Source: Microtetraspora sp. NBRC 16547 (GTDB lineage: Bacteria > Actinomycetota > Actinomycetes > Streptosporangiales > Streptosporangiaceae). From it: a stretch of DNA of 64,000 bases. A model generated the notes under the pieces. It was not told the DNA's origin. It ran no database searches and saw only the letters and a list, made by a program, of their open reading frames with translations. The translations under genes were made by a program, and so were the position numbers. This document shows, piece after piece, positions 1 to 64,000 of the stretch (its first letter is position 1; each line of letters begins with the position of its first letter). The stretch is from the NCBI RefSeq assembly GCF_030268965.1, contig NZ_BSSE01000026.1, positions 1-64,000 of the forward strand. Direction: 5' to 3'.

Positions 1-2
1 TG

Positions 3-167
3 CGCACAGCCACACCCGCTCTCCTGCGCCGCCTCCTGTTCCAGATCCCCGCACGCCTCGTCCGGCGTGCCCGCAAACGCCTGATCCGGCTATGCGCCGA
101 CCATCCCCATACCGCCGACCTGATCACTGCCTGGAACAAGATTCGAGCCTTGTCCGCCCCCTCCTGA
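3..167 (+). CDS. IS1380-family transposase, C-terminal end (partial)
   Basis: This open frame enters from the left window edge and ends in TGA at 165-167. The 54 residues include FQIPARLVRRARKR and a Trp near the end (ITAWNKIRAL), which resembles the extreme C-terminus of IS1380-family DDE transposases. The catalytic residues would lie upstream of the window, so activity cannot be judged. The sequence GTGAAAGATCTGGGC near 331-345 may belong to the right end of the element, but no partner repeat is visible. The family call rests on recall of the C-terminal pattern only. Confidence 0.6.
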   Translation, partial: RTATPALLRRLLFQIPARLVRRARKRLIRLCADHPHTADLITAWNKIRALSAPS

Positions 168-561
168 CCGTGGCCCATCCGTCCCGACGAGGAGAAAGGC
201 CCCGCCACCGGCCCGCCAGGGGAGACCGAGGGCCTAACCCGGCAACCACCGGGCCTTCTGCATGCCCGAACCCGGAACTCTGCACCCAGCACCCTGATCA
301 ACACGACCCCAGCAAGGCTTGATCATGATCGTGAAAGATCTGGGCCAGCCGTTGCCTGATAAGGAAGCGAGAGCAGGGCACACCCAGGGCACACGAGCGC
401 GAAAAGCAGCGCGCAGCGATGAGAAGCCGCGAACGTTGAAATCCCAGCTCAGCACATGAGCTGGGCAGTCGCCGCAGGTCAGCCGTCAGGACAGATCAGA
501 TCTCGATGATCTGGCACTCAAAGGGTGTCCACACATCGGGGGAGGGCCCGAGTGAGGTCCG
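168..561. other. non-coding stretch after transposase
   Basis: I see no convincing gene here. The stretch contains the presumed 3' flank of the IS1380-like element and a tandem AGGGCAC motif pair at 375-395. Base composition is mixed and the short frames lack ribosome binding sites and actinobacterial codon bias. Confidence 0.5.
375..395 (+). repeat. tandem AGGGCAC pair, copy 1
   Basis: AGGGCAC occurs at 375 and again 11 bp later at 386, followed by ACG. The same arrangement recurs at 6480 (19 of 21 positions identical). A related GGGGACC pair with the same 11-bp period lies at 2778 and 5966. These may be arm-type integrase sites or integrase-gene remnants; that reading is inference. Confidence 0.45.
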
Positions 562-882
562 ATGATCGCTCAGCCTGGCATGTTGTCCGCCATGATTGAG
601 TCAGTCGACGAAAGGCACGCAATGCGCCGATTACGTGAGTTGATCATGGAGTTCATCGGGGAATTCGTGCTCTGGATGATCCTGGCAATCACCGGAGCGG
701 GTGTCGTCGTCGGAGTATCTGCACTGCTCAACCGGCCATGGCTGACTGAAGCGCTTGTGACATCAGCAGACGCTGACATCACTCTTCTGGCGATCATCGG
801 TCTCGTCGCCCTGATCGGCGCAATCGTCGCTATCACATGGTCGGTACGGAAGATCAAGAAAAAAGTTCCACCGACCTGCTGA
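562..882 (+). CDS. small two-helix membrane protein, unrecognised
   Basis: A 106-residue product with two clear hydrophobic segments, roughly residues 33-56 (LWMILAITGAGVVVGVSALL) and 72-93 (ITLLAIIGLVALIGAIVAIT). It ends in a basic tail (VRKIKKKVPPTC), which predicts a short cytoplasmic C-terminus. An alternative and perhaps better start is the ATG at 622, preceded by GAAAGG six bases upstream, giving 86 residues. No family is recognised. It lies alone between non-coding stretches in the accessory segment and is likely an orphan of horizontal origin. Confidence 0.45.
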   Translation: MIAQPGMLSAMIESVDERHAMRRLRELIMEFIGEFVLWMILAITGAGVVVGVSALLNRPWLTEALVTSADADITLLAIIGLVALIGAIVAITWSVRKIKKKVPPTC

Positions 883-1203
883 ACCTTACCTAGCCCGACG
901 CACAGCAACGGTTGACCACACAGCCTTGCCCCGGGCCCTTGCCCCGCCGCCTTCCGGGATGATGGGCGGCACTTGAGCAGGGCGAGGAGCCCTCTACGTC
1001 GTGACTGGCTCCCGTTTGCAAGCAGGAAGTCAGGGGGGTTGCCAGGTGCCGAGAGCCCCGGGTCGGCGCGCTGCCGCTTTGCGGTGGATCGATGGCAAGC
1101 GGGACAGAGGGGGCAGAGAACATGCTCGCGCCCGAGCAGCCGGAACTAGAGCGAAAAAGTAAACGTTCCATGATTGACTAGATCGAAGAGCCGAGGGCGG
1201 CAA
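883..1203. other. intergenic stretch, nothing recognised
   Basis: No convincing gene, RNA or repeat is visible. The short frames on both strands are low-complexity antisense translations with no ribosome binding site. Confidence 0.4.
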
Positions 1204-1548
1204 GTGAGCGACGCGCAGCACTCAAGCAGGCGAGCAAAACGGCGACGCGCCCGAGCGGCCAAGCAGGCGGCCATGGAGAAAAGCGCGGTTCGCAGGCTTG
1301 TGCTCTACACGGTGGCTGGCGTTCTTATTCTCGGCGGCTTGATCTTTCTGGTGTTTCCGGTCGTGGGAGTGGTCGGTGCGGGTGGCATCGCCTCGGGCGT
1401 GATCTTCGCTGCTTCAGCGGGTGGGTCCACAACCTGGGTAGTGTCACCTAATCCCCGTGCACCTTATCGCGCCCTGGTCATGGCCATCAGCGGTCTTCTG
1501 CTCCTAGCGTTCGTGATGGTGTATGGAGTCTCGGAACAGATCGGGTGA
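1204..1548 (+). CDS. small three-helix membrane protein, unrecognised
   Basis: A basic N-terminal segment of about 35 residues rich in Arg, Lys and Ala is followed by three hydrophobic segments: LVLYTVAGVLILGGLIFLVF, a Gly/Ala-rich stretch (VVGVVGAGGIASGVIFAAS), and a third near the C-terminus (ALVMAISGLLLLAFVMVYG). I chose GTG at 1204 because GAGGGCGG lies just upstream; an in-frame TTG at 1174 would add ten residues. The positively charged N-terminus predicts a cytoplasmic location for that end. No family is recognised and no functional neighbour suggests a role. Confidence 0.5.
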   Translation: MSDAQHSSRRAKRRRARAAKQAAMEKSAVRRLVLYTVAGVLILGGLIFLVFPVVGVVGAGGIASGVIFAASAGGSTTWVVSPNPRAPYRALVMAISGLLLLAFVMVYGVSEQIG

Positions 1549-1666
1549 GTGACCAACTGCGTGACAACGCCGACGAACGACACTGGACGCTGGCGGACGG
1601 CAGTGGACTGCCTCCGCAGGTAGAGGCCATGCCTCGGTCCGCACATGGCCAGCGACGAGACCGTCA

Positions 1667-2029
1667 TCAGTAGTGTTCGTCTAGGGCTTCGACCAGGTTT
1701 CGGAGTTCGCGTGCCCGCCGCGGTGACATTGCCAGCGTCACCGCTTCGAGGTACTCACGGGCCTGCCATGGGTCGCCGCAACAGGCCCATTCTGTGCAAC
1801 CGGCGTCGTTGTAGTCCCACAGGCGTCGATTCGGTTGGTGGACGAAGCTTCGCCAGCGCACAAAGGCCGACCCGATCGAGCCCGGCCATAAATACTTCTT
1901 CTGGCGCTCGATCCGTCTAATTTCGGCGAGGGCTGCCGAGGACAGGCCAGGAATATCCGTGGGGTGATTGTGCGTCTGGCGCCGGCGTGAAAGCCCAGCG
2001 TGAACGCGGCCAGGCCGTCTACGCGGCAT
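1667..2029 (-). CDS. hypothetical protein, 120 aa
   Basis: A soluble, charged product with a Trp/Cys-containing core (RWRSFVHQPNRRLWDYND, then CTEWACCGDPWQARE) and a helical C-terminus (SPRRARELRNLVEALDEHY). The composition looks like a real folded protein and not an antisense artefact, and AAAGG lies just upstream of the ATG on the minus strand. The N-terminal 25 residues are low-complexity and basic, so the true start may be further in. I do not recognise the family. It stands alone in the accessory segment. Confidence 0.5.
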   Translation of the reverse strand: MPRRRPGRVHAGLSRRRQTHNHPTDIPGLSSAALAEIRRIERQKKYLWPGSIGSAFVRWRSFVHQPNRRLWDYNDAGCTEWACCGDPWQAREYLEAVTLAMSPRRARELRNLVEALDEHY

Positions 2030-2358
2030 AGACCTTTGTGGTGATCGTCATGCCGCTCATCCTCTCACCAGTGCGTGCCATGCGTCTCGGGCCGGGGCAC
2101 TTTGGGGGCACATGGCACCGGAAAGTATTGGCAAGCCATGACAACGAATGGAAGCGTTCTCGCAGGTCGCTCCAGATGCAGGGCGAGAGCATGCAGGTAG
2201 GGAGCGTGCGGAATTTGAACCCGGGCCTACAGGCCGACTCTTCCGCCTCACCCGGCTCCAGCCGGTTAATCACTGTGCAAGGGCAACACAATCGTCTATT
2301 GTCAAGGCGCCGCGCCTACTCTGGGAAGTTGGCAGTGGCCCAACTCTAGGACGAGGGT

Positions 2359-2739
2359 GTGAAGAACGATCGCAGGCTGCGCCGCCTCGTCGATGGCGAC
2401 ACTATATGGCTCTGGTCGGTGCGCCAGAAGCTCGACAGGAACCGGTACGAGAACTGCCGTCTAACCCTGTCGCTCTGGCGGGAGGGCTCACGTTCCCGCC
2501 TGTCGATCGTCTTCCGGCCCGGCCCGGACAGGGTTATCTCCAACACGTACTTCGAGGCTGGCACCGTGGTAGCACTCCCCGAACGTGACGAGTTGAACCT
2601 CTACGAGCCTAAGACAATCCACCGCCTCCTTCAGATTGCAGCAGCGCGCGAAGAGTTGCCCATGGGGCCCGGCACCAGGGAAATCGACGGGTGGCACCTC
2701 TTCGAAGCTTTGATGGCTGCCCAGAACGCCGAGGCCTGA
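2359..2739 (+). CDS. hypothetical protein, 126 aa
   Basis: Starts at GTG 2359 with GACGAGGG directly upstream. The product opens with a basic stretch and then the core DGDTIWLWSVRQKLDR. It continues with a beta-rich section (RLTLSLWREG, RLSIVFRPGPDR) and an acidic/helical C-terminus (INRLL-like pattern, then IDGWHLFEALMAAQ). From memory it resembles uncharacterised single-domain proteins common in streptomycetes and relatives, but I cannot name a family or function. It immediately precedes the left copy of the diverged direct repeat at 2778, so it may mark the edge of the inserted segment. Confidence 0.6.
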   Translation: MKNDRRLRRLVDGDTIWLWSVRQKLDRNRYENCRLTLSLWREGSRSRLSIVFRPGPDRVISNTYFEAGTVVALPERDELNLYEPKTIHRLLQIAAAREELPMGPGTREIDGWHLFEALMAAQNAEA

Positions 2740-3280
2740 GGACGTGACTGCTGTACATCCGAGGTATGCGGAGACCTGGGGACCATTCGGGGACCACACG
2801 CTATGCACATCGCCGAACGATCAGCACGGGCGTTCACCTTGCTCTCACCCTTCTGACCCGCGTTGAGCTGCATAAACGACTACACCAACGTCCTGGGGGA
2901 CAAGGGGGCGCGGCCATCTGCTGGATGTTGATCTGCACCGTCATGAAGTTCCAGGCCTCCATCAGCTGGCGCAAGCTCGTGAAGCGTCTGAGAAAGTCAG
3001 GGCGGTGCCTATGCGAGCCCCGCCCCTCCGTGCTTTGACTGCTGATCAGAATTGGGTCTTTGAATCGACACGAGGCCTGGCGTCTTATGCCGCAGTGTCC
3101 GGAGCGCTTCCACGCAGAGGCGGGGGAGCTTCAGCGACCGACGGGACCCCCTCCGTCGCCGGCCCGATGCCGCTCCGCGGTGGGTCGACGGCGTACGAGG
3201 TGATCAGGGCAGGGGAGGACTACTTGTCGCTGGCACGCGAGGGTCGGGGAGAGCCCTGCGGGAACTCTTCCGCTATTGAA
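2740..3280. other. non-coding stretch carrying direct-repeat copy 1
   Basis: No gene is supported. The stretch holds the left copy of the 130-bp diverged repeat (2778-2909). From about 2910 to 3280 it is an apparently non-functional sequence leading to the 3' end of the membrane ATPase gene on the opposite strand. Open frames on the plus strand here run antisense into that gene and look spurious. Confidence 0.5.
2778..2909 (+). repeat. diverged 130-bp direct repeat, left copy
   Basis: Begins with a GGGGACC pair at 2778 and 2789 (11-bp period) and ends with CGTCCTGGGGGACAAGGGGG at 2889-2908. The right copy at 5966 has the same order of elements at the same 111-bp spacing between GGGGACC and CGTCCTGGG. 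A hand alignment without gaps gives roughly 65% identity, highest at both ends. The copies flank the membrane ATPase gene. Confidence 0.6.
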
Positions 3281-5551
3281 TCAAGCAAAGGGACTATCGC
3301 ACGTCTCCAGATTCCATACGCGACGGCAATCACTTATCAATTGCCACGCAAACTCGCTATTGATGCCCATGGCCGACCGGGTCCGCGCAAGCATGTCGAA
3401 TGCACAGAGTCCAGAGGAGTTGTCCGCCGCCGCCTCAACCTGGTGCTCATCAAGGTCTTCATTGAAGATATCTTGTAAGGTCATGCCGAAGTATATGTAT
3501 GTCGCAAACTGTCGCCGAAGCGCAAGCACTTGTTCGGCTTCGCTGCCCACGGATTGCAGAATTTCGTGAAGCAGTTGGCTGAGGGGTTGGCCTTCGTGCT
3601 GGCCACTCTCGATTTTATGTAACTGCAAAAGCAGTCGTGCATTGTCCTTGACGGCGGGAAGCTGAGAAAGGGCACGAGCCTTTCTATGAATATCGACCCT
3701 TACGGCACTGCTGCAAGTCCGGGCAAATTCGGAATGCAGATTGGCGGCACGAATGACGTATCGAGCAGTTCTTATCAAGTCTCTCGCTAGTCCGGCTGAT
3801 AGGGCATGACAGAAAGCGACATAGGGCTCGGTTAGTCCGATTACGCGCCGATAGAGCAGTCGGCGAGACTCCTCGTAGGAGAGCAACTCCACGCGTAGAA
3901 TTTCATCGAAGGAGCTATCGAAGGCGTCGCGAAGTTGAAAACCTCTCCTCTCAAATGCGGTCAAGGCATCGTCGGACACGGTTATTAGAAAATACACCTG
4001 CGGAATGCCGAAGATGCTTTTTATCTCATTGAGAAACTTCTCGGCCTGCTCGGCCGAGCCGATCTTGTCCAGTTCGTCAACGCCAATAGTGACACGTCCA
4101 CCCCTATCATTCACATGTTGCGACACCGTTCTGGCAAATACTCGAAACTCCCGCACAATCTCTGGATAGCTTAAAGGCTGTTCTGCGCGCGATACACCGT
4201 GAGATCTTTGAGCATCGAAACCTAGGCTGACGGGCAGGTTCAGGCTAGTTTTTATACTTCCCGACCATGACGTACTCTGCGTTTGCAGATATCGAACTCT
4301 TGCGAGGTTGCGCTGTGCAATACGCCTCAAGTAGCGATCCTTCCTTGAATTGCGCCCCCGACGGACTAGTCGAACAATCTCTCCTGTGACAATCGATAGG
4401 TTCATCCAGCCACCGATAAGGAGGAAGACTATCGAAATTACGATCGGCACATCGGCATACAAGCCGATCCACAGAAGGCTATCAAAGAGCGAAATAAGGA
4501 TGACGAACGCTATCGTTTCGACCGCAAAGTATTCCAGCTTGCGCCCGACTGTCCGGCGCGAAGTCGGTGCGTGTCGATGGCTAAATCTCTGAGATACGCT
4601 ACGGCACAGCATCGCAAACAGGAGAAGAACGAACTCCCTCGCCACATAATCAACAGGGGCAGAAACCATGCAGCGGACATCCGCGGTGGCCCTGCTATTC
4701 CGAACCTCGCAATGGATACGCATGAGGGAAGACTTTCCAGCGCCGCGAGGTCCTGCGATTCCGATGCTGCCGCCCGATAGTTGATCAAGAAGCTCGCTTA
4801 GTTCTTGAGATACTCCAGTTGGCACACGGTATGCAGATTCGTGAAGATCGCTGAGGCCGCGGCTGTCCTGTACGGCGAATTTCTGGCCGAGGCGGTCTCG
4901 TCGCGCTTGATTGATTGATTGTCGTAGTATGGGAACGATGAGATTGCGATCGACGACCGCATTTATCAGCTGGGCGCGAGCGGAAACCATGAGTCTGTGA
5001 TAAGGGTTATTCGTAGCCCTGAAAGAAAAGTATTGACCGAATATGGTCGCTCTTGCGTGATTTGCACCGAATAGGGCTGCGGATAGGAGAAATACGGTAA
5101 GGCCGATGGCCATAATGATTGTTCCTGCAAAGTCTAGCCAGAACCCCAGCATCAGCCCGATTATCAGTAGAGCTGCCCCGATCAAGCAGCCCTGCTTGCT
5201 CCTTGAAAGTAGCACCTCCCTTGTCGGATTACTTGATGCCGATCTTAGAGAAGACTCCAGGGCAGTCGAATAATCATCAAAGGCAAGACGATATTTTTTA
5301 TGCTCATCGGGGGCCTCTTCGAGAATCTTGTCGAGCTGACGAGAAGTCATATCGTAGGTTCGATCACGGTCGACTCCTAATTCCGCCATGGCATGCCTAA
5401 TCTCTTCTTCTTGCAGCGCGGCTTTTACTAGGCCCCTCAACTTTAGGCGTAATGATAGATCTTGATGGGTGGCGCTTGCTTCGCTATCGTCATTTAGTTC
5501 TTCGGTGATACTGGAGAGCCATCCTTTAATGCCCACGAACATCTTCCCCAT
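3281..5551 (-). CDS. KAP-like membrane P-loop NTPase
   Basis: A 756-residue protein with two hydrophobic helices near residues 122-162. A Walker A motif follows (GPRGAGKSS, 267-275), then a second pair of hydrophobic segments (about 341-388) and a Walker B-type motif (VTIGVDELDKI, 487-497). Transmembrane helices placed between Walker A and Walker B are the hallmark of the KAP family of P-loop NTPases, known from Kidins220 and the F-plasmid phage-exclusion protein PifA. VYFLITVSDDAL (519-530) fits a sensor strand. The C-terminal 200 residues are helical and have no recognised domain. The gene is visibly AT-richer than its surroundings and is the only large gene between the two 130-bp repeats, which points to acquisition. 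An ATP-driven, membrane-anchored role, possibly in phage defence, is inference. No partner nuclease or effector gene is adjacent. Confidence 0.75.
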   Translation of the reverse strand: MGKMFVGIKGWLSSITEELNDDSEASATHQDLSLRLKLRGLVKAALQEEEIRHAMAELGVDRDRTYDMTSRQLDKILEEAPDEHKKYRLAFDDYSTALESSLRSASSNPTREVLLSRSKQGCLIGAALLIIGLMLGFWLDFAGTIIMAIGLTVFLLSAALFGANHARATIFGQYFSFRATNNPYHRLMVSARAQLINAVVDRNLIVPILRQSINQARRDRLGQKFAVQDSRGLSDLHESAYRVPTGVSQELSELLDQLSGGSIGIAGPRGAGKSSLMRIHCEVRNSRATADVRCMVSAPVDYVAREFVLLLFAMLCRSVSQRFSHRHAPTSRRTVGRKLEYFAVETIAFVILISLFDSLLWIGLYADVPIVISIVFLLIGGWMNLSIVTGEIVRLVRRGRNSRKDRYLRRIAQRNLARVRYLQTQSTSWSGSIKTSLNLPVSLGFDAQRSHGVSRAEQPLSYPEIVREFRVFARTVSQHVNDRGGRVTIGVDELDKIGSAEQAEKFLNEIKSIFGIPQVYFLITVSDDALTAFERRGFQLRDAFDSSFDEILRVELLSYEESRRLLYRRVIGLTEPYVAFCHALSAGLARDLIRTARYVIRAANLHSEFARTCSSAVRVDIHRKARALSQLPAVKDNARLLLQLHKIESGQHEGQPLSQLLHEILQSVGSEAEQVLALRRQFATYIYFGMTLQDIFNEDLDEHQVEAAADNSSGLCAFDMLARTRSAMGINSEFAWQLISDCRRVWNLETCDSPFA

Positions 5552-5719
5552 TTGAAGACCGGAGGTGTTATGCCGACGCGGGATAACTTACGGGATCGAT
5601 TTGCCTAAATAATTTGTGCTCGTCACGCTCGAAACTGATTCTCTACCCGCGTTCACACCGAAGCGCTCCATCGCAGATCTCTGCATCGCTCAACCGATGG
5701 GGGCTACGGGGAGCACCTG

Positions 5720-5920
5720 TCATGGCCGACGAAACACGGGAGAGTCCGCATAATGGTGATCGCAGACTGCCCACCACCGCTCTGCGCCGGCATCCAGCAC
5801 GAGCACACTACGGGTGGCCTGGTTAGGACAGGGGGCAGCCCAGGTGCATTGCTTGCGTCGAGCCGGACTCTTGGCGCCGTGCACCGTGATGTCCCACTCG
5901 CGCTCCTCTAGGAGTTCCAT
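5720..5920 (-). CDS. small Cys/His protein, unrecognised
   Basis: A 66-residue product containing CTWAAPCPNQ and, about 20 residues later, WWAVCDHHYAD. Three Cys and two His in this spacing could form a small zinc site. The composition suggests real coding sequence, but there is no strong ribosome binding site and no family is recognised. It lies between the ATPase gene promoter region and the right copy of the direct repeat, so it may be part of the same inserted segment. Confidence 0.4.
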   Translation of the reverse strand: MELLEEREWDITVHGAKSPARRKQCTWAAPCPNQATRSVLVLDAGAERWWAVCDHHYADSPVFRRP

Positions 5921-5965
5921 ACGCCCAAGGTAGTGTTGTGATCCATGCCTGGCCAGGTATCAAAC

Positions 5966-6097
5966 GGGGACCACATGGGGACCGCACGTCATGCGCGTAG
6001 CCGATCAATTCGCGCGTCACCAGGCGTTGTGCATGGCTACCTGAATGCCGTTGAACTGCTGAGATGCCTACCGCATCGTCCTGGGGGTCAAGGGGCT
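5966..6097 (+). repeat. diverged 130-bp direct repeat, right copy
   Basis: GGGGACC pair at 5966 and 5977, then CGTCCTGGGGGTCAAGGGGC at 6077-6096. The spacing equals that of the left copy. The terminal CTGGGGGTCAAGGGG element resembles sequence often found just before tRNA 3'-end attachment sites in actinobacterial integrative elements, but no GGTTCAAATCC arm follows here. Interpretation as a decayed att or integrase flank is inference. Confidence 0.6.
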
Positions 6098-6172
6098 CCA
6101 GCATTAAGACGCTTCACGATGGACCGCCCAGGTCTCATATGAGACTCTCTCGACGAAGGCGGGAGGCGGAGA

Positions 6173-6469
6173 GTGGACGAGGCGGAGCGCCGGTTTCACC
6201 GTGCGATGATCGAGATCTATCAGACCGCCAAGCGGGATCTCGGGTACAACGCGACGCGCTTCATCCAGATGGTTTCAGACCGCGGGGGTCTTGGCGCCGC
6301 GCGGCAACTCTTGTGGAGTGACCAGATTTCGGATGGGTTCGAGACCCTTCGGAGCCATGGTCGCCTTGACCTTACTGTGGAAGCGCATGTCCTGAAGGAA
6401 GAGTTCGCAGAGCTCTTCACTGACGCGGACAAGCAACGCGCGCGGGACAGGCTGGACCTGCTTCGGTGA
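6173..6469 (+). CDS. conserved hypothetical protein, 98 aa
   Basis: GTG start at 6173 with GGGAGGCGGA immediately upstream. The product has the pattern FHRAMIEIYQTAKRD, then YNATRFIQMVSDRGGLGAAR, a segment SDGFETLRSHGRLDLTVEA and an ending FAELFTDADKQRARDRL. The combination of a Tyr-Asn-Ala-Thr-Arg-Phe motif and a GRLDLTVEA motif marks a small family I recall as widespread in bacteria and uncharacterised. It is all-helical by appearance. It lies just outside the right direct-repeat copy and upstream of the IS701 insertion; no operon partner is present. Confidence 0.75.
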   Translation: MDEAERRFHRAMIEIYQTAKRDLGYNATRFIQMVSDRGGLGAARQLLWSDQISDGFETLRSHGRLDLTVEAHVLKEEFAELFTDADKQRARDRLDLLR

Positions 6470-6479
6470 GCCGCCTCCC

Positions 6480-6500
6480 AGGGCACATCTAGGGCACACG
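6480..6500 (+). repeat. tandem AGGGCAC pair, copy 2
   Basis: AGGGCAC at 6480 and 6491, followed by ACG, as at 375. Similarity continues weakly downstream (GCGCG, then purine-rich sequence ending in GAGAAG or GAGGAA). It starts 10 bp after the stop of the 98-aa gene and 85 bp before the IS701 target site. Confidence 0.45.
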
Positions 6501-6569
6501 CGCGTAAGAAACGCTGTGAAACGACGAGGAACACTGCACAGCTAAAAGGCAGCCCAGAAGCATGGCAGT

Positions 6570-8048
6570 TACGGCAGCTGTAGATCGAGATCGTGAGGCT
6601 GTAGTGATCGCGGGGGCGCCTGCGGGCATGAGAACGGCCACCAGCATGATCGTTTGTGAGAACAAATCCAGACACGGTGGCCGCAAAGATCAACGTAGCG
6701 CATGAACACTGGCCGATCTGCTTCAACGGGCTGATGGACCGGATCGCCGACTGCTTCCCCCGCCGGGAAACCCGGATGACCTGCCGGAACATGATCGAAG
6801 CGATGCTGACGGTCCAGGACGGCGCCAACTGCTGGACCCTCGGCGAGGCGATCGGCCACCGCGGCCCACACGTACTGCAACACTTCTTGTCCCGGGCCCG
6901 CTGGAATGATGACGCCGTCCGCGACCGGGTCGCCACCTGGGCAGTCGGCCAGCTCGGCGACGCGGGCGTGGTGCTCGTCGTCGACGAGACCGGTGATGAG
7001 AAATCCTCCACCGACGCCGCCGGAGCCTCCCGCCAGTACTCGGGTGCGCTGGGCGGGGTCGGCCTGTGCCAGGTGGCCGTGCACCTGTCCTACGCCACGG
7101 CGGCCGGGCACACGCTGATCGATCGGCGTCTCTTCCTGCCCAGCGGGTGGGCGGCCGATGAGGAACGCCGCCAGCTGGCCGGGGTCCCCGAGGAGGTGAT
7201 GTTCGCGAGCAAGCCGCAACTCGCCGTCGACATGCTCGCCCGCCTGCCTGCCGGTGGCGTCACCGACGCCTGGGTCGCTGCTGATGAGGTGTACGGCGGC
7301 CGGGAAACCCGCACGGCGATCCGCACCCTGGGCTACCGCTATGTGATCGAGGTGAAGACCGACCACCGCCTGGCCACCCCGGCCAGCACCTTCACTGTCA
7401 CCGACCTGGTCAAGCGCTTACCCGCCCGGTCCTGGCAGCGGCTGCGGACCGGTAGCGGCACCAAAGGCGACCGCCACTACGACCGGGCGATGATCGACGT
7501 GCTCGCCGACGACACCCCTGACGGACACCAGGCCGGGCAGAGCACCCTGTTGGTGCGCCGCCACCGCTACACCGGCACCCTGTCGTTCTATCGGTGCTGG
7601 TCAGCCACACCCCGCCCGCTGTGGGAGCTGGTGAGCGTGGTGTGCCGCAGGTGGCGGATCGAGGAGGACTTCCAGGCTGCCGACGGCCTGACCGGGCTGG
7701 ACCAGGGGCAGGTTACCGGCTGGACCTCCTGGCATCGGTGGAGCCTGATCAGCATGATCGCCTACGCTCTGCTGGCCGTCACGATCACCCTCGAACGCGG
7801 CGGTACCACCGAGACCGGGCAGGTCGAGCTCGTCCCGGTGAGCTGCCGTGAGCCGGTGAAACTCCTTCGCCGATTCACGCTTCCCCGCCCCCGGCAAGAC
7901 ATCGATCCCGAACACGCTCTGCGCTGGTCCCTGTGGCGGCGTCGCCATCAATATCGGGCAGCGACCTGTCATCGGCGGTGGAACGAGGTCACCGCGGTTT
8001 CGACCACGTGACCTCTGCCGCAGCACCTAACGATCTACAGCTGCCGTA
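6570..8048 (+). mobile_element. complete IS701-family insertion sequence
   Basis: The element is 1,479 bp long. Its ends are perfect 18-bp inverted repeats: TACGGCAGCTGTAGATCG at 6570-6587 and its complement at 8031-8048. The pentamer GCAGT lies directly outside both ends (6565-6569 and 8049-8053) and is the likely target-site duplication. The element carries a single intact transposase gene, so it may still be active. Confidence 0.9.
6656..8011 (+). CDS. IS701-family transposase
   Basis: A 451-residue DDE transposase. The catalytic acids fit VVDETGDEKS (Asp110), WVAADEVYGGR (Asp210) and RWRIEEDFQAAD (Glu336 or 337). RQYSGALGGVGLCQVAVHL just after the first Asp matches the IS701 pattern RQYSGTAGRIENCQ. 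The start is GTG at 6656, with an in-frame ATG further in as an alternative. The reading frame is intact from end to end and fills almost the whole element between the inverted repeats. It would cut and rejoin the element ends at new target sites. Confidence 0.92.
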   Translation: MRTNPDTVAAKINVAHEHWPICFNGLMDRIADCFPRRETRMTCRNMIEAMLTVQDGANCWTLGEAIGHRGPHVLQHFLSRARWNDDAVRDRVATWAVGQLGDAGVVLVVDETGDEKSSTDAAGASRQYSGALGGVGLCQVAVHLSYATAAGHTLIDRRLFLPSGWAADEERRQLAGVPEEVMFASKPQLAVDMLARLPAGGVTDAWVAADEVYGGRETRTAIRTLGYRYVIEVKTDHRLATPASTFTVTDLVKRLPARSWQRLRTGSGTKGDRHYDRAMIDVLADDTPDGHQAGQSTLLVRRHRYTGTLSFYRCWSATPRPLWELVSVVCRRWRIEEDFQAADGLTGLDQGQVTGWTSWHRWSLISMIAYALLAVTITLERGGTTETGQVELVPVSCREPVKLLRRFTLPRPRQDIDPEHALRWSLWRRRHQYRAATCHRRWNEVTAVSTT

Positions 8049-8333
8049 GCAGTGACATAGTCGCAGACCGGAAGCTCAGCGAGCTTACTTCCAGTGGAAG
8101 TGAGCCGACGGCACGTCCGCCGGGCGTGACGGACGGTGACCGCCCGCGTCCGGCGGCGGCGATGGTGCGGAACGGCGTGCCAGACGAGGACGGCCCCTAC
8201 GAGTGCGAGCCGCGATGGCCGCCCGACGGCGTCGAGTGCGGGCTCCGCCGAGTGTGAGCCGTACGGCCAGGAGACCGGGAGCCAGGAGTCCCGGCGGCCG
8301 GGGGAGGCGGGCCGGGCGGTCAGGAGTCCGGGC

Positions 8334-8834
8334 TCAGCTCCGCTTCGACCAGCGCGCGATGGCCAGGGCCAGGACGAGTATGAACGCCACTCCCGCGTAG
8401 ACGGCCATCTCCGTGAACTGGTCGCGTCTCTCGGCCATCGTCATCGTGACGCTGAGCCGTACGACGACGGACAGGATGTGCCGGACCACGGCGATGACGC
8501 CGACGATGATGAAGGGTTCGAGCTGAATGCGCCCGCCTTCGAGGTGGGCCCGCACCGTCACGAAGATCTCCAGGACGATCAGAACGAGCAGTAGCTCCTC
8601 GATGAGGATGATCGCCCTCTCCGGCCACGGTGACGGGTTCCGCGCCGCCGTCACGAACATCATGACTATGATGCCGCCCGCCACGGCGAGCAGGATGGCC
8701 GAGACCAGGTACAGCAGCGTCCGCTCGATCCGGTTGAGGATCCGCAACATGGGGGCGTCCGGCTTGGTCCGCGTGGTCCCGGCGGGCGATTCCGCCGTAC
8801 CCGCGTGGTGCGGGACGCGTGATTCGTCGTCCAT
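8334..8834 (-). CDS. PsiE-family membrane protein
   Basis: A 166-residue protein with a 35-residue hydrophilic N-terminus and four hydrophobic segments, beginning LLYLVSAILLAVAGGIIVMM and ending YAGVAFILVLALAIARW. The central segment LIEELLLVLIVLEIFVTVRAHLEGG followed by EPFIIVGVIAVVRHILS matches the phosphate-starvation-inducible PsiE family, whose molecular role is unknown. It is monocistronic. The 280 bp between it and the IS701 element hold no gene, only an imperfect palindrome around ACTTCC-AGT-GGAAGT at 8087-8101. Confidence 0.85.
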   Translation of the reverse strand: MDDESRVPHHAGTAESPAGTTRTKPDAPMLRILNRIERTLLYLVSAILLAVAGGIIVMMFVTAARNPSPWPERAIILIEELLLVLIVLEIFVTVRAHLEGGRIQLEPFIIVGVIAVVRHILSVVVRLSVTMTMAERRDQFTEMAVYAGVAFILVLALAIARWSKRS

Positions 8835-9069
8835 CGTTCAGCAGGGACGAGGTCGAGTGCGAGTTCCGGTCACAGCCGCGTCTCTTACCCGGATATGGCG
8901 ACCGATGCCGGTCTTTGCCGATCTTTTCGCAGTTCGTCGGCATCGCGTGTGCGGCATGTCGCCCCGGAGGCCGCCCCGGCGGTGGCGAGCGCATGGTGGC
9001 GGACAGGGAGGGCATGCCCTGAAGAAGGGGGAATGCCGGTTCCCCTAACGGGACGGGAGGACACTTTCG

Positions 9070-9441
9070 ATGTCCGTCGCACTGAACCACACCATCGTGC
9101 CCAGCAGGGACAAGCGCGCGTCGGCGGAGTTCCTGGCCGGGATCCTGGGGCTGAAGGCGGCCTCGCAGTGGGGTCCGTTCGTGCCGATCCAGACGGCCAA
9201 CGGCGTCACGCTCGACTACATGGACGTCGACGAGGTCCAGAAGAACCACTACTGCTTCATCGTCACCGAGCCCGAGTTCGACGTGATCTTCGCGCGGATC
9301 AGGGAACGGGGGCTCGACTTCTGGGCGGATCCGCACCACGAGAAGCCCGGGGAGATCAACCATCTGTACGGCGGGCGCGGGGTCTACTTCAACGATCCCG
9401 ACGGCCACAACATGGAGGTCATCACCCAGCCGTACGCCTGA
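9070..9441 (+). CDS. VOC-family (glyoxalase-like) protein
   Basis: A 123-residue protein with the beta-alpha-beta-beta-beta pattern of the vicinal oxygen chelate fold. LNHTIVPSRD at the N-terminus supplies a likely metal-binding His, and GVYFNDPDGHNMEVITQPY at the C-terminus carries the typical DPDGHxxE signature with a likely metal-binding Glu. GGGAGG lies about 10 bases upstream of the ATG. The substrate cannot be told from the sequence. It precedes an acetyltransferase gene by 73 bp and may share its transcript. Confidence 0.88.
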   Translation: MSVALNHTIVPSRDKRASAEFLAGILGLKAASQWGPFVPIQTANGVTLDYMDVDEVQKNHYCFIVTEPEFDVIFARIRERGLDFWADPHHEKPGEINHLYGGRGVYFNDPDGHNMEVITQPYA

Positions 9442-9514
9442 CCGGCCGAGCCGCCGAGCCGTCCACCAATCCAGGATTAAGTCGCCGCCAAGTCGCGGAC
9501 GGTACAAACGCGGG

Positions 9515-10501
9515 GTGAACGGATACGACATCAGGCGGCCCACCGAGGGCGACGCGGAGGCGATCCACGAGCTGGTCGCCGAGCACGACACCGAGGTCCT
9601 CGGCAAGCCCGACGCCACCCTGGAGGACGTCGCCGAGGTACTCGGCGAGCTGGACCTCGCCACGGACGGTTGGCTGGTGCACCAGGGCGACCGGCTCGCG
9701 GGCTGGGGGTGGGCCTGCCCCAAGGGGACGAGCGACAACGTCGACATCGACGTCCAGGCCCGGGACGAGGCCGTCGTCGCCTGGCTCTGGGAGCGGGTCC
9801 TGGAGCGGGCAGTGGAGATCGCTCGCGACCTCGGCCACGCCCAGGCGCGGGTGGACATCGGCATCTACCGCGAAGACGTCGCGCTCCAGGCGGCGGCCAA
9901 GGAGCGCGGGCTCGCCGTCGCCACCAGCTTCCACCGCATGCGCATCGACAACGGTGATGACCACGGCGGCCACGCGGGCGCGGCGGAGCCGGAGACTCCC
10001 CCCGGCGTGATCGTGGAGAGCGGCGAGCCCGACCAGGAGCGGCTTTGTACGGCGCACCGGATCCAGCAGGAGGGCTTCGCCCGGCACTTCGGGTTCGTGC
10101 CGAAGACCTTCGAGGAGTGGGTCTCCGACATGGAGGCGTCCAGTGCGAGCGACTGGAGCCAGCTCCTGATCGCCCGTGTGGACGGCGAGCCGGCCGCCAT
10201 GTTGCTCGGGACCAACCACTTCGTGTCCGACGAGGACTGCGGCTACGTGCGCACCCTCGCCGTACTGCCCGCCTTCCGCGGCAGGGGGCTCGGGAAACTG
10301 CTGCTTCGCACGGCGTTCGCCGCGGACGCGCGGCGCGGCCGGACCGGCACGATCCTGCATGTGGACTCGAACAACGTCACGCCGGCTCTCGACCTCTATC
10401 TCTCCACGGGGATGCGCCAGGTGCTCGCCATCGACGCTTGGCGGGCCGACCTGCCGACCGGGCTGCCGACCGGCCCGGCGACGTCGGACGAAGCCGATTA
10501 G
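9515..10501 (+). CDS. tandem-GNAT acetyltransferase
   Basis: A 328-residue protein with two GNAT domains. The N-terminal domain (about 1-150) starts YDIRRPTEGDAEAIHELV and is degenerate in its acetyl-CoA loop. The C-terminal domain (about 165-315) has YVRTLAVLPAFRGRGLGKLL, a good Q/RxxGxG/A acetyl-CoA binding motif, followed by HVDSNNVTPALDLYLSTGM. The layout resembles mycothiol synthase and other tandem GNATs, but the family is too broad to assign MshD. The start is GTG 9515; the ribosome binding site is weak (GCGGG). Confidence 0.85.
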   Translation: MNGYDIRRPTEGDAEAIHELVAEHDTEVLGKPDATLEDVAEVLGELDLATDGWLVHQGDRLAGWGWACPKGTSDNVDIDVQARDEAVVAWLWERVLERAVEIARDLGHAQARVDIGIYREDVALQAAAKERGLAVATSFHRMRIDNGDDHGGHAGAAEPETPPGVIVESGEPDQERLCTAHRIQQEGFARHFGFVPKTFEEWVSDMEASSASDWSQLLIARVDGEPAAMLLGTNHFVSDEDCGYVRTLAVLPAFRGRGLGKLLLRTAFAADARRGRTGTILHVDSNNVTPALDLYLSTGMRQVLAIDAWRADLPTGLPTGPATSDEAD

Positions 10502-10548
10502 ACGAAGCCGTGGTGGGCCACGCGCGCTGATCGGGGTATGCCGACCGC

Positions 10549-10929
10549 ATGGCATGCCGTATCACCGAGCTTGTCCTCGACTGCCGTGACCCGGAGCGGC
10601 TCGCCGCCTTCTGGTGCGAGGTGCTGGGCTTCGCTGTGCTCGACCGGTTGGCGGGCAGTGTCCGGATCGGCCCGCCGGAGGGAGGGTTCGGCGGGCTCCA
10701 GCCGACCCTGGTGTTCAACCCGTCGAACGAGCCCAAGCCGGGCAAGCTGCGCCTGCACATCGATGTGAACCCGACTGACCGCGAGCAGGCCGAGGAACTG
10801 GTACGCCTGCTCGCGGCCGGGGCGACCCGCGCCGACGTCGGGCAGACCGGCCACGAGCCGTGGGTCGTGCTCGCCGATCCCGAGGGCAACGAGTTCTGCC
10901 TGCTGCACCACCGGCTGGACCCCGCCTGA
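10549..10929 (+). CDS. VOC-family protein
   Basis: A 126-residue glyoxalase-like protein opening CRITELVLDCRDPERLAAFWCEVLG, the typical first helix of VOC proteins. It ends with WVVLADPEGNEFCLLHHR, the DPEGNEFC signature. HIDVNPTDREQAEELVRLLAAG is the usual middle strand and helix. It belongs to the subgroup annotated as glyoxalase-like domain in actinobacteria; the substrate is unknown. It follows the GNAT gene by 47 bp on the same strand. Confidence 0.88.
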   Translation: MACRITELVLDCRDPERLAAFWCEVLGFAVLDRLAGSVRIGPPEGGFGGLQPTLVFNPSNEPKPGKLRLHIDVNPTDREQAEELVRLLAAGATRADVGQTGHEPWVVLADPEGNEFCLLHHRLDPA

Positions 10930-11004
10930 GCGGGCGGCGCCGGCCGGGAACGCCGAGTGCAGGCCAGGAACGTCGTGTGCAGGCCAGGAACGCCGGGGCG
11001 CAGG

Positions 11005-11469
11005 TCAGGACGCCGGACGCTGCAGGTGGCCGCGGATCTTGGTGCCGACGGTGCGGAGAAGCGCCACCTCGCGCGGCGTGAGCAGGTCGAACATGTGGGC
11101 GCGGACCGCGGCGACGTGCCCGGGCGCCGTGGCCGCCAGCTTCGCGACACCATCCTCGGTGAGCTCGGCCTCGGTGCCGCGCCTGTCGTCCTCGCAGTCG
11201 GTGCGGCGGACCCAGCCGAGCCGTTCCAGCCGGGTCACCGCGCGGGTCGCGCCACTGCGGGTCGAGAGCACGGCGTCGGCGAGGTCGCGCATCCGCATCC
11301 GCTGGTCGGGTGCCTCCGACAGCATGACGAGCACCTCGTAGTCGAGCATCGAGACGCCCGCGTCCGCTTCGAGCTGGCGATCGAGGGCCTGGATCAACAG
11401 CCGTGTGCCGTCCAGGTAGGCGCGCCACGCCTGCTGCTCCTCCGCGTCGAGCCACCGAACCTCGTTCAT
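11005..11469 (-). CDS. MarR-family transcriptional regulator
   Basis: A 154-residue winged-helix protein. The recognition region reads MRMRDLADAVLSTRSGATRAVTRLERLGWVRR, followed by a wing DCEDDRRGTEAELTEDG, the classic MarR pattern. The N-terminal helix (EEQQAWRAYLDGTRLLIQALDRQL) is the dimerisation segment. The gene is divergent from the pirin gene, and two 18-bp palindromes fill the shared promoter region, so autoregulation and control of pirin are likely. Confidence 0.92.
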   Translation of the reverse strand: MNEVRWLDAEEQQAWRAYLDGTRLLIQALDRQLEADAGVSMLDYEVLVMLSEAPDQRMRMRDLADAVLSTRSGATRAVTRLERLGWVRRTDCEDDRRGTEAELTEDGVAKLAATAPGHVAAVRAHMFDLLTPREVALLRTVGTKIRGHLQRPAS

Positions 11470-11488
11470 GCCGTCCAGCCTACGGGAA

Positions 11489-11542
11489 TAGTTGACGGCG
11501 AAACTACATTGGGTACAGTGAATGTCGTTGACGGCGAAACGA
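11489..11542. promoter_or_regulatory. two MarR-type operators
   Basis: TAGTTGACGGCGAAACTA at 11489-11506 and TCGTTGACGGCGAAACGA at 11525-11542 share the core GTTGACGGCGAAAC. Each has complementary 5-bp arms (TAGTT/AACTA and TCGTT/AACGA). Their starts are 36 bp apart. They lie in the 125-bp gap between the divergent marR and pirin genes and are the likely binding sites of that MarR protein. Confidence 0.8.
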
Positions 11543-11594
11543 CCTCGTGCCGTACGCCGCCCCGCGACCCCTGCGAGACCGGAAGGAGGGCCCC

Positions 11595-12593
11595 ATGCCC
11601 GCCGTCACCGTGGAGAACCTGCTCGCCCTGCCCCGCGTTCCCCAGCCGAACCCGCTGACCGACACCGACCGGCCCGTCGTGTCCGTGACCACCGCGCCCC
11701 GCGCCCTCGAAGGCGAGGGCTTCCCCGTACGGCGGGCCTTCGCAGGGGTGGACCTGCGGGCTCTGGACCCGTTCATCCACATGGACCAGATGGGCGAGGT
11801 CGAGTACGCCCCGGGAGAGCCCAAGGGCACGCCCTGGCACCCGCACCGGGGCTTCGAGACCGTCACATACATGATCGACGGGGAGATGGCTCACTCCGAC
11901 TCCCACGGCGGCGGCGGCCTCATCGGAGGCGGCGACACCCAGTGGATGACGGCCGGCTCCGGGATCCTGCACATCGAGACGCCGCCGGAGTACCTCGTCG
12001 CCAGCGGCGGGCTGTTCCACGGCCTCCAGCTCTGGGTGAACCTGCCGCGCGCCCAGAAGTTCGCCGCGCCCCGCTACCAGGACATCACCTCCAGCAAAGT
12101 CGCCCTGCTCAGCTCCGGCGACGGAGGCGCGCTGGTCCGCGTCATCGCCGGAGAGGTAGGCGGGCACGCCGGGCCCGGCTCCACGTACACCCCGATCACG
12201 CTGGTCCACGCCACGATCGCGCCCGGCGCGTCTTTGACGCTCCCATGGCGGCGCGACTTCAACGCCCTCGTGTACGCGCTCGGCGGCACCGGCACGGTCG
12301 GCGCCGAGCGGCGGCCGCTCAACTCCGGCCAGCTCGCGGTCTACGGCGAGGGGGACTCCATCACCGTCGCGGCGGACGCCCGCCAGGACTCCCGTACGGG
12401 CGGACTGGACGTGTTCGTCCTCGGCGGCCTGCCGATCCGCGAGCCGGTCGTCGCCTACGGCCCGTTCGTCATGAACACCAAGGCGGAGATCATCACGGCG
12501 ATGGAGGACTACCAGGCCGGGCGCCTGGGCAGCATCCCGGCAGCCCACGCCGACGTCCGGGCCGCCACCACAGGCGACGCCGAGGACGCCTAA
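11595..12593 (+). CDS. pirin family protein
   Basis: A 332-residue bicupin. The N-terminal cupin carries WHPHRGFETVTYMIDGEMAHSDS, containing the conserved His residues of the pirin iron site, and DTQWMTAGSGILHIE, a typical second motif. The second half (HATIAPGASLTLPWRRDFNALVYALGG) is the pirin C-terminal domain. I chose ATG 11595 because GGAAGGAGGG lies six bases upstream; an upstream GTG (11547) overlaps the operator region and is less likely. Pirins act as quercetin dioxygenases or regulatory factors; the role here is not evident. The MarR operators upstream suggest induction by a phenolic or redox signal. Confidence 0.9.
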   Translation: MPAVTVENLLALPRVPQPNPLTDTDRPVVSVTTAPRALEGEGFPVRRAFAGVDLRALDPFIHMDQMGEVEYAPGEPKGTPWHPHRGFETVTYMIDGEMAHSDSHGGGGLIGGGDTQWMTAGSGILHIETPPEYLVASGGLFHGLQLWVNLPRAQKFAAPRYQDITSSKVALLSSGDGGALVRVIAGEVGGHAGPGSTYTPITLVHATIAPGASLTLPWRRDFNALVYALGGTGTVGAERRPLNSGQLAVYGEGDSITVAADARQDSRTGGLDVFVLGGLPIREPVVAYGPFVMNTKAEIITAMEDYQAGRLGSIPAAHADVRAATTGDAEDA

Positions 12594-12599
12594 GAGCTA

Positions 12600-12665
12600 T
12601 CCCGTGGATCTTTTGGGCCTACTGAGGTCGCCGACCGATCCTCGATACGGCAAAGATCCACGGGA
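12600..12665. terminator. convergent hairpin terminator
   Basis: Perfect 14-bp arms TCCCGTGGATCTTT (12600-12613) and AAAGATCCACGGGA (12652-12665) are separated by 38 bases. It sits between the convergent pirin gene and the CU044_5270-type gene and probably terminates both directions. Confidence 0.65.
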
Positions 12666-12712
12666 CGCACGCGCTGGCCGACCGGATGCCCGGTCGGCCG
12701 GCCCGGTGCCTG

Positions 12713-13729
12713 TTACTCAGCCGACGGCGGGGATGGCTTGGTGTCGGTCCAACCGGACTCCAGCACCACGTTGACCGGGACGCCGTTCTGCGGCACGCCG
12801 GTGACTTCGAAGGTCAACACCTTGGAGGTATTGGGGTCGATGATCAGCCTGCTCCGGGGGGTTCGGTCCCCCTGGAGCAGGAAGGTCACGGCGATACCCG
12901 AGCGCCCCCGAGGGTCGGTGGCCGGGCCTTCGACCCGCACTGCGGGCAGCGTCGCCAGCGCCTGGTAGGCGGCGCTGCGCACCTGTGGGGAGGCGGGCAG
13001 TTCGTACAGAAGCGAGGCCAGGGTGCGCGGCAGTGCGTCCTCTGCCGGATCGACGCCGTTGTCTCTGCGGATGGCTTCAAGGGCCCGCTTCTTCAGCGCT
13101 TCAGGGTCGGCGGGCAGCGCCGCGATCTCCTTCAAGGTCATGGGCATGGCGCTCCAGTAGAGCCTCTGCTTCCTCTTGTTCTGGAAGAACGTGCTCTCGC
13201 CGGGGGAGGTGGAGTAGACGCCGCCGTCCGGCCCCATCGGCCATTCGGTCGGCGAGCCGTCCCGGCGCCATGCCTCCAGGTCCAGGGGGCGTGCGGCCAA
13301 CTGCCTGTCGCCGCGCCAGGTTCGGCCGTCCTTGGCCACCCACGTCTCCGAGAGCTCGGAGGTTTCCAGGTAGTAGGTGTCGCCGTTTTTGCCGTACGGC
13401 CCAGGCCGCCTCCCTGCGTACAGCTCCTTGAGATGCCAGTAGGCCCCTTCCGGGGCGGCTTCGGCCTTGGCGGCGGCGGCCAGCAGGACCGACGTGCCCG
13501 ACAGGGAGGTGCCGCCGGTTGTGTCCGTGGGAGAGGGCGCTGCAGTGGGGGCGATCTGACCGAGGAAGACCGCCGTCGCGGTCGCAGCCGCTGCGAGCCC
13601 GATGGCACCGGCCCGCCACGGCTGGCGCCGCCGGACCGGCCCGCGCAGGCGTGCCTCCACCCTGGCCTTGACGAACGGGTCGTGGGCAGGCGGGTTGTAC
13701 AGTTCGCGCACCTTGGCAAGCTCATCCAT
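12713..13729 (-). CDS. CU044_5270-family membrane-anchored protein
   Basis: A 338-residue protein with a short cytoplasmic N-terminus starting MDELAKVRELYNPPAHDPFV, a transmembrane helix near residues 40-60 (AGAIGLAAAATATAVFLG) and a large extracytoplasmic domain. The domain has a YWHLKELYAG strand and an ending SGWTDTKPSPPSAE. This is the pattern of CU044_5270-family proteins, which commonly sit beside ECF sigma factors in actinobacteria and may act as anti-sigma or signal-sensing partners. The ATG at 13729 overlaps the stop of the sigma gene by eight bases, so the two are translationally coupled. An upstream in-frame start would run into the sigma gene. Confidence 0.85.
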   Translation of the reverse strand: MDELAKVRELYNPPAHDPFVKARVEARLRGPVRRRQPWRAGAIGLAAAATATAVFLGQIAPTAAPSPTDTTGGTSLSGTSVLLAAAAKAEAAPEGAYWHLKELYAGRRPGPYGKNGDTYYLETSELSETWVAKDGRTWRGDRQLAARPLDLEAWRRDGSPTEWPMGPDGGVYSTSPGESTFFQNKRKQRLYWSAMPMTLKEIAALPADPEALKKRALEAIRRDNGVDPAEDALPRTLASLLYELPASPQVRSAAYQALATLPAVRVEGPATDPRGRSGIAVTFLLQGDRTPRSRLIIDPNTSKVLTFEVTGVPQNGVPVNVVLESGWTDTKPSPPSAE

Positions 13730-14312
13730 GGTCGGCCTCCATCGGGTTGACGCCGCCCAGAGCGGTCCGGATCTTGCTTCTGGCACGGTTCAGCCGGGAG
13801 CCGACCGTGCCGTAGGAGATGCCGAGCGCGGCGGCGATCTCCTCATGGCTCAGCCCTGCGAGCGCCATCAGGAGCAGCACGTCGCGCTGGCCCTGGCTCA
13901 GACGGGCGATGGCCTCGGCGAGTTCGGAGCGCAGGCTTTCGGCGCTTACCTGGGCTGTCACCCGTTCTTCGTGGCTGGGTGAGCTGGGCGGAAGGCCGTG
14001 CCTGGTCATGGCACGCAACGCGCGCACCTCGGCCCTGCGGTGCTTGTGGACGAGGTTGGTGGCGATGCCGTACAGCCAGCTCCTCATCGTGGCTTTGGCG
14101 GGGTTGTACCGCGCCCGCTTGCGGAATGCGACCAGGAATGTCTCGGCCACTACGTCCTCGGCCGGCAGCGGACCGAGCCGCTGGGCGACGTAGCCGTATA
14201 TCTCGTCGAAGTAGCTGTCGAAGACTGTCGAGAAGTCATCGAGCCGCTGGTCCGGCGGGTGTTCCACTGGCACGACTGCCATCGGGAACCTCTCATGAGG
14301 GGATGTCATCAT
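13722..14312 (-). CDS. ECF RNA polymerase sigma factor
   Basis: A 196-residue sigma-70-family protein with region 2 (FDSYFDEIYGYVAQRLGPLPAEDVVAETFLVAF, then MRSWLYGIATNLVHKHRR) and region 4 (LSQGQRDVLLLMALAGLSHEEIAAALGISYGTVGSRL). There is no region 3, as expected for an ECF factor. It is the first gene of a two-gene operon with the CU044_5270-type membrane protein, which probably restrains or senses for it. Two in-frame ATGs lie close together at the N-terminus, so the exact start is uncertain by about ten residues. Confidence 0.92.
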   Translation of the reverse strand: MMTSPHERFPMAVVPVEHPPDQRLDDFSTVFDSYFDEIYGYVAQRLGPLPAEDVVAETFLVAFRKRARYNPAKATMRSWLYGIATNLVHKHRRAEVRALRAMTRHGLPPSSPSHEERVTAQVSAESLRSELAEAIARLSQGQRDVLLLMALAGLSHEEIAAALGISYGTVGSRLNRARSKIRTALGGVNPMEADHG

Positions 14313-14416
14313 GAGGTGTCACCCGATGGGCCAGTTCACTTTCCCCCGGACGATCTCTTGGTGACTGACCGGGCATCCGCGGTGAGCGGCGGGGCCGGCC
14401 TACTGCTCCAGTGTGG

Positions 14417-14923
14417 TCACCATGGTGCTTTCCGGTATCCGGGGTGGACACCGGAAGTGAGCCCTTGCTGGGCGGCGATGGCTTCGAGCAGGGTGGCGAG
14501 CTGCGCCCGCTGGTCGTCGTCGAGCGCGGCGCAGATCTCGTCCTCGTGCGCGGTGGCCAACTCACGCATCTTGCTCATCACGAGCGTGCCTTCCGCGGTG
14601 AGGTGCAGCGCGTAGTTGCGCCGGTCCTGCGGGTTCCGCCGCCGCTCGACCAGTCCTTTGCGCTCCAGGCCGTCGACCAGTGAGACGACCCGGCTCGGCA
14701 CGACTCCCAGCTCCTCGGCCAGGGACTGCTGGCTGCGCCCTGGCCGACTGGCGATCATGCGCAGGAGTCCGACATCGGAGGGGAGCACCCCCAGACCGCT
14801 GATTCGTTCGGCGAACCGCGTCGCGGCCTGTGCACCCACCTGAGAGAGCAGGAACGCGGTTCCCCTCGGCCGGGAGCGCCGCGCCGGTCCGTCGTCGTGG
14901 CCGGTCTGCTGTTCCGTGGACAT
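14417..14923 (-). CDS. MarR-family transcriptional regulator
   Basis: A 168-residue winged-helix regulator. The helix-turn-helix is RSQQSLAEELGVVPSRVVSLVDGLERKGLVER and the wing RRNPQDRRNYALHLTAEG is typical of MarR. It is transcribed divergently from an SDR-membrane-SGNH operon. An 8-bp inverted repeat in the 67-bp gap (14950-14982) is the likely operator. Confidence 0.92.
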   Translation of the reverse strand: MSTEQQTGHDDGPARRSRPRGTAFLLSQVGAQAATRFAERISGLGVLPSDVGLLRMIASRPGRSQQSLAEELGVVPSRVVSLVDGLERKGLVERRRNPQDRRNYALHLTAEGTLVMSKMRELATAHEDEICAALDDDQRAQLATLLEAIAAQQGLTSGVHPGYRKAPW

Positions 14924-14949
14924 GCAAGCGATGGTAGTGGCAGAGAATA

Positions 14950-14982
14950 GTTCTGTGCTATGAATAATTCACCTCACAGAAC
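14950..14982. promoter_or_regulatory. inverted-repeat operator between marR and SDR
   Basis: GTTCTGTG at 14950-14957 and CACAGAAC at 14975-14982 form a perfect inverted repeat with a 17-bp spacer. The region is AT-rich for this genome and includes TATGAATAATT, a plausible -10 region. It lies between divergent genes and is the likely binding site of the MarR protein. Confidence 0.6.
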
Positions 14983-14990
14983 GGAGTGAC

Positions 14991-15770
14991 ATGATCAGCG
15001 ATATGAGCGGCCCGGCGCACCCCGACCTGGCCGGCAAGGTGGCGCTGGTGACCGGCGGCTCACGGGGAATCGGGGCGGCGACCTGCCATGCCCTGGCGGC
15101 GAACGGAGTCAGAGTCGCGGTGAACGGCCGTGACCGGGCGGCGATCGACGCGGTCGTGGAGAAGATCACGGCAGCCGGCGGTACGGCGGTGGCGGCACCC
15201 GGTGATGTCACCGATGAGACCGCGGTGCGAGACATGCGCGACACGATCGAGCGCGCGCTGGGATCGGTGGAGATCCTCGCGACGTTCGCCGGCGGCCAGG
15301 GCGCCCCCGTGCCCACCGCCCAGCTCGGATCCGACCGGTGGCGTGCGATCGTCGAGTCCGACCTGACGTCGGTGTTCGTAACGGTGGCCGCGTTCCTGCC
15401 CGCCATGATCGAGCGGGGTGGCGGGAGCATCATCACCATGGCGTCCACGGCAGGACGGCAGCCAAGCGGCGCGAACGCCGCGTACGCCGCGGCGAAAGGG
15501 GGCGTGGTGATGTTCACCAAGCACCTGGCGAACGAGGTCGGCAGGCACGGCATCCGGGTCAACTGCCTGGCCCCGTCCGCCGTGCTCAACGAACGCATGC
15601 AGCGGTTCATGTCCGCGGAGCAACTCGAGGAGCTGGCCTCGGCTTACCCACTCGGCCGCATCGGGCAGCCCGGCGACATCGCCCAAGCCGTGCTGTACCT
15701 CGCCTCGAAGGCCTCGTCCTGGGTCACCGGGGTCACGCTCGACCTGACCGGTGGGCGGGTGATCGTGTGA
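14991..15770 (+). CDS. SDR-family oxidoreductase
   Basis: A 259-residue classical short-chain dehydrogenase/reductase. It has the nucleotide-binding TGGSRGIGAATC motif (about 21-32), a Ser in ITMASTAGR and the catalytic YAAAKGG (Tyr and Lys four apart). VNCLAPSAVLNERM follows as the usual substrate-loop region. ACGGAGTGAC precedes the ATG. The Arg in the first loop and NGRD after beta-2 suggest NADPH preference. The following gene overlaps its stop (GTGTGA), so the operon is coupled. The substrate is unknown. Confidence 0.92.
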   Translation: MISDMSGPAHPDLAGKVALVTGGSRGIGAATCHALAANGVRVAVNGRDRAAIDAVVEKITAAGGTAVAAPGDVTDETAVRDMRDTIERALGSVEILATFAGGQGAPVPTAQLGSDRWRAIVESDLTSVFVTVAAFLPAMIERGGGSIITMASTAGRQPSGANAAYAAAKGGVVMFTKHLANEVGRHGIRVNCLAPSAVLNERMQRFMSAEQLEELASAYPLGRIGQPGDIAQAVLYLASKASSWVTGVTLDLTGGRVIV

Positions 15771-16507
15771 CAACCGTCGAGCGCACTCGGCGACAGGCCG
15801 ACGGCGGGCCGCCGCTGGGGATCCTCGCCGTGGTGTTCACGGTGTTGTTCCTCGGCGGGATCGTCGTCAGCACAGCGATGGCGGGCGGTGCCACCTTCCC
15901 GTCACCTTTCGGCTCCGCGGCCGAGATCATGGCGTACTTCACGGGTCACCAGGACGCCGTACACGTGAGCGCGTTCCTGCAGTTCGCCGCCGCGGTTCCG
16001 ATGGCGATCTACGCCGCCACCGCCTCCGCCCGCCTGCGCAACCTCGGCATCCGGGCACCTGGCGCCACCATCGCCCTGGCCGGTGGCTTGCTGGCCGCCG
16101 CCATGCTGGCCCTGTCCGCGATGTTCAGCTGGGTGCTCTCACGCCCGGAGGTGCTCACCGAGCCCGCTGTGGTGCGAGCCCTGCAGGATCTCGCCTTCGC
16201 CGCCGGCGGTGCCGGGCACGTCGTCTTCCTGGGACTGCTCGTGGCGGGCATCGCCGTACCGGGGCTGCTGGCCGGTCTGCTGCCGCGAGCGATGGCGTTC
16301 GTCGGCCTGGCCATCGCGGTCGTCGCCGAACTGTCCCACCTGGCACTGCTGGTCCCCGACACGGCGATCCTGTTGCCCGTAGCCCGGTTCACCGCCCTGG
16401 CCTGGCTCATCGCCACCGGCTTCCTGCTGCCCCGCACCAGAACCAACAGAGCCGGCGCCCGACGGAACCGAACGACAGCGTCGATGGCTGAAGAAGGAGC
16501 CGTATGA
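15767..16507 (+). CDS. six-helix membrane protein, unrecognised
   Basis: Starts at GTG 15767, overlapping the SDR stop. The 246 residues contain about six hydrophobic segments, the first ILAVVFTVLFLGGIVVSTAM and the last VARFTALAWLIATGFLLP, and end in a basic hydrophilic tail (RTRTNRAGARRNRTT). A short loop FTGHQDAVHVSAFLQFAAAVP follows the first helix. It resembles DUF4386-type membrane proteins in helix number, but I cannot confirm the family. It is the middle gene of the MarR-controlled operon, overlapping its neighbours on both sides. Confidence 0.8.
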   Translation: MTTVERTRRQADGGPPLGILAVVFTVLFLGGIVVSTAMAGGATFPSPFGSAAEIMAYFTGHQDAVHVSAFLQFAAAVPMAIYAATASARLRNLGIRAPGATIALAGGLLAAAMLALSAMFSWVLSRPEVLTEPAVVRALQDLAFAAGGAGHVVFLGLLVAGIAVPGLLAGLLPRAMAFVGLAIAVVAELSHLALLVPDTAILLPVARFTALAWLIATGFLLPRTRTNRAGARRNRTTASMAEEGAV

Positions 16508-17328
16508 ACGCCGCAATGACCGAACGTCTCATCCGGTTCCAGCACCCTGAGAAGGCCCTGGGATATCTCGGAGGGCTCGATGACGACCGCATCGCCGCGC
16601 TGTACGGACTGGACGCGGGCTCCTACCAACGGGTGCGCCAGGAGCACGCCGAGCAGGCTCGTCGCGCCGCGACGGAATTGCTCGACGATCCCGAGTTCGC
16701 CGAGAAGGTGGACCGGTTGCCGTTCGCACCTGATCAGCGCGTCGTGGCCGTCGGCGAGAGCACCACCGACGACCTGCTGTCCTGGTTCGAGATCCTGCGC
16801 CACGTCATCGACCTCCGGCGCCCCGCCGACGGCATCACCCTGACGAACATGGCGGTCTCCGGACACACGAGCACACAAGCTCTCACCTTGCTGCCCGGGT
16901 TGTCCTTCCACCGCCCGGACTGGGTGCTGTGCATGCTCGGCGGCAACGATGCCCAGCGCCTCGGGTCGGTCGACGGACCGACCCTGGTCAGCGTCGCCGA
17001 GACCGAACGCAACCTCCGGGCCCTCCGCGATCTCGCCGCCGAGCGCACCGCGGCGCGATGGGTGTGGATCACTCCGTCGCCGGTAGACGAGGCACGCGTC
17101 GCGGCCTACCAGCCGTTCCAGCGATCCGGGCTCACCTGGGCCAATCGTGATGTCGACGCCATCAGGCAGATCCTGAACGCGCAAGCGGACCTCACGGTCG
17201 ACAGCCACTCCGTCCTCGCCCGGCAGACGGGAGAGAAGTTCCTCCTCGACGACGGGCTCCACCTTTCCCTCGCCGGCCAGCGAGCCCTGACCGCCGCCGT
17301 GGTCGAGGCTCTTACGGACAAGTCGTGA
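16504..17328 (+). CDS. SGNH/GDSL-family hydrolase
   Basis: A 274-residue protein with a 75-residue helical N-terminal extension (RFQHPEKALGYLGGLDDDRIAALYGLD) and an SGNH domain. Block I is VVAVGESTTDDLLSW (GES in place of GDS), block III is MLGGNDAQRL and block V is DDGLHLSLAGQRAL, giving Ser, Gly, Asn and His. It probably hydrolyses an ester or thioester. The ATG overlaps the preceding stop by four bases. No signal peptide is visible, so it is likely cytoplasmic. It converges on the amino-acid transporter operon with a gap of two bases. Confidence 0.85.
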   Translation: MNAAMTERLIRFQHPEKALGYLGGLDDDRIAALYGLDAGSYQRVRQEHAEQARRAATELLDDPEFAEKVDRLPFAPDQRVVAVGESTTDDLLSWFEILRHVIDLRRPADGITLTNMAVSGHTSTQALTLLPGLSFHRPDWVLCMLGGNDAQRLGSVDGPTLVSVAETERNLRALRDLAAERTAARWVWITPSPVDEARVAAYQPFQRSGLTWANRDVDAIRQILNAQADLTVDSHSVLARQTGEKFLLDDGLHLSLAGQRALTAAVVEALTDKS

Positions 17329-17330
17329 AA

Positions 17331-18083
17331 CTACTCATCGTCGGCCCCTTCTGGGTGCAGCACCCTGCCGAGAAACTCGCGGGTACGGGGGTGCCGGGGA
17401 TCGGCGATCACCTGCTCCGGCGGCCCGTCCTCCACGATCGCTCCCCGGTCCATGAAGACGACGCGGTCGGCGACCTCCCTGGCGAAGCCCATCTCGTGCG
17501 TGACGACCAGCATGGTCATGCCGTCCTGGGCGAGCTCGCGCATTACGGAGAGCACATCGCCGACGAGCTCCGGGTCGAGCGCCGACGTCGGCTCGTCGAA
17601 CAGCATCAGCGACGGGTTCATGGCCAGGGCGCGGGCGATCGCCACGCGCTGCTGCTGGCCGCCGGAGAGCTGAGCGGGGAAGGAGTCGGCCTTCTCACTG
17701 AGGCCGACCTTCTCCAGGGTCTCCCGGGCGATCTCCTCGGCTTCCGCCCTGCCGCGCTTCAACACCCGCTCCTGCGCGATCGTGACGTTGCGCAGCACGG
17801 TCAGGTGCGCGAACAGGTTGAACTGCTGGAAGACCATGCCCAGCCGACGGCGTACGGCGTCGATGTCCACGTCCGGGTCGGTGAGCTCCGTGCCGTCCAC
17901 GAAGACCTGACCGGACGTGGGCCGCTCCAGCAGGTTCACGCAGCGCAGCAGCGTCGACTTGCCCGACCCCGAAGGGCCGATCACACAGACGACCTGCCCC
18001 GCCTCGACCGTGAAGTCGATTCCCTTGAGCACCTCGAGCTGCCCGAAGGACTTGTGCAGGTTCCTGATCTCGACGGTGCTCAC
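17331..18083 (-). CDS. polar amino-acid ABC transporter ATPase
   Basis: A 250-residue ABC ATPase of the GlnQ/HisP type. It has Walker [16 protein letters not shown], signature [15 protein letters not shown], Walker [13 protein letters not shown] and the switch His in [30 protein letters not shown] is typical of this subfamily. It is the last gene of a binding-protein, permease, ATPase operon and would power uptake of a polar amino acid. It is separated from the permease by 96 bp containing a 21-bp direct repeat. Confidence 0.95.
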
Positions 18084-18185
18084 TGGTCGCTCACCGCTCC
18101 TCGTTCGCTGCGCGGGCCGCTCGTTCCTCGTGGACCACTTCGCTCACTGCGTCGGGTTCGCTCCGTGCTCACTGGTCGCTCACCG
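18076..18185. repeat. 21-bp direct repeat pair
   Basis: An identical 21-mer beginning GTGCTCACTGGTCGC occurs at 18076-18096 and 18165-18185. The first copy covers the start codon region of the ATPase gene and the second covers the end of the permease gene. The DNA between is rich in CGCTC and TCGTTC words. It probably arose by duplication of the gene junction. Confidence 0.7.
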
Positions 18186-19004
18186 TTTCCCTCTTTGCCG
18201 TGACTCCAGCCGGCGCGCGACGTACCCCAGCGGGATGGTGATCAGCAGATACGTCAGCCCGGACACCAGGATCGGCGTAGGGCTGGCGAAGGTCGACGCC
18301 TGGTCGTTGCCGAACTTGGCCAGCTCTACCTGAGCCGCCGTGACCCCCAGGAACAGGACCAGCGACGAGTCCTTGAACAGCAGGACCAGCTCGTTCGTGA
18401 GCGGCGGGATCACGATGCGGACCGCCTGCGGAACGATGATCGACACCATCGCCCGCATGTGCGGCATGCCGAGCGAGCGGGCCGCCTCCATCTGTCCCTT
18501 CGGCACGGCCTGCAGCCCGGCACGGAACGTCTCCGCCATGTACGCCGCGGAGACGAGGCCGAGGCCGAGCGCCGCCTGGCCGTACACGCCGCCTGGAACC
18601 TGGAGTCCCGGGAATGCCAGCGGCAGGCTCCCGATCATCAGGAAGATCACCAGGGCGGGAAGGCCGCGGAAGATCTCGATGTACGTCGAGGCGGTCCACC
18701 GGTATGGAGCCACCGAGGACTGCCGCATCAGTGCCAGCAGCATGCCGAGGGCGAACCCGACGACGTAGCCGCTGATCGTGTAGATCACCGTGTTCTTGAG
18801 GGCGACGGTGAACAGCCGGGGCAGGCCGTCGGCCGCCACCTGAGTGTTGAAGAACGACTGCCGGATCGCTCCCCAGTCGGCGAGGGAGGCGAGCACGACG
18901 GCGACGACGATCAGGAGGGTGTACTGGGCGCCCCGCCCGATCCGCTGCCGCTTGCGGGGACTCCACGCCTTCCGCGACGGGAGGGTGGTCGGCTGCTCGC
19001 TCAC
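18180..19004 (-). CDS. polar amino-acid ABC transporter permease
   Basis: A 274-residue integral membrane protein of the HisM/GlnP type. After a basic N-terminus (LPSRKAWSPRKRQRIGRG) it has about five helices and the EAA loop VYGQAALGLGLVSAAYMAETFRAGLQAVPKGQMEAARSLGM. I chose GTG 19004, which overlaps the stop of the upstream binding-protein gene (GTGA), over an upstream in-frame start. It forms the channel of the polar amino-acid importer. Confidence 0.93.
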   Translation of the reverse strand: MSEQPTTLPSRKAWSPRKRQRIGRGAQYTLLIVVAVVLASLADWGAIRQSFFNTQVAADGLPRLFTVALKNTVIYTISGYVVGFALGMLLALMRQSSVAPYRWTASTYIEIFRGLPALVIFLMIGSLPLAFPGLQVPGGVYGQAALGLGLVSAAYMAETFRAGLQAVPKGQMEAARSLGMPHMRAMVSIIVPQAVRIVIPPLTNELVLLFKDSSLVLFLGVTAAQVELAKFGNDQASTFASPTPILVSGLTYLLITIPLGYVARRLESRQRGKR

Positions 19005-19828
19005 GATGACGCGGCCGGGCTCGGCTCGGTGCCGAACCACTTCTTGTAGATGGCGGTGTACGTGCCGTCCGCCTTGGCGGTCTCGATCACCTCGTTGACG
19101 ACCTTGGACAGGGCGGTGTTGCCCTTCTTCATGCCGATGCCGTACTGCTCACCGGTGTCCAGGTTGGCGATCACCTCGTACTTCGCGCGGATCTCCGGCT
19201 TGTTCAGCCAGGTCAGCGCGACGGGAAGGTCCTGTACGACCACGTCGGCCTGGCCGGTCTCCATGCCGAGCAGCTCCTTGGGCGAGTCGGCGAACTCGAT
19301 CGGATCGAAGCCCTTGCCCTTGACGTACTGCAGGCCCGTCGTCGAGGCCTGCGCGCCGAGCTTGAGGTGCTTCGCCTTCACGTCCCCGAGTGAGGTCAGG
19401 CCGCTGCCCTTCTTGGCCAGCAGCGCCTGCGTGGCGTCGAAGTACGGCACGGAGAATTCGAGGTTTCTGCTGCGCTCGTCATTGATCGTCATGCCGGCCG
19501 CGGCGACGTCGCATCTACCGGAGTTGAGCACGGCGCCGCTCTTGATCGCGGCGAAGTCGATGTCGATGACGTCCTGCTTCACGCCCAGCTTCCTGGCGAC
19601 GAGGTCGATGATGTCGATGTCGAACCCGACGATCTTCGCGCCCTGGTTGAACTCGAAGGGCTCGTACTGGAGGTGCGTACAGGTCGTGAGCCTTTCGGCG
19701 TTGACGAGCGGGACACCGCCCTTCGTGCCGCCGCCGGTGCTGCCGCCGCAGGCGGAGACCGCGAACGCGGTCACCAGCGCGGCGGCGCCGATGGAGAGCA
19801 TCCGACGGCGCATGGGCCAAGGAGCCAC
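19001..19828 (-). CDS. polar amino-acid ABC binding lipoprotein
   Basis: A 275-residue solute-binding protein. A signal peptide with lipobox (AFAVSACGG) ends near Cys27. The mature part has the family-3 pattern, including FEFNQGAKIVGFDIDIIDLVARKLG, CDVAAAGMTINDERSRNLEFSVPY and a C-terminal IYKKWFG. GTG 19828 is preceded by AGGGAGGG. Such proteins bind polar amino acids such as glutamate or glutamine outside the cell. It is the first gene of the operon. Confidence 0.95.
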   Translation of the reverse strand: MAPWPMRRRMLSIGAAALVTAFAVSACGGSTGGGTKGGVPLVNAERLTTCTHLQYEPFEFNQGAKIVGFDIDIIDLVARKLGVKQDVIDIDFAAIKSGAVLNSGRCDVAAAGMTINDERSRNLEFSVPYFDATQALLAKKGSGLTSLGDVKAKHLKLGAQASTTGLQYVKGKGFDPIEFADSPKELLGMETGQADVVVQDLPVALTWLNKPEIRAKYEVIANLDTGEQYGIGMKKGNTALSKVVNEVIETAKADGTYTAIYKKWFGTEPSPAASS

Positions 19829-20130
19829 GCGGCCCTCCCTTTAAAACGCGACATAAGCGAACATTTACGACAATCTATATGAGATGGGACACGGCTTCGT
19901 CATCGTCTCGACAGGGAAGTGATAAACGGTTGATTTCAGGAAATAAAAGACATTTGTGACGACTGTTGCGATCGTTCGCTGTGTTTCCCAAATGCCGGTA
20001 GATACCGCAGGTGTACTGGCAGATGTGCCGGCAGACAGCGAGATCCGCGGCGGAGTCCGGAGGCCGCTCCCTGGCTGCTCCCCGAGGGTTACGGCACGCC
20101 GCCGTCACGGCAGGAGGTAGCGTGCCGGGA
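19829..20130. other. intergenic region with divergent promoters
   Basis: An AT-rich region for this genome, including TCTATATGAGATGG and AAATAAAAGACATTTGTGACG. It must contain the promoters of the amino-acid transporter operon (minus) and the DUF2203 gene (plus). No gene or clear palindrome is visible. Confidence 0.5.
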
Positions 20131-20493
20131 ATGGACCGGATCTTCAGCGTTGACGAGGCCAGGTCGCTCATGCCCGACGTCCGCGCGCGGGTGGCCGACC
20201 TGGTGGCGCTCCGGGCGGACCTCGCCGAGCTCTCCTACGACCTGGAGAGCGCCGGAAGCTCGCCGCTCGGTGGCATCCCCGAAGGAAAGGCTCTGGAGGC
20301 CCGCATCGGCGAGATCCTCCTCTGGTTCGGCGACCACGGCATCGAACTCAAGGGCGTTGCGCCCGTCCTCGTCGACTTCCCCGCCGTTCTCGACGGCGTC
20401 TCGGTACGGCTGTGCTGGATCGAGGGGGAGACGGACCTCGTCTGGTACCACCGCACCGAACTCGGCTTCGCCGGACGGCGCCGCCTCCCGTGA
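20131..20493 (+). CDS. DUF2203-family protein
   Basis: A 120-residue protein opening MDRIFSVDEARSLMPDVRARVADLVALRADL, the usual DUF2203 start. It continues with IGEILLWFGDHGIELKGVAPVLVDFPAVLDG and ends VRLCWIEGETDLVWYHRTELGFAGRRRLP, the conserved family ending. AGGAGG lies at 20112-20117; a GTG at 20122 is an alternative start three codons earlier. The function of the family is unknown. It is a monocistronic gene. Confidence 0.9.
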   Translation: MDRIFSVDEARSLMPDVRARVADLVALRADLAELSYDLESAGSSPLGGIPEGKALEARIGEILLWFGDHGIELKGVAPVLVDFPAVLDGVSVRLCWIEGETDLVWYHRTELGFAGRRRLP

Positions 20494-20634
20494 CCGGCCG
20501 GTCCGCCCGCCGCCTCCAGGATCGCGCTCGGAATCGCGCCAAGGGCGCGTAGGCCTGGTCGTCGGACGGAAGATTTGGCGCGGTCCCCGCACGGAGGCGA
20601 CCGCAGGCGACCGCTGGTTCCACGGCCGCGCGGT

Positions 20635-21147
20635 TCAGGAGCCCCGCGGCGTCCGGAAGCCGTCCTCCAGGTAGAGCCCGCCCCTTTCCCGCGTTTCCAG
20701 GCAGGCCCGGAGTCGGCGGGCCATCGCCGGGCGCACCAGATCGTCGAGGTCATCGGCCGCCACGAACGCGAACCGGTCCAATTCGTCCGGCGGGAGCCGG
20801 ATGTCCGCCACATCCTCCGCGGACAGGACCCCGCCGTCGAAGACGAATATCAGCCCGCCGTCCCACGGCGGCAGCGGAGGGACCCAGTCCACGCACAGCA
20901 GGGGCCCGATCTCCGGCGTGATGGACAGTTCCTCCGCGAGCTCGCGGACGCACGCCGCGCGCGGCGACTCGTCCCGCTCCAGCGAGCCGCCCGGAATATC
21001 CCATGTCTCCTTGTACGTGGGTCGTACGAGCAGGACCCGGCCGGCGTCGTCGCGGATCAGCGCGCCCGCGGCCGCCCGCACCCGCACCAGCCCGGCGATG
21101 TACGCGAGGTCGGGATCGCGATCAGAAGCGTGATCGGAAGCGCTCAC
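20635..21147 (-). CDS. Nudix hydrolase
   Basis: A 170-residue Nudix protein. The Nudix box runs GGSLERDESPRAACVRELAEELSI, with the REL-EE core intact. RAAAGALIRDDAGRVLLVRPTYKETWDIPGG precedes it, as in general Nudix hydrolases. I chose GTG 21147 (VSASDHASD); an upstream start would add 27 low-complexity residues. It probably hydrolyses a nucleoside diphosphate derivative, but the substrate is not evident. Confidence 0.9.
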   Translation of the reverse strand: MSASDHASDRDPDLAYIAGLVRVRAAAGALIRDDAGRVLLVRPTYKETWDIPGGSLERDESPRAACVRELAEELSITPEIGPLLCVDWVPPLPPWDGGLIFVFDGGVLSAEDVADIRLPPDELDRFAFVAADDLDDLVRPAMARRLRACLETRERGGLYLEDGFRTPRGS

Positions 21148-21263
21148 CAGCCGACAGTACGCGGAGGCGCTCGCCCCATCCAGACAGTCGCGGACCCGGC
21201 GGCGAAATGGCGTCGGGAACGCGGACATGGACGGGATGACCGACGATCAATTAAGGAGGCCGG

Positions 21264-21812
21264 ATGGGAGCCGATCCCCACGGCCGGTTCGCGGACGTCT
21301 ACGAGCGTGCCTACGAACCGATACTCGGGTACGTCCTGCGCCGCTGCCGGGACCCCGAGGACGCCGCCGACGTGGTGGCCGAGACGTTCACCGTCGCCTG
21401 GCGGCGGATCGACGAGCTGCCCGAGGGCGACGAGGCCAGGCTCTGGCTGTACGGCGTGGCCCGGCGGGTGCTCGCCAACCACAGGCGGGGCGAACTGCGC
21501 AGGGAGCAGCGGGCGGAGGCGCTGCGCGAGCACCTCGCCTCCCTGCCCGCCGTGACGCACACGCGCTCGCCCGAGGAGGACTTCTCCCCAATCGGCAGGG
21601 TCTTCCGCGCGCTGCCGGACGGCGACCGGGAGCTGCTGTCCCTGGTCGCCTGGGAGCGGCTCGACACCCGGCAGCTCGCCGCCGCGCTCGGCATCTCCCG
21701 CAACGCCGTGCGGATCCGGCTCTACCGGGCGCGCAGGAGGTTCGCGCGGGCGCTCGCCACGGCCGGAGTCGACCATCCCCACGCCGCCATACTCGAAGGG
21801 AGCTCGTTGTGA
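21264..21812 (+). CDS. ECF RNA polymerase sigma factor
   Basis: A 182-residue sigma factor with region 2 (YEPILGYVLRRCRDPEDAADVVAETFTVAWRRI, then ARLWLYGVARRVLANHRR) and region 4 (LPDGDRELLSLVAWERLDTRQLAAALGISRNAVRIRLYRARR). AAGGAGG precedes the ATG. It is cotranscribed with a membrane protein whose GTG overlaps its stop; that protein probably controls or senses for it. Confidence 0.92.
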   Translation: MGADPHGRFADVYERAYEPILGYVLRRCRDPEDAADVVAETFTVAWRRIDELPEGDEARLWLYGVARRVLANHRRGELRREQRAEALREHLASLPAVTHTRSPEEDFSPIGRVFRALPDGDRELLSLVAWERLDTRQLAAALGISRNAVRIRLYRARRRFARALATAGVDHPHAAILEGSSL

Positions 21813-22705
21813 ACCTTGCGAACCTTGCCCGGCTGCGTGACGAGGACCTGGCCGGACAGGCGTCCACCGCCCAGGCCCGGGCGCTGATGGAGTCGATCGT
21901 GTCCGAGGAGCGCGCGCCCGCCGGGCGGCGCCTCCGGGTGGCGCCTGCTCGCAGGGCGCGGCGGGCGCTCGCGCTCGGCGCGGTCGCCGTGGGTCTGGGC
22001 GTCGCCGTCGCGATCGGCGTCGGCCTGCCCGGCGGACCGGCCACCCGTTACGCCAATGCAGCAGTCACCATCGAGAGGGCGACGGACTACTTCAGCGTCA
22101 CCGTCACCGATCCGGCGGCCGACCCGGGCCGATTCGAGGAGGCGTTCCGGGCGGTGGGGCTGAACGTCACGGTGAAGACGATCCCGGTGCCGCCCGACGA
22201 GGTGGGCAGGCTGATCGGACCGGTCGTGCCCGCCGGCTTCCGCGGTCCGGGGAGCATCGGCGTGCAGCACGTGGCGCCGTGCGCGGCGGCGTTCTGCGGC
22301 AAGGTGTGGCTGCCCGCCCACTACTCGGGCCGCGTCGTGTTCGGGATCGGCCGCGCCGCCGCGCCGGGCGAGCCATACGCCGACGATCGTCTGTTCGACC
22401 CGGGGGAGGAGGCCCTGGACGGCTACCGGAGCCACGGCAGGACGGTCGCGGAGGCCCGGGACGAGCTGCGCCGGCGGAGGCTGAAGGTCGGCTATCGCCT
22501 GTACTGGACCCTTCCGGACGGGGGCTTCGTCGACCAGCGGGTCACCGCCGACCGGATGGAGGACGGCTGGATCGTCGAGGGCTCCCGCCACTCCAGCTCC
22601 GACACCGTCGATCTCTACGTCGTTCCCGGTCCTGAAGCGGGTCCGGCGCCCGACCCCATGACCGTCTACGAGGCCGAGCCTCACTGGTACGACCTGGAGG
22701 GCTGA
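21809..22705 (+). CDS. membrane-anchored protein with PASTA-like domain
   Basis: A 298-residue protein starting at GTG 21809, inside the stop of the sigma gene. A cytoplasmic N-terminus of about 47 residues is followed by one helix (ALALGAVAVGLGVAVAIGVG) and an extracytoplasmic part. The C-terminal segment TVAEARDELRRRRLKVGYR followed by SSSDTVDLYVVPGP has the PASTA-domain pattern, which binds cell-wall fragments in other proteins. There is a Cys pair in CAAAFCGKVW. As sigma partner it may act as an anti-sigma or envelope sensor; that is inference. Confidence 0.75.
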   Translation: MNLANLARLRDEDLAGQASTAQARALMESIVSEERAPAGRRLRVAPARRARRALALGAVAVGLGVAVAIGVGLPGGPATRYANAAVTIERATDYFSVTVTDPAADPGRFEEAFRAVGLNVTVKTIPVPPDEVGRLIGPVVPAGFRGPGSIGVQHVAPCAAAFCGKVWLPAHYSGRVVFGIGRAAAPGEPYADDRLFDPGEEALDGYRSHGRTVAEARDELRRRRLKVGYRLYWTLPDGGFVDQRVTADRMEDGWIVEGSRHSSSDTVDLYVVPGPEAGPAPDPMTVYEAEPHWYDLEG

Positions 22706-22713
22706 CGCCCTCC
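22696..22713 (+). terminator. hairpin at stop codon
   Basis: GGAGGGC and GCCCTCC pair around TGAC, so the stop codon of the PASTA-like gene lies in the loop. It is a short, strong hairpin between convergent genes. No U-tract follows, which is common in actinobacteria. Confidence 0.5.
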
Positions 22714-22829
22714 TCCGGCCGTACCGCGCCCGCTCCGCGGAGCACGGACGGGGGAGCGGGCGTGAGCCGGGAAGGGGGCACCGAGCGCGGGCCGGACCGC
22801 CCCCTTCCGACTGAGGCCCCGGAAGGCCC

Positions 22830-23678
22830 TCAGTCCTCGTCGGACTCCTCGTACGAGCCGAGGGCGGCTCCGTAACGGATGCCAACCAGGCGGGCCACGG
22901 CCTCGTGGGCGCCCAGCGGCGCGGCGCAGCCAGCGCCGATGGCCTCGGCCGCGGCGGTGGCCTTCTCGTGGTCGGCCTCGGGCCCGATGACGAACGGGAC
23001 GACGGCGAGCCGGTTGGCGCCGATCTTGCGCAGCCGCTCGGCGGCGTCCGCGACGTTCGGCACGCCGTCGAGCGCGGCGGGCACGACCGGCAGGGTGAGG
23101 CGCGCGGCCAGGAGCACCGCGGTGGCGTCCGCCCCGCGTGCGCCCTCGTCGCCGCCGGTGGTCGCGACGATGATGCCGTCGACCGGCGAGGTCACGTTGA
23201 ACAGCCGCATGCGGTCCACGCGGGCCAGCCCCGCCTCAGACAGCCGCATGTGCAGCGCCTCGGCGAGCAGCGGGTGCGGACCGAGCGGATCGGTGATCGT
23301 CACCGGTGTCTCGCTCTGGGTGACCGCGTCGCGTACGGCCCGCATCACGCGGGGGTGGGAGCCGGTCACCAGCGGGACGGCCACCGCCGCGGTCTCCGCG
23401 GCCGGCCGGTCGGCGGCGGCGGAGACGAACTCCTTGGCGAGATCGGCGCCGCCGTCCATGAGCGAGACCAGGCGCAGATCGATTTGCGGGTTGTCGAGCC
23501 GGATGATCGATGCGATCTCGGCCGCGACGTCTCCCGCCATGCCGGGAACGGCCAGCACCAAGGCGGGCGCGTCCGGCGGCAGGGTCGCCGGGAGCGGGCG
23601 CCGGTGGCGGCCGCTTCCAGGCCGGGAGGATCGCTCCCGGGTGGGAAGCTTCGGCGGGTCGTCGTGACCTTCGTTCAC
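22830..23678 (-). CDS. CbiX/sirohydrochlorin chelatase-like protein
   Basis: A 282-residue protein with two halves of the CbiX fold. The first half begins ALVLAVPGMAGDVAAEIASII and includes VPLVTGSHPRVMRAVRDAV, where the His sits at the usual metal site. The second half begins DGIIVATTGGDEGARGADA. The normal first-strand His (HGS) is replaced by VPG, so chelatase activity is doubtful. I chose GTG 23678; a longer frame adds 16 residues without support. An imperfect hairpin (CTGAGG...CCTCAG) overlaps its stop. Confidence 0.7.
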   Translation of the reverse strand: MNEGHDDPPKLPTRERSSRPGSGRHRRPLPATLPPDAPALVLAVPGMAGDVAAEIASIIRLDNPQIDLRLVSLMDGGADLAKEFVSAAADRPAAETAAVAVPLVTGSHPRVMRAVRDAVTQSETPVTITDPLGPHPLLAEALHMRLSEAGLARVDRMRLFNVTSPVDGIIVATTGGDEGARGADATAVLLAARLTLPVVPAALDGVPNVADAAERLRKIGANRLAVVPFVIGPEADHEKATAAAEAIGAGCAAPLGAHEAVARLVGIRYGAALGSYEESDED

Positions 23679-23816
23679 ATCGGCGGATTCTAGGGCGAAT
23701 CCGGCCGAATGAGTGAACCAACGCACCGCTTGATGCCGATCTTTAGCCGGATCGGTTTACGGGATCGTGACTTGACGCTCTCCGTGACCCGCATGTTTCA
23801 TGGCTTCATCCCATCC

Positions 23817-23855
23817 GTAAACGTTTACAGACATGGTCCTGCCGTAAACGTTTAC
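23817..23855. promoter_or_regulatory. two perfect LacI-family operators
   Basis: GTAAACGTTTAC occurs at 23817-23828 and 23844-23855, each a perfect 12-bp palindrome with the central CG typical of LacI-family sites. They are 27 bp apart and end 22 bp before the LacI-type gene. They likely mediate autorepression of the regulator and repression of the whole operon downstream. Confidence 0.9.
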
Positions 23856-23877
23856 ACCAGCACTGACGAGGTGACTT

Positions 23878-24987
23878 GTGGCCGAAGGCCCCACGATCAA
23901 CACGATCGCGCGGCGTGCCGGGGTGTCGATCGCCTCTGTCTCGCGCGTACTCAACGGACTGCCGACGCGCGAGGAGACGGTCCGCCGCGTGCTGAGCGCG
24001 GCCGAGGAGCTCGGCTACGTCCCCAACTCCGTGGCGCGCTCGCTCAAGAACCGGCGTACGAATCAGGTCGCGTTCGCCATGGCCGACATCGGCAACCCCG
24101 TCTATCTCGCGATGGTGCGGGAGATCCAGCCGGTGCTCCGCGCCGCGGGCTACCGCCTCCTGCTGCACTCGACCGACGCCGACGTGGCCGACGAGCTGGA
24201 CGTGCTGCGCGGGCTCGGCGAGCGGTACGTCGACGGCCTGATCATGAGCCCGCTGCGGGTCACCGACGAGCATCTCCGCGCGCTCGCCGCCGCCCGTGCC
24301 CCCGTCGTCGTCATCGGCTCGGTGCCCGAGGGGACCGGTGTCGACAACGTGCGGGCCGACTCGCGCACCGGCGTGCGGCTCGCGCTCGACCACCTGCACG
24401 GGCTCGGCCGGCGCCGCATCGCGTTCGTCAACGGCCCGACCGACACCGTTCCCGGCGCGGCGCGGGCCGCCGCCTACCGTGAGGCCCTCGCCGCTCTCGG
24501 CCTGCCGTACGACGAGGACCTCGTCGAGGTGGGCGACTTCTACCGCGCCGACGGGGCCGCGGCCGTGCAGGCGCTGCTGGACCGCGCCGCCGACGTGGAC
24601 GCGATCATGTGCGCCAACGACCTGATCGCGCTCGGCGCGTTGGACGTGCTGCGCCGCGCCGGGCGGCGGGTGCCCGAGGACGTGGCCGTCGTCGGCATGG
24701 ACGACACCTACCTGGCCGCGGTCGCCTGGCCCGCGCTGACCAGCGTGTCGCTCGGCTCGGCCCGCCGCGGCCGCGCCGCCGCCGAACTGTTGCTCGACCG
24801 GCTGGAGAACGGCCAGCGGGAGCCGCGCGTCGTCACCGTCGAGCCGCGCCTGGCCGTACGCGCGTCGACCGTGGGCGTGCGGGCGGCCGAGACCGTCGAG
24901 TCCGGCGGCTCCTCCTGGGCCGCCGGGGAAATCGGGGCCGCCGGCGACGGCGGAAGCACCGGGGACGGCGGGGAGGGGAGCCGATGA
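23878..24987 (+). CDS. LacI-family regulator of the ARG operon
   Basis: A 369-residue repressor. The N-terminus has the LacI helix-turn-helix (TINTIARRAGVSIASVSRVLNG) and hinge region (YVPNSVARSLKNRRTNQ), followed by the periplasmic-binding-like ligand domain (VAFAMADIGNPVYLAMVREIQPVL). The GTG has GAGGTGAC just upstream. The last 35 residues are a Gly/Ser-rich tail. The stop overlaps the next ATG. Two perfect operators lie upstream, so it controls itself and the following importer and glycohydrolase genes; the inducer is probably the imported ribosyl compound or its product. Confidence 0.93.
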   Translation: MAEGPTINTIARRAGVSIASVSRVLNGLPTREETVRRVLSAAEELGYVPNSVARSLKNRRTNQVAFAMADIGNPVYLAMVREIQPVLRAAGYRLLLHSTDADVADELDVLRGLGERYVDGLIMSPLRVTDEHLRALAAARAPVVVIGSVPEGTGVDNVRADSRTGVRLALDHLHGLGRRRIAFVNGPTDTVPGAARAAAYREALAALGLPYDEDLVEVGDFYRADGAAAVQALLDRAADVDAIMCANDLIALGALDVLRRAGRRVPEDVAVVGMDDTYLAAVAWPALTSVSLGSARRGRAAAELLLDRLENGQREPRVVTVEPRLAVRASTVGVRAAETVESGGSSWAAGEIGAAGDGGSTGDGGEGSR

Positions 24988-25901
24988 CTCTCACGGACGT
25001 CCGGCCCGCCGGGACCCGGCGCGGCCCGGCCCGGAACCGGTCCCGGAATCGGGCACAGAACCGCGAGACGCTCGTGCTACTGCTCCCGGCCCTGATCCCC
25101 GTGCTGGTGCTCAGCGTCGGACCGCTCGTCTACGGCATCATGCTCGCGTTCACCGACGCCAGGTCGGGGCGGAACACCGAGACGTCGTTCGTCGGTCTGG
25201 CGAACTTCGGCGAGCTGCTCACCGACGGCGACTTCTGGGAGTCGTTCCGCATCGGCATGGTCTGGGCCGTGTCGGTCACCGTGTTGCAGTTCCTCGCGTC
25301 GCTCGGGCTCGCCCTGCTGCTCGACCAGGACCTGCGGCTGCGCGGGTTCGCCCGGGTGCTCGCGCTGGTGCCGTGGGCGATGCCGCCCGTGGTCATCGGC
25401 CTGATGTGGCGGCTCGTCTACCACCCGGACGCGGGCATACTCAACGCCGTCCTCGGCACCGACGTGGACTGGCTCAACGACTTCTCCGTCGCGCTCCCCG
25501 CCGTGATCGTCGTGGGGGTCTGGATGGGCATGCCGCAGACGACGGTCGTCCTGCTGGCCGGGCTGCAGAACGTCCCCAAGGAGCTGCACGAGGCGGCCGG
25601 CGTCGACGGCGCGGGCGTGTGGCGGCGCTTCTGGAACGTCACCCTGCCGCAGCTCCGGCCGGTGATCGTGGCGATCACCTCGCTCGACTTCGTCTGGAAC
25701 ATCAACCAGTTCAGCCTGGTCTACGTCCTGACACAGGGCGGCCCGGGCGGGCGGACACGGCTGCCGATGCTGTTCGCGTACGAGGAGGCCTTCCGCTACG
25801 GCTTCTTCGGGTACGCGGCGACCCTCGGCGTCGCGATCACGATCGTCGTCCTCGCCGTGCTCGGCGTGTACCTGTGGCGGCAGATGCGGGAGGCCGACTG
25901 A
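24984..25901 (+). CDS. sugar-type ABC permease (MalF class)
   Basis: A 305-residue permease. After a basic N-terminus rich in Arg and Asn it has six helices, starting VLLLPALIPVLVLSVGPLVYGIML. The EAA loop reads KELHEAAGVDGAGVWRRFWNVTLPQL. The ATG overlaps the regulator stop. It pairs with the next gene to form a channel. No ATPase gene is present in the operon, so a shared MsiK-type ATPase encoded elsewhere is likely, as usual in actinobacteria. Confidence 0.93.
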   Translation: MTLTDVRPAGTRRGPARNRSRNRAQNRETLVLLLPALIPVLVLSVGPLVYGIMLAFTDARSGRNTETSFVGLANFGELLTDGDFWESFRIGMVWAVSVTVLQFLASLGLALLLDQDLRLRGFARVLALVPWAMPPVVIGLMWRLVYHPDAGILNAVLGTDVDWLNDFSVALPAVIVVGVWMGMPQTTVVLLAGLQNVPKELHEAAGVDGAGVWRRFWNVTLPQLRPVIVAITSLDFVWNINQFSLVYVLTQGGPGGRTRLPMLFAYEEAFRYGFFGYAATLGVAITIVVLAVLGVYLWRQMREAD

Positions 25902-26719
25902 TGCGCACCGCCCTGAAGTACCTCGCCCTGCTGGGCTACCTCGTCTTCCTGGCGTTCCCACTCGTCTGGCTGCTGTCCACGGCGCTCAAGACGCCGCAGG
26001 AGATGGCGAACCTGGATCCGACCTGGATCCCGCGCCACCCGACCCTGGCTAACTTCGCCGACGCCTTCGGTGAGCAGGACATCGTGGGCAGCGCCGCGCG
26101 CAGCCTGGTCGTCGCGCTGGCGAGCGCCGTGATCACCGTGCTCGTGGCCCTTCCCGCGGCGTACGCGCTGGCGCGGTACCGAAGCACGCTCAACAAGATC
26201 GCGATCGGGTGGGTGCTGGTCAGCCAGGTCTTCCCGGTCATCCTGATCATCATCCCGCTGTTCATGGTGCTGCGCCGGCTGGAGCTGGTGAACACGCTTC
26301 CCGGCCTCGCCCTGGTGCACGTCACCTTCACCCTGCCGTTCGCCCTCTGGATGCTCCAGGGCTACGTGCGCGCCGTGCCGCGCGAGCTGGAGGAGGCGGC
26401 GTCCGTGGACGGGGCGGGCCGGCTCCGGGCGCTCGCCAGCGTCGTCGCGCCGCTCCTCGTCCCCGGCGTCGTGGCCACTCTGCTGTTCGCGTTCATCTCG
26501 TCCTGGAACGAGTTCCTGTTCGCGCTCGTGGTCCTCAAGGACCCCGAGGTGGCCACCCTGCCGCTGACGCTGGTGAAGTTCACCGGCCCGGAGGGCGTCG
26601 TACGGCTGGGCCCGCTCGCCGCCGCCTCGCTGCTGGCGACGATCCCGAGTCTGGTGTTCTTCGCGATCATCCAACGGCGGCTGAGATCCGGCCTGATGGC
26701 CGGCGCCGTCAAGGGGTAG
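25901..26719 (+). CDS. sugar-type ABC permease (MalG class)
   Basis: A 272-residue permease with six helices, opening YLALLGYLVFLAFPLVWLLSTALK. The EAA loop is RAVPRELEEAASVDGAGRLRALASVVAPLL and FAFISSWNEFLFALVVL follows, all typical of MalG-class proteins. Start and preceding stop share one base (TGATG). It forms the second half of the importer channel. Confidence 0.94.
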   Translation: MRTALKYLALLGYLVFLAFPLVWLLSTALKTPQEMANLDPTWIPRHPTLANFADAFGEQDIVGSAARSLVVALASAVITVLVALPAAYALARYRSTLNKIAIGWVLVSQVFPVILIIIPLFMVLRRLELVNTLPGLALVHVTFTLPFALWMLQGYVRAVPRELEEAASVDGAGRLRALASVVAPLLVPGVVATLLFAFISSWNEFLFALVVLKDPEVATLPLTLVKFTGPEGVVRLGPLAAASLLATIPSLVFFAIIQRRLRSGLMAGAVKG

Positions 26720-26776
26720 CCCGAAATGCCCCGAATCTTCCGAGTTTCCCCGCGTTCCCCCCGATAGGAGAGTCAC

Positions 26777-28081
26777 ATGAGGCGTTGGAGTGCCGCGCTC
26801 GCGGTCGCGGCCGTCGTTCTGGCCGCCGGATGTTCGAGCGGGGGAGGCGACGGCGACGGCGCCGCTTCCGGCGGGCCGGTGAAGCTGCGGTTCCTCAGCC
26901 TCGCCTGGCAGAAGGAGTCGATCGCCGCCAACAAGCAGCTCGTCGACGAGTGGAACAAGGCCAACCCCGAGATCCAGGTCGAGTACGTCCAGGGGAGCTG
27001 GGACAACGTCAACGACCAGCTCGTCACGTCGTTCGAGGCGGGCGACCCGCCGGACGTGATCCACGACGACTCCCCGGCCCTGTCGGGCTTCGCCTCGCGC
27101 GGCTTCCTGCTCGACCTGTCGAGCTCACTGCCGGCCGAGCTGAAGAGCGACATCCCGCAGCCCGCGTGGGACACGGTCACCTTCGCCGACGGCAAGGGCG
27201 GCCAGGGCGTGTACGGCGTGCCGTTCCTGCAGGAGTCCCAGGTCATCTACGCCAACAAGAAGCTGCTCGACGCGTCCGGGGTCCGGATCCCGACCTCTGA
27301 CGCCCCCTGGACGTGGGACGAGTTCGCCGCGGCCGCCAAGAAGATGACCAAGGGCGGCGCGTACGGCGTGGCCTGGCCGATGAAGTCGCCGGTCAACAAG
27401 GTGCTCACCCTCGGGCTCAACTTCGGCGGCACCTTCTTCACGACGGAGGGCGGCAAGACCACGGTCAAGGTCGGCCCCGAGGAGCGCGAGGTCCTGCAGC
27501 GCATCCACGACCAGCTCTACAAGGACAAGTCGGCCGACCCGTCGGCGCTCGGCATGGGCACCGCCGACCCGCTGCCCGGCTTCTTCGCCGGGAAGTACGC
27601 GATGGTGCCCGCCGGCGTCTACCTGCGCCAGCAGGTGGCCGAGCAGGCGCCCGACGGCTTCGAGTGGGTCACGCTGCCGCCGCTGAAGGGCGCCACCGCC
27701 CAGCAGGGCGCCACCTCGCAGACGCTGTCGGTCGCCACGGACAGCAAGCACCCGCAGGAGGCGGTGAAGTTCATCTCCTTCTTCCTGAACGGCCCGAACC
27801 AGGCCAAGCTCGCCAAGGGCGACTGGCTGCTCCCGACGAGCACGGCCGCCGCGGCCGACCCCGCCATGACCACCAAGGAGAACTTCTGGGACGTCGCCAC
27901 CGCGTCGGCCAAGAACCTCGTGGTCGCGCCGTACCTCAAGGTCAACGGCTACGACGAGTGGAAGAGCAAGGTGGGCGCGCCGACGCTCCAGGAGTACTTC
28001 GCCGACAAGATCAGCCTGGACGACGCGGCGAGGAAGCTCGTCGAGGAGGGCGACAAGGTGCTGGAGCGGTACGCGCGGTGA
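26777..28081 (+). CDS. sugar-type ABC binding lipoprotein
   Basis: A 434-residue family-1 solute-binding protein. The signal peptide ends with the lipobox VLAAGCSSG (Cys near residue 19). The mature part has the usual PPDVIHDDSPALSGFASRGFLLDLS region and a GVPFLQESQVIYANKKLLDASG segment. The 57-bp gap after the permease holds GATAGGAGAGTC, a good ribosome binding site. It sets the specificity of the importer; the neighbouring ribosyl-bond hydrolases and ribokinase suggest a ribosylated ligand. The next gene starts in its stop codon. Confidence 0.93.
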   Translation: MRRWSAALAVAAVVLAAGCSSGGGDGDGAASGGPVKLRFLSLAWQKESIAANKQLVDEWNKANPEIQVEYVQGSWDNVNDQLVTSFEAGDPPDVIHDDSPALSGFASRGFLLDLSSSLPAELKSDIPQPAWDTVTFADGKGGQGVYGVPFLQESQVIYANKKLLDASGVRIPTSDAPWTWDEFAAAAKKMTKGGAYGVAWPMKSPVNKVLTLGLNFGGTFFTTEGGKTTVKVGPEEREVLQRIHDQLYKDKSADPSALGMGTADPLPGFFAGKYAMVPAGVYLRQQVAEQAPDGFEWVTLPPLKGATAQQGATSQTLSVATDSKHPQEAVKFISFFLNGPNQAKLAKGDWLLPTSTAAAADPAMTTKENFWDVATASAKNLVVAPYLKVNGYDEWKSKVGAPTLQEYFADKISLDDAARKLVEEGDKVLERYAR

Positions 28082-29148
28082 CCGCTCCACTCGCGTCACT
28101 CTCGCCACTCCCGCCGTTGTCGCCGCGGGATCGCGCCCGGGGGTGCCTGCTCGGCCTGGCGGCCGGCGACGCCCTCGGCGCGCCCGCGGAGAACCTGACT
28201 CCCGAGGCCATCGCGGCGCGCTGGGGCGTGCTCGACGAGATCGAGGGCGGCGGCACGGACGACACCGAGTACAGCCTGTTCGCCGCGTCCCTCCTGCTCC
28301 GCCACGGTCACGCGCTGACCTCGCAGGACGTGGTGGAGGCATGGCGCACCGAGATCGTGGCCCGGGCCGACGGGCCGATGCGCGGGGCGGGATTCTCCGA
28401 ACTCGGCACCGTCCAGGCGCTCCGCCGCGGGCTCCGGCCGCCGCTGACCGGCCGGTGGCACCCGCACGGCTGGTCCGACGGACTGGCCATGCGGGCCGCG
28501 CCGTACGGGATCTTCGCGGCGGGCGACCCGGACGAGGCGGCGCGGCTGGCCGAGGTCGACGGGCGGGTCAGCCACAGCGGCGAGGGCGTCCTCGGCGGCC
28601 GCGCGGTCGCGGCGGCGGTGGCGGTCGCGATGACCGGCGCCGAGCCGGGCGAGGTGATCGAGGCGGGACTGCGGGCGATCCCCGCGGACTCGTGGACCGC
28701 GCGCGCCGTCGGGAAGGCCATCGAGATCGCGGACGCCGGGAGGGAGACGACCTCGCGCGAGGAGTTCGCGCGCGGGCTCCACGACGCCGTCGTGGTGAAG
28801 CACTATCCGTGGACCGATCTGGCCCCGGAGGCGGTCGCGCTCGCCTTCTCCGCCTACCTCAGGGGCGGCGGAGAGGTCGAGGCGGCCGTGGTGACGGCGG
28901 CCAACCTCGGCAGGGACGCCGACACCACGGCCGCGATCGCGGGCGCCCTGGCGGGCGCGGGCACCGGCGAGGCGGGCGTGCCCGCGCGCTGGGCCCGCCG
29001 GATCGGGGCGGTCACCGGCCGCTGCCTTCCCGTGGTCGCCGGACGGCACGTCCTGGACGCCGCCGACCGACTCGTGGACCGACTCACGGACCGACTCGCC
29101 GAGCGAACCAGCGACCGGCCCGCAGACCGGCTCGTGGAAGGGATGTAG
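28078..29148 (+). CDS. ADP-ribosylglycohydrolase family protein 1
   Basis: A 356-residue DraG/ARH-type protein starting at GTG 28078, overlapping the preceding stop. It has GCLLGLAAGDALGAPAE (23-39), the first acidic motif GGTDDTEYS with TDDT at 60-63 and the C-terminal LGRDADTTAAIAG motif with DADT at 280-283. Together these would bind the two metal ions that cleave a ribosyl glycosidic bond. Metal-ligand positions are complete, so it is probably active. The C-terminus is a 12-bp-repeat tail (DRLVDRLTDRL). Family members release ADP-ribose or ribose from N- or O-ribosyl linkages; the small-molecule substrate here is inferred from context. Confidence 0.92.
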   Translation: MTAPLASLSPLPPLSPRDRARGCLLGLAAGDALGAPAENLTPEAIAARWGVLDEIEGGGTDDTEYSLFAASLLLRHGHALTSQDVVEAWRTEIVARADGPMRGAGFSELGTVQALRRGLRPPLTGRWHPHGWSDGLAMRAAPYGIFAAGDPDEAARLAEVDGRVSHSGEGVLGGRAVAAAVAVAMTGAEPGEVIEAGLRAIPADSWTARAVGKAIEIADAGRETTSREEFARGLHDAVVVKHYPWTDLAPEAVALAFSAYLRGGGEVEAAVVTAANLGRDADTTAAIAGALAGAGTGEAGVPARWARRIGAVTGRCLPVVAGRHVLDAADRLVDRLTDRLAERTSDRPADRLVEGM

Positions 29149-29154
29149 AGAAAC

Positions 29155-30339
29155 ATGTCATCGGGGGGCGGCGGCGGCACGCCGCCGCAGGAGGATCGCG
29201 TTCTGGGCGCCTTCATCGGCCTCGCCATCGGGGACGCCGCCGGCTGGCCGGCCGCGCGTCACCGGTCGCTGCGGCTGGCGCCGTGGAGCAGGCGGCTGCA
29301 CCGCGAGCTGGACGCGTTCGCCGAGGAACGCCAGGTGACCACGCTGCCGGTGCCGTTCGCGCTGAACCAGCCGGTCGAGCCGCTGGCGCTGGGGCCGTCC
29401 GACGACGCCGAATGGCTCGCCTGGACGGCGGCGACGATCCACGACGACCGCGCCGAGGCGTTCGGACGGCTCGCCGAGCGCGACGACCTGCGCGCCCGGA
29501 TCTCCGTCTGGTCCGCGCTGGACAACCTCGCCGCCGGCCTGGGACCGCCCGCGAGTGGTCACGACAACCCGCACTTCTTCGACGACGCGGCGGCCGTACG
29601 GGCGGTGGCGTTCGGCGCGGCCGGGATGGACCCGGTCGCCGACGCTCAGGTCACCAACTCCGGGGACGGCGTCCTCGGGGCCGTGGCCGTCGCGACGGCG
29701 GTCGGCGCGCTGGTGAGGGGTGCGCCGATGCGGGAGGCGGTCGACGCGGCGGTCGGCGCGCTTCCGGAGGACACCGCGATCGGGCACGCCGCGCGTACGG
29801 CCGTGGCGGTGGCGCGGGAGCACGGCGACCCGTTCGCCGCCGTGCCCGCTCTCGACGCGGCGCTGCTCGACCACGTCTACAGCTACGGAGTGGCGGCCGC
29901 GGAGACCGTACCGATCGCCCTGGCCCTCGCCGACGTGGCGATGTCGCCAGGAGAGCCACCGGAAGAGTCGCTGGGAGAGCCGGCCGGAGGGGCGGCCGGA
30001 AAGGCCGGAGCCTCGGCGCTCGGGGCCGGGGGAGCGTTCGGCGCCGCGGTGTCGGCGGCGGCCTGCCTGGCGTCGGTCGCGGACTCGGCGCCCGCGCTCA
30101 CCGGCGCGCTCGCCGGGGCGTGCGCGGGACACGCGGCGCTGCCGGAGGGATGGCGGACGGCGGCGCGCACGCTGACGGGCTGCTGCCTGCCCGAGCTGGC
30201 GGGCGCGGACCTGCTCGCCGTCGCGCGGGCGCTGGTGGCCGGCCACGGGACGGGAAGCACACGCGACTCGACAGGTATTTCGATACAGATGGCGACACAG
30301 ATGGCGACACAGATGGCGACACGGAGGGGAACGGCATGA
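29155..30339 (+). CDS. ADP-ribosylglycohydrolase family protein 2, degenerate site
   Basis: A 394-residue paralogue, six bases downstream. The N-terminal GAFIGLAIGDAAGWPAA motif is present. The first acidic motif is reduced to PSDDAEWLAW (DDAE at 83-86). At the C-terminus the DxDS/T motif is missing: the equivalent region reads ALGAGGAFGAAVSAAACLAS. Only part of the metal site remains, so catalysis by the usual mechanism is unlikely and it may be a regulatory or structural partner. The last 20 residues are a QMAT repeat from a 12-bp tandem repeat. The frame is intact, so the gene is not an obvious pseudogene. Confidence 0.85.
   Translation: MSSGGGGGTPPQEDRVLGAFIGLAIGDAAGWPAARHRSLRLAPWSRRLHRELDAFAEERQVTTLPVPFALNQPVEPLALGPSDDAEWLAWTAATIHDDRAEAFGRLAERDDLRARISVWSALDNLAAGLGPPASGHDNPHFFDDAAAVRAVAFGAAGMDPVADAQVTNSGDGVLGAVAVATAVGALVRGAPMREAVDAAVGALPEDTAIGHAARTAVAVAREHGDPFAAVPALDAALLDHVYSYGVAAAETVPIALALADVAMSPGEPPEESLGEPAGGAAGKAGASALGAGGAFGAAVSAAACLASVADSAPALTGALAGACAGHAALPEGWRTAARTLTGCCLPELAGADLLAVARALVAGHGTGSTRDSTGISIQMATQMATQMATRRGTA
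30285..30320 (+). repeat. 12-bp tandem repeat in ARG 2
   Basis: Three exact copies of ACAGATGGCGAC encode the C-terminal QMAT repeats. A unit of 12 bp preserves the frame, so copy number can vary without frameshift. Confidence 0.85.
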
Positions 30340-31487
30340 CGCCGCTTGAGGACAGGGCCGTCGGCTGCGTGGCCGGGGCGGCGGTCGGGGACGCGCTCGG
30401 CGGAGCCACCGAGGGATGGACGCCCGAGCAGATCCGGGCGCGCTACGGAGGCCACGTCGAGGGCGTCGTCCCGCCGTACTTCGCGGACTGGCGCAACGCC
30501 CGGCCCATCGCGCCGTACCACAAGGGCGACGGCCACGTGACCGACGACACGCTGATGACCCACGCGCTGATCCGCGTGTACGAGCGGGCGGGCGGGCACC
30601 TGGACGCCTACGCCGCCGCCGAGCACCTCGTGCCGGAGATGATGGGCGAGAAGCGCTGGATCCCCGAGCTCGAAACCGAGGCGCTGCCGCTGCACCGGGT
30701 CTTCCTGGCCGAGAAGTGGCTGGTCCTGCGGTTGCACTACGGCCACATCGACCCGCGCGAGGCCGGCGTCGGCAACATTGTCAACTGCGGCGCCGCGATG
30801 TACATGGCGCCCGTGGGCGTCGTCAACGCGGGCGACCCCGACGGCGCCTACGCCGAGGCGATCGACCTCGCCGGTGCGCACCAGTCCAGCTACGGCCGGG
30901 AGGCGGCCGGGGTCCTCGCCGCCGCGGTGGCCGAGGCGATGCGGCCTGGCGCCACGCCCGACTCGGTGGTCGCGACGTGCCTGCGGCTCGCGCGCGACGG
31001 CACGAAGGCGGCCATCGACGCGGTGTGCTCGGCGGCGCGGGACCTCGGCCACTGGGAGGGGTCCTTCGAGACGCTGCGCGCCGCCATGCGGCCCTACGAC
31101 ACGGTGGCCGACACCTACCGCGACCAGGGGCTCGGCGCCCGCCGCCCGAGCCGCGTGCACAGCATCGAGGAGCTGCCGCTCGCCCTCGCGTTCCTGCTGA
31201 TCGCCAAGGGGGACTACCGCGAGACCGTGCTCGGCGGGGTGAACTACGGACGGGACGCCGACTCGATCGCGTCGATGGGCGGCGCGGTCGCCGGTGCGCT
31301 CGGCGGGCGGTCCGCCGTACCGGCCGGGTGGATCGAGGAGGTGTCGGCGGCCAGCAGGACCGACCTCGTCGCGCCCGGCCTCGCCCTGGCCGAGGTGGCG
31401 GGCAAAGTGCGCGCCGCCGACGCGGAACGCCGCCGCGCCGCCGACGCCGCGTTCGCCGAGCTGCTCGCCGCCGGGGACGCCTCGTGA
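30336..31487 (+). CDS. ADP-ribosylglycohydrolase family protein 3
   Basis: A 383-residue DraG/ARH-type protein whose ATG overlaps the previous stop. It has GCVAGAAVGDALGGATEG (10-27), GHVTDDTLMTHAL with TDDT at 69-72 and NYGRDADSIASMGG with DADS at 307-310, so all metal-binding motifs are present. The closing half contains IVNCGAAMYMAPVG and a long helical segment. It is more distant from paralogue 1 than a simple tandem duplicate would be, so the two probably act on different substrates or bonds. Confidence 0.93.
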   Translation: MTPLEDRAVGCVAGAAVGDALGGATEGWTPEQIRARYGGHVEGVVPPYFADWRNARPIAPYHKGDGHVTDDTLMTHALIRVYERAGGHLDAYAAAEHLVPEMMGEKRWIPELETEALPLHRVFLAEKWLVLRLHYGHIDPREAGVGNIVNCGAAMYMAPVGVVNAGDPDGAYAEAIDLAGAHQSSYGREAAGVLAAAVAEAMRPGATPDSVVATCLRLARDGTKAAIDAVCSAARDLGHWEGSFETLRAAMRPYDTVADTYRDQGLGARRPSRVHSIEELPLALAFLLIAKGDYRETVLGGVNYGRDADSIASMGGAVAGALGGRSAVPAGWIEEVSAASRTDLVAPGLALAEVAGKVRAADAERRRAADAAFAELLAAGDAS

Positions 31488-32893
31488 TGCGGCTCACCTG
31501 GGTCCAGCCGGAGGACCTCGTCGGTCACGAGCTGCGCCAGGCCGCCGAGGACGGCAGGTGGGACCTGCCGGAGGCACGGGAGATCGCCGCGCGCTGGCAC
31601 GCCGCCGGAGGGCACGCGGCGCCGCCCCGCGCCGGCGCCTCCCCGGAGGCCCCTCCCGTACGGCTGCGCCGACTGGCGGAGGAGCTGCTCGACGAACTGG
31701 CGGCGATCCCCTCGCCGCTGCCCGAGCCGTCCGGCTGGGACGAGATCGTCGCCGCCTGCCCCGGCTGGCCGGCCGGGGAACGGCGCGGGGAGGGACCCGG
31801 ATTGCGGGAACCGGGACGCCCGGCCCGGCCCGCCGACCCCGCCCGGGTGCTCGGCGCGTGGCAGGGCCGGGCCGCCGGATGCGTGCTCGGCAAGCCGGTG
31901 GAGAAGATCCCGCGCGAGGGCATCAGGGAGATCGCCGAGGCGACGGGCAACTGGCCGATCCGCGGCTGGTTCACCGCCAGGGGACTGCCGCCGGAGACCG
32001 CCCGCAGGTGGCCGTGGAACCGCCGCAGCGCGGTCAACAGCCTCGCGGAGAACATCGACGGGATCCCCGAGGACGACGACCTCAACTTCGCGCTGCTCGC
32101 GCTGGCCGTCCTGGAGCGGTACGGCAGGGGCTTCACCACCGGCGACGTCGCGCAGATGTGGCTCGACGAGCTGCCCGGTGGCCGGGTGTTCACCGCGGAG
32201 CGGGTGGCCTATCGCAACCTCCTGATGGGCATCGAGCCGGAGGCCGCGGAGATGCGTGGCCGCCGCGGCCGCACGACCGCCACCTACCGCAACCCGTTCC
32301 GCGAATGGATCGGCGCCCTCATCCGGGCCGACGTGTACGGCTGGGCGAACCCGGGGGACCCGGCGACGGCGGCCGAGTTCGCCTGGCGGGACGCCCGGCT
32401 CAGCCACACGGCGAACGGCGTCTACGGCGCGATGTTCACGGCCGCCATGTGCGCGCGGTCCCTGGACGCCTCGTCCGCCGTCGAGGTGGTCGAGGCGGGA
32501 TTGTCCGTGGTTCCCGCCGGATCCCGGCTCGCCGCCGCCGTACGGGACGCCGTGGACGTGGCGGGCGCGGAGCCGGACTTCGAACGGGTCGTGGACCACC
32601 TCCACGACCGGCACGGCCACCTGCACTGGGTCCACACGATCAACAACGCCGCCCTGATCGCGGCGGCGCTGGTCCACGGACGGGGAGACTTCACCGCCTC
32701 GATCGCGGGCGCGGTCGCGGGCGGCTGGGACACCGACTCGGCGGGCGCGACCGTCGGATCGATCGTCGGAGCGCTGAACGGGGGCGTTCCCGGGCAGTGG
32801 TCCATGAAGGACCGCCTGACCAGCAGCGTCACCGGATTCGACGGCATCGCCCTGGGGGAGCTCGCCCGGCGCACCCGGTTGATGGCAGGGTAA
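31487..32893 (+). CDS. ADP-ribosylglycohydrolase family protein 4
   Basis: A 468-residue protein starting in the previous stop (TGATG). An N-terminal extension of about 115 residues (MRLTWVQPEDLVGHELRQA) precedes the hydrolase domain. The domain opens GAWQGRAAGCVLGKPVEKI, where the usual GDxxG is LGKP. The acidic motif is GIPEDDDLNFALLAL (DDD at 196-198) and the C-terminal motif is AGGWDTDSAGATVGS (DTDS at 415-418). These features mark a separate ARH subgroup. Metal ligands appear complete. It is 34 bp ahead of the ribokinase gene. Confidence 0.92.
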   Translation: MRLTWVQPEDLVGHELRQAAEDGRWDLPEAREIAARWHAAGGHAAPPRAGASPEAPPVRLRRLAEELLDELAAIPSPLPEPSGWDEIVAACPGWPAGERRGEGPGLREPGRPARPADPARVLGAWQGRAAGCVLGKPVEKIPREGIREIAEATGNWPIRGWFTARGLPPETARRWPWNRRSAVNSLAENIDGIPEDDDLNFALLALAVLERYGRGFTTGDVAQMWLDELPGGRVFTAERVAYRNLLMGIEPEAAEMRGRRGRTTATYRNPFREWIGALIRADVYGWANPGDPATAAEFAWRDARLSHTANGVYGAMFTAAMCARSLDASSAVEVVEAGLSVVPAGSRLAAAVRDAVDVAGAEPDFERVVDHLHDRHGHLHWVHTINNAALIAAALVHGRGDFTASIAGAVAGGWDTDSAGATVGSIVGALNGGVPGQWSMKDRLTSSVTGFDGIALGELARRTRLMAG

Positions 32894-32927
32894 GCGGGAT
32901 AAAGGTGACGATCCTGGAGGAAACATC

Positions 32928-33812
32928 GTGATCTCGGTGTTCGGCAGCGCCAACATGGACCTGGTGGCTTACGTGCCGTCCGCTCCCAAGCTGGGCGAGA
33001 CCGTCACGGGACGGGCGTTCCGCACCGTGCCCGGCGGAAAGGGTGCAAACCAGGCGGTCGCGGCCGCCCGGGCGGGGGCCAAGGTGGCGTTCATCGGAGC
33101 CGTCGGCGACGACGCCTTCGGGCCGGCCCTGCGTGGTGCGCTGTTCGAGTCGGGCGTCGACACGAGCAGGCTGCGGGTCGTGCCGGGAGCGTCCGGGATC
33201 GCGCACATCGTCGTGGAGGACAGCGGCGGCAACTCGATCATCGTCGTGCCCGGCGCCAACGGAACCGTCACCGGCTGCGCGGCCGAGGACATCGAGCTGA
33301 TCGCCCGCTCGCGCGCGCTCCTGCTGCAGCTCGAACTGCCCCTCGACGCGGTCGTCGAGGGCGCCCGCGCGGCCCGCGCCGCGGGCGTGCCCGTGGTCCT
33401 GACGCCCGCCCCCGTGGTGGAGCTGCCGGACGAGCTGCTCGACGCCGTGGACCTGATCGTGCCCAACGAGCACGAGGCCGCCGCGATCACCGGCGCCGCC
33501 GACCCCGACGACGCGCTCAAGGCCCTGCTCGACCGCGTGCCCGAGGCTGTGATCACCCTCGGGTCCAAGGGCGCGCTGTACGGCTCGCGCGCCGGGGCCC
33601 GGCTGCTGGTGCCCGCCGTACCCGTCGAGGCGGTGGACACCACGGCGGCCGGCGACACGTTCGTCGGCGCGCTCGCGGTCGCGAGGTCCGAGGGCCGCAG
33701 CCCCGCGGACGCGCTGCGCTTCGCCTCGACGGCAGCGGCGCTGTCCGTCCAGCGAGAGGGTGCGAGCACGTCCATGCCGAGCCGCGCCGAGATCGACGCC
33801 GCCCTGTCGTGA
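32928..33812 (+). CDS. rbsK: ribokinase (PfkB family)
   Basis: A 294-residue sugar kinase. The N-terminal signature reads GSANMDLVAYVPSAPKLGET and GGKGANQAVAAARAG. The C-terminal signature is DTTAAGDTFVGAL (237-249) with the catalytic base Asp243. GANQAVAAARLGA-type motifs of this kind favour ribokinase over other PfkB kinases. GTG 32928 follows GGAGGAAAC. It would convert ribose set free by the glycohydrolases into ribose 5-phosphate for the pentose phosphate pathway. It is the last gene of the operon, followed by a strong hairpin. Confidence 0.9.
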   Translation: MISVFGSANMDLVAYVPSAPKLGETVTGRAFRTVPGGKGANQAVAAARAGAKVAFIGAVGDDAFGPALRGALFESGVDTSRLRVVPGASGIAHIVVEDSGGNSIIVVPGANGTVTGCAAEDIELIARSRALLLQLELPLDAVVEGARAARAAGVPVVLTPAPVVELPDELLDAVDLIVPNEHEAAAITGAADPDDALKALLDRVPEAVITLGSKGALYGSRAGARLLVPAVPVEAVDTTAAGDTFVGALAVARSEGRSPADALRFASTAAALSVQREGASTSMPSRAEIDAALS

Positions 33813-33875
33813 GCTCGGCCGGCCGCTCTGCTGTGGGCTCTGCCGGCCGCTCTGTGTCAGCGCTGCCGTGACCGG

Positions 33876-33916
33876 AGGCCCGCGTGCTCGTCCACCGCGG
33901 ACGAGCACGCGGGCCT
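33876..33916 (+). terminator. 18-bp stem terminator after rbsK
   Basis: AGGCCCGCGTGCTCGTCC (33876-33893), a 5-base loop and the exact complement at 33899-33916. It ends the LacI-regulated operon and sits 25 bp before the ribosome binding site of the CoA-transferase gene. No U-tract follows. Confidence 0.8.
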
Positions 33917-33949
33917 GTCCCCGGCGCGGGAAACCCGATTGGAGGAACG

Positions 33950-35125
33950 ATGACCGCCCCCGCCACGCCGCCACTGTCGGGCGTCCGCGTGCTGGACCTT
34001 GCGACACTGTTCGCCGGGCCGATGGCCGCGATGCTGCTCGGCGACTACGGCGCGGACGTGATCAAGGTCGAGCACCCACGGAAACCCGACCCCTCGCGCG
34101 GCCACGGGCCGGACGGGCTGTGGTGGAAGATGCTCGGCCGCAACAAGCGGACGATCACCCTCGACCTGTCCGCGCCGGACGGCCAGGACCTCCTGGTCGA
34201 GCTGGCACGGGACGCCGACGTGGTCATCGAGAACTTCCGCCCCGGCACGCTGGAGCGGTGGAACCTGTCCTACGACCGGCTCGGCGCGGCCAACCCGCGG
34301 CTCGTGCTCGCCCGCGTGACCGGGTTCGGGCAGTTCGGCCCGTACGCCCGCAGACCGGGGTTCGGCACGCTGGCCGAGGCCATGAGCGGGTTCGCGGCCA
34401 TGACCGGGGAGCCGGACGGCCCGCCGACGCTGCCGCCGTTCGGCCTGGCGGACGGCATCTGCGCGCTCGCCACGGCGTTCGCGGTCATGACGGCGCTCAG
34501 ATCGGGCCGAGGGCAGGTCGTCGACCTGTCGATCATCGAGCCGATCCTGAGCGTGCTCGGCGCGCAACCCACCATCTACGACCGGCTCGGCGTCGTGCCG
34601 CCGCGCACGGGGAACCGGTCCGTCAACAACGCGCCGCGCAACACCTACCGGTGCGCGGACGGCTCGTGGGTGGCCGTCTCCACCTCGGCGCAGAACATCG
34701 CCGAGCGCGTCATGCGGCTGGTCGGCCGTCCCGAGTACATCGCCGAACCGTGGTTCGCCACCGGCGCCGGGCGGGTCCGGCACGCCGACGAGCTGGACGC
34801 GGCGGTGGCCGCCTGGGTGGCCCGCCACACCCGTGACGAGGTCCTCACGGCCTTCGAGGAGGCGCAGGCCGCGGTCGCCCCGGTCTACGACGTGCGGGAC
34901 GTCATGGCCGACCCCCAGCTCCGGGCGCTCGACGCGATCACCACGGTGGAGGACCCCGAGCTGGGGCCGCTGCGCATGCAGAACGTCATGTTCCGGCTGT
35001 CGGGGACGCCCGGCGAGATCCGCTGGACCGGCCGCCCACACGGGGCCGACACCGAGGAGGTGCTGACCTCGCTCGGCCTGCCGCCCGGCCGGATCGCCGC
35101 GCTCCGCGAGAAAGGCGTCGTGTGA
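33950..35125 (+). CDS. CaiB/BaiF-type (family III) CoA transferase
   Basis: A 391-residue protein. The start ATG 33950 follows GGAGG. It opens LSGVRVLDLATLFAGPMAAMLLGDYGADVIKVEHP, the family III hallmark, with ENFRPGTLERWNL and RVTGFGQFGPYARRPGFGTLAEAMSG. The catalytic Asp is probably in GLADGICALATA. Such enzymes move CoA between carboxylic acids. It is coupled to a CitE-like lyase gene by a stop/start overlap. Together they could activate and cleave a hydroxy-dicarboxylic acid such as citramalate or malate; the substrate is inference. Confidence 0.93.
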   Translation: MTAPATPPLSGVRVLDLATLFAGPMAAMLLGDYGADVIKVEHPRKPDPSRGHGPDGLWWKMLGRNKRTITLDLSAPDGQDLLVELARDADVVIENFRPGTLERWNLSYDRLGAANPRLVLARVTGFGQFGPYARRPGFGTLAEAMSGFAAMTGEPDGPPTLPPFGLADGICALATAFAVMTALRSGRGQVVDLSIIEPILSVLGAQPTIYDRLGVVPPRTGNRSVNNAPRNTYRCADGSWVAVSTSAQNIAERVMRLVGRPEYIAEPWFATGAGRVRHADELDAAVAAWVARHTRDEVLTAFEEAQAAVAPVYDVRDVMADPQLRALDAITTVEDPELGPLRMQNVMFRLSGTPGEIRWTGRPHGADTEEVLTSLGLPPGRIAALREKGVV

Positions 35126-35181
35126 CGGATCGTCGTGTGCCGGATCATCGTGTGCCGGATCATCGTGTGCCGGATCATCGT
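35122..35181 (+). repeat. 15-bp tandem repeat, four copies
   Basis: GTGCCGGATCATCGT occurs three times exactly (35137-35181), after one variant copy (35122-35136). It begins at the end of the CoA-transferase gene and lies before the lyase ribosome binding site. If translated from GTG 35122 it would give a VPDH repeat, but a better start lies at 35266. Confidence 0.85.
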
Positions 35182-35265
35182 GTGAGAGATCACAACCCCG
35201 GCGAGGTTGACCCGGCGTGTCAGGGGGATCATCAAGCGGCAGAAAACGCGACGAGGAGTGACGCA

Positions 35266-36180
35266 GTGCCGCAGAACGTGCCTCCGGGCGGACCCCGGCC
35301 AGTGCCCGGAACCGGACCCAGAGCCGGGTTCCCGATCATGCCGCTGACCTGGTTGTACGTGCCCGCAGACCGGCCCGACCGGGTCGCCAAGGCGCTGGCC
35401 ACGGACGCCGACGTCGTCATCGTCGATCTGGAGGACGCGGTCGCGGCCGAGAACAAGGGCCGGGCCAGGGCCGAGGCCGTCGCGCTGCTCGCCACCCCGC
35501 AGCCCCGGGTCCAGATCCGCGTCAACGACGTGCGCACGCCGTACGGTCAGGCCGACATGCACGCGCTGGCCTCCCTCGTCACCGGGACATGCGGCATCCG
35601 CGTGCCCAAAGTGGAGTCCGCGGCGGAGGTGAGGGAGATCGCGGCGGCGGTGCCCGGCGTGCCCCTGCATCCGCTGCTCGAATCCGCGCTCGGGCTGGAA
35701 CGCGCCTTCGAGATCGCCGCCGCGTCCGAGGCGGTGGCGAGCATCGGGCTGGGCGAGGCCGACCTGCGCGCCGATCTCGGTGTCAGCGCCGACGGCGGGC
35801 TGGCCTGGGCGCGCTCCCGCGTCGTGGTCGCCGCCCGGGCGGCCGGGTTGCCCGCGCCCGCCCAGTCGGTCTACCCGGACATCCGGGACCTCGCCGGGCT
35901 GGCCGCGTCCTGTCTGGAGGGCCGAGCGGCGGGGTTCCGCGGCCGGGCGGCGGTCCACCCGGCCCAGCTTCCGGTCATCGTGAACGCGTACCGCCCGACC
36001 GAGGCCGAGATCGCCGCCGCCCACGAGGTGATCGCGGCCGCCGGCCAGGGCGCGGTCGCCCTGCCCGACGGCCGGTTCGTGGACGAGGCCATCGTGCGGC
36101 AGGCCCGCGGCGTCCTTGAGCTCTTCCACAGGGAGCCGCCGGGTCCGCACTGGGGCCCGCCGGTCACCGCCACGCCGTGA
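35266..36180 (+). CDS. HpcH/HpaI (CitE-like) CoA-ester lyase
   Basis: A 304-residue protein; GTG 35266 has AGGAG seven bases upstream. The domain starts PLTWLYVPADRPDRVAKALATDADVVIVDLEDAVA, the usual CitE opening, with RVNDVRTPYGQAD and IRVPKVESAAEV. The metal-binding Glu and Asp fit PLLESALGLE and LGEADLRADLG. QSVYPDIRDL and AVHPAQLPVI complete the pattern. It probably cleaves a hydroxyacyl-CoA into acetyl-CoA and an oxo acid. The frame extends upstream through a tandem repeat; a start at ATG 35338 is also possible. Confidence 0.9.
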   Translation: MPQNVPPGGPRPVPGTGPRAGFPIMPLTWLYVPADRPDRVAKALATDADVVIVDLEDAVAAENKGRARAEAVALLATPQPRVQIRVNDVRTPYGQADMHALASLVTGTCGIRVPKVESAAEVREIAAAVPGVPLHPLLESALGLERAFEIAAASEAVASIGLGEADLRADLGVSADGGLAWARSRVVVAARAAGLPAPAQSVYPDIRDLAGLAASCLEGRAAGFRGRAAVHPAQLPVIVNAYRPTEAEIAAAHEVIAAAGQGAVALPDGRFVDEAIVRQARGVLELFHREPPGPHWGPPVTATP

Positions 36181-36214
36181 ACCCCGGCCGGGGGATGTGC
36201 GCCACAAGCGAGTC

Positions 36215-36430
36215 TCAGCGCGGGGCCGAGGCCAGCAGGTCGTAGGCGACCACGTACCGGTGGCCGAGCGCGCCCGCCACGTCGCCCCGCCCGAGGGCGG
36301 GGGCGCCGGGCAGCTCACGGGCCGGCACGCCGAGGATCTCTTCGTCGCCCGCCGGGCCGCCGACCACGACGGCGCGGCGGACCGGCCCGCCGCCGAGCGC
36401 GGCGGCACCCGCGCCGGGCACTGCGTGACG
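36215..36430 (-). pseudogene. 3' fragment of an unknown gene
   Basis: On the minus strand, about 65 codons ending at 36215 have strong GC codon bias and read as a plausible protein end (VRRAVVVGGPAGDEEILGVP, then GHRYVVAYDLLASAPR). Above about 36430 the composition changes abruptly to AT-richer sequence and the coding signal stops. This looks like the C-terminal remnant of a gene cut by an insertion or deletion. I cannot name the family. Confidence 0.35.
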
Positions 36431-36562
36431 CCCAATGTAAAGGGTCAGTACTGCAATCAGACGGGTGACGGCGATTGCACCACCCGATAGAGTGCCGCTG
36501 GGCTCGCACTGCCTCGCCGCACGGTGCGGCCCAGCGCACTTCCGCCCCTCCAGAAGCGAGAG

Positions 36563-37072
36563 ATGAGACTTACAGCCCTCACCGCCGTACTGGTCGGCAT
36601 GGCGGGCATATCGGCCTGTGCCAGCAATAGCCCGCCCGCCCGGGGCTCCGCCACTCATCCGCCCTCCCGGACGCCCTGTCCAGCGGTCTTCTGCCACGAG
36701 GCAATAGGCACCGACCCCGCAATCCTCGTGCATGACCGAGTAGGCAGCCATATGATGCCGCTGGTCGCCCGCCTCAAGTGGATCGAGAACGAGTCCTGCC
36801 TGGTCCTTGTCACTACCAAATATCCGCCAGTACGCACTGCCGTCCCTCTATGGCCCAAAGGCACCACGCCGCTGCGCGCGCCGGACGGTAGGCGGGGAAT
36901 CATTACCCCTGAAGGAGAGCAGATCCTAGACGGGGACACCTTCAGCGGGGGAGGGTCATGGGTCACGAAGACACAACCCTCCTACTCCCTCGTCAGGCCG
37001 CCTGCAGGTTGCGGTAAGCACGAAGGGTTCTTCACGATCGACCGCTCCGACATTGAGCGTGCCGAGCATTAG
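36563..37072 (+). CDS. putative lipoprotein, 169 aa
   Basis: ATG 36563 after GAAGCGAGAG. The product begins MRLTALTAVLVGMAGISACAS, a lipoprotein signal with lipobox ending at Cys19. The mature part contains several Cys (CPAVFCHEAI, then NESCLVL and AGCGKHEGF) and a Gly/Ser-rich stretch near the end. It is predicted to be anchored on the outer face of the membrane. No family is recognised. Its base composition is lower in GC than the genes on either side, and it lies in a decayed region, so recent acquisition is likely. Confidence 0.6.
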   Translation: MRLTALTAVLVGMAGISACASNSPPARGSATHPPSRTPCPAVFCHEAIGTDPAILVHDRVGSHMMPLVARLKWIENESCLVLVTTKYPPVRTAVPLWPKGTTPLRAPDGRRGIITPEGEQILDGDTFSGGGSWVTKTQPSYSLVRPPAGCGKHEGFFTIDRSDIERAEH

Positions 37073-37234
37073 CGAGCGATCATCAGGACACGCCAAGCGC
37101 CACCGCATCACGATGACGAGCAGGAGAGATCCTGGCTGGAGGAACTGCGGCGGCACCAGGGCACCTGAGACGACGGCTCTAACGTACGATCGCCACAGCT
37201 TGCGCACGGCCCGCGTTTCACCCATTCGACCGAC

Positions 37235-37277
37235 GCGTGGCGTTGCCGACGTCGACGCCCGCGACGAGCCGGGTCAC
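37235..37277 (-). pseudogene. 5' fragment of diol dehydratase reactivase gene
   Basis: GTG at 37277 overlaps the stop of the small-subunit remnant. The 14 codons read VTRLVAGVDVGNAT, the start of diol/glycerol dehydratase-reactivating ATPases, whose phosphate-1 motif is AGIDIGNSSTE. Directly after the ACG codon the similarity ends, which marks a deletion junction at about 37236. Gene order (small subunit then reactivase) matches pdu/dha operons. Confidence 0.6.
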
Positions 37278-37629
37278 CGCGTCAGGCCCCGCCGCGCGTG
37301 GACGTCGCGCGCCTCGCGGACCAGGGCGGCGTTCCGCTGGCAGCCCCGCCCGTCGAGCCACTCGGCGAGGTCGGACAGCTCCGCGGCGGTGGAGCGGCGC
37401 GGGCGCAGCGCCTCGTAGACGCGCATCACGTCCTCGTCGGACAGCAGGGCCAGCTCGGCGGCCCGCCGGAAGTTGGCCGCGAGCTGCGGGTTGCCGTGCC
37501 GCTCCGCGACCACCGCCTGGGCCTCCAGGGGCTCGGGGGGATGCGCAGGTCGTCCCGCGTCACCTCACCCCGGCGCACCGCGTCCACGGTCACCGACTCC
37601 ACCGGCCGCCCGGAGTACGACCTGGTCAC
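37274..37629 (-). pseudogene. diol/glycerol dehydratase small subunit, frameshifted
   Basis: Two minus-strand frames together make one protein. The first runs from GTG 37629 (TRSYSGRPVESVTVDAV, then RGEVTRDDLRIPP). The second covers LEAQAVVAERHGNPQLAANF, LSDEDVMRVYEALRPRRSTA and NAALVREARDVHARRGL and ends at 37274. They join at a run of six G (37535-37540 on the plus strand), where one missing base breaks the frame. The pattern YEALRPxRSTAxEL and the ending match the small (gamma) subunit of B12-dependent diol or glycerol dehydratase. Large and medium subunit genes are absent, and the N-terminus may also be shortened. Confidence 0.7.
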
Positions 37630-37640
37630 AGTGTCAGCGG

Positions 37641-38377
37641 CTCGGGTCCGAGCGGGAGATCGCGGCCCGGATGGGCGTCAGCCGTACCACCCTGCGCCAG
37701 GCGCTCGGCCTGCTCGAACAGGCGGGCGCGGTGCGCAGGGTGCCCGGCAGGGGCGGCGGCACCTTCGTCAGCGGCAGCAAGGTCGAGCGCGACCTGTCGA
37801 GCGTCGTCGGCGTTCCCGACCTGCTGCGCGAGCAGGGCTTCACCGCGGGTCCCGGGTGGTGCGCGCCACCACGCGGGCGCGGACGAGCCGACGGCGGCGG
37901 CGCTCGGGATCCAGCCCGGCGACCTCGTCACCGAGATCGTCCGCATCCGGTTCGCCGACGGCGTCCCCCTCTCGCTGGAGCAGGCCCGCTTCCCCGGCGC
38001 TGCGCTTCCCCGGGCTGCTGGAGCAGCCGCTCGGCGGCTCGGTCTACGAGCTGCTCGCCGCGCAGTACGGCGTGCGCCCGGCCGCCGCGCTCGAACGCAT
38101 CGAGGCGGTGTCGGCGGGCGAGGAGGAGGCCGCGGTCCTCGGCGTCGATTCGGGCGTCCCGGTGCTGGCCATCACCCGCACCACCTCGGACGAGCGGGGC
38201 GTGCCGTTCGAGTTCTCCCAGGACATCTTCTGGGGCGACCGGACCCGCATCCTCGTCCACGTGAGCGACGCGACCGGCACCACCCACTCCGCCCGCGAGC
38301 AGGGGCGGCTGGTCCACTTCCCCGTCGGCCTGCCCAAGGGCTCGCCGACGGACGGCGTGAAGACCGAGGGGCTGTAA
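37641..38377 (+). pseudogene. GntR-family regulator with UTRA domain, disrupted
   Basis: Coding sequence starts abruptly at LGSEREIAARMGVSRTTLRQ, so the first 30 or so residues of the GntR helix-turn-helix domain are missing. It continues with GRGGGTFVSGSKVERDLSSV. Frame changes follow near 37850, 37876 and 37990-38005, shown by the segments SRVVRATTRA, PGDLVTEIVRIRFADGVPLS and LRFPGLLEQPLGGSVYELLA in three different frames. The last frame runs to TGA at 38375-38377 and carries a clear UTRA effector domain (AALERIEAVSAGEEEAAVLG). At least three frameshifts and a 5' truncation make it non-functional unless the sequence has errors. Confidence 0.8.
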
Positions 38378-38442
38378 GGACCGCGTGCCGGGACGCGCCG
38401 GAGGGTAGGGCACGGAGAGACCCCGCGTGAGAGGACCCCGCC

Positions 38443-39507
38443 GTGGACGCCGCCGCCGACCCCGCCGCCGTAAGCCGGACTCCTGAGGCGCGTACGGAGG
38501 GGAGCGCCGACGAACCCCACGGGCAGGGGCCGCTGACTCGGGTCAGGATCGCGAGCGCGCCGGTCAACTTCGGCGTGTACACGGCGGAGGGCGCGCCGAT
38601 CGCCGCCGACGAGATGCTCGCCACGATGCGCGACGCCGGTTATGCCGGAACGGACTCCGGCCCCATCGGCTACCTCGGGACCGGAGCGGAGCTGTCCGAC
38701 CGGCTCGCACGGCACGGCCTCGGCCTGGCGGGCGGCTGGGTGGACCTCCGGTATGGCGACGCCGCCGGGTTCGAGGAGGACCTGGACGGGCTGGACGCGG
38801 CCCTGGACGTCTTCGCCGGAGTTCCCGTGGACGATCCCCGGTTCGCGCCCCGGCCGACGCTCGCCTGCCCGGCGAACCCGGCGAGATTCGCCCGGCCGGG
38901 CGAACCGGTTGACCCGGCGCTGCGGCTGAGCGCGGAGGAGTGGCCGGGGTTCGCCGTCCGGGTGCTTCGCGCCGCCGCCCTGTGCCGGGACCGGGGCCTG
39001 GAACCCGTCTTCCACCACCACCTCGGCACCGACGTGGAGACCGTCGAGGAGATCGAGCGGCTGCTCGGACTCACCGATGTGTCCCTCTGCCTGGACACCG
39101 GGCACCTGTGGCTCGCGGGCGGCGACCCGGTGGCCGCGATCGGGCGCTGGGCGGGCCGGATCCGTCAGGTGCACGTCAAGGACGCCTCCCGCGACACGCT
39201 CGCCCGGGTCCGCGCGGCGGACGGCGACCTGTGGGAGGCCGTCCGCCGCGGCGTCTTCCCACCGCTCGGCGCGGGCGACCTCGACATCGAGGCCGTGGTC
39301 CGCGCGCTCGGGCGGATCGGTTACGAGGGATGGGTCGTCGTCGAGCAGGACGTCGCCGGTACCGGCCGGGGTCTCGGAGCGGTCGCCGCCGACCAGCGGG
39401 CCAACCTGGACCGGCTGGCCCTGGCGGGGCTGATCGGCGGCCCGTCTGCCGTTCCACCGGCCCCACCGGCGCCACCGGCGCCGCGAGGGCGCAGGTACGG
39501 AGGCTGA
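38443..39507 (+). CDS. sugar phosphate isomerase/epimerase-type TIM barrel protein
   Basis: A 354-residue protein with a low-complexity N-terminal 25 residues and a xylose-isomerase-like barrel. RIASAPVNFGVYTAEG opens the domain. Likely metal ligands lie in EPVFHHHLGTDVET, LDTGHLWLAGGDP, RQVHVKDASRD and WVVVEQDVAG. This pattern fits the IolE/inosose dehydratase and related epimerase group. The C-terminus is a Pro/Ala-rich tail. It lies downstream of the decayed GntR gene and may once have been under its control. The exact substrate is unknown. Confidence 0.85.
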   Translation: MDAAADPAAVSRTPEARTEGSADEPHGQGPLTRVRIASAPVNFGVYTAEGAPIAADEMLATMRDAGYAGTDSGPIGYLGTGAELSDRLARHGLGLAGGWVDLRYGDAAGFEEDLDGLDAALDVFAGVPVDDPRFAPRPTLACPANPARFARPGEPVDPALRLSAEEWPGFAVRVLRAAALCRDRGLEPVFHHHLGTDVETVEEIERLLGLTDVSLCLDTGHLWLAGGDPVAAIGRWAGRIRQVHVKDASRDTLARVRAADGDLWEAVRRGVFPPLGAGDLDIEAVVRALGRIGYEGWVVVEQDVAGTGRGLGAVAADQRANLDRLALAGLIGGPSAVPPAPPAPPAPRGRRYGG

Positions 39508-39634
39508 GCCGGGCGGCCTCCGGGGGCGATTCGATCGATTTCGATCACGAATGGATGACCGCTGCCCCCGAATGCCGATATTCCCCGCTCCGGCGCGGCA
39601 GGGTGGGAGCCATCTCCACACGAGGAGGCGAACG

Positions 39635-40681
39635 GTGGCTCTGGCTCGGGTGACGCGGCTCCCAGCCTCGGCGGCCCTGCCGTACGCGCTGCGACGGGAC
39701 ACAGGCGGCGCAGGCGGCGGCGCAGGGGGCGCGGCGGCGCGGGAGGAGGCCCTCGCGGCGTTCCTCAAATCGCGCACCAGGACCACGGTGGGACGGGTCC
39801 TGGAGACCGCGTCCCGGGTGGCTACCCGCAGGCGCCCGGCCGCCGCGCTCAAGGGCGTGGCCGCGACCGACTGGTTCCGCCTCGACGCCAAGGACGACAT
39901 CACCGAGAAGTGGTACCCCCAGGGTCTGTCCTGCGGCTCCGACGCCGGGCTGAGCAGCCCGGCGGCGTTCGCCATCAGCTGGTACTGGAAACCCGACCCC
40001 GCGGCCGAGCCGGAAAGGGGGATCCGGGTCAGCTTCCTCAACGTGGCCACGCTGAAGTACGCCCACGTGTTGCTGGTCGAGCCGGACGCCGCCGGGAACC
40101 CCGTGCCGATCAACGTGCACGCGGGCGGGCTCGCCTGGTACAAGAACCTGCTCTACGTGCCCGACACCACGGGCGGCCTGCGGGTATTCGACCTGCGCAA
40201 CCTCTGCGAGGGCGGGCTCTTCGGCTACTCGTTCACGCTGCCCCAGTCGGACATGTGGTCCTGCGACCAGGCGCTGGGGGCGAGGTTCTCGTTCGCGACG
40301 CTCGACCGGAGCGCGGATCCCGTGCTGCTCGTGTCCGGTGAGTACCTCACCTCGGGCACCGGGCGCGTGGTCCGCTGGGCGCTCGCCGCCGACGGCTCAC
40401 TCGCGACCGACGAAGAGGGGACGGCCGTGCCGGTGGACGCGTACAACAGCCCGGGCCAGAAGATCCAGGGCGCGGTGTCCTACAAGGGGCGCTGGTACTT
40501 CAGCCAGTCCGGTGGCACAGGGCCGAACGACCGGCTGCTCACCGCGCTCCCCGGCCAGCCCGTCGAGGAGCGCAACTACCCCAAGGGGCCCGAGGACCTC
40601 ACCGTGTGGCGGGGGAAGAGCACGGTCTGGACCATCGCGGAGAAGCCCGGAGGCCGGGTCATCCTCGGCGTGCCGCTCTGA
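39635..40681 (+). CDS. unrecognised beta-rich protein, 348 aa
   Basis: GTG 39635 follows GAGGAGG. The product opens LARVTRLPASAALPYALRRD and has a Gly/Ala-rich stretch near residues 25-40 but no clear signal peptide. The body is beta-rich with regularly spaced aromatic segments (YAHVLLVEPD, LAWYKNLLYVPDTTGGLRVF, KGRWYFSQSGGTG and VWTIAEKPGGRVILGVPL). This spacing suggests a beta-propeller, but no propeller family is recognised. It is monocistronic. Confidence 0.7.
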   Translation: MALARVTRLPASAALPYALRRDTGGAGGGAGGAAAREEALAAFLKSRTRTTVGRVLETASRVATRRRPAAALKGVAATDWFRLDAKDDITEKWYPQGLSCGSDAGLSSPAAFAISWYWKPDPAAEPERGIRVSFLNVATLKYAHVLLVEPDAAGNPVPINVHAGGLAWYKNLLYVPDTTGGLRVFDLRNLCEGGLFGYSFTLPQSDMWSCDQALGARFSFATLDRSADPVLLVSGEYLTSGTGRVVRWALAADGSLATDEEGTAVPVDAYNSPGQKIQGAVSYKGRWYFSQSGGTGPNDRLLTALPGQPVEERNYPKGPEDLTVWRGKSTVWTIAEKPGGRVILGVPL

Positions 40682-40751
40682 TCCGTCCGCCCTGCGACCG
40701 GCCGTCTTCCGTGGCCGGGGCCGGGGCGGGCCCGCGGCGTATCGTGGCCGC

Positions 40752-42041
40752 ATGGTGCTCGAACTCGACGGCAGGGAAGTGAAGATCACCAACCCGGACC
40801 GCGTGGTCTTCCCGCGGACGGGACACACCAAGGGCGATCTGGTCGCCTACTACCAGGCGGTGGCCGACGGCGCCCTGCGCGGCGTCGCGGACCGCCCGGT
40901 CATCCTCAAGCGGTACGTCCACAGCGTCGAGGACCCGCCGTTCTTCCAGAAGCGGGCGCCGGCGAAACGGCCCGAGTGGATCGAGGTCGCCGAGCTCGCC
41001 TACCCGTCCGGGCGCAGCGCCGACGAGGTCGTCATCCGCGACCTCGCGCACCTCCTCTGGACGGTGAACCTGGGCTGCGTCGACCTCAACCCCCATCCCG
41101 TACGCGCCGCGGACCTCGACCACCCCGACGAGCTGCGGATCGACCTGGACCCGGTGCCCGGCGTCGGGTGGGAGCAGATCGTCCGGGTCGCACTGCACGC
41201 CAGGGACGTGCTGGAGGACCACGGCCTCGCCGCGTGGCCCAAGACGTCCGGCTCGCGCGGCTTCCACGTCTACTCCCGGATCGCGACCCGCTGGACGTTC
41301 CGTGAGGTGCGGCGGGCCGCCGAGGCGGTCGCCCGCGAGGTGGAGCGGCGCGCCCCCGAGATCGCGACCAGCCGCTGGTGGAAGGAGGAGCGGCAGGGCG
41401 TCTTCGTGGACTACAACCAGAACGCCAGGGACCGGACCGTCGCCTCGGCCTACTCCGTGCGGCCGACCGGACACGTCTCCACGCCGCTCGGCTGGGACGA
41501 GGTGGAGCGGTGCCGCCCGGACGCGTTCACGATCATCACGGTCCCCGAGCGGCTGGCCGCGGCCGGCGACCCCTGGGCGCCCATGGACGGGACGGCCGGG
41601 TCGCTGGACGCGCTGCTCGAGCTCGCCGAGGCGCAGGGACCCCGACCGTCGCCCGCCAAGGACTCGAAGGACTCCAAAGACGCTGAAGACGCTGAAGGCG
41701 CCGAGGACTCCATAGGCACCAAGAGGGCCAAGGATGCCAAGAAGGCCGAGGATGTCGGTGAGGCCGGTGAGGTCAAAGGCCGCCGCCGGCCGGTCAAGCC
41801 CCTCATCGAGATCGCCCGCGCCGGGACGGTGGACGAGGCCATGGTCGGCTTCGAGCGCTGGAAGGCCCGCCACCCCGGCGTCGCCCGCCTGCTCCGGCCA
41901 GCCGACGTGCTGGTCGACTCCATGCGCGGCCGCAGCTCGACCTGGACGCGGATCCGGGTCAACCTCCAGCACGTCCCCGAGGCGGAGCGGCCCGCCCAGG
42001 AGCCGCTCGAGGTCGACTACGACCCGTGGCGCGGCCGGTAG
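40752..42041 (+). CDS. ligD: stand-alone LigD-type polymerase/primase
   Basis: A 429-residue archaeo-eukaryotic primase-type polymerase like the polymerase domain of LigD in bacterial non-homologous end joining. The metal-binding acids are in RIDLDPVPG (Asp131 and Asp133), and KTSGSRGFHVYSRI (164-177) is the conserved phosphate/nucleotide segment. TNPDRVVFPRTGHTKGDLVAYY is the typical start. A region of about 45 residues near 297-340 is a Lys/Asp/Ala/Glu low-complexity insert, followed by a C-terminal segment that resumes the LigD pattern. No ligase or nuclease domain is attached and no ku gene is nearby. The 3' end overlaps the convergent GMC gene by 25 bp. Confidence 0.9.
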   Translation: MVLELDGREVKITNPDRVVFPRTGHTKGDLVAYYQAVADGALRGVADRPVILKRYVHSVEDPPFFQKRAPAKRPEWIEVAELAYPSGRSADEVVIRDLAHLLWTVNLGCVDLNPHPVRAADLDHPDELRIDLDPVPGVGWEQIVRVALHARDVLEDHGLAAWPKTSGSRGFHVYSRIATRWTFREVRRAAEAVAREVERRAPEIATSRWWKEERQGVFVDYNQNARDRTVASAYSVRPTGHVSTPLGWDEVERCRPDAFTIITVPERLAAAGDPWAPMDGTAGSLDALLELAEAQGPRPSPAKDSKDSKDAEDAEGAEDSIGTKRAKDAKKAEDVGEAGEVKGRRRPVKPLIEIARAGTVDEAMVGFERWKARHPGVARLLRPADVLVDSMRGRSSTWTRIRVNLQHVPEAERPAQEPLEVDYDPWRGR

Positions 42042-44410
42042 ACCTCCCACAGCTCGCCGAGGAAGAACCTGCCGAACCTGGCCAGCGCCGCCGCGCCCCC
42101 CGGCCCCTCCGTACGGAACGTCGTGAGCATCCTGGCCAGATCGGACGGAAGTATGTGCAGCGTGCCCGCCGCGACCACCGGCGCCGTGTCGTCCTCGCCC
42201 TCGGCCACCCGGCCGTCGAGAAGCCGGGCGAGCATCGTCGTGGTGTCCGGCCAGACCCGGGTCGGCGGGCCGGGACGCACGTCCTTCCAGCCCACGAGGG
42301 TGCGAGGCCGGCCCTGGCCGTCGGTGAACTGCAACCGATAGCGCATCTCCCTGCGCCCCGGGCGGTCGCCCGGGGCGAAGAGGTTGAACCAGCCCCGCTC
42401 GATCGGACGCCGGCCCCCGCACATGGCGGCGTCGATCCATCCCTCGGCCCGCGCCGGATGCTCCGGCTCGGCCAGGAAGCGATTCACGTCGTCGGCGGTC
42501 ACGGTCAGCCGGAAGGCGAACCGGCCGCCCTCGGGCATGCCGTCGAGCTCGCGCGGATCCGTCAGGCCGGGGGCGAGGAAACCGCGCATCTCCTCCACGA
42601 ACGACAGCGACGTGCGACCGCCCGTTTCGCCCGGGCCGCCCAGACAGGCCGGGTCGTCCGGGCGGTCGCACGCCGCGCCTCCCCCCACACCGCCCGCCGG
42701 GAGCGCCGGTGGCCCGGCCTCCAGCAGGCGGGTGCACATGCGGTCCGCCAGGGCCGCGATGGTGAGCGACGGATTGGCCCCCACCGGCCCCGGCATCGCC
42801 GCGCCGTCCGCGACGTACAGGCCGGGGAAGCCGAAGACCTCGCCGTGGGCGTCGCACACCCCCTCGCCGGGGTGGCGGCCCATGGGCACCCCGCCGAGCG
42901 GATGCACCGTGATGGTCCGGTCGCGGTGCCACGCCGGGCTGTCGGCGTACTCGGCCCCGAGCACATGGCCGATCCGCCGCATGGCGGCCCGCACCCGTCG
43001 GACGTACTCCTCGCTCGTCTCGGCCGTCCAGACGACGTCGAGCCGCCCGTCCCGCAGCCTGAGCACGCCGTCCGGCACGTCCCGGCCCATGCCGAGCAGC
43101 GGCAGCGAGCTGCCCGAGAGGTCACCCGACCCGATCAGCGCGGCGATCTCCGCCGACATGTTCGTGTCGTGTCCGGCCAGCGCGCGTAGCCGGTCGACGG
43201 CGAACCGGGCCACCCGGCCCAGCTCGCCGCGTACGTCCGCGCCCTCGACCAGCCAGTCCACGAAGCCCGGGTAGCCGCCCTCCTCGATGTACGCCCCACG
43301 GCCTCCCTCACCGTCCGGCAGCCGGATGGCGCTGGTGATGACCGGCCCATGGCTGGCGCTGATCGGAATCGTCCGGCTGCGGTCCCTCGCCCTGAGCAGG
43401 AAGGACAGGATGTCGCCGTTGCCGGAGAACCGGGTGCCGAGGGTCCCGCTCAGGCCCGGGAAATGCGCCCGGTTCTTCAGCAGCAGGTACGACGTCCCGA
43501 GCGTGCCGGCGGCCAGCACGAGACGGTCGCACGTGATCGTTCCGGTGACGCGCCCGGCCGGATCGGCGGGGTCGTGCCGCACGTAGTCGACCGCGTAGCC
43601 GCCGCGATGCCCGTCACCCTGCCGGCCCCCGTGACCGCCCTGCCCGCTCCCATGCCCGCTCCCGTGCCAGGGCCTGATCGTCTTGACCTCGTGCAGGGTG
43701 CGCAGGTCGGCGCCATGATGCCGGGCCGCGGCGAGATAGGTGTGGTCGAGGCTGTTCTTGGCGCCGTCGTTGCAGCCGATGTCGCACTCGCCGCACAACC
43801 GGCAGGTACGGCGCAGCACGCCGTGCATGCTGCCGTACTCCGGGTCCACGACGGGCAGGCCGAGACCCGGCTCCGCACCGGGGGAGGGGGCGAAGCTGAT
43901 CGCCAGCGGCGGCAGCCGCCAGTCGAGGCCCAACTCGGCCGCCGCGTCCCGCATCGCCCCGGTCTTCAGCGTGCCCGAATAGGCCGGCCGGTCGAACGGG
44001 TACGGCGTCACGCCGATCATGCGCTCCACCGCGTCGTAGTGCGGGTCGAGGTCGGCCCGGCTCACCGGCCAGGACTCGTACCCGCCGCCCGGCAGCGGCT
44101 CCTCGTGGACGAAGGTGTCCTCGTCCTTGCGCAGCAGCACGTTGGCGTAGATCAGCGAGCCGCCGCCGAGGCCGCTCGCCACCACCGAGTCGCAGTCGCG
44201 GAAGCTCCACACGTCGAACATGCCGTACAGGTGCTCGGCGGGGTCCCAGAAGGCGCGGCCCATCTGGGACGGGCTACGCGGGAACGACCCCGGCGGGTAC
44301 GGCCGGCCGCGTTCGAGTACGACCACCGACAACCCGGCCTCGGCGAGCCGGTAGGCCGCGACCGAGCCGCCGAAACCGGAGCCGACGACGACGGCGTCCA
44401 CATGTTCCAC
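42017..44410 (-). CDS. GMC-family oxidoreductase with Cys cluster
   Basis: A 797-residue flavoprotein. The FAD-binding Rossmann motif is AVVVGSGFGGSVAAYRLAEA (6-25). CRLCGECDIGC (Cys203, 206, 209 and 213) has CxxCxxCxxxC spacing that could hold an Fe-S cluster, as seen in a cholesterol-oxidase-like branch of the family. A His/Gly-rich linker lies near 245-270. HPLGGVPMGRHPGEGVCDA, then PSLTIAALADRM, is the GMC C-terminal region with the catalytic His. About 200 further residues form an extra C-terminal domain. The upstream hydrolase gene ends one base before its start, so the two are a tight pair. It likely oxidises a sterol or other alcohol. Confidence 0.85.
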   Translation of the reverse strand: MEHVDAVVVGSGFGGSVAAYRLAEAGLSVVVLERGRPYPPGSFPRSPSQMGRAFWDPAEHLYGMFDVWSFRDCDSVVASGLGGGSLIYANVLLRKDEDTFVHEEPLPGGGYESWPVSRADLDPHYDAVERMIGVTPYPFDRPAYSGTLKTGAMRDAAAELGLDWRLPPLAISFAPSPGAEPGLGLPVVDPEYGSMHGVLRRTCRLCGECDIGCNDGAKNSLDHTYLAAARHHGADLRTLHEVKTIRPWHGSGHGSGQGGHGGRQGDGHRGGYAVDYVRHDPADPAGRVTGTITCDRLVLAAGTLGTSYLLLKNRAHFPGLSGTLGTRFSGNGDILSFLLRARDRSRTIPISASHGPVITSAIRLPDGEGGRGAYIEEGGYPGFVDWLVEGADVRGELGRVARFAVDRLRALAGHDTNMSAEIAALIGSGDLSGSSLPLLGMGRDVPDGVLRLRDGRLDVVWTAETSEEYVRRVRAAMRRIGHVLGAEYADSPAWHRDRTITVHPLGGVPMGRHPGEGVCDAHGEVFGFPGLYVADGAAMPGPVGANPSLTIAALADRMCTRLLEAGPPALPAGGVGGGAACDRPDDPACLGGPGETGGRTSLSFVEEMRGFLAPGLTDPRELDGMPEGGRFAFRLTVTADDVNRFLAEPEHPARAEGWIDAAMCGGRRPIERGWFNLFAPGDRPGRREMRYRLQFTDGQGRPRTLVGWKDVRPGPPTRVWPDTTTMLARLLDGRVAEGEDDTAPVVAAGTLHILPSDLARMLTTFRTEGPGGAAALARFGRFFLGELWEVYRPRHGS

Positions 44411-44411
44411 G

Positions 44412-45554
44412 TCAGTGCCGCTTCAGGAAGTCGAGGATCCGGGGGAACACGTCCACGTGCGCGTTCTTTCCGATCATCGGGTCGATGTGCCCGTAACCGG
44501 GAAGGATCTCCAGCTCGTGCCGGCCGGGCGCGACCCGCTCCAGGATCCGGTGCGCGACGATGTTGGAATCGGTGAACACGTCGTTGTGGTCGCCCGTCAG
44601 GAAGAGGATCGGCGTTCCCGGCCGCGCCGGGTTCGCCAGGTGATGTCCGAGATAGTCGCCGGGAAGCCCGGCGTGCCGCGGGTCGCCCGGATCGAGCCGC
44701 ACCGCGCGCCCGGCCGCCACCATCGCCGCGACGTGCCGGTAGTAATGCAGGCCGGCGGCGCCGTTCAGGTCGGCCAGCCGCTCGTGGACGTGCGTCTCCG
44801 GGCGGAGGTTCCCGTGCCGGTACATCGCGGGCCGGCCGCTGCCCCACATGAAGCTCTGCATGTGGCAGGCCGGCTCCCGGCATTCGGGGTGGGCCAGTGA
44901 CACGGCCCCGGCCAGGAGGCGGCGCCGGGAGAGCGGTGGCGCGTCGGCGAACCGCGGGTCCAGGCAGGGCAGGCCGAGGACGTGCTCCAGGAGGGCGGGG
45001 CCGAGCTTCAGCTTGAGCCGCGCCCACGGGTGCACCCGTGGGATCGGCCCGACGCTGTTGGCGACCAGGCTGGCGACGCCACCACCCGGACCGTCCTCGA
45101 CGGTGTCAAGAGCGCCCCCGAACAGGCTCATGTGGAACGACACCGACCCCAGGCAGTGCGCGATCACGTGGATCCGCCGCGCCCCAACGTGGCGGCGGAG
45201 TTCACGCAACGCGGCCGGGTGGTCGAAGTGCGCGATGTCGTCCAGGCTGTGCCTGCGCGTCTCGACGTTGTACGGGAACCGGTTGCTCATCCGGAAGTCG
45301 AGCGCCCAGACGTCCCCGAACCCGTTGCCGTGCAGGAACCTGACCAGGTTCGTGTGCTCCGGCATGATGAACATGTCGCTGGACGACGTCAGCCCGTGGA
45401 TCAGCAGCACGACGTCGCCCTCGGAGGAGCCCGGCCCGGGGTCGAGATACCGGGTCAGCGTGAGCCCGAGATCGTCCTCGGTCGTGAACGGGTGGACCGA
45501 CACTGTCGCGCCGGACACACCGTCCAGCGTGAAACGCGGAATGTTGTGGTCCAT
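44412..45554 (-). CDS. alpha/beta hydrolase with Cys nucleophile
   Basis: A 380-residue alpha/beta hydrolase. The oxyanion strand reads VVLLIHGLTSSSDMFIMP and the nucleophile elbow is HVIAHCLGSVSF, where the usual Ser is Cys134. The C-terminus has LFLTGDHNDVFTDSNIVAHR (acid) and ILPGYGHIDPMIG (His). AAGGAGGGG precedes the ATG. It is transcribed with the GMC oxidoreductase. Cys nucleophiles occur in dienelactone hydrolases; here the elbow is consistent with an esterase or lactonase, but the substrate is unknown. Confidence 0.85.
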   Translation of the reverse strand: MDHNIPRFTLDGVSGATVSVHPFTTEDDLGLTLTRYLDPGPGSSEGDVVLLIHGLTSSSDMFIMPEHTNLVRFLHGNGFGDVWALDFRMSNRFPYNVETRRHSLDDIAHFDHPAALRELRRHVGARRIHVIAHCLGSVSFHMSLFGGALDTVEDGPGGGVASLVANSVGPIPRVHPWARLKLKLGPALLEHVLGLPCLDPRFADAPPLSRRRLLAGAVSLAHPECREPACHMQSFMWGSGRPAMYRHGNLRPETHVHERLADLNGAAGLHYYRHVAAMVAAGRAVRLDPGDPRHAGLPGDYLGHHLANPARPGTPILFLTGDHNDVFTDSNIVAHRILERVAPGRHELEILPGYGHIDPMIGKNAHVDVFPRILDFLKRH

Positions 45555-45683
45555 CTCGTTACCCCTCCTTGACGGCGTTTATGTTCCCAATGCCGCACAT
45601 GTCGGCGGCATCGTGGAAAACCCGTACTTGTCCCGCACAGGTGGTACTCAGGGGACACGCGGCTCCCGCTCGGCTCCGCCGGG

Positions 45684-48600
45684 TCAGCTCGGGCGGCTCA
45701 GGGCCGTCGCCACGCCGACCCGCGACGAGACGTCGAGCTTGGCGAAGACCCGCGAGAGGTGGGTCTCGACGGTCCTGACGCTGAGGAACAACCGCTGCGC
45801 GACCTGCTGATTGGTGAGCCCGTCGGCGACCAGCAGGGCCACCTCCAGCTCCCTCGGGGAGAGCCCGAACGGTGCGCCCCCCTTCCCCGGGGGCGCGCCC
45901 GCCACCCGGACACCCAGGCGGCGCAGCTCGCGGTCGGTTCGCGCCTTGAGGTTCCGCGCGCCACACGCGTCGAAGGCGGCCGCCGCGGCCTTCAGGTCCT
46001 CCCGCGCCCGCGCCCGCTCCCCGGCCTCCAGATGCGCCAGACCGGCGGCCAGCAGGGCTCGCCCGGCGTCGAGCCGCCGCTCCGCCGCGGCGAGCAGACC
46101 GGCCGCCTCCCGCGCGGCCGCGGCGGAGCGGGCCGGTTTCCGCGCCCGGAGCGCGTGCGCCCGGGCGAGCGGGACGAGCCCCGAGAAGGCGGGCAGATGG
46201 GGATCGTCCATCGCCGCGGCGCGGTCCGCCCAGGCCGTCGCCTGCTCCGGGCGGCCGAGTTCGGCGGACACCTGCGCCAGCGTCTCGCAGGAGAGCAGCA
46301 GCGTGCCCCGGTCCAGGCGCGGCGCGGAGAACCTGTCGCAGGCGTCCAGCACGGCCTCCGCGCCCTCCTCCAGACGACCTGTGTTGATCAGAGCCTGCCC
46401 CCGGGCGTGCCGGGCCATCGCGCCCCACACCTCGCCGCCGCCGACGCCGCGCCGTACCGCCTCCTCGCCGGCGAGGATCGCCGCCTCGTCGTCGCCGGCC
46501 CAGGACGCGGCCAGGCAGCGCTGGGTGAGCGCGAAGACGAGCTGCTGCCCGGAGTCCAGCAGCCTGGCCTCCTCCTCCGACTCCTCCGCCGTCGCCAGGG
46601 CGTCGGCCAGCCGGCCCGTCATCACGAGGGTCCGTGCCTTCCCGGCCAGCAGATTCGTCAGGATGTAGCTCTGCCCGGTCGCGTCGGCCACCCCCGCCGC
46701 CCGGTCGAAGTGCCGCAACGCCTCGCCGTGCCTGCCGAGGTTCATCTCGGCCCAGCACAGCCACGAGATGGCATCCAGCCACTCGGCCAGATGGTCGTCG
46801 GGCGCGGCCGCCATCAGCCGCCCGGCCGTCTCGGCGTAGCGCACGGCCTCGGCGCTGCGGCCCGCCGCGTACGCCGGCATGGGCCGCAGCGCCGCCACCG
46901 CCACCGCCAGGCCGGGCTCCCAGCCCTCCGCGGCGTCCGGCATCAGGTCGAGCACGGCCTGCGCCGCGTCGAAGTCGACGCGCATGAGGCTCTCGGCCAC
47001 CAGCCGCATCCGCAGCGGCACGGCGGCGGCCGCCCGCGGGTTCGGCATCCGGCCCAGCTCGTCGAGGAGGAGCGCGCGGGCCTCGTGCGGGCGGTCGAGC
47101 TGGCGCTCCATCAGCGCGCACAGCCGCGCCGCCCTGCCCCTGCGCGGGTAGTCGTCGGCGGGCAGGATCCGCAACAGTTCGCGGGCCGTGTCCCGGCCCT
47201 CCGCCAGCCGCCCGCTGACGCCCTGGGCCCGGCTGAGCTCCAGCAGCAGCTCCATCCGGGAGTCGCGGGTGCCGGAATCGTCGGGCATCAGCCGTACCGC
47301 CGCCTGCAGCCAGTGCGCGGACGTGGCGGGCGCGTGCGCGGCGACCGCGCGGGCGGCCTCGACCAGCACCTCGACGGCGCGCCGATCCCCGAAGGACCCG
47401 GACCGCTCCAAATGGCCCGCCTGGGCGACGGCGGGCGCGCCGACCGCGGCCAGGCGGGCGGCGATCCGCGCGTGCGCGCCCACCCGCCAGCCGGCCGCCG
47501 CCGACTCGTAGACGGCACGCCGGACCAGCGGATGCCGGAACCGGAACCGGCCGCCGTGCGCCCGGACGATGTCGCGCTGGGCCAGCTCGTCCAGGGCGTC
47601 CAGCGTGGCGTCCCTGGGGATCTCGGCCGCGACGGCGGCGATGTCCGGGTCGAACTCGTCGGCTGCGACGGCCGCGCCCTGCGCCACCAGCAGGGCGCCG
47701 GTCGACAGTTCGCCCAGTTCGACCTGGAGGGCGGCGAGCACGGTCGGCGGCAGCGCCCCCGGGGCTCCCAGCGCGCCCTCCTCCATCCTGGCCAGGGCCT
47801 CCAGATAGAAGGGGTTGCCTCCGCTCGCCTCGTACAGGGTCCGGCCGCGTCCCTTGCTGAACCGCGGGCCGAGGAGCTCCTCGGCCTCGTCGGGCGCGAG
47901 CGGGCCGACCGTGATCTCGTGGCCGCGCACGCCCGCGCCCAGGGGGAGCGTTGCCAGCCGGGGCGGGGCCTGGGCGGGACGGAAGGCGACGGCGAGCAGC
48001 ACCGGCCCGGCGGGCGGGTGGCGCGTGATGTGGTCGAGGAACTCCAGTGAGCTCTCGTCGGCCCAGTGCACGTCGTCGAGGATCAGGACGAGCCCGCGCG
48101 GTCCCGACAGCGTGTCCACCATCTGCCGCACGGCGCGGTGGAGCCGATAGCGCGCGAGGCCACTCCGGTCTGTGCCGTGCCGCTCCGTGCCGTGCCGCTC
48201 CGTGGCGTTCTGCTCCGTGGCGTTCTGCTCCGCGCCGTGCCCGGTGCCGCTCCGGTCCTGGTACGGCTCGGCGGACTCCCCGAAGTGCGTCCGCTCCCGA
48301 TGGTCTCCGGCGTGGTGGGGGGCGAGGGCGGGGAACACGGTCGCCAGCAGCCGGGCCGTCGCCGGGCCGAGGGTGTCGGCGATCTCCTGGCGCCGGGTCT
48401 CCAGGTGGTCGTCGAGCGCGTCGACCAGCGGACTGAACGGCATCATCTGCTCGAACTCGGCGGCCCTGCCCCACATCGTGACGCGGCCGAGGTCAGCGGC
48501 CATCGTGGCGAGCTCGCCGAGCAGCCGGGTCTTGCCCACTCCGGGGTCACCCGCCAGCGCCAGGAACCGGAATCCGTCCCGCCCGCTCGTGCCGAGCGCG

Positions 48601-48731
48601 TCCCGCAGGGCGGCCAGCGCGTCCCGCCGCCCGACCAGAGGCGTGGGAGCACCTGGTACGGCTGGCCCGGCCGTACGACCCTCCATGTCCACCCCAACAG
48701 CGACGCGTTCCGCGTCACGACCAGGGTTCAC
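45684..48731 (-). CDS. LAL-type LuxR regulator with AAA ATPase
   Basis: A 1,015-residue regulator. The N-terminal ATPase has Walker A ALAGDPGVGKTRLLGEL and Walker B RGLVLILDDVHWADESS. A long TPR-like helical middle follows. The C-terminal helix-turn-helix is FGLSPRELEVALLVADGL, then NQQVAQRLFLSVRTVETHLSRV, as in LuxR. Residues near 168-188 are a short repeat (EQNATEQNATERHGTERHGT) from tandem DNA repeats. The start GTG 48731 has weak support; ATG 48686 is an alternative. It lies 130 bp upstream of the hydrolase-GMC pair on the same strand and probably controls it. Confidence 0.9.
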   Translation of the reverse strand: MNPGRDAERVAVGVDMEGRTAGPAVPGAPTPLVGRRDALAALRDALGTSGRDGFRFLALAGDPGVGKTRLLGELATMAADLGRVTMWGRAAEFEQMMPFSPLVDALDDHLETRRQEIADTLGPATARLLATVFPALAPHHAGDHRERTHFGESAEPYQDRSGTGHGAEQNATEQNATERHGTERHGTDRSGLARYRLHRAVRQMVDTLSGPRGLVLILDDVHWADESSLEFLDHITRHPPAGPVLLAVAFRPAQAPPRLATLPLGAGVRGHEITVGPLAPDEAEELLGPRFSKGRGRTLYEASGGNPFYLEALARMEEGALGAPGALPPTVLAALQVELGELSTGALLVAQGAAVAADEFDPDIAAVAAEIPRDATLDALDELAQRDIVRAHGGRFRFRHPLVRRAVYESAAAGWRVGAHARIAARLAAVGAPAVAQAGHLERSGSFGDRRAVEVLVEAARAVAAHAPATSAHWLQAAVRLMPDDSGTRDSRMELLLELSRAQGVSGRLAEGRDTARELLRILPADDYPRRGRAARLCALMERQLDRPHEARALLLDELGRMPNPRAAAAVPLRMRLVAESLMRVDFDAAQAVLDLMPDAAEGWEPGLAVAVAALRPMPAYAAGRSAEAVRYAETAGRLMAAAPDDHLAEWLDAISWLCWAEMNLGRHGEALRHFDRAAGVADATGQSYILTNLLAGKARTLVMTGRLADALATAEESEEEARLLDSGQQLVFALTQRCLAASWAGDDEAAILAGEEAVRRGVGGGEVWGAMARHARGQALINTGRLEEGAEAVLDACDRFSAPRLDRGTLLLSCETLAQVSAELGRPEQATAWADRAAAMDDPHLPAFSGLVPLARAHALRARKPARSAAAAREAAGLLAAAERRLDAGRALLAAGLAHLEAGERARAREDLKAAAAAFDACGARNLKARTDRELRRLGVRVAGAPPGKGGAPFGLSPRELEVALLVADGLTNQQVAQRLFLSVRTVETHLSRVFAKLDVSSRVGVATALSRPS

Positions 48732-48986
48732 GCGGACATTATTTTGTGAGGCACTTTACAGATCTTGCGCGGCGGAAGCAGTACATATCTCCCGGAAATG
48801 TACAAAAATCCCCCGGGTTGCTGTCGTACCGGGCCGCAGGAACGCCGCCGCACCAGGCGGCCAGCGGATGAGCCGAAGGTCTTGTTGAACGTGGCGGCTG
48901 CGCCTGTTTGGCCGAGTGTGCCCCGGTACGTTTCGAATCGGTGGCTCGCGAGGGAGCGACGTGTTCGGAAGGTGTTCAAACAGAAA

Positions 48987-49009
48987 ACCCCAGGCCGTTG
49001 GCCTGGGGT
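48987..49009 (-). terminator. intrinsic terminator of tRNA cluster
   Basis: On the minus strand a 9-bp GC-rich stem (ACCCCAGGC on the left arm) with a short loop is followed by TTTTCTGTTT. It lies just beyond the tRNA-Val gene and is one of the few classic U-tract terminators in the window. Confidence 0.85.
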
Positions 49010-49017
49010 AACTGTGG

Positions 49018-49089
49018 TGGACGATACTGGGATTGAACCAGTGACCTCTTCCGTGTCAGGGAAGCGCTCTCCCGCTGAGCTAATCGTCC
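49018..49089 (-). tRNA. tRNA-Val (GAC)
   Basis: The minus strand begins GGACGATTAGCTCAGCGGGA. The anticodon loop CTGACAC between CTTCC and GGAAG gives anticodon GAC. The T-arm carries GGTTCAATC. The acceptor stem GGACGAT pairs with ATCGTCC. CCA is not encoded. Last gene of a four-tRNA cluster, followed by a terminator. Confidence 0.95.
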
Positions 49090-49103
49090 GTGCAGGAACT
49101 GCG

Positions 49104-49175
49104 AGCGGAAGACGGGATTCGAACCCGCGACCCTCACCTTGGCAAGGTGATGCTCTACCACTGAGCCACTTCCGC
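49104..49175 (-). tRNA. tRNA-Gly (GCC), copy 2
   Basis: The minus strand begins GCGGAAGTGGCTCAGTGGTA. The anticodon stem CACCT encloses a loop with GCC. The T-arm reads GGGTTCGAATCCC and the acceptor stem is GCGGAAG/CTTCCGC. It has the same sequence as the copy at 49368. Confidence 0.95.
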
Positions 49176-49251
49176 GCGATCTCCGAGGTTTCCCTCGGCG
49201 ACGCCTTCTTTACTTTAGCGGATCAGACGGGGTTCCCGTGCCATCCGCTAG

Positions 49252-49322
49252 AGGTGGAGACGGGATTTGAACCCGTGTACGCGGCTTTGCAGGCCGCTGC
49301 CTCGCCTCTCGGCCACTCCACC
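49252..49322 (-). tRNA. tRNA-Cys (GCA)
   Basis: The minus strand begins GGTGGAGTGGCCGAGAGGCG. The loop CTGCAAA gives anticodon GCA. The T-arm has GGGTTCAAATCCC and the acceptor stem is GGTGGAG/CTCCACC. It lies between the two tRNA-Gly genes. Confidence 0.95.
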
Positions 49323-49367
49323 AGGATCGTAGGTCGTCTGCACACGAGGTGCCCGCCGACGAACCCG

Positions 49368-49439
49368 AGCGGAAGACGGGATTCGAACCCGCGACCCTCA
49401 CCTTGGCAAGGTGATGCTCTACCACTGAGCCACTTCCGC
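49368..49439 (-). tRNA. tRNA-Gly (GCC), copy 1
   Basis: Same sequence as the copy at 49104-49175, with anticodon GCC and T-arm GGGTTCGAATCCC. It is the first gene of the Gly-Cys-Gly-Val cluster in transcription order. Confidence 0.95.
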
Positions 49440-49737
49440 GTGTCTTCCGGGAGAACTCCCGGCCACGCGGAAGACTCTATCGCCTTCCGGCCCTTACCTG
49501 TGCAACCACGGCCGCCGACGGCGCCGAATCGGTGACCATCCGTTTCCCGGCCGGTGGAATCCGCGCGCGGGCCCCGCATTGCCTGGCGAACGGCCTGCTC
49601 CGCTGGCGGACCGCCCTGGTCGGCTGAGGTCGAGAACCCGCTTACGGCGATCGCGGAGGGCTCTGAGATACTGATCCTGCCCGATTTCGGGCACGAAACT
49701 TGGTGTCCTGCATCCACCGTCCGTATGGTCCTGCTCT

Positions 49738-50013
49738 GTGTCGACGCAACGGCATCCCCATGAGGACCTCATCGCTCATCTGACCCGGACGACCGCGCTC
49801 GGTCCCGGAGAGGCGGCGCGTGTGGTCGCCGACGTGCTCACCTACTTCGGTGAGCCCGTGGACGACTACGTGCGACGCCGTCACGGTGAGCTCAAGTCGA
49901 AGGGGTTCTCCAACGACAAGATCTTTCCGAAGATCTCGGCAGAGCTCTCGGGAAGGCGCGTCGCGGCACCGGAGCTGTCTCTACGCCAGCTGCGCCGGAT
50001 CGTCTACGGATAG
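49738..50013 (+). CDS. conserved hypothetical protein upstream of glmS
   Basis: A 91-residue protein starting GTG 49738. It is charged and all-helical by appearance: EDLIAHLTRTTALGPGEAARVVADVLTYFGEPVDDYVRRRH and a C-terminus SGRRVAAPELSLRQLRRIVYG. The stop lies 8 bp before the glmS ATG, and TAGGAGCGG there is the glmS ribosome binding site, so the two genes are cotranscribed. The family is unrecognised; function unknown. Confidence 0.8.
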   Translation: MSTQRHPHEDLIAHLTRTTALGPGEAARVVADVLTYFGEPVDDYVRRRHGELKSKGFSNDKIFPKISAELSGRRVAAPELSLRQLRRIVYG

Positions 50014-50021
50014 GAGCGGAT

Positions 50022-51839
50022 ATGTGCGGAATCGTCGCTTACGTCGGGTCGAAGGACGCGGCCCCCATCCTGCTCGAAGGACTCCAGCGACTGGAGTACC
50101 GCGGCTACGACTCCGCGGGCCTCGCCGTGGTCAACGGCAAGTCGCTGAAGATGCGCAAGGTCAAGGGTCGCGTGGCCGACCTGGCGGAGGCCGTACCGGC
50201 CCGGTTCAAGGGCGCGTGCGGCATCGGGCACACACGATGGGCCACGCACGGCGTGCCGAGCGACGTCAACGCGCACCCGCACCTGGACCACGAGCAGCGG
50301 ATCGCCGTCGTGCACAACGGGATCATCGAGAACGCCGACGCGCTGCGGCAGCGTCTCGAAGGCGAGGGTGTCACCTTCGAGAGCGAGACCGACACCGAGG
50401 TCCTCTGCCACCTGATCGCGCGGACCGTCAAGGAGACCGACTCCCTGGACGACGCCGTCCGCAGGGCGCTGAAGAGCATCGTCGGCACGTACGGCATCGC
50501 CGTCATCGACGCGCAGCGGCCCGGAGAGATCGTGGTGGCCCGCAACGGCAGCCCGATCGTCCTCGGCCTCGGCGAGAAGGAGATGTTCGCCGCCTCCGAC
50601 GTCGCCGCGCTGGTCCGCTACACCCGGCAGGTCGTCCACCTGGAGGACGGCGAGCTGGCGGTGCTGCGGGCCGACGGCTTCCACACGTTCACCAGCGACG
50701 CGAGGGAGACCGCGAAGGAGCCCTTCACGGTCGACTGGGACACCGGCCACTACGACAACGGCGGCTACGAGCACTACCTGCTTAAGGAGATCTCCGAGCA
50801 GCCCGAGACGGTGGCCCGCACGCTGCGCGGCCGCATCGACGACCGCTTCCACATCGCCCACCTCGGCGGGCTCAACATGGACGCCAGGGAGACCCGGTCG
50901 TTCCGCCGCGTGAAGATCATCGGTTGCGGCTCCGCGTACTACTCCGGGCAGATCGGGGCCCAGCTCATCGAGGAGCTGGCCCGCATCCCCGCGGACGCCG
51001 AGCCCGCCTCCGAGTTCCGGTACCGCAACCCGGTCGTCGAGCCGGACACGCTCTACGTCGCGATCAGCCAGTCGGGGGAGACCTACGACACGCTCGCCGC
51101 CGTCCAGGAGCTCAAGCGCAAGGGCGGCCGGGTGCTGGGCATCGTCAACACGGTCGGCAGCGCGATCGCGCGCGAGTGCGACGGCGGTCTCTACCTCCAC
51201 GCGGGGCCCGAGGTGTCGGTGGCCTCGACGAAGGCGTTCACCTCGACCGCGGTGTCCTTCGCGCTGCTCGCCCTGCACCTGGCGCGGGTACGCGACCTCT
51301 CCCCGGCGGACGGCCGGCGCATCTGCGAGGGCCTGCGCCGGCTGCCCGAGCAGATCGAGCAGATCCTCAAGCTGGACGAGCACATCAAGACGCTCGCCGA
51401 GAAGTACGCCCAGTCGCCCAGCATGATGTTCGTCGGCCGGGTCCGGGGCTATCCGGTGGCGCGTGAGGGCGCGCAGAAGCTCAAGGAGATCTCTTACGTC
51501 CACGCCGAGGCGTATCCCGCGAGCGAGCTCAAGCACGGTCCCCTGGCCCTGATCAGCGAAGAGCTGCCGACCGTGGCGATCGTCCCCGACGACGAGCTGC
51601 TCGACAAGAACCTGACCACGCTGGGTGAGATCCGGGCGCGCAGCGGGCGCATCCTGATGATCGGTCACCGGACCGCGGAGGCGGCCGACGACTGCGTCGT
51701 GGTGCCCAAGAACGAGACCGAGCTGGACCCGATCCTGCTGACGATCCCGCTTCAGCTCTTCGCGTACCACGCCGCGGTCGCCCTCGGCCGCGACGTCGAC
51801 CGGCCGCGCAACCTCGCCAAGAGCGTCACGGTCGAGTAG
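50022..51839 (+). CDS. glmS: glucosamine-6-phosphate synthase
   Basis: A 605-residue glutamine--fructose-6-phosphate aminotransferase. MCGIVAYVGSKDAAPILLEG begins the glutaminase domain with Cys2 as nucleophile (after Met removal), and GIGHTRWATHGVP is conserved. Two SIS domains follow (IIGCGSAYYSGQIGAQLIEE, then AISQSGETYDTLAAVQE). The C-terminus reads DRPRNLAKSVTVE, as required for sugar transfer. It makes glucosamine 6-phosphate for peptidoglycan. A strong 17-bp hairpin lies downstream. Confidence 0.98.
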   Translation: MCGIVAYVGSKDAAPILLEGLQRLEYRGYDSAGLAVVNGKSLKMRKVKGRVADLAEAVPARFKGACGIGHTRWATHGVPSDVNAHPHLDHEQRIAVVHNGIIENADALRQRLEGEGVTFESETDTEVLCHLIARTVKETDSLDDAVRRALKSIVGTYGIAVIDAQRPGEIVVARNGSPIVLGLGEKEMFAASDVAALVRYTRQVVHLEDGELAVLRADGFHTFTSDARETAKEPFTVDWDTGHYDNGGYEHYLLKEISEQPETVARTLRGRIDDRFHIAHLGGLNMDARETRSFRRVKIIGCGSAYYSGQIGAQLIEELARIPADAEPASEFRYRNPVVEPDTLYVAISQSGETYDTLAAVQELKRKGGRVLGIVNTVGSAIARECDGGLYLHAGPEVSVASTKAFTSTAVSFALLALHLARVRDLSPADGRRICEGLRRLPEQIEQILKLDEHIKTLAEKYAQSPSMMFVGRVRGYPVAREGAQKLKEISYVHAEAYPASELKHGPLALISEELPTVAIVPDDELLDKNLTTLGEIRARSGRILMIGHRTAEAADDCVVVPKNETELDPILLTIPLQLFAYHAAVALGRDVDRPRNLAKSVTVE

Positions 51840-51875
51840 GCGCCCGGCCGAGGCGGCGCGTGACAAAGTGTGCGG

Positions 51876-51915
51876 GTACGGCTCCCGCCCCCATCTCCGG
51901 GGGTGGGAGCCGTAC
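51876..51915. terminator. convergent hairpin after glmS
   Basis: Arms of 17 bp (left GTACGGCTCCCGCCCCC) with one mismatch and a 6-base loop. It sits between the convergent glmS and fmdA genes and probably serves both. Confidence 0.8.
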
Positions 51916-51968
51916 GCGTCAGGAGATCGGACGGGCCGAGGCCGGGCGAGCCGCGCCCGGGTGGAGGG

Positions 51969-53222
51969 TCAGGACGTCACGGCGCACTGCCCGCGGTCCT
52001 TCCTGACCGGTCCCTCGGCGGTCGGCCGCACGTCGAAGTCGAAGATCTCGGTCGGCAGGTAGAGGGTGCAGCACGCGTTCGGGATGTCGACGATCCCGCT
52101 GATCCGTCCCTCGATGGGAGCCGACCCGAGGAGCAGGTAGGCCTGCTCGCCCGTGTAACCCCATGTCTTCAGGTACTCGATCGCGTTCAGGCACGCCCTG
52201 CGGTAGGCGACCGTCGCGTCGAGGTAGTGGTTGGTGTCCGTCTCATGGTCGACCGAGATCCCGATGAACGAGAGGAACTCGGAGTACCGCGGCTCGACGT
52301 TGCCCGGCATGAAGATCGGGTTGGTGGTGACCCCGTACTTCGCCATGCCGCCCTTGATGAGATCGACGTGGAGATCGATGAAGCCGCCCATCTCGACCGC
52401 GCCGCAGAAGGTGATCTCGCCGTCGCCCTGGCTGAAGTGCAGGTCGCCGACGGAGAAGTTGGCGCCCTTGACGTAGACGGGGAAGAAGACCCGCGACCCC
52501 CGCGTGAAGTTCTTGATGTCCTGGTTGCCGCCGTGCTCGCGCGGCGGGACGGTGCGCGCGCCCTCACGGGCGATCCGCTCGGCCAGGTCGCCGGTCGCCG
52601 TTCCCGTGACCGCATTGTTCGGCTCCGGCGGGTTGGCCAGCGGCGGGACCCGGCCGGCGTCGGTGTCGATGAGCGCCCGCTCCCGCCGGTTCCAGCTCGT
52701 GAGCAGCTCGGCCGACGGCGCGGTGGCGAACAGGCCGGGATGGGTGATCCCGGTGTACCGCACGCCGGGCAGGTGCCGGGACGTCGCGTGGATGCCGTGG
52801 AAGTCCCAGATCGCCTTGTACGCGTCCGGGTAGTAGTCGGTCAGGAAGCCACCGCCGTTCGCCTTCGCGAAGACACCGGTGTACCCCCAGCCCTGCCCGG
52901 GGACGTCGCCGGTCCGCTCCGGGTACGGGATCGGGCCGATGTCGAGGATGTCGACGATCAGGAGGTCGCCGGGTTCGGCCCCCTCGACGCCGAAGGGCCC
53001 GCTCAGCATGTGCACCTTCGTCAGGTCGACGTCCCGCACGTCGTTGGCTGAGTCGTTGTTGCCGACCTGGCAGTCGGTCCAGTCCCGGCACTCGACGCGG
53101 AACTCGTCCCCGGGCCGCACCGTGGCGACCGCCGGGATGTCGGGGTGCCAGCGGTTGTGCCCGGGCACGTCCTGTTCCCGCATGGGCTTCGACTGGTCGA
53201 TGCTGAACACGACTTTCGGCAT
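51969..53222 (-). CDS. fmdA: formamidase
   Basis: A 417-residue acetamidase/formamidase-family protein. It opens MPKVVFSIDQSKPMREQDVP, GHNRWHPDIPAVA, typical of FmdA. Conserved segments include DCQVGNNDSANDVRDVDLTK, VHMLSGPFGVEGAEPGDLL and QGDGEITFCGAVEMGGF. It hydrolyses formamide to formate and ammonia. It is the last gene of a minus-strand operon after fmdB and amiS. ATG 53222 follows GAAGGAGGAC on the minus strand. Confidence 0.95.
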   Translation of the reverse strand: MPKVVFSIDQSKPMREQDVPGHNRWHPDIPAVATVRPGDEFRVECRDWTDCQVGNNDSANDVRDVDLTKVHMLSGPFGVEGAEPGDLLIVDILDIGPIPYPERTGDVPGQGWGYTGVFAKANGGGFLTDYYPDAYKAIWDFHGIHATSRHLPGVRYTGITHPGLFATAPSAELLTSWNRRERALIDTDAGRVPPLANPPEPNNAVTGTATGDLAERIAREGARTVPPREHGGNQDIKNFTRGSRVFFPVYVKGANFSVGDLHFSQGDGEITFCGAVEMGGFIDLHVDLIKGGMAKYGVTTNPIFMPGNVEPRYSEFLSFIGISVDHETDTNHYLDATVAYRRACLNAIEYLKTWGYTGEQAYLLLGSAPIEGRISGIVDIPNACCTLYLPTEIFDFDVRPTAEGPVRKDRGQCAVTS

Positions 53223-53293
53223 GAGATGTCCTCCTTCTCGATCGGCCGGTGTCGGCCGGTTGCCGGCGTGCGGCGGGGCGGCGGGGCGACGGG

Positions 53294-53905
53294 TCACTCC
53301 GCGGGCCGGGCTGTGCGCCCGCGCGTGAGCGGCCACAACGCGGCGAACACGACCACGCCGAACGCGGCGAGGATGATCGCGACGAGGTTCTGGTTCCAGC
53401 TCTTCCAGAAACCGGTGAGGGTGAGATAGGCGGGGACCGCGCCGGTGACCCATCCCTCGATCGCCGTCACCCAGCCCACATACGCCGTGAGATGGTCGCG
53501 TTTGAGGCCGAGCAGCAAGAAGAAAAGGAACCACAGGAACGACCAGTAGAGCCAGATGGCGCCGAACGGCGCGTCCTTCAGGATCTGGAAGTTCGCGTAC
53601 GAATAACCCAGCGCCATGATGGCGACGAACAATGAGAAATACCCGACGCCGGTGGTGTCGAACCCTCCGAGGGTCCCGATTCCCACATAAAGATAGGTGA
53701 ACGCGAACAGGTACAACCCCGACGCCGAGAGAATGGTGCTCGCCCCGCCGCCCGCGCCGATGATCAGGACGGTGGGCGTGACAACCTGGAGCGCCCCGAC
53801 GAAGAGGTTGAAGAGGGCGGCCGCTCGCGCGTCGACCAGCCCCAGCAGCATCAGGCCGTTCATGAACAGCACCGCGCCGACGTAGAGAAGTCCGACATCT
53901 CCCAT
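53294..53905 (-). CDS. amiS: AmiS/UreI-family amide transporter
   Basis: A 203-residue protein with six to seven helices. It opens MGDVGLLYVGAVLFMNGLMLLG and contains GLYLFAFTYLYVGIGTL, GVGYFSLFVAIMALGYSYANF and WLYWSFLWFLFFLLLGLKRD, all typical of AmiS/UreI channels for short amides or urea. It would carry formamide or similar amides to the FmdA enzyme encoded 70 bp downstream. Confidence 0.94.
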   Translation of the reverse strand: MGDVGLLYVGAVLFMNGLMLLGLVDARAAALFNLFVGALQVVTPTVLIIGAGGGASTILSASGLYLFAFTYLYVGIGTLGGFDTTGVGYFSLFVAIMALGYSYANFQILKDAPFGAIWLYWSFLWFLFFLLLGLKRDHLTAYVGWVTAIEGWVTGAVPAYLTLTGFWKSWNQNLVAIILAAFGVVVFAALWPLTRGRTARPAE

Positions 53906-53960
53906 CGGGACGCACCTCCTGGCGCCGGTGGCGGACGGCCGGCGCGTGTGGCGGACGCGC

Positions 53961-54026
53961 GGCCCCCGACCGGCCCCCGACCGGCCCCCGACCGGCCCCC
54001 GACCGACTCGCGACCGACTCGCGATC
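53961..54026. repeat. 11-bp tandem repeat between fmdB and amiS
   Basis: Four exact copies of GGCCCCCGACC (53961-54004), followed by two copies of a GACTCGCGACC-type variant. They lie in the 143-bp gap between two genes of the same operon. Confidence 0.85.
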
Positions 54027-54048
54027 GGCTCCGGCCCAGATCGGGGGA

Positions 54049-54333
54049 TCAGGGCCGGGGAAGGTGGGCCGGCGCCGGGTGCGGTGGGCGCGCCGCCGCC
54101 GGTCCCGTCCCGCCGCGCGGCGCACGGACGACCTCGGGCGCCTCCCTGCTCCGCTCCTCCCCGGCCAGCCCGGCGGCCAGCGCCGGATGCACCCGCCGCA
54201 GGTTCGGCCCCGAGAAGCGGCGCCGCGCGGGCCCCTCGCAGGCGGAGCAGGCGCCGGTCTCCGGCGCGGTCCCCATCGGCAGGGACACGTCGAACGGCCC
54301 GCAGTCCGGGCAGAGATATTCATAAATCGCCAT
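54049..54333 (-). CDS. fmdB: FmdB-family zinc ribbon protein
   Basis: A 94-residue protein with the FmdB start MAIYEYLCPDCGPFDVSLPMG. A second Cys pair (CSACEGPARRRFSG) forms a zinc ribbon with CPDC. The remainder is a Pro/Ala-rich tail. ATG 54333 has GAGGTG upstream. FmdB proteins accompany formamidase genes and are thought to regulate them. It is the first gene of the fmdB-amiS-fmdA operon. Confidence 0.92.
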   Translation of the reverse strand: MAIYEYLCPDCGPFDVSLPMGTAPETGACSACEGPARRRFSGPNLRRVHPALAAGLAGEERSREAPEVVRAPRGGTGPAAARPPHPAPAHLPRP

Positions 54334-54695
54334 GGGCACCTCTAACCGGCCGGACGGCCCCTCACCCGAGCGTGGCCATACACACCCAGACAACCCGCAA
54401 AAATAGTTACCTGTCAAGATAAATCAACTGATCATGTAATACGTTGTCGAGTGGTGATTTTTGGGGTCAATAATTGTTGAACGTTCCGGAAGGTGAGATG
54501 GCCGGAGAAATGCCACTCCTTTCCTTTTATTGATGTTCTCCTTTGTGAGACTTGCCGATCTCCGTGTTGAGAATCACCCGTCCGGTCAGCCTCCGGCCGT
54601 CCGTCGCAGGGTTGGCCGGATAGCGGCATTTCATCACTTACTGTGACGAGTCGTACGCTTGCCGTACCGGGGACTCTCGCAGGAGGGGGACCGAT
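54334..54695. other. AT-rich intergenic region with divergent promoters
   Basis: About 360 bp, clearly AT-richer than its surroundings (for example ACGTTGTCGAGTGGTGATTT and TTCCTTTTATTGATGTTCTC). It must hold the fmdB promoter (minus strand) and the promoter of the TctC-like gene (plus strand). TGTCAA near 54413 reads TTGACA on the minus strand, a candidate -35 element. No gene is visible. Confidence 0.5.
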
Positions 54696-55655
54696 TTGCG
54701 GCGCCGCGCGTTTCTTGCTCTGGGGCTGGGCCTGCTTCCTCTGTCGGCCGGATGCGGAACGAACCGGCCGCGGACTGGCCCCCCGATCTCGCTGGTCGTC
54801 CCCACGCAGGCGGGGGCGCAGGGCGGCCCCTTCGCCAGGGAGCTGAAGACCCTCATCGAACGTCAGCGGCTGGCCGGGAAGGTCGAGATCCGGACCCGAT
54901 CGGGCGACGCGGGAGCGCGGGCGCTGGCCCGGTTCGCCGCCGGGAGGGACTACGACGACCTCATGGTCGCCGGCCCCGCTCTCGTCGCCATCGCCGCGAG
55001 GAACGGCCTCGGCGGCCTCATCGAGCGGACCTCCCCGCTGGCCCGGTTCGCCGGGGAGTGGGTGGTCTTGGTCACCGGGCCGCACTCCCGCTTCCGCACG
55101 TTCGACGACCTGGCCGCGGCCCTGATCCGCGACCCGTCCCGGCTGCGGCTCGCCGGGCGGGACACGGGCGGCCCCGACCACGTGCTCTACGGCCTGACCG
55201 CGCAGGGGCTCGGGATCCACCCCCGCAGCCTCAACTACGTGGCGCTCCCCGACCTCTCGCAGGTGCTCGCCGCGACGCTCGACGGCAGCGCCGTCGCCGG
55301 GCTCGGCGGCCGGAGGGAGCTGGCGGCCGACATCCGGGCCGGTCGGGTGCGGCCGCTGGCCGTCTCGTCGCTGGAGCGCCTGGACGGTGTGGACGCGCCG
55401 ACCCTGAAGGAGTCCGGCGTGCGCCTGCACTACGCCCACTGGACCGGGCTCCTCGGCCCGGGCCGGCTGGGCGGGCAGGAGCGGGAGCGGCTGCTCGACC
55501 TGTGCCGCGCCGTCTCCGACCTGCCCGGATGGGCGGAGGTATGCCGCGGCAACGGCTGGGCGCCGATGTTCCTGGACGGCGACGACTTCCGCCAGTGGCT
55601 GGGCACCGAGGCGCGCCGCACCAAAGTCGTTCTCGGCGAGCTCGGCCTGCTCTGA
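54696..55655 (+). CDS. TctC-like binding lipoprotein
   Basis: A 319-residue protein starting TTG 54696, after AGGAGGGGGACC. The signal peptide and lipobox read LRRRAFLALGLGLLPLSAGCG (Cys20 or so). The mature part is of the tripartite tricarboxylate (Bug/TctC) type: GPPISLVVPTQAGAQGGPFA, then KVEIRTRSGDAGARALARF, and a closing GGQERERLLDLCRAVSD region. Genes for the TctA and TctB membrane subunits are not adjacent, so it may be an orphan sensor or work with distant transporters. Confidence 0.8.
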   Translation: MRRRAFLALGLGLLPLSAGCGTNRPRTGPPISLVVPTQAGAQGGPFARELKTLIERQRLAGKVEIRTRSGDAGARALARFAAGRDYDDLMVAGPALVAIAARNGLGGLIERTSPLARFAGEWVVLVTGPHSRFRTFDDLAAALIRDPSRLRLAGRDTGGPDHVLYGLTAQGLGIHPRSLNYVALPDLSQVLAATLDGSAVAGLGGRRELAADIRAGRVRPLAVSSLERLDGVDAPTLKESGVRLHYAHWTGLLGPGRLGGQERERLLDLCRAVSDLPGWAEVCRGNGWAPMFLDGDDFRQWLGTEARRTKVVLGELGLL

Positions 55656-55837
55656 CGGCCTCTGCTCGGAGGCTGCTCTGAGACCTGCTCGGAGGCTGCT
55701 CGGAGGGCTGGTCCGAGGGCTGCTCCCGGCCGCCCGCCGATCGCCCGGGAGGCGTTATCCGGCACCGACACCCCCCGGATCGGCACAATTTGTTGTGGTG
55801 GTTGCGCCGACCGGCACTAGATGTAGGATCCTCCACT

Positions 55838-56050
55838 GTTGCTGGTTCACCCCGTGCCCGGGGTGAGGCAAGAGGGAACCCGGTGCGATTCCGGGACTGC
55901 CCCGCAGCGGTGAGCGGGAACGACCGCCGTCAATTTGAGCACTGGGCCGACCGTCGGCCCGGGAAGCGACGGCCAGTAGGACCGGCGCGCGAGCCGTACC
56001 CCGGCCCGTGCGGCGCCATGCCCGCGAGTCCGAAGACCTGCCGGCGACGT
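55838..56050 (+). promoter_or_regulatory. cobalamin (AdoCbl) riboswitch
   Basis: The conserved series of cobalamin riboswitch elements appears in order: GTTGCTGGTT at 55838, AAGAGGGAACCCGG, CCGGGACTGCCCCGCAGCGG (central core), GAACGACC, GAGCACTGGG, GGGAAGCGACGGCCAGTAGG and the B12 box region GCGAGTCCGAAGACCTGCCG. It ends about 155 bp before the nrdA start. It should reduce nrdAB expression when adenosylcobalamin is present. Confidence 0.95.
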
Positions 56051-56206
56051 GCGCGCGGACCTGACGTCCGCGTGTGTTGTGCCGGGCCTCGAGGGAGGGC
56101 TCGCCGACGAGCGACGCGCCGTCCGTGGCGCGAGCCTGCCCGCTCCGACGCGTACGCCCGCCTTCCGAGGCCCCTGACGGGGTTCCGATTCGGAAGGGGA
56201 GATCAC

Positions 56207-58522
56207 GTGACACTGGCCACGATCGCGGATGCGGGGGCCGAGGCCCGGTGGGCGGCGATCGAGGAGGCGGCGGCGCGGGTCGTCACCGACCCGGAGAACT
56301 CGAAGGCCGCCGCCCGGCTGCTGGCCGGGCTGATCGCCGACGAGGCGGCCGAGCACGGCGTGACCGGCTCGTCCGGCTTCTCCCGCTCGGTGGCCGCGAC
56401 CCACGAAGCGGGCCTGGTCCACGACGAGCTGGCCGCGTTCGTCGCGCGGCACGCCGACGAGCTGGACGCGCTGGTCGACCACTCGGCGGACGAGCGGTTC
56501 GAGTACTTCGGGCTGCGCACGGTCTACGACCGCTATCTGCTGCGGCACCCGGTCACCCGCAAGGTCCTGGAGCGCCCGCAGCACTTCTTCCTGCGCGTCG
56601 CGTGCGGGCTGGCCTACCCCTCAGCAGGCGGGGCGGGGGTCGCCGAGGCGGCCGAGCTCTACCGGCTGATGTCGACCCTGTCGTACCTGCCGAGCTCGCC
56701 GACGCTGTTCAACTCGGGGGCGCGCCGCCCGCAGCTCTCGTCGTGCTTCCTGCTCGACTCGCCGCGCGACGAGCTGGAGAGCATCTACGAGCGGTACGGC
56801 CAGGTGGCCAGGCTGTCCAAGTACGCGGGCGGCATCGGCGTCTCCTGGACCCGGATCCGGTCCCGCGGCTCGCTGATCCGGGGCACCAACGGCCACTCCA
56901 ACGGGATCGTGCCGTGGCTGCGCACGCTCGACTCTTCCGTGGCGGCGGTGAACCAGGGCGGGCGGCGCAAGGGCGCGGCCTGCGTCTACCTGGAGACCTG
57001 GCACGCGGACATCGAGGAGTTCCTGGAGCTGCGGGACAACACCGGTGAGGACGCCCGCCGCACGCACAACCTCAACCTGGCCAACTGGGTGCCGGACGAG
57101 TTCATGCGCCGGGTCGAGGCCGACGCCATGTGGTCGCTGTTCGACCCCAAGGAGGTCCCGGAGCTGACCGACCTGTGGGGAGAGGCGTTCGACGCCGCCT
57201 ACCGCGCCGCCGAGGACGAGGGCCGGTACGTCCGGCGGATCCCGGCCCGCACGCTCTACGGGCGCATGATGCGCACCCTCGCCCAGACCGGCAACGGCTG
57301 GATGACCTTCAAGGACGCCGCCAACCGGACCTCCAACCAGACGGCCCTGCCGCACAACGTCATCCACCTGTCCAACCTGTGCACGGAGATCCTGGAGGTG
57401 ACGAACGACGCCGAGACCGCCGTGTGCAACCTCGGCTCGGTCAACCTCGCCGCGCATCTCGCCGAGCAGGGCCACCGCTCTCATCCCCGTGACGTCGACT
57501 GGGCCCGGCTCCGCGCCACGGTCCGCACCGCCGTACGGTTCCTGGACCGGACGATCGACCTGGGGTTCTACCCGACGCCCGAGGCCGAGGCGGCCAACCG
57601 GAAGTGGCGGCCCATCGGGCTCGGGGTGATGGGCCTCGCGGACGTGTTCTTCGCGCTGCGGCTGCCGTTCGACTCGCCCGAGGCGCTCGCCCTGTCGACC
57701 CGGATCGCCGAGGAGATCGCCCTCGCGGCGTACGGGACGTCCTCCGACCTCGCGGTGGAGCGCGGACGGCACCCCTCCTACGACGACACCCGCGCCGCGC
57801 GGGGCGTGCTGCACCCCGACCACTACGCCGACCGCGCGGACGGGGACGCCGGGGCGGCCGGGGAGCGCTCCGAACGGCGCGAGGAATGGGCGGCCCTGCG
57901 CGAGAAGATCGCCAGGACCGGGCTGCGCAACTCCCTGATGATCGCGATCGCGCCGACGGCCACCATCGCGTCGATCGCCGGATGCTACGAGTGCATCGAG
58001 CCCCAGGTCTCCAACGTGTTCAAGCGGGAAACCCTTTCGGGCGAGTTCCTCCAGGTCAACCGGTACCTCGTCGCCGACCTGCAGACCCTCGGGCTGTGGA
58101 CCCAGGAGATGCGCGACGCCATCAAGCGGGCCGACGGCTCGATCCAGGACATCCCCGGCATCCCCGACGAGCTGCGCGCGCTCTACCGGACGGCCTGGGA
58201 GCTGCCCCAGAAGGCGCTCATCGACCTCGCCGCCGCGCGCCAGGCGTACATCGACCAGGCGCAGTCGCTCAACCTCTTCATGGCGACGCCCACGATCGGC
58301 AAGCTCTCGTCGATGTACGCGTACGCCTGGCGGTCCGGCCTGAAGACCACCTACTACCTGCGGTCCCGCCCGGCGACCAGGATCAGCCAGACCACCGTGC
58401 CGACCACTGGGCCGACCATAGTGCCCACCACTGGGCCCGCCGCCGTGCCGATGGCCGTGGCCGACCCGGAGGCGGTGGCCTGCTCCCTGGAGAACCCCGA
58501 GATCTGCGAAGCCTGCCAGTAG
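56207..58522 (+). CDS. nrdA: class I ribonucleotide reductase, large subunit
   Basis: A 771-residue alpha subunit. GTG 56207 follows AAGGGGAGATCAC. A short N-terminus without an ATP-cone precedes the barrel. SSCFLLDSPRDELESIY contains an active-site Cys. NLCTEILEVTNDAETAVCNL has the radical Cys and Glu region. TATIASIAGCYECIEPQVSNVF carries conserved residues near the end, and the tail CSLENPEICEACQ provides the redox Cys pair. A PTTGPTIVPTTGP repeat lies before that tail. It reduces ribonucleotides with NrdB. The riboswitch upstream indicates that it is a B12-independent enzyme turned on when cobalamin is low. Confidence 0.95.
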   Translation: MTLATIADAGAEARWAAIEEAAARVVTDPENSKAAARLLAGLIADEAAEHGVTGSSGFSRSVAATHEAGLVHDELAAFVARHADELDALVDHSADERFEYFGLRTVYDRYLLRHPVTRKVLERPQHFFLRVACGLAYPSAGGAGVAEAAELYRLMSTLSYLPSSPTLFNSGARRPQLSSCFLLDSPRDELESIYERYGQVARLSKYAGGIGVSWTRIRSRGSLIRGTNGHSNGIVPWLRTLDSSVAAVNQGGRRKGAACVYLETWHADIEEFLELRDNTGEDARRTHNLNLANWVPDEFMRRVEADAMWSLFDPKEVPELTDLWGEAFDAAYRAAEDEGRYVRRIPARTLYGRMMRTLAQTGNGWMTFKDAANRTSNQTALPHNVIHLSNLCTEILEVTNDAETAVCNLGSVNLAAHLAEQGHRSHPRDVDWARLRATVRTAVRFLDRTIDLGFYPTPEAEAANRKWRPIGLGVMGLADVFFALRLPFDSPEALALSTRIAEEIALAAYGTSSDLAVERGRHPSYDDTRAARGVLHPDHYADRADGDAGAAGERSERREEWAALREKIARTGLRNSLMIAIAPTATIASIAGCYECIEPQVSNVFKRETLSGEFLQVNRYLVADLQTLGLWTQEMRDAIKRADGSIQDIPGIPDELRALYRTAWELPQKALIDLAAARQAYIDQAQSLNLFMATPTIGKLSSMYAYAWRSGLKTTYYLRSRPATRISQTTVPTTGPTIVPTTGPAAVPMAVADPEAVACSLENPEICEACQ

Positions 58523-58557
58523 TCGCCCACACAGCCGCACCTACGCCAGAAAGCGTG

Positions 58558-59559
58558 ATGACGATGTTGCTCGACCCCGGCATGGACCTGACCCTGCGGC
58601 CCATGCGCTACCCCGACTTCTACGAGAGGTACCGCGCCGCGATCAGGAACACGTGGACGGTGGAGGAGGTGGACCTCCACTCCGACCTGGCCGACCTGGT
58701 GAAGCTGGACGCGGGGGAGCGGCACCTGATCAACCGGCTCGTCGCGTTCTTCGCCACGGGGGACTCGATCGTGGCCAACAACCTCGTGCTCAACCTCTAC
58801 CAGCACATCAACGCGCCGGAGGCGCGGCTCTACCTCAGCAGGCAACTGTTCGAGGAGGCCGTGCACGTGCAGTTCTACCTGACGCTGCTCGACACCTACC
58901 TGCCCGACCCCGACGAGCGCGCCAAGGCGTTCGCGGCGGTCGAGCACATCCCCTCGATCCGCGACAAGGCCGAGTTCTGCTTCCGGTGGATCGGCTCCAT
59001 CAACGATCTGACCCGGCTGGAGACCAGGGACGACCGGCGCCGCTTCCTGCTGAACCTGATCTGCTTCGCCGCGTGCATCGAGGGACTGTTCTTCTACGGC
59101 GCGTTCGCGTACGTCTACTGGCTGCGCTCCCGCGGCCTGCTCGGCGGGCTGGCCACCGGGACGAACTGGGTGTTTCGCGACGAGTCCATGCACATGGAGT
59201 TCGCCTTCAGCGTCGTGGACACGGTCCGGGCCGAGGAGCCCGGCCTGTTCGACGAGGAGCTCGGCGCCCAGATCACCCGCATGATCGAGGAGGCCGTCGC
59301 CGCCGAGCTCGCCTTCGCCCACGACCTGTGCGGCGACGGCCTGCGCGGGATGAGCGCCGACAGCATGCGCCAGTACCTGGAGTACGTGGCCGACCGGCGG
59401 CTCGCCCGGCTCGGCCTGCCCGTCCGGTACGGCACCGCCAACCCGTTCGCCTTCATGGAGCTCCAGGACGTGCAGGAGCTGGCCAACTTCTTCGAGCGGA
59501 GGGTCTCGGCCTACCAGGTGGCCGTGGAGGGCGACGTCAGCCTGGACGAGGCGTTCTGA
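58558..59559 (+). CDS. nrdB: class I ribonucleotide reductase, small subunit
   Basis: A 333-residue beta subunit. Diiron ligands fit Asp69 (FATGDSIVAN), Glu100 and His103 (FEEAVHVQFY), Glu175 (CIEGLFFYG), Glu209 and His212 (RDESMHMEF). Tyr107, four residues after His103, is the expected radical Tyr, so it is a Tyr-type (Ia/Ib) and not a Phe-type (Ic) subunit. nrdI is absent nearby, which favours class Ia. I chose ATG 58558; a GTG at 58555 is also possible. It follows nrdA by 35 bp and shares the riboswitch. The stop codon is the first base triplet of a 16-bp tandem repeat. Confidence 0.95.
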   Translation: MTMLLDPGMDLTLRPMRYPDFYERYRAAIRNTWTVEEVDLHSDLADLVKLDAGERHLINRLVAFFATGDSIVANNLVLNLYQHINAPEARLYLSRQLFEEAVHVQFYLTLLDTYLPDPDERAKAFAAVEHIPSIRDKAEFCFRWIGSINDLTRLETRDDRRRFLLNLICFAACIEGLFFYGAFAYVYWLRSRGLLGGLATGTNWVFRDESMHMEFAFSVVDTVRAEEPGLFDEELGAQITRMIEEAVAAELAFAHDLCGDGLRGMSADSMRQYLEYVADRRLARLGLPVRYGTANPFAFMELQDVQELANFFERRVSAYQVAVEGDVSLDEAF

Positions 59560-59636
59560 ACCGGAGACGGGCTGAACCGGAGACGGGCTGAACCGGAGAC
59601 GGGCTGAACCGGAGACGGGCTGAACCGGAGACGGGC
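59557..59636 (+). repeat. 16-bp tandem repeat, five copies, at nrdB stop
   Basis: Five exact copies of TGAACCGGAGACGGGC, the first starting with the nrdB stop codon. Every unit carries TGA. The array ends 46 bp before the 3' end of the convergent membrane protein gene. Confidence 0.95.
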
Positions 59637-59681
59637 CCGAACCCGGCCGGAGCCGCCTTCGGCGGGGCAGTGTCCGACGTC

Positions 59682-61259
59682 TCACGACGGCCCGGACGGC
59701 CTCAGCACGCGGGTGGCTCCGGCGATCAGGGCGGTGGCCAGGATCCAGCCTGCGGCGATGAGACCACCGGCCAGCCACTGCGTCCAGCCGACCGGCTCCC
59801 ACGCGCCGCGCTGGTCGAACAGGCTCACCGGGGCCAGCAGGTCGAGCGTGTAGAGGAGGGGGCTGAAGCTGCGCCGCTCGTCCAGACCGATCTGCGACGG
59901 GTGGTGGGCGGAGAACACCGCCGTGCCCAGGGCGAGCAGCAGGGTCGCCCACACGCCCGCCAGCCACGGGCGGTAGCCGTACCCGACCATGACGTCGAGC
60001 AGCCAGCCCCAGAGCCTTCCGGGAAGCCGGAGCGTCCTCCGCCGGCTGCGCTGCTTGGCCAGGAGCACCCTCCGCGCGTCGGACTCGTGCCCGATCCGCC
60101 GGAAGTAGGCGGCGAGCTGCTCGTACGGCTGCGGCCGATATCCGTCGGGGTCGCGCCGCAGCCAGGCCAGCCGGTCGGAGAGCCGGGCCGGCCCGCGCAG
60201 CGACTCATACGTTGTCTCGTTGAGGTGGACGGCCCCCGGATAGCAGTCCGGTCGGTCGAGCAGCACGCCGATGCGCGAGTAGCCGAGGTTGATCTCGCCC
60301 TCGACCGAGGCGGGGGTGAGGATGAGCTCGTCGACCTGCATGTGGCTCAGATGCAGCGCGCGGCCGGGCGCCTTCAACGTCGCCCGGTTGAAGGACAGCA
60401 CTCCGGTGATCCGCGCGCCGCGCAGCCGGATGCCGCCCTCGGCGGTGAAGCCCTCGCTGAATTCCACAGTGGTGGCCTGCAGGTGGTCGGCGTGCACGGC
60501 GTATGCCCCGGCCGGTCGACACGCGGTCGCGATGACGGACCGCTGCAGGTAGATGCCGCTGTTGAAACGGGCGCCGATCAGGCGCAGCGTCCCCGTGCTG
60601 CGGAGGCCGCGCAGGAACGCCCCGCCGTCCACGGTGAGGCCGCCCGCCCACAGTGCCGTGTGGCTCCGCGCGAGCCCGCGCGTCTCCGTCTCCTCCCGGC
60701 TGTACGGCGCCCGAGTGTCCTCGAGGAAGCTCTCCGAGCCTCGCGAGACGTCCTCGGGGGTGCCGATCGTCGCCCGGGACAGCCGGAACTGCCCGGTGAC
60801 ACGGGTGTTGTCCAGGCGCACCCCGGCCCGGATCGTGGACCCGTCGAGATCGAAAAGGCCGTCGATCACGGCCCGCCCGGCCTTGAACCTGCGGATGTCG
60901 CACCCGCGGAAGCGGACGCCTCTGGTGCGCGCGTCGTTGAGCGAGACCGCGCCGGGGATGTAGCAGTTCAGCAGGTGCAGTTTCGAGGTGAAGACCGCGT
61001 CGGACAGATTGAGGTCGCCGACGATCCGCGCCCCGGCGAGCCGGACGCCCGGCACCTCGCCCGGCCGGCCCTCCCGCATCCCGAGCAGCAGCGCGGCGAT
61101 CACCTGGGCGCGCACCACGCGCTCGCGGCCCCACGAGGCTCCGGTCGCGGGATCGTCTTTCTCGGTCTCGCGCAGATCGACCCAGGCGCCGGAGGGATAG
61201 GCGTCCCACAGCTTCCGCTCCGCCGGATTCAGCCGCCAGAAAGGCCGTGATCGTCCCAC
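59682..61259 (-). CDS. membrane protein with beta-helix-like repeats
   Basis: A 525-residue protein from GTG 61259. It opens VGRSRPFWRLNPAERKLWDA and contains a long repeat region (residues about 60-350) with a strand-turn pattern similar to pentapeptide or beta-helix proteins: VRLAGARIVGDLNLSDAVF, IDGLFDLDGSTIRAGVRLDN, GGIRLRGARITGVLSFNRAT. The C-terminus has a Tyr/Arg-rich stretch (AYFRRIGHESDARRVL) and two or three hydrophobic segments (LAGVWATLLLALGTAVFSA, LAGGLIAAGWILATALIAG). In actinobacteria such proteins are often annotated as membrane-associated oxidoreductases, without proven activity. I infer a scaffold on the inner face of the membrane. Confidence 0.8.
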   Translation of the reverse strand: MGRSRPFWRLNPAERKLWDAYPSGAWVDLRETEKDDPATGASWGRERVVRAQVIAALLLGMREGRPGEVPGVRLAGARIVGDLNLSDAVFTSKLHLLNCYIPGAVSLNDARTRGVRFRGCDIRRFKAGRAVIDGLFDLDGSTIRAGVRLDNTRVTGQFRLSRATIGTPEDVSRGSESFLEDTRAPYSREETETRGLARSHTALWAGGLTVDGGAFLRGLRSTGTLRLIGARFNSGIYLQRSVIATACRPAGAYAVHADHLQATTVEFSEGFTAEGGIRLRGARITGVLSFNRATLKAPGRALHLSHMQVDELILTPASVEGEINLGYSRIGVLLDRPDCYPGAVHLNETTYESLRGPARLSDRLAWLRRDPDGYRPQPYEQLAAYFRRIGHESDARRVLLAKQRSRRRTLRLPGRLWGWLLDVMVGYGYRPWLAGVWATLLLALGTAVFSAHHPSQIGLDERRSFSPLLYTLDLLAPVSLFDQRGAWEPVGWTQWLAGGLIAAGWILATALIAGATRVLRPSGPS

Positions 61260-61424
61260 CCGACGGACTGTATATCTAGATCGCCCGGATCGTCCCGGCG
61301 ATCTCTTCGAAAAGGGCGTCCTCGTCGTCGATGTCGGTGGCGAGGGTGACGACGCAGGTCGTGCCCTTGCGTCGCCTCGCCGGGAACACAACCGTTCCAA
61401 CGGCACACATACCCGGTCAAGCCG

Positions 61425-62615
61425 TCAATCGCAGCCGCAGCCGCAATCGCAGTCACAACAGCAGTCGTCGCAGCACCCGCCGCCCTCGCCGGCGCCGGAT
61501 CCGCCGCCGGACCCGTGCCCGGAGCCGCAGCACCGGCCGCAGCAGTCCGCGCAGTCGCAACATCCGTCACATCCGTCACACCCGTCACAGCGGCCGGCAT
61601 AGCAGCGGTCGTCCCACGACTCGTCCCGCAGGCGGCTCCACGACGGCCGGTAGAGGCCGCAGGTCAGGAAGGTGAGCATGCCCGCCAGCGCACCGCGTAC
61701 CGGATCCGGCGCCGCGCCCGCCCGGTGCTCAGGGGTGGGGTGACCGGTATGCGGGTCGAGGGCGCGGTGACCGAAGGTACGGGCGATCGCGCGCCGGGTC
61801 TCGTCCACGAGCAGCGCCTCGGCGAGATGCCGCTCCTCCAGGTCGAGATCCGCCACGGCCAGGCGCAGACCGTGCAGCGCGTCGTCGCAGAGCCGGCGGG
61901 CCTCGGAAAGCGTCGTCCCGGTCGCGGCCAGCGGGTTGAACGCTCCGCGCGCCACGTCGTCGTCCAGGTCCTCGACCGCGTCGAGCAGGTGCGCGATCCG
62001 CCCGAAGAGCCGGCCGGCCTCCCGGAGCGCCTCGGCGTTGTGCGGCGTTCGCGCGAGCGTGGCGGTGTGCGCGAACGCCGCCGCGACGGCGGTCTCGGTT
62101 GGCTCGGTGAGGTCGAGCAGGGACAGTCCGGGCGTTCTCTCCCGCTCGGCCTGGCGTTCCGGGACCGAGACGAGTCCAGACGTGTCGAACCCGAGTGCCC
62201 CGCCTCCGCGGCCCGCCGCGGCTGTCCAGGAGCCGGCGATGAGGCGGAGCGGCGCTCCGGCGAAGCGGCGGCCGGCCGTCCCGTCACCGTCGGCCGCGTG
62301 GTCGCGGATCTTGCCCGAAGCGAGCGCGAGTGAGACCGCGGCGGCGAGCCGCGCGCCCTCCGCCCGCGAGGAGACCACCTCCGCGCGCCGGAAACCGCGC
62401 AGCGGGCACGGGCCGGCCACCCGGCGCGCCGTGGATTCGGGGCGCTGGGCCTCGGTCAGCACGGAGAGCACGAGCCCGTCGTAGTTCGTCGCGGCCCTGG
62501 CGAGCTGCCCGTGCCTGTCCCGTAGGGTCAGGCACATCCCGCACAGATGAGCCCGCCACGCCTGGTGCAGTCGCGGGCAGGAGTGGCGCGCGCACGGCCG
62601 AAGGATTCCGAACAC
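61425..62615 (-). CDS. DUF5685-family protein with Cys-rich tail
   Basis: A 396-residue protein. GTG 62615 follows GAAGGGGCATTC. It begins VFGILRPCARHSCPRLHQAW, RAHLCGMCLTLRDRHG, the usual DUF5685 start with four Cys. The middle is helical with ETAVAAAFAHTATLAR and HLLDAVEDLDDDVARGAFNP, the latter similar to the Asp-rich motifs of helical metal enzymes. The last 59 residues contain 20 Cys, starting CYAGRCDGCDGCDGCCDC and ending CCCDCDCGCGCD, split by a Gly/Ser linker. The tail may bind several metal ions or iron-sulfur centres. The family function is unknown to me; the tail is a striking feature. Confidence 0.85.
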   Translation of the reverse strand: MFGILRPCARHSCPRLHQAWRAHLCGMCLTLRDRHGQLARAATNYDGLVLSVLTEAQRPESTARRVAGPCPLRGFRRAEVVSSRAEGARLAAAVSLALASGKIRDHAADGDGTAGRRFAGAPLRLIAGSWTAAAGRGGGALGFDTSGLVSVPERQAERERTPGLSLLDLTEPTETAVAAAFAHTATLARTPHNAEALREAGRLFGRIAHLLDAVEDLDDDVARGAFNPLAATGTTLSEARRLCDDALHGLRLAVADLDLEERHLAEALLVDETRRAIARTFGHRALDPHTGHPTPEHRAGAAPDPVRGALAGMLTFLTCGLYRPSWSRLRDESWDDRCYAGRCDGCDGCDGCCDCADCCGRCCGSGHGSGGGSGAGEGGGCCDDCCCDCDCGCGCD

Positions 62616-62874
62616 GAATGCCCCTTCTCCGTCCTGACGGGCCCCGGGCGTCGTGCCCGGCACGCCGTGTTTCGCGGTGATTATGACATCCAGTGGGGAT
62701 CTGGAGGGGTATGTCGGTCGGCTTCGCTCCGCATCGCTCCGGTGACGGTGTGGGGTGCCGTGAATCGACCATAGGTGTCAAGCCTTTCCGGAAAAGGCAT
62801 TCCCTCTCATTATTTTGGCGCGCAAAATAGGTATAAGCGGGACTCGCAGCGGTAATGACCCTGTGAGGTGTGAG

Positions 62875-63465
62875 ATGTCGCAGAAGCCATTCACCCGGCT
62901 CGCTCGATGGCTGGGATTCGACAGGAACCCGCTACGCCGCCGGTGTGACCGGATCGAGGCGATCACGAGATTGATCGCCGTCATGGGCGTGGCGGTCGCC
63001 GTCGTACTCGGGATCCTGTTCGGTGCCCGGGCGTACGGCGACGGCCTGCGGGCCGAGGCCGCTCAGGCGCACTCACGGCACCTGACCCGGGCGACGATGC
63101 TCCAGGACGTTCCGGCGCGCGGGCTGTCCCCGTCCGGGGTCGCCGTCGGGCACGGCCAGGCCGAGTGGACGACCGGCACCGGAGTCCACCGCACGGGCGT
63201 CGTCGAGGCGCCGCCGGGCAAGAGCGCCGGCGATGTCGTGCTGATCTGGACCGACGACCACGGCGCGCCCGTCCGGCGGCCTCAGGACCGGGAGACGACC
63301 GTCGTCGGCGCCATCACCGTGGGGGCCGGCCTGCCCACCGGGGCCGCCGCCCTGCTGGCCCTGCTCGTCCTGGCCACCCGTACAGTCAACCAGCGGCGCG
63401 CCACCCGCGTGTGGGAGGCGCAGTGGAGCGTCGTCGAGCCCATGTGGCGGATCAACGGTCGATGA
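62875..63465 (+). CDS. Rv1733c-like two-helix membrane protein
   Basis: A 196-residue protein starting ATG 62875 ([20 protein letters not shown]). [22 protein letters not shown], then [19 protein letters not shown], and a second helix [21 protein letters not shown] flank an extracellular domain. This is the architecture of Rv1733c-like proteins of mycobacteria and other actinobacteria, whose role is unknown. The 3' end overlaps the convergent glgC gene by 14 bp. Confidence 0.88.
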
Positions 63466-64000
63466 TCTCGTTCTTGCCGATCACCACGATGCCGCCGCGG
63501 GTCACCGCGAACCGCTGCCGGTCATGGTCGAGGTCGACGCCGATCCTGGCGCCGTCCGGGATCACCACGTTCTTGTCGATGATGGCGCGCCGGACGATCG
63601 CGCCCCGGCCGATCTTGACCGAGCCCATCAGCACCGAGTCCTCGACCAGCGAGTGCGAGTGGAGCACGACGCCGGGGGAGAGGATCGAGCGGACCGCCGT
63701 GCCGCCGGAGACGATGACGCCGGGGGACACCAGTGAGTCGAGGGCACGGCCGACCCGCTCGCCCTGGTTGTGCACGAACTTCGCCGGCGGTAGCGGGTCG
63801 TGCCCGGTGTAGATCGGCCACCGGCTGTTGTACAGGTTGAACATCGGAAGCGCCGAGATGAGGTCCATGTGCGCCTCGTAGTAGGCGTCCAGCGTCCCCA
63901 CGTCCCGCCAGTAGCCCCGGTCCCGCTCGGTGGAGCCGGGGACGACGTTGTGGGCGAAGTCGTACACCTCGGCGCCGCCCGACTTGACGAACATCGGGAT
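63452..64000 (-). CDS. glgC: glucose-1-phosphate adenylyltransferase, C-terminal part
   Basis: The 3' portion of a minus-strand gene that continues past the right window edge. It contains [35 protein letters not shown], then [19 protein letters not shown] and the left-handed beta-helix [36 protein letters not shown], as in GlgC. It makes ADP-glucose for glycogen or maltose-1-phosphate metabolism. The N-terminal nucleotidyltransferase part is outside the window. Confidence 0.95.

Follow-up and report, generated by a model that had tools for sequence, protein, structure and literature searches.

The nearest described counterparts of the locus analyzed here, which lies in a 64,000-nucleotide stretch of the soil actinomycete Microtetraspora sp. 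NBRC 16547 (contig NZ_BSSE01000026.1; the window), are found in Streptomyces coelicolor and Escherichia coli and in the degradation of itaconate. In two papers, SCO2028-2030 are listed among the DraG-like hydrolases of S. coelicolor (PMC5087735), SCO2028-2031 appear as uncharacterized members of a list of eight DraG/ARH homologues (PMC9411070), and the many DraG-like hydrolases of this species are read as a sign of lively ADP-ribosylation metabolism (PMC5087735; PMC9411070). We infer from position rather than from sequence that SCO2028-2031 are the same ARH block as that of the window: the four ARH genes are flanked by gltBD-like and lgt/trpA-like genes, the same arrangement that is seen in Streptomyces violaceoruber (L057), whose neighboring genes were named by eye. 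This placement agrees with the numbering trpX = SCO2038 and, we assume, with the S. coelicolor locus numbers of gltB and lgt. S. coelicolor differs from the window in that LacI and the transporter are absent beside the block; the tags SCO6086-6091, our guess for its transporter, gave no match in the open-licence PMC literature. No description of the block as a sugar operon was found in the same literature, hence no substrate name. To that extent the suggestion of an earlier note on this DNA that the arrangement may be undescribed holds, although the genes have already been named in print and the block is common in Streptomyces.

The yegTUV operon of E. coli resembles the window in combining a transporter, an ARH (YegU), and a sugar kinase (YegV) under repression, but it has a nucleoside-type symporter, a single ARH, and no CoA enzymes; in its paper it is tied to ADP-glucose and glycogen. 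Itaconate degradation shares with the window a CoA-transferase followed by a RipC-like lyase (RipC/Ccl), but the window lyase scores 178.1 bits against a cut-off of 375 (NF038242), and itaconyl-CoA hydratase is not among the conserved parts. The structures of DraG, ARH3 (the PDB protein), and MJ1187 share their fold with our models of window ARH2 and ARH4 and their metal motifs with window ARH1 and ARH3, but identity in the fold alignments is 12-22% and the operon context is different.

Operators, importer, and co-inheritance with the ARH genes

The unit from lacI to rbsK, operators included, spans 23817-33812 of the window. It opens with two perfect palindromes of LacI type, GTAAACGTTTAC, at 23817-23828 and 23844-23855 (no strand assigned), both kept in relatives upstream of lacI; the two operators of the earlier note are confirmed. 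With up to 2 mismatches allowed, the window holds 2 such sites, whereas 100 shuffles gave 0.17 on average and 3 of them reached 2 or more. Genome-wide, no other site is perfect, and 1 further site has 1 mismatch. Where a LacI relative is linked, 51 of 52 loci had an operator-like site (up to 2 mismatches), a count that includes the window and takes four contigs twice, versus 24 of 2,060 random windows. The LacI-family regulator (23878-24987, + strand) matches PF00356 and PF13377, its top NCBIfam hit being RbsR (193.2 bits, below the cut-off of 382).

Two CUT1 permeases of the MalF/UgpA (24984-25901, +) and MalG/GlcU (25901-26719, +) types follow, both matching PF00528 and having top NCBIfam hits (UgpA and MalF; GlcU and MalG) below cut-off, and then a solute-binding lipoprotein, SBP (26777-28081, +; PF01547, 142.5 bits), whose PDB relatives are mostly sugar-binding proteins, the nearest being Lmo0181 (5f7v, E 2.6e-24). 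With a palindrome before lacI, two permeases, and a lipoprotein, the segment has the make-up of a LacI-controlled CUT1 sugar import operon. The importer ATPase would be a shared MsiK-like protein, of which the best candidate among 152 ABC ATPase matches in the genome matches rhizobial UgpC at 61%.

Among 296 sampled genomes, relatives of the SBP at E 1.4e-78 or better occurred in 41, and all 41 were among the 48 genomes with ARH3; such strong relatives were confined to cassette-bearing genomes, whether or not the transporter was linked. In the Streptomyces-type family (f18), the SBP gene lay on another contig or more than 3 Mb from ARH3 in 14 of 21 genomes, and the other 7 had ARH3 and no SBP relative at E 1e-25. 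In the eight unlinked regions read, both permeases adjoined the SBP gene, and neither a LacI nor an ARH relative was found beside it. This distribution over the sample shows the SBP and ARH genes to be inherited together, even where unlinked. The comparison with relatives, in operators and in co-inheritance, supports the proposal of a LacI-controlled catabolic import unit.

The four ARH proteins

The importer genes are followed by ARH1 (28078-29148), ARH2 (29155-30339), ARH3 (30336-31487), and ARH4 (31484-32893), all on the + strand and scoring 199.1, 70.7, 169.2, and 158.8 bits, respectively, against PF03747 (ARH/DraG superfamily; gathering score, 26.2), a family whose known activity is to strip ADP-ribose from proteins. 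None reaches the cut-off of the DraG equivalog TIGR02662 (337.05): ARH1 scored 76.8 and ARH3 53.2 bits, and ARH2 and ARH4 gave no match. A quickly built tree of 82 rows, which contains several long branches and lacks an outgroup from other phyla, placed ARH1 to ARH4 in separate clades (SH-aLRT 88, 100, 100, and 99), ARH1 and ARH2 being sisters (93). The four consecutive diverged genes of the earlier note are thus borne out, and the four separate old clades rule out a recent tandem duplication.

ARH1 and ARH3 carry the pattern E / T-D-D / D-x-D-T/S, the positions of which we take to form a binuclear metal site. The ARH1 residues E38, D61, D62, D280, and D282 were present in 89 of 89 aligned rows, with T60 replaced by S in one, and E26, TDDT, D307, and D309 of ARH3, which has an orthologue on Hyphomicrobiales plasmids, in 95 of 95. 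ARH4 has an N-terminal extension of about 120 residues and EDDD in place of TDDT; E140, D197, D198, D416, D418, and S419 were found in 95 of 95 rows, and the Thr of TDD was Glu in 92. Its predicted structure (mean pLDDT 85.3) is closest in the PDB to DraG, MJ1187, and ARH3. ARH2 lacks the canonical site: in all 95 rows (91 distinct) the Glu position is A/G/V/R/S/T/L and the first Asp of D-x-D is V/L/T/A/Q, while D83, D84, and D310 are kept. Because the altered motifs are conserved in all these rows, a decaying gene is ruled out, and the predicted structure has an ARH-like fold (mean pLDDT 76.0). Since ARH2 has lost the canonical metal ligands, four hydrolases acting in sequence, as formerly suggested, are not supported. 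A role of the ARH proteins in anti-phage defence was rejected, as 0 of 4 had a PADLOC match.

Ribokinase, CoA enzymes, and conservation of the operon

As previously noted, most junctions of the unit overlap (5 of 8, by 4, 1, 4, 4, and 4 bp), the gaps being 57 bp (malG/SBP), 6 bp (ARH1/ARH2), and 34 bp (ARH4/rbsK); overlaps and gene order suggest that the unit is co-transcribed. RbsK (32928-33812, +) passes the curated ribokinase cut-off, as expected from its earlier assignment (TIGR02152, 314.8 bits versus 299.65), as does its relative in L010 (314.5), while those in L050 (299.5) and L144 (279.4) fall below. The hairpin said to close the unit exists (33876-33916, +; 18-bp perfect stem, 5-nt loop, no T-run; -42.1 kcal/mol for a 50-base stretch) and was absent from the predictions of the terminator scan, but it is probably not the operon end: CoA enzyme genes lie beyond it, and it is not conserved as such among the seven loci whose rbsK-caiB spacers, measured from match end to match end, were examined. 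Two Microtetraspora spacers have a strong short hairpin, that of L012 is 215 bp and folded, and four are 15-51 bp; strong hairpins also occur at L010 and L011. The hairpin may be an attenuator, terminator, or processing site. In the f19 genomes an extra gene, whose sole domain match is FGE, stands between rbsK and caiB.

The unit probably extends past the hairpin to 33950-36180, as judged from relatives, and takes in two genes that the earlier note missed: a CaiB/BaiF (family III) CoA-transferase (33950-35125, +; PF02515, 403 bits), which is a neighbor there too, and a CitE/RipC-like CoA-ester lyase (35122-36180, +; start codon uncertain), with 9nzb, 8khl, and 3qll as PDB relatives, are found together with the ARH genes in Streptomyces, Streptosporangiaceae, and rhizobia.

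In 80 related loci mapped by tblastn, the order of the parts present was kept throughout, and 76 carried all four ARH genes. RbsK was found in 63 of the 75 loci with enough downstream sequence and was missing from 12, one of which (L052) keeps a 36-codon rbsK remnant. Neither RbsK nor CaiB was found nearby in L037, L039, and L064, nor CitE in the two of these from Nocardiopsidaceae (L037 and L064). L122 has the order LacI-F-G-SBP-ARH3-ARH4, FGE-domain protein, CaiB, CitE; ARH1/2 and RbsK were not found in the 16 kb read, the contig ending 0.4 kb past CitE.

All 12 Hyphomicrobiales plasmid loci read have LacI-F-G-SBP-ARH3, together with an ARH4-type gene in 11, CaiB in 7, CitE in 6, and a complete adjoining RbsK in 2, L148 having only a 195-bp RbsK fragment. 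Identity to the window is 42% for ARH3, 47% for CaiB, and 40% for RbsK, but only 23-27% for the permeases, and the plasmid SBP gave no match to that of the window at E 1e-4. To judge from these values, the plasmid cassettes use a different importer with an orthologous ARH3. The plasmid locus of Ensifer sp. PDNC004 (L145) follows the gene order of the window (LacI-F-G-SBP-ARH-ARH-UgpC-CoA transferase-CoA ester lyase; ARH3 42%, CaiB 47%, CitE 34%, and ARH4 domain 31% identical), but its permeases are of another CUT1 branch, it has its own ATPase gene, it lacks ARH1/ARH2, and its ARH4-type protein has about 400 extra C-terminal residues.

Predicted pathway and competing explanations

The best reading, to which we give an even chance, is that an imported ribosyl conjugate is dismantled inside the cell and its acid part handled through a CoA-ester lyase. 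A LacI-type repressor would govern CUT1 uptake of a soluble carbohydrate conjugate containing ribose and a carboxylic acid, the glycosidic bond(s) of which would be cleaved by ARH-superfamily metal enzymes. ARH3 and ARH4 would form the core and the ARH1/ARH2 pair an added module, in which ARH2 may be a partner that is non-catalytic or altered. The ribose set free would be converted to ribose 5-phosphate by RbsK; the acid would be activated by the CaiB-type CoA-transferase and then split by the RipC/CitE-like lyase; a CoA ester of the citramalyl, malyl, or HMG type, for example, would give acetyl-CoA and either an oxo acid or acetoacetate. We infer the ribosyl bond, the acid part, and the order of steps; the identity of the acid is a guess, since neither CitE nor CaiB reaches any of the curated cut-offs compared. 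Our confidence in this reading is carried by the actinobacterial evidence. Against it count the 12 loci that lack RbsK, the presence of a complete RbsK beside only 2 of the 12 plasmid operons, and the 7 f18 genomes with ARH3 in which the SBP search found no relative.

The ribose itself could be questioned. The ARH proteins may be glycosidases, or lactonases, acting on a non-riboside furanoside or sugar acid in general carbohydrate catabolism, with RbsK and the acid module optional. Such optional parts are what L122 (where RbsK may lie beyond the contig end) and the Nocardiopsidaceae loci would look like. Moreover, the same genome has a second ARH1/ARH2 pair (L008), joined to an RpiR regulator, a SIS protein, and a BadF kinase in a sugar operon without ribokinase, and distant ARH genes of Microvirga and Halalkalicoccus adjoin genes for galactonate dehydratase or mandelate-racemase-family proteins; therefore, a sugar other than ribose may be involved in some cases. 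Nevertheless, RbsK recurs in most of the loci with enough downstream sequence and stands complete beside two plasmid operons, and ribosyl bonds are the substrates of characterized ARH enzymes; we hold this explanation to be less likely than the ribosyl reading.

The earlier note had proposed catabolism of extracellular ribosylated compounds, with ADP-ribose and nucleosides among them. The import unit and the ribokinase fit the general claim, but the CoA-transferase/lyase pair argues for an acid moiety, which neither ADP-ribose nor plain nucleosides explain. We thus regard salvage of extracellular ADP-ribose, NAD, or nucleosides as unlikely, despite the ARH fold next to a ribokinase and the similar union of genes in yegTUV: Nudix, phosphatase, and nucleobase enzymes are all absent from the conserved parts, and the SBP is closest to sugar binders. 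It is very unlikely that the ARH proteins remove ADP-ribose from proteins or nucleic acids and stand in a sugar operon only for regulation or by accident. The papers cited above list the S. coelicolor homologues as such hydrolases; against this stand the gene neighborhood, in which importer, kinase, and CoA enzymes are linked to the ARH genes in two phyla, the co-inheritance with an unlinked SBP, the lack of PADLOC matches, and the published lack of detectable activity of SCO2028 and SCO2030 on alpha-ADP-ribosylated uracil, a single substrate.

Because both Streptomyces and rhizobial plasmids carry relatives of the operon, our results suggest that some so-called ADP-ribosyl hydrolases may digest a ribose-containing nutrient. 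We propose tentatively, at clearly less than even confidence, that a branch of the ARH superfamily, including four of the eight listed S. coelicolor DraG-like proteins, consists of nutritional metal-dependent glycoside hydrolases digesting an undescribed ribosylated hydroxy-acid of soil or roots that is taken up by actinomycetes and rhizobia. The operon context would give half of the longer S. coelicolor list a different, testable function and a large superfamily a candidate new glycosidase activity, and it points to an undescribed nutrient that soil bacteria from two distant phyla exploit.

Operon content and operators

The genes listed in the earlier note (operators, lacI, two CUT1 permeases, a solute-binding lipoprotein [SBP], four PF03747 genes [ARH1 to ARH4, in operon order], and rbsK) were all present, with overlaps at 5 of 8 junctions. 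The unit had been drawn too short, as genes for a CaiB-type CoA-transferase (start 33950) and a RipC/CitE-like lyase (start 35122, overlapping caiB) come after rbsK and the 18-bp hairpin (33876-33916) that was said to close it. The hairpin was absent from the list of a terminator scan, and among seven related loci inspected, a similar one within a short spacer occurred only in the two Microtetraspora loci. The rbsK product scored above the ribokinase equivalog cut-off, and its best other match in this genome was 34% identical. The genome holds seven PF03747 matches: the four in the operon, two on contig C36, and one on C7. Further downstream lie genes for a xylose-isomerase-like TIM-barrel protein (38443-39504; similar by eye to the gene directly after citE in L010), an AmiS/UreI family transporter (53294-53905, minus strand), and a TctC-type tricarboxylate receptor (54696-55652, plus strand).

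Both operator palindromes upstream of lacI (GTAAACGTTTAC, at 23817 and 23844) are perfect; allowing one mismatch at most, the rest of the genome has a single further site. Where a LacI relative is linked and the upstream sequence suffices (52 loci, window counted), a site with up to two mismatches was found in 51, or in 47 of 48 distinct loci, since four contigs were counted twice; the sole miss was L118. Such sites occurred in 24 of 2,060 random windows from the same loci, any overlapping real sites included, and upstream of ARH1 in 0 of 40 cassettes without LacI. Extra operator-like copies stand about 300-380 bp upstream of lacI in L105, L113, and L117.

Conserved cassette and its variants

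Named genomes were scanned with an ARH2 profile, and the best 80 of 299 confirmed loci were taken, which biases the sample. In these best 80, the order of the parts present was always kept (80/80), and ARH1 to ARH4 were all present in 76, the exceptions being L068, L074, and L089, cut by contig ends, and L039, without ARH3 in the block. In the 74 of these loci whose left end is over 6 kb from ARH2, LacI, both permeases, and SBP were all present in 35 and all absent in 39. Among the 75 whose right-hand sequence exceeds 7.5 kb, RbsK was found in 63, CaiB plus CitE in 53, and neither RbsK nor CaiB in 3. The operon is real and conserved.

Locus L122 (G262) carries LacI, the permeases, SBP, ARH3, and ARH4 in that order, plus an FGE-domain protein, CaiB, and CitE, without ARH1 or ARH2; RbsK was not found in the 16 kb read, the contig ending 0.4 kb past CitE. 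In L106 (G168), CaiB-CitE stand in front, followed by ARH3-ARH4-ARH1-ARH2. This gene content and arrangement point to ARH3 and ARH4 as the core of the system. A second ARH1/ARH2 pair in the window's genome (63 and 58% identity) belongs to L008 (G000:C36:4000-22000), where a sugar operon (1356-9788) encodes a BadF-type kinase, an RpiR regulator, an SIS_2 protein, and a CUT1 importer, with no ARH3, ARH4, or ribokinase nearby.

The FGE-sulfatase domain forms the C terminus of a protein of about 630 aa (L101:14548-16461, L122:2408-4276) whose N-terminal half had no database match, and whose gene adjoins caiB in several genomes. In some f19 genomes, a secreted PF00756 esterase (L101:1784-3913, L113:15312-17552, and L103:16035-18161, the three proteins tested) is encoded upstream of and divergently from lacI, as is a relative at L141:319-1245. 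The L104 island (G134:C1:6280000-6299900) encodes two LacI-like proteins, RbsK-like kinases, a CUT1 importer, ARH1/2/4-like proteins, a 651-aa ARH protein, an alpha-amylase-family protein, and a BPD_transp_2 permease.

Among plasmid records, ARH3 had 24 matches, and 14 regions were fetched: 12 loci from Hyphomicrobiales, which belong to a different phylum, and 2 distant ones. All 12 Hyphomicrobiales loci carry LacI, both permeases, SBP, and ARH3 (42-51% identity); 11 have an ARH4-type protein, 7 CaiB, and 6 CitE. A complete RbsK adjoins the operon in two (behind it in L144, divergent in front in L154), L148 retains only a 195-bp fragment, and RbsK and CaiB occur together in none of the 12. Compared with the window's proteins, plasmid ARH3 (42%), CaiB (47%), and RbsK (40% identity) are clearly related, whereas the permeases share only 23-27% identity and no SBP match was found at E 1e-4; hence, the metabolic core is common and the importer different. 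In the two distant regions, ARH genes lie by galactonate dehydratase (L157, Microvirga plasmid) or mandelate-racemase-family genes (L156, Halalkalicoccus plasmid), which suggests further sugar-acid roles for them.

Co-inheritance of importer and ARH genes

A sample of 296 genomes from the class contained 48 with a match to the ARH3 profile (E 1e-30) and 42 with one to SBP (E 1e-25). The strong SBP matches (41, at E 1.4e-78 or better) all fell within the 48 ARH3 genomes, and one weak match, G281, fell outside. A hypergeometric value for this overlap takes no account of kinship and does not serve as a probability. The seven ARH3 genomes without an SBP match at E 1e-25 are all f18, a group assigned to Streptomyces by neighbourhood. 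Of the 21 f18 genomes with ARH3, 14 have their SBP gene on a separate contig or at a distance of over 3 Mb; in the 8 of these 14 SBP regions that were read (L135-L140, L142, L143), both permeases adjoin the gene, with no LacI or ARH relative within about 7 kb. This tie outlasting the lost linkage is the strongest evidence that the importer and the ARH cassette serve one pathway.

In the two Streptomyces loci examined closely (L050, L057), the cassette is flanked by gltBD-like and lgt/trpA-like genes, named by eye, and the left neighbours are alike, by ORF lengths, in most Streptomyces loci without LacI. We take this cassette, from position and numbering, to be SCO2028-2033 of S. coelicolor. 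PMC9411070 terms SCO2028-2031 uncharacterised DraG/ARH homologues, PMC5087735 lists SCO2028-2030 among such homologues, and PMC13036486 gives no detectable activity of SCO2028 or SCO2030 on alpha-ADP-ribosylated uracil.

ARH enzymes and the predicted pathway

For the alignments, 100 loci were searched and broken, short, or absent rows dropped; the rows kept include the window and a few duplicates. Canonical metal motifs are retained in ARH1 (89 rows) and ARH3 (95 rows); ARH4 (95 rows) has Glu in place of Thr, and in ARH2 (95 rows) both the Glu and the first D-x-D Asp are gone. ARH2 may be no hydrolase. In the tree, the four form separate clades, with ARH1 and ARH2 as sisters, and AlphaFold models of ARH4 (pLDDT 85.3) and ARH2 (76.0) match DraG-, ARH3-, and MJ1187-type folds.

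Given the CUT1 importer, LacI, RbsK, and the CoA enzymes, a catabolic role is very likely. Ribose follows as a predicted product from RbsK and the bonds that the ARH family is known to cleave, and CaiB/CitE predict an acid as a product. The operon is a new form of the sugar-uptake operon, with members of the ARH superfamily as putative intracellular hydrolases.
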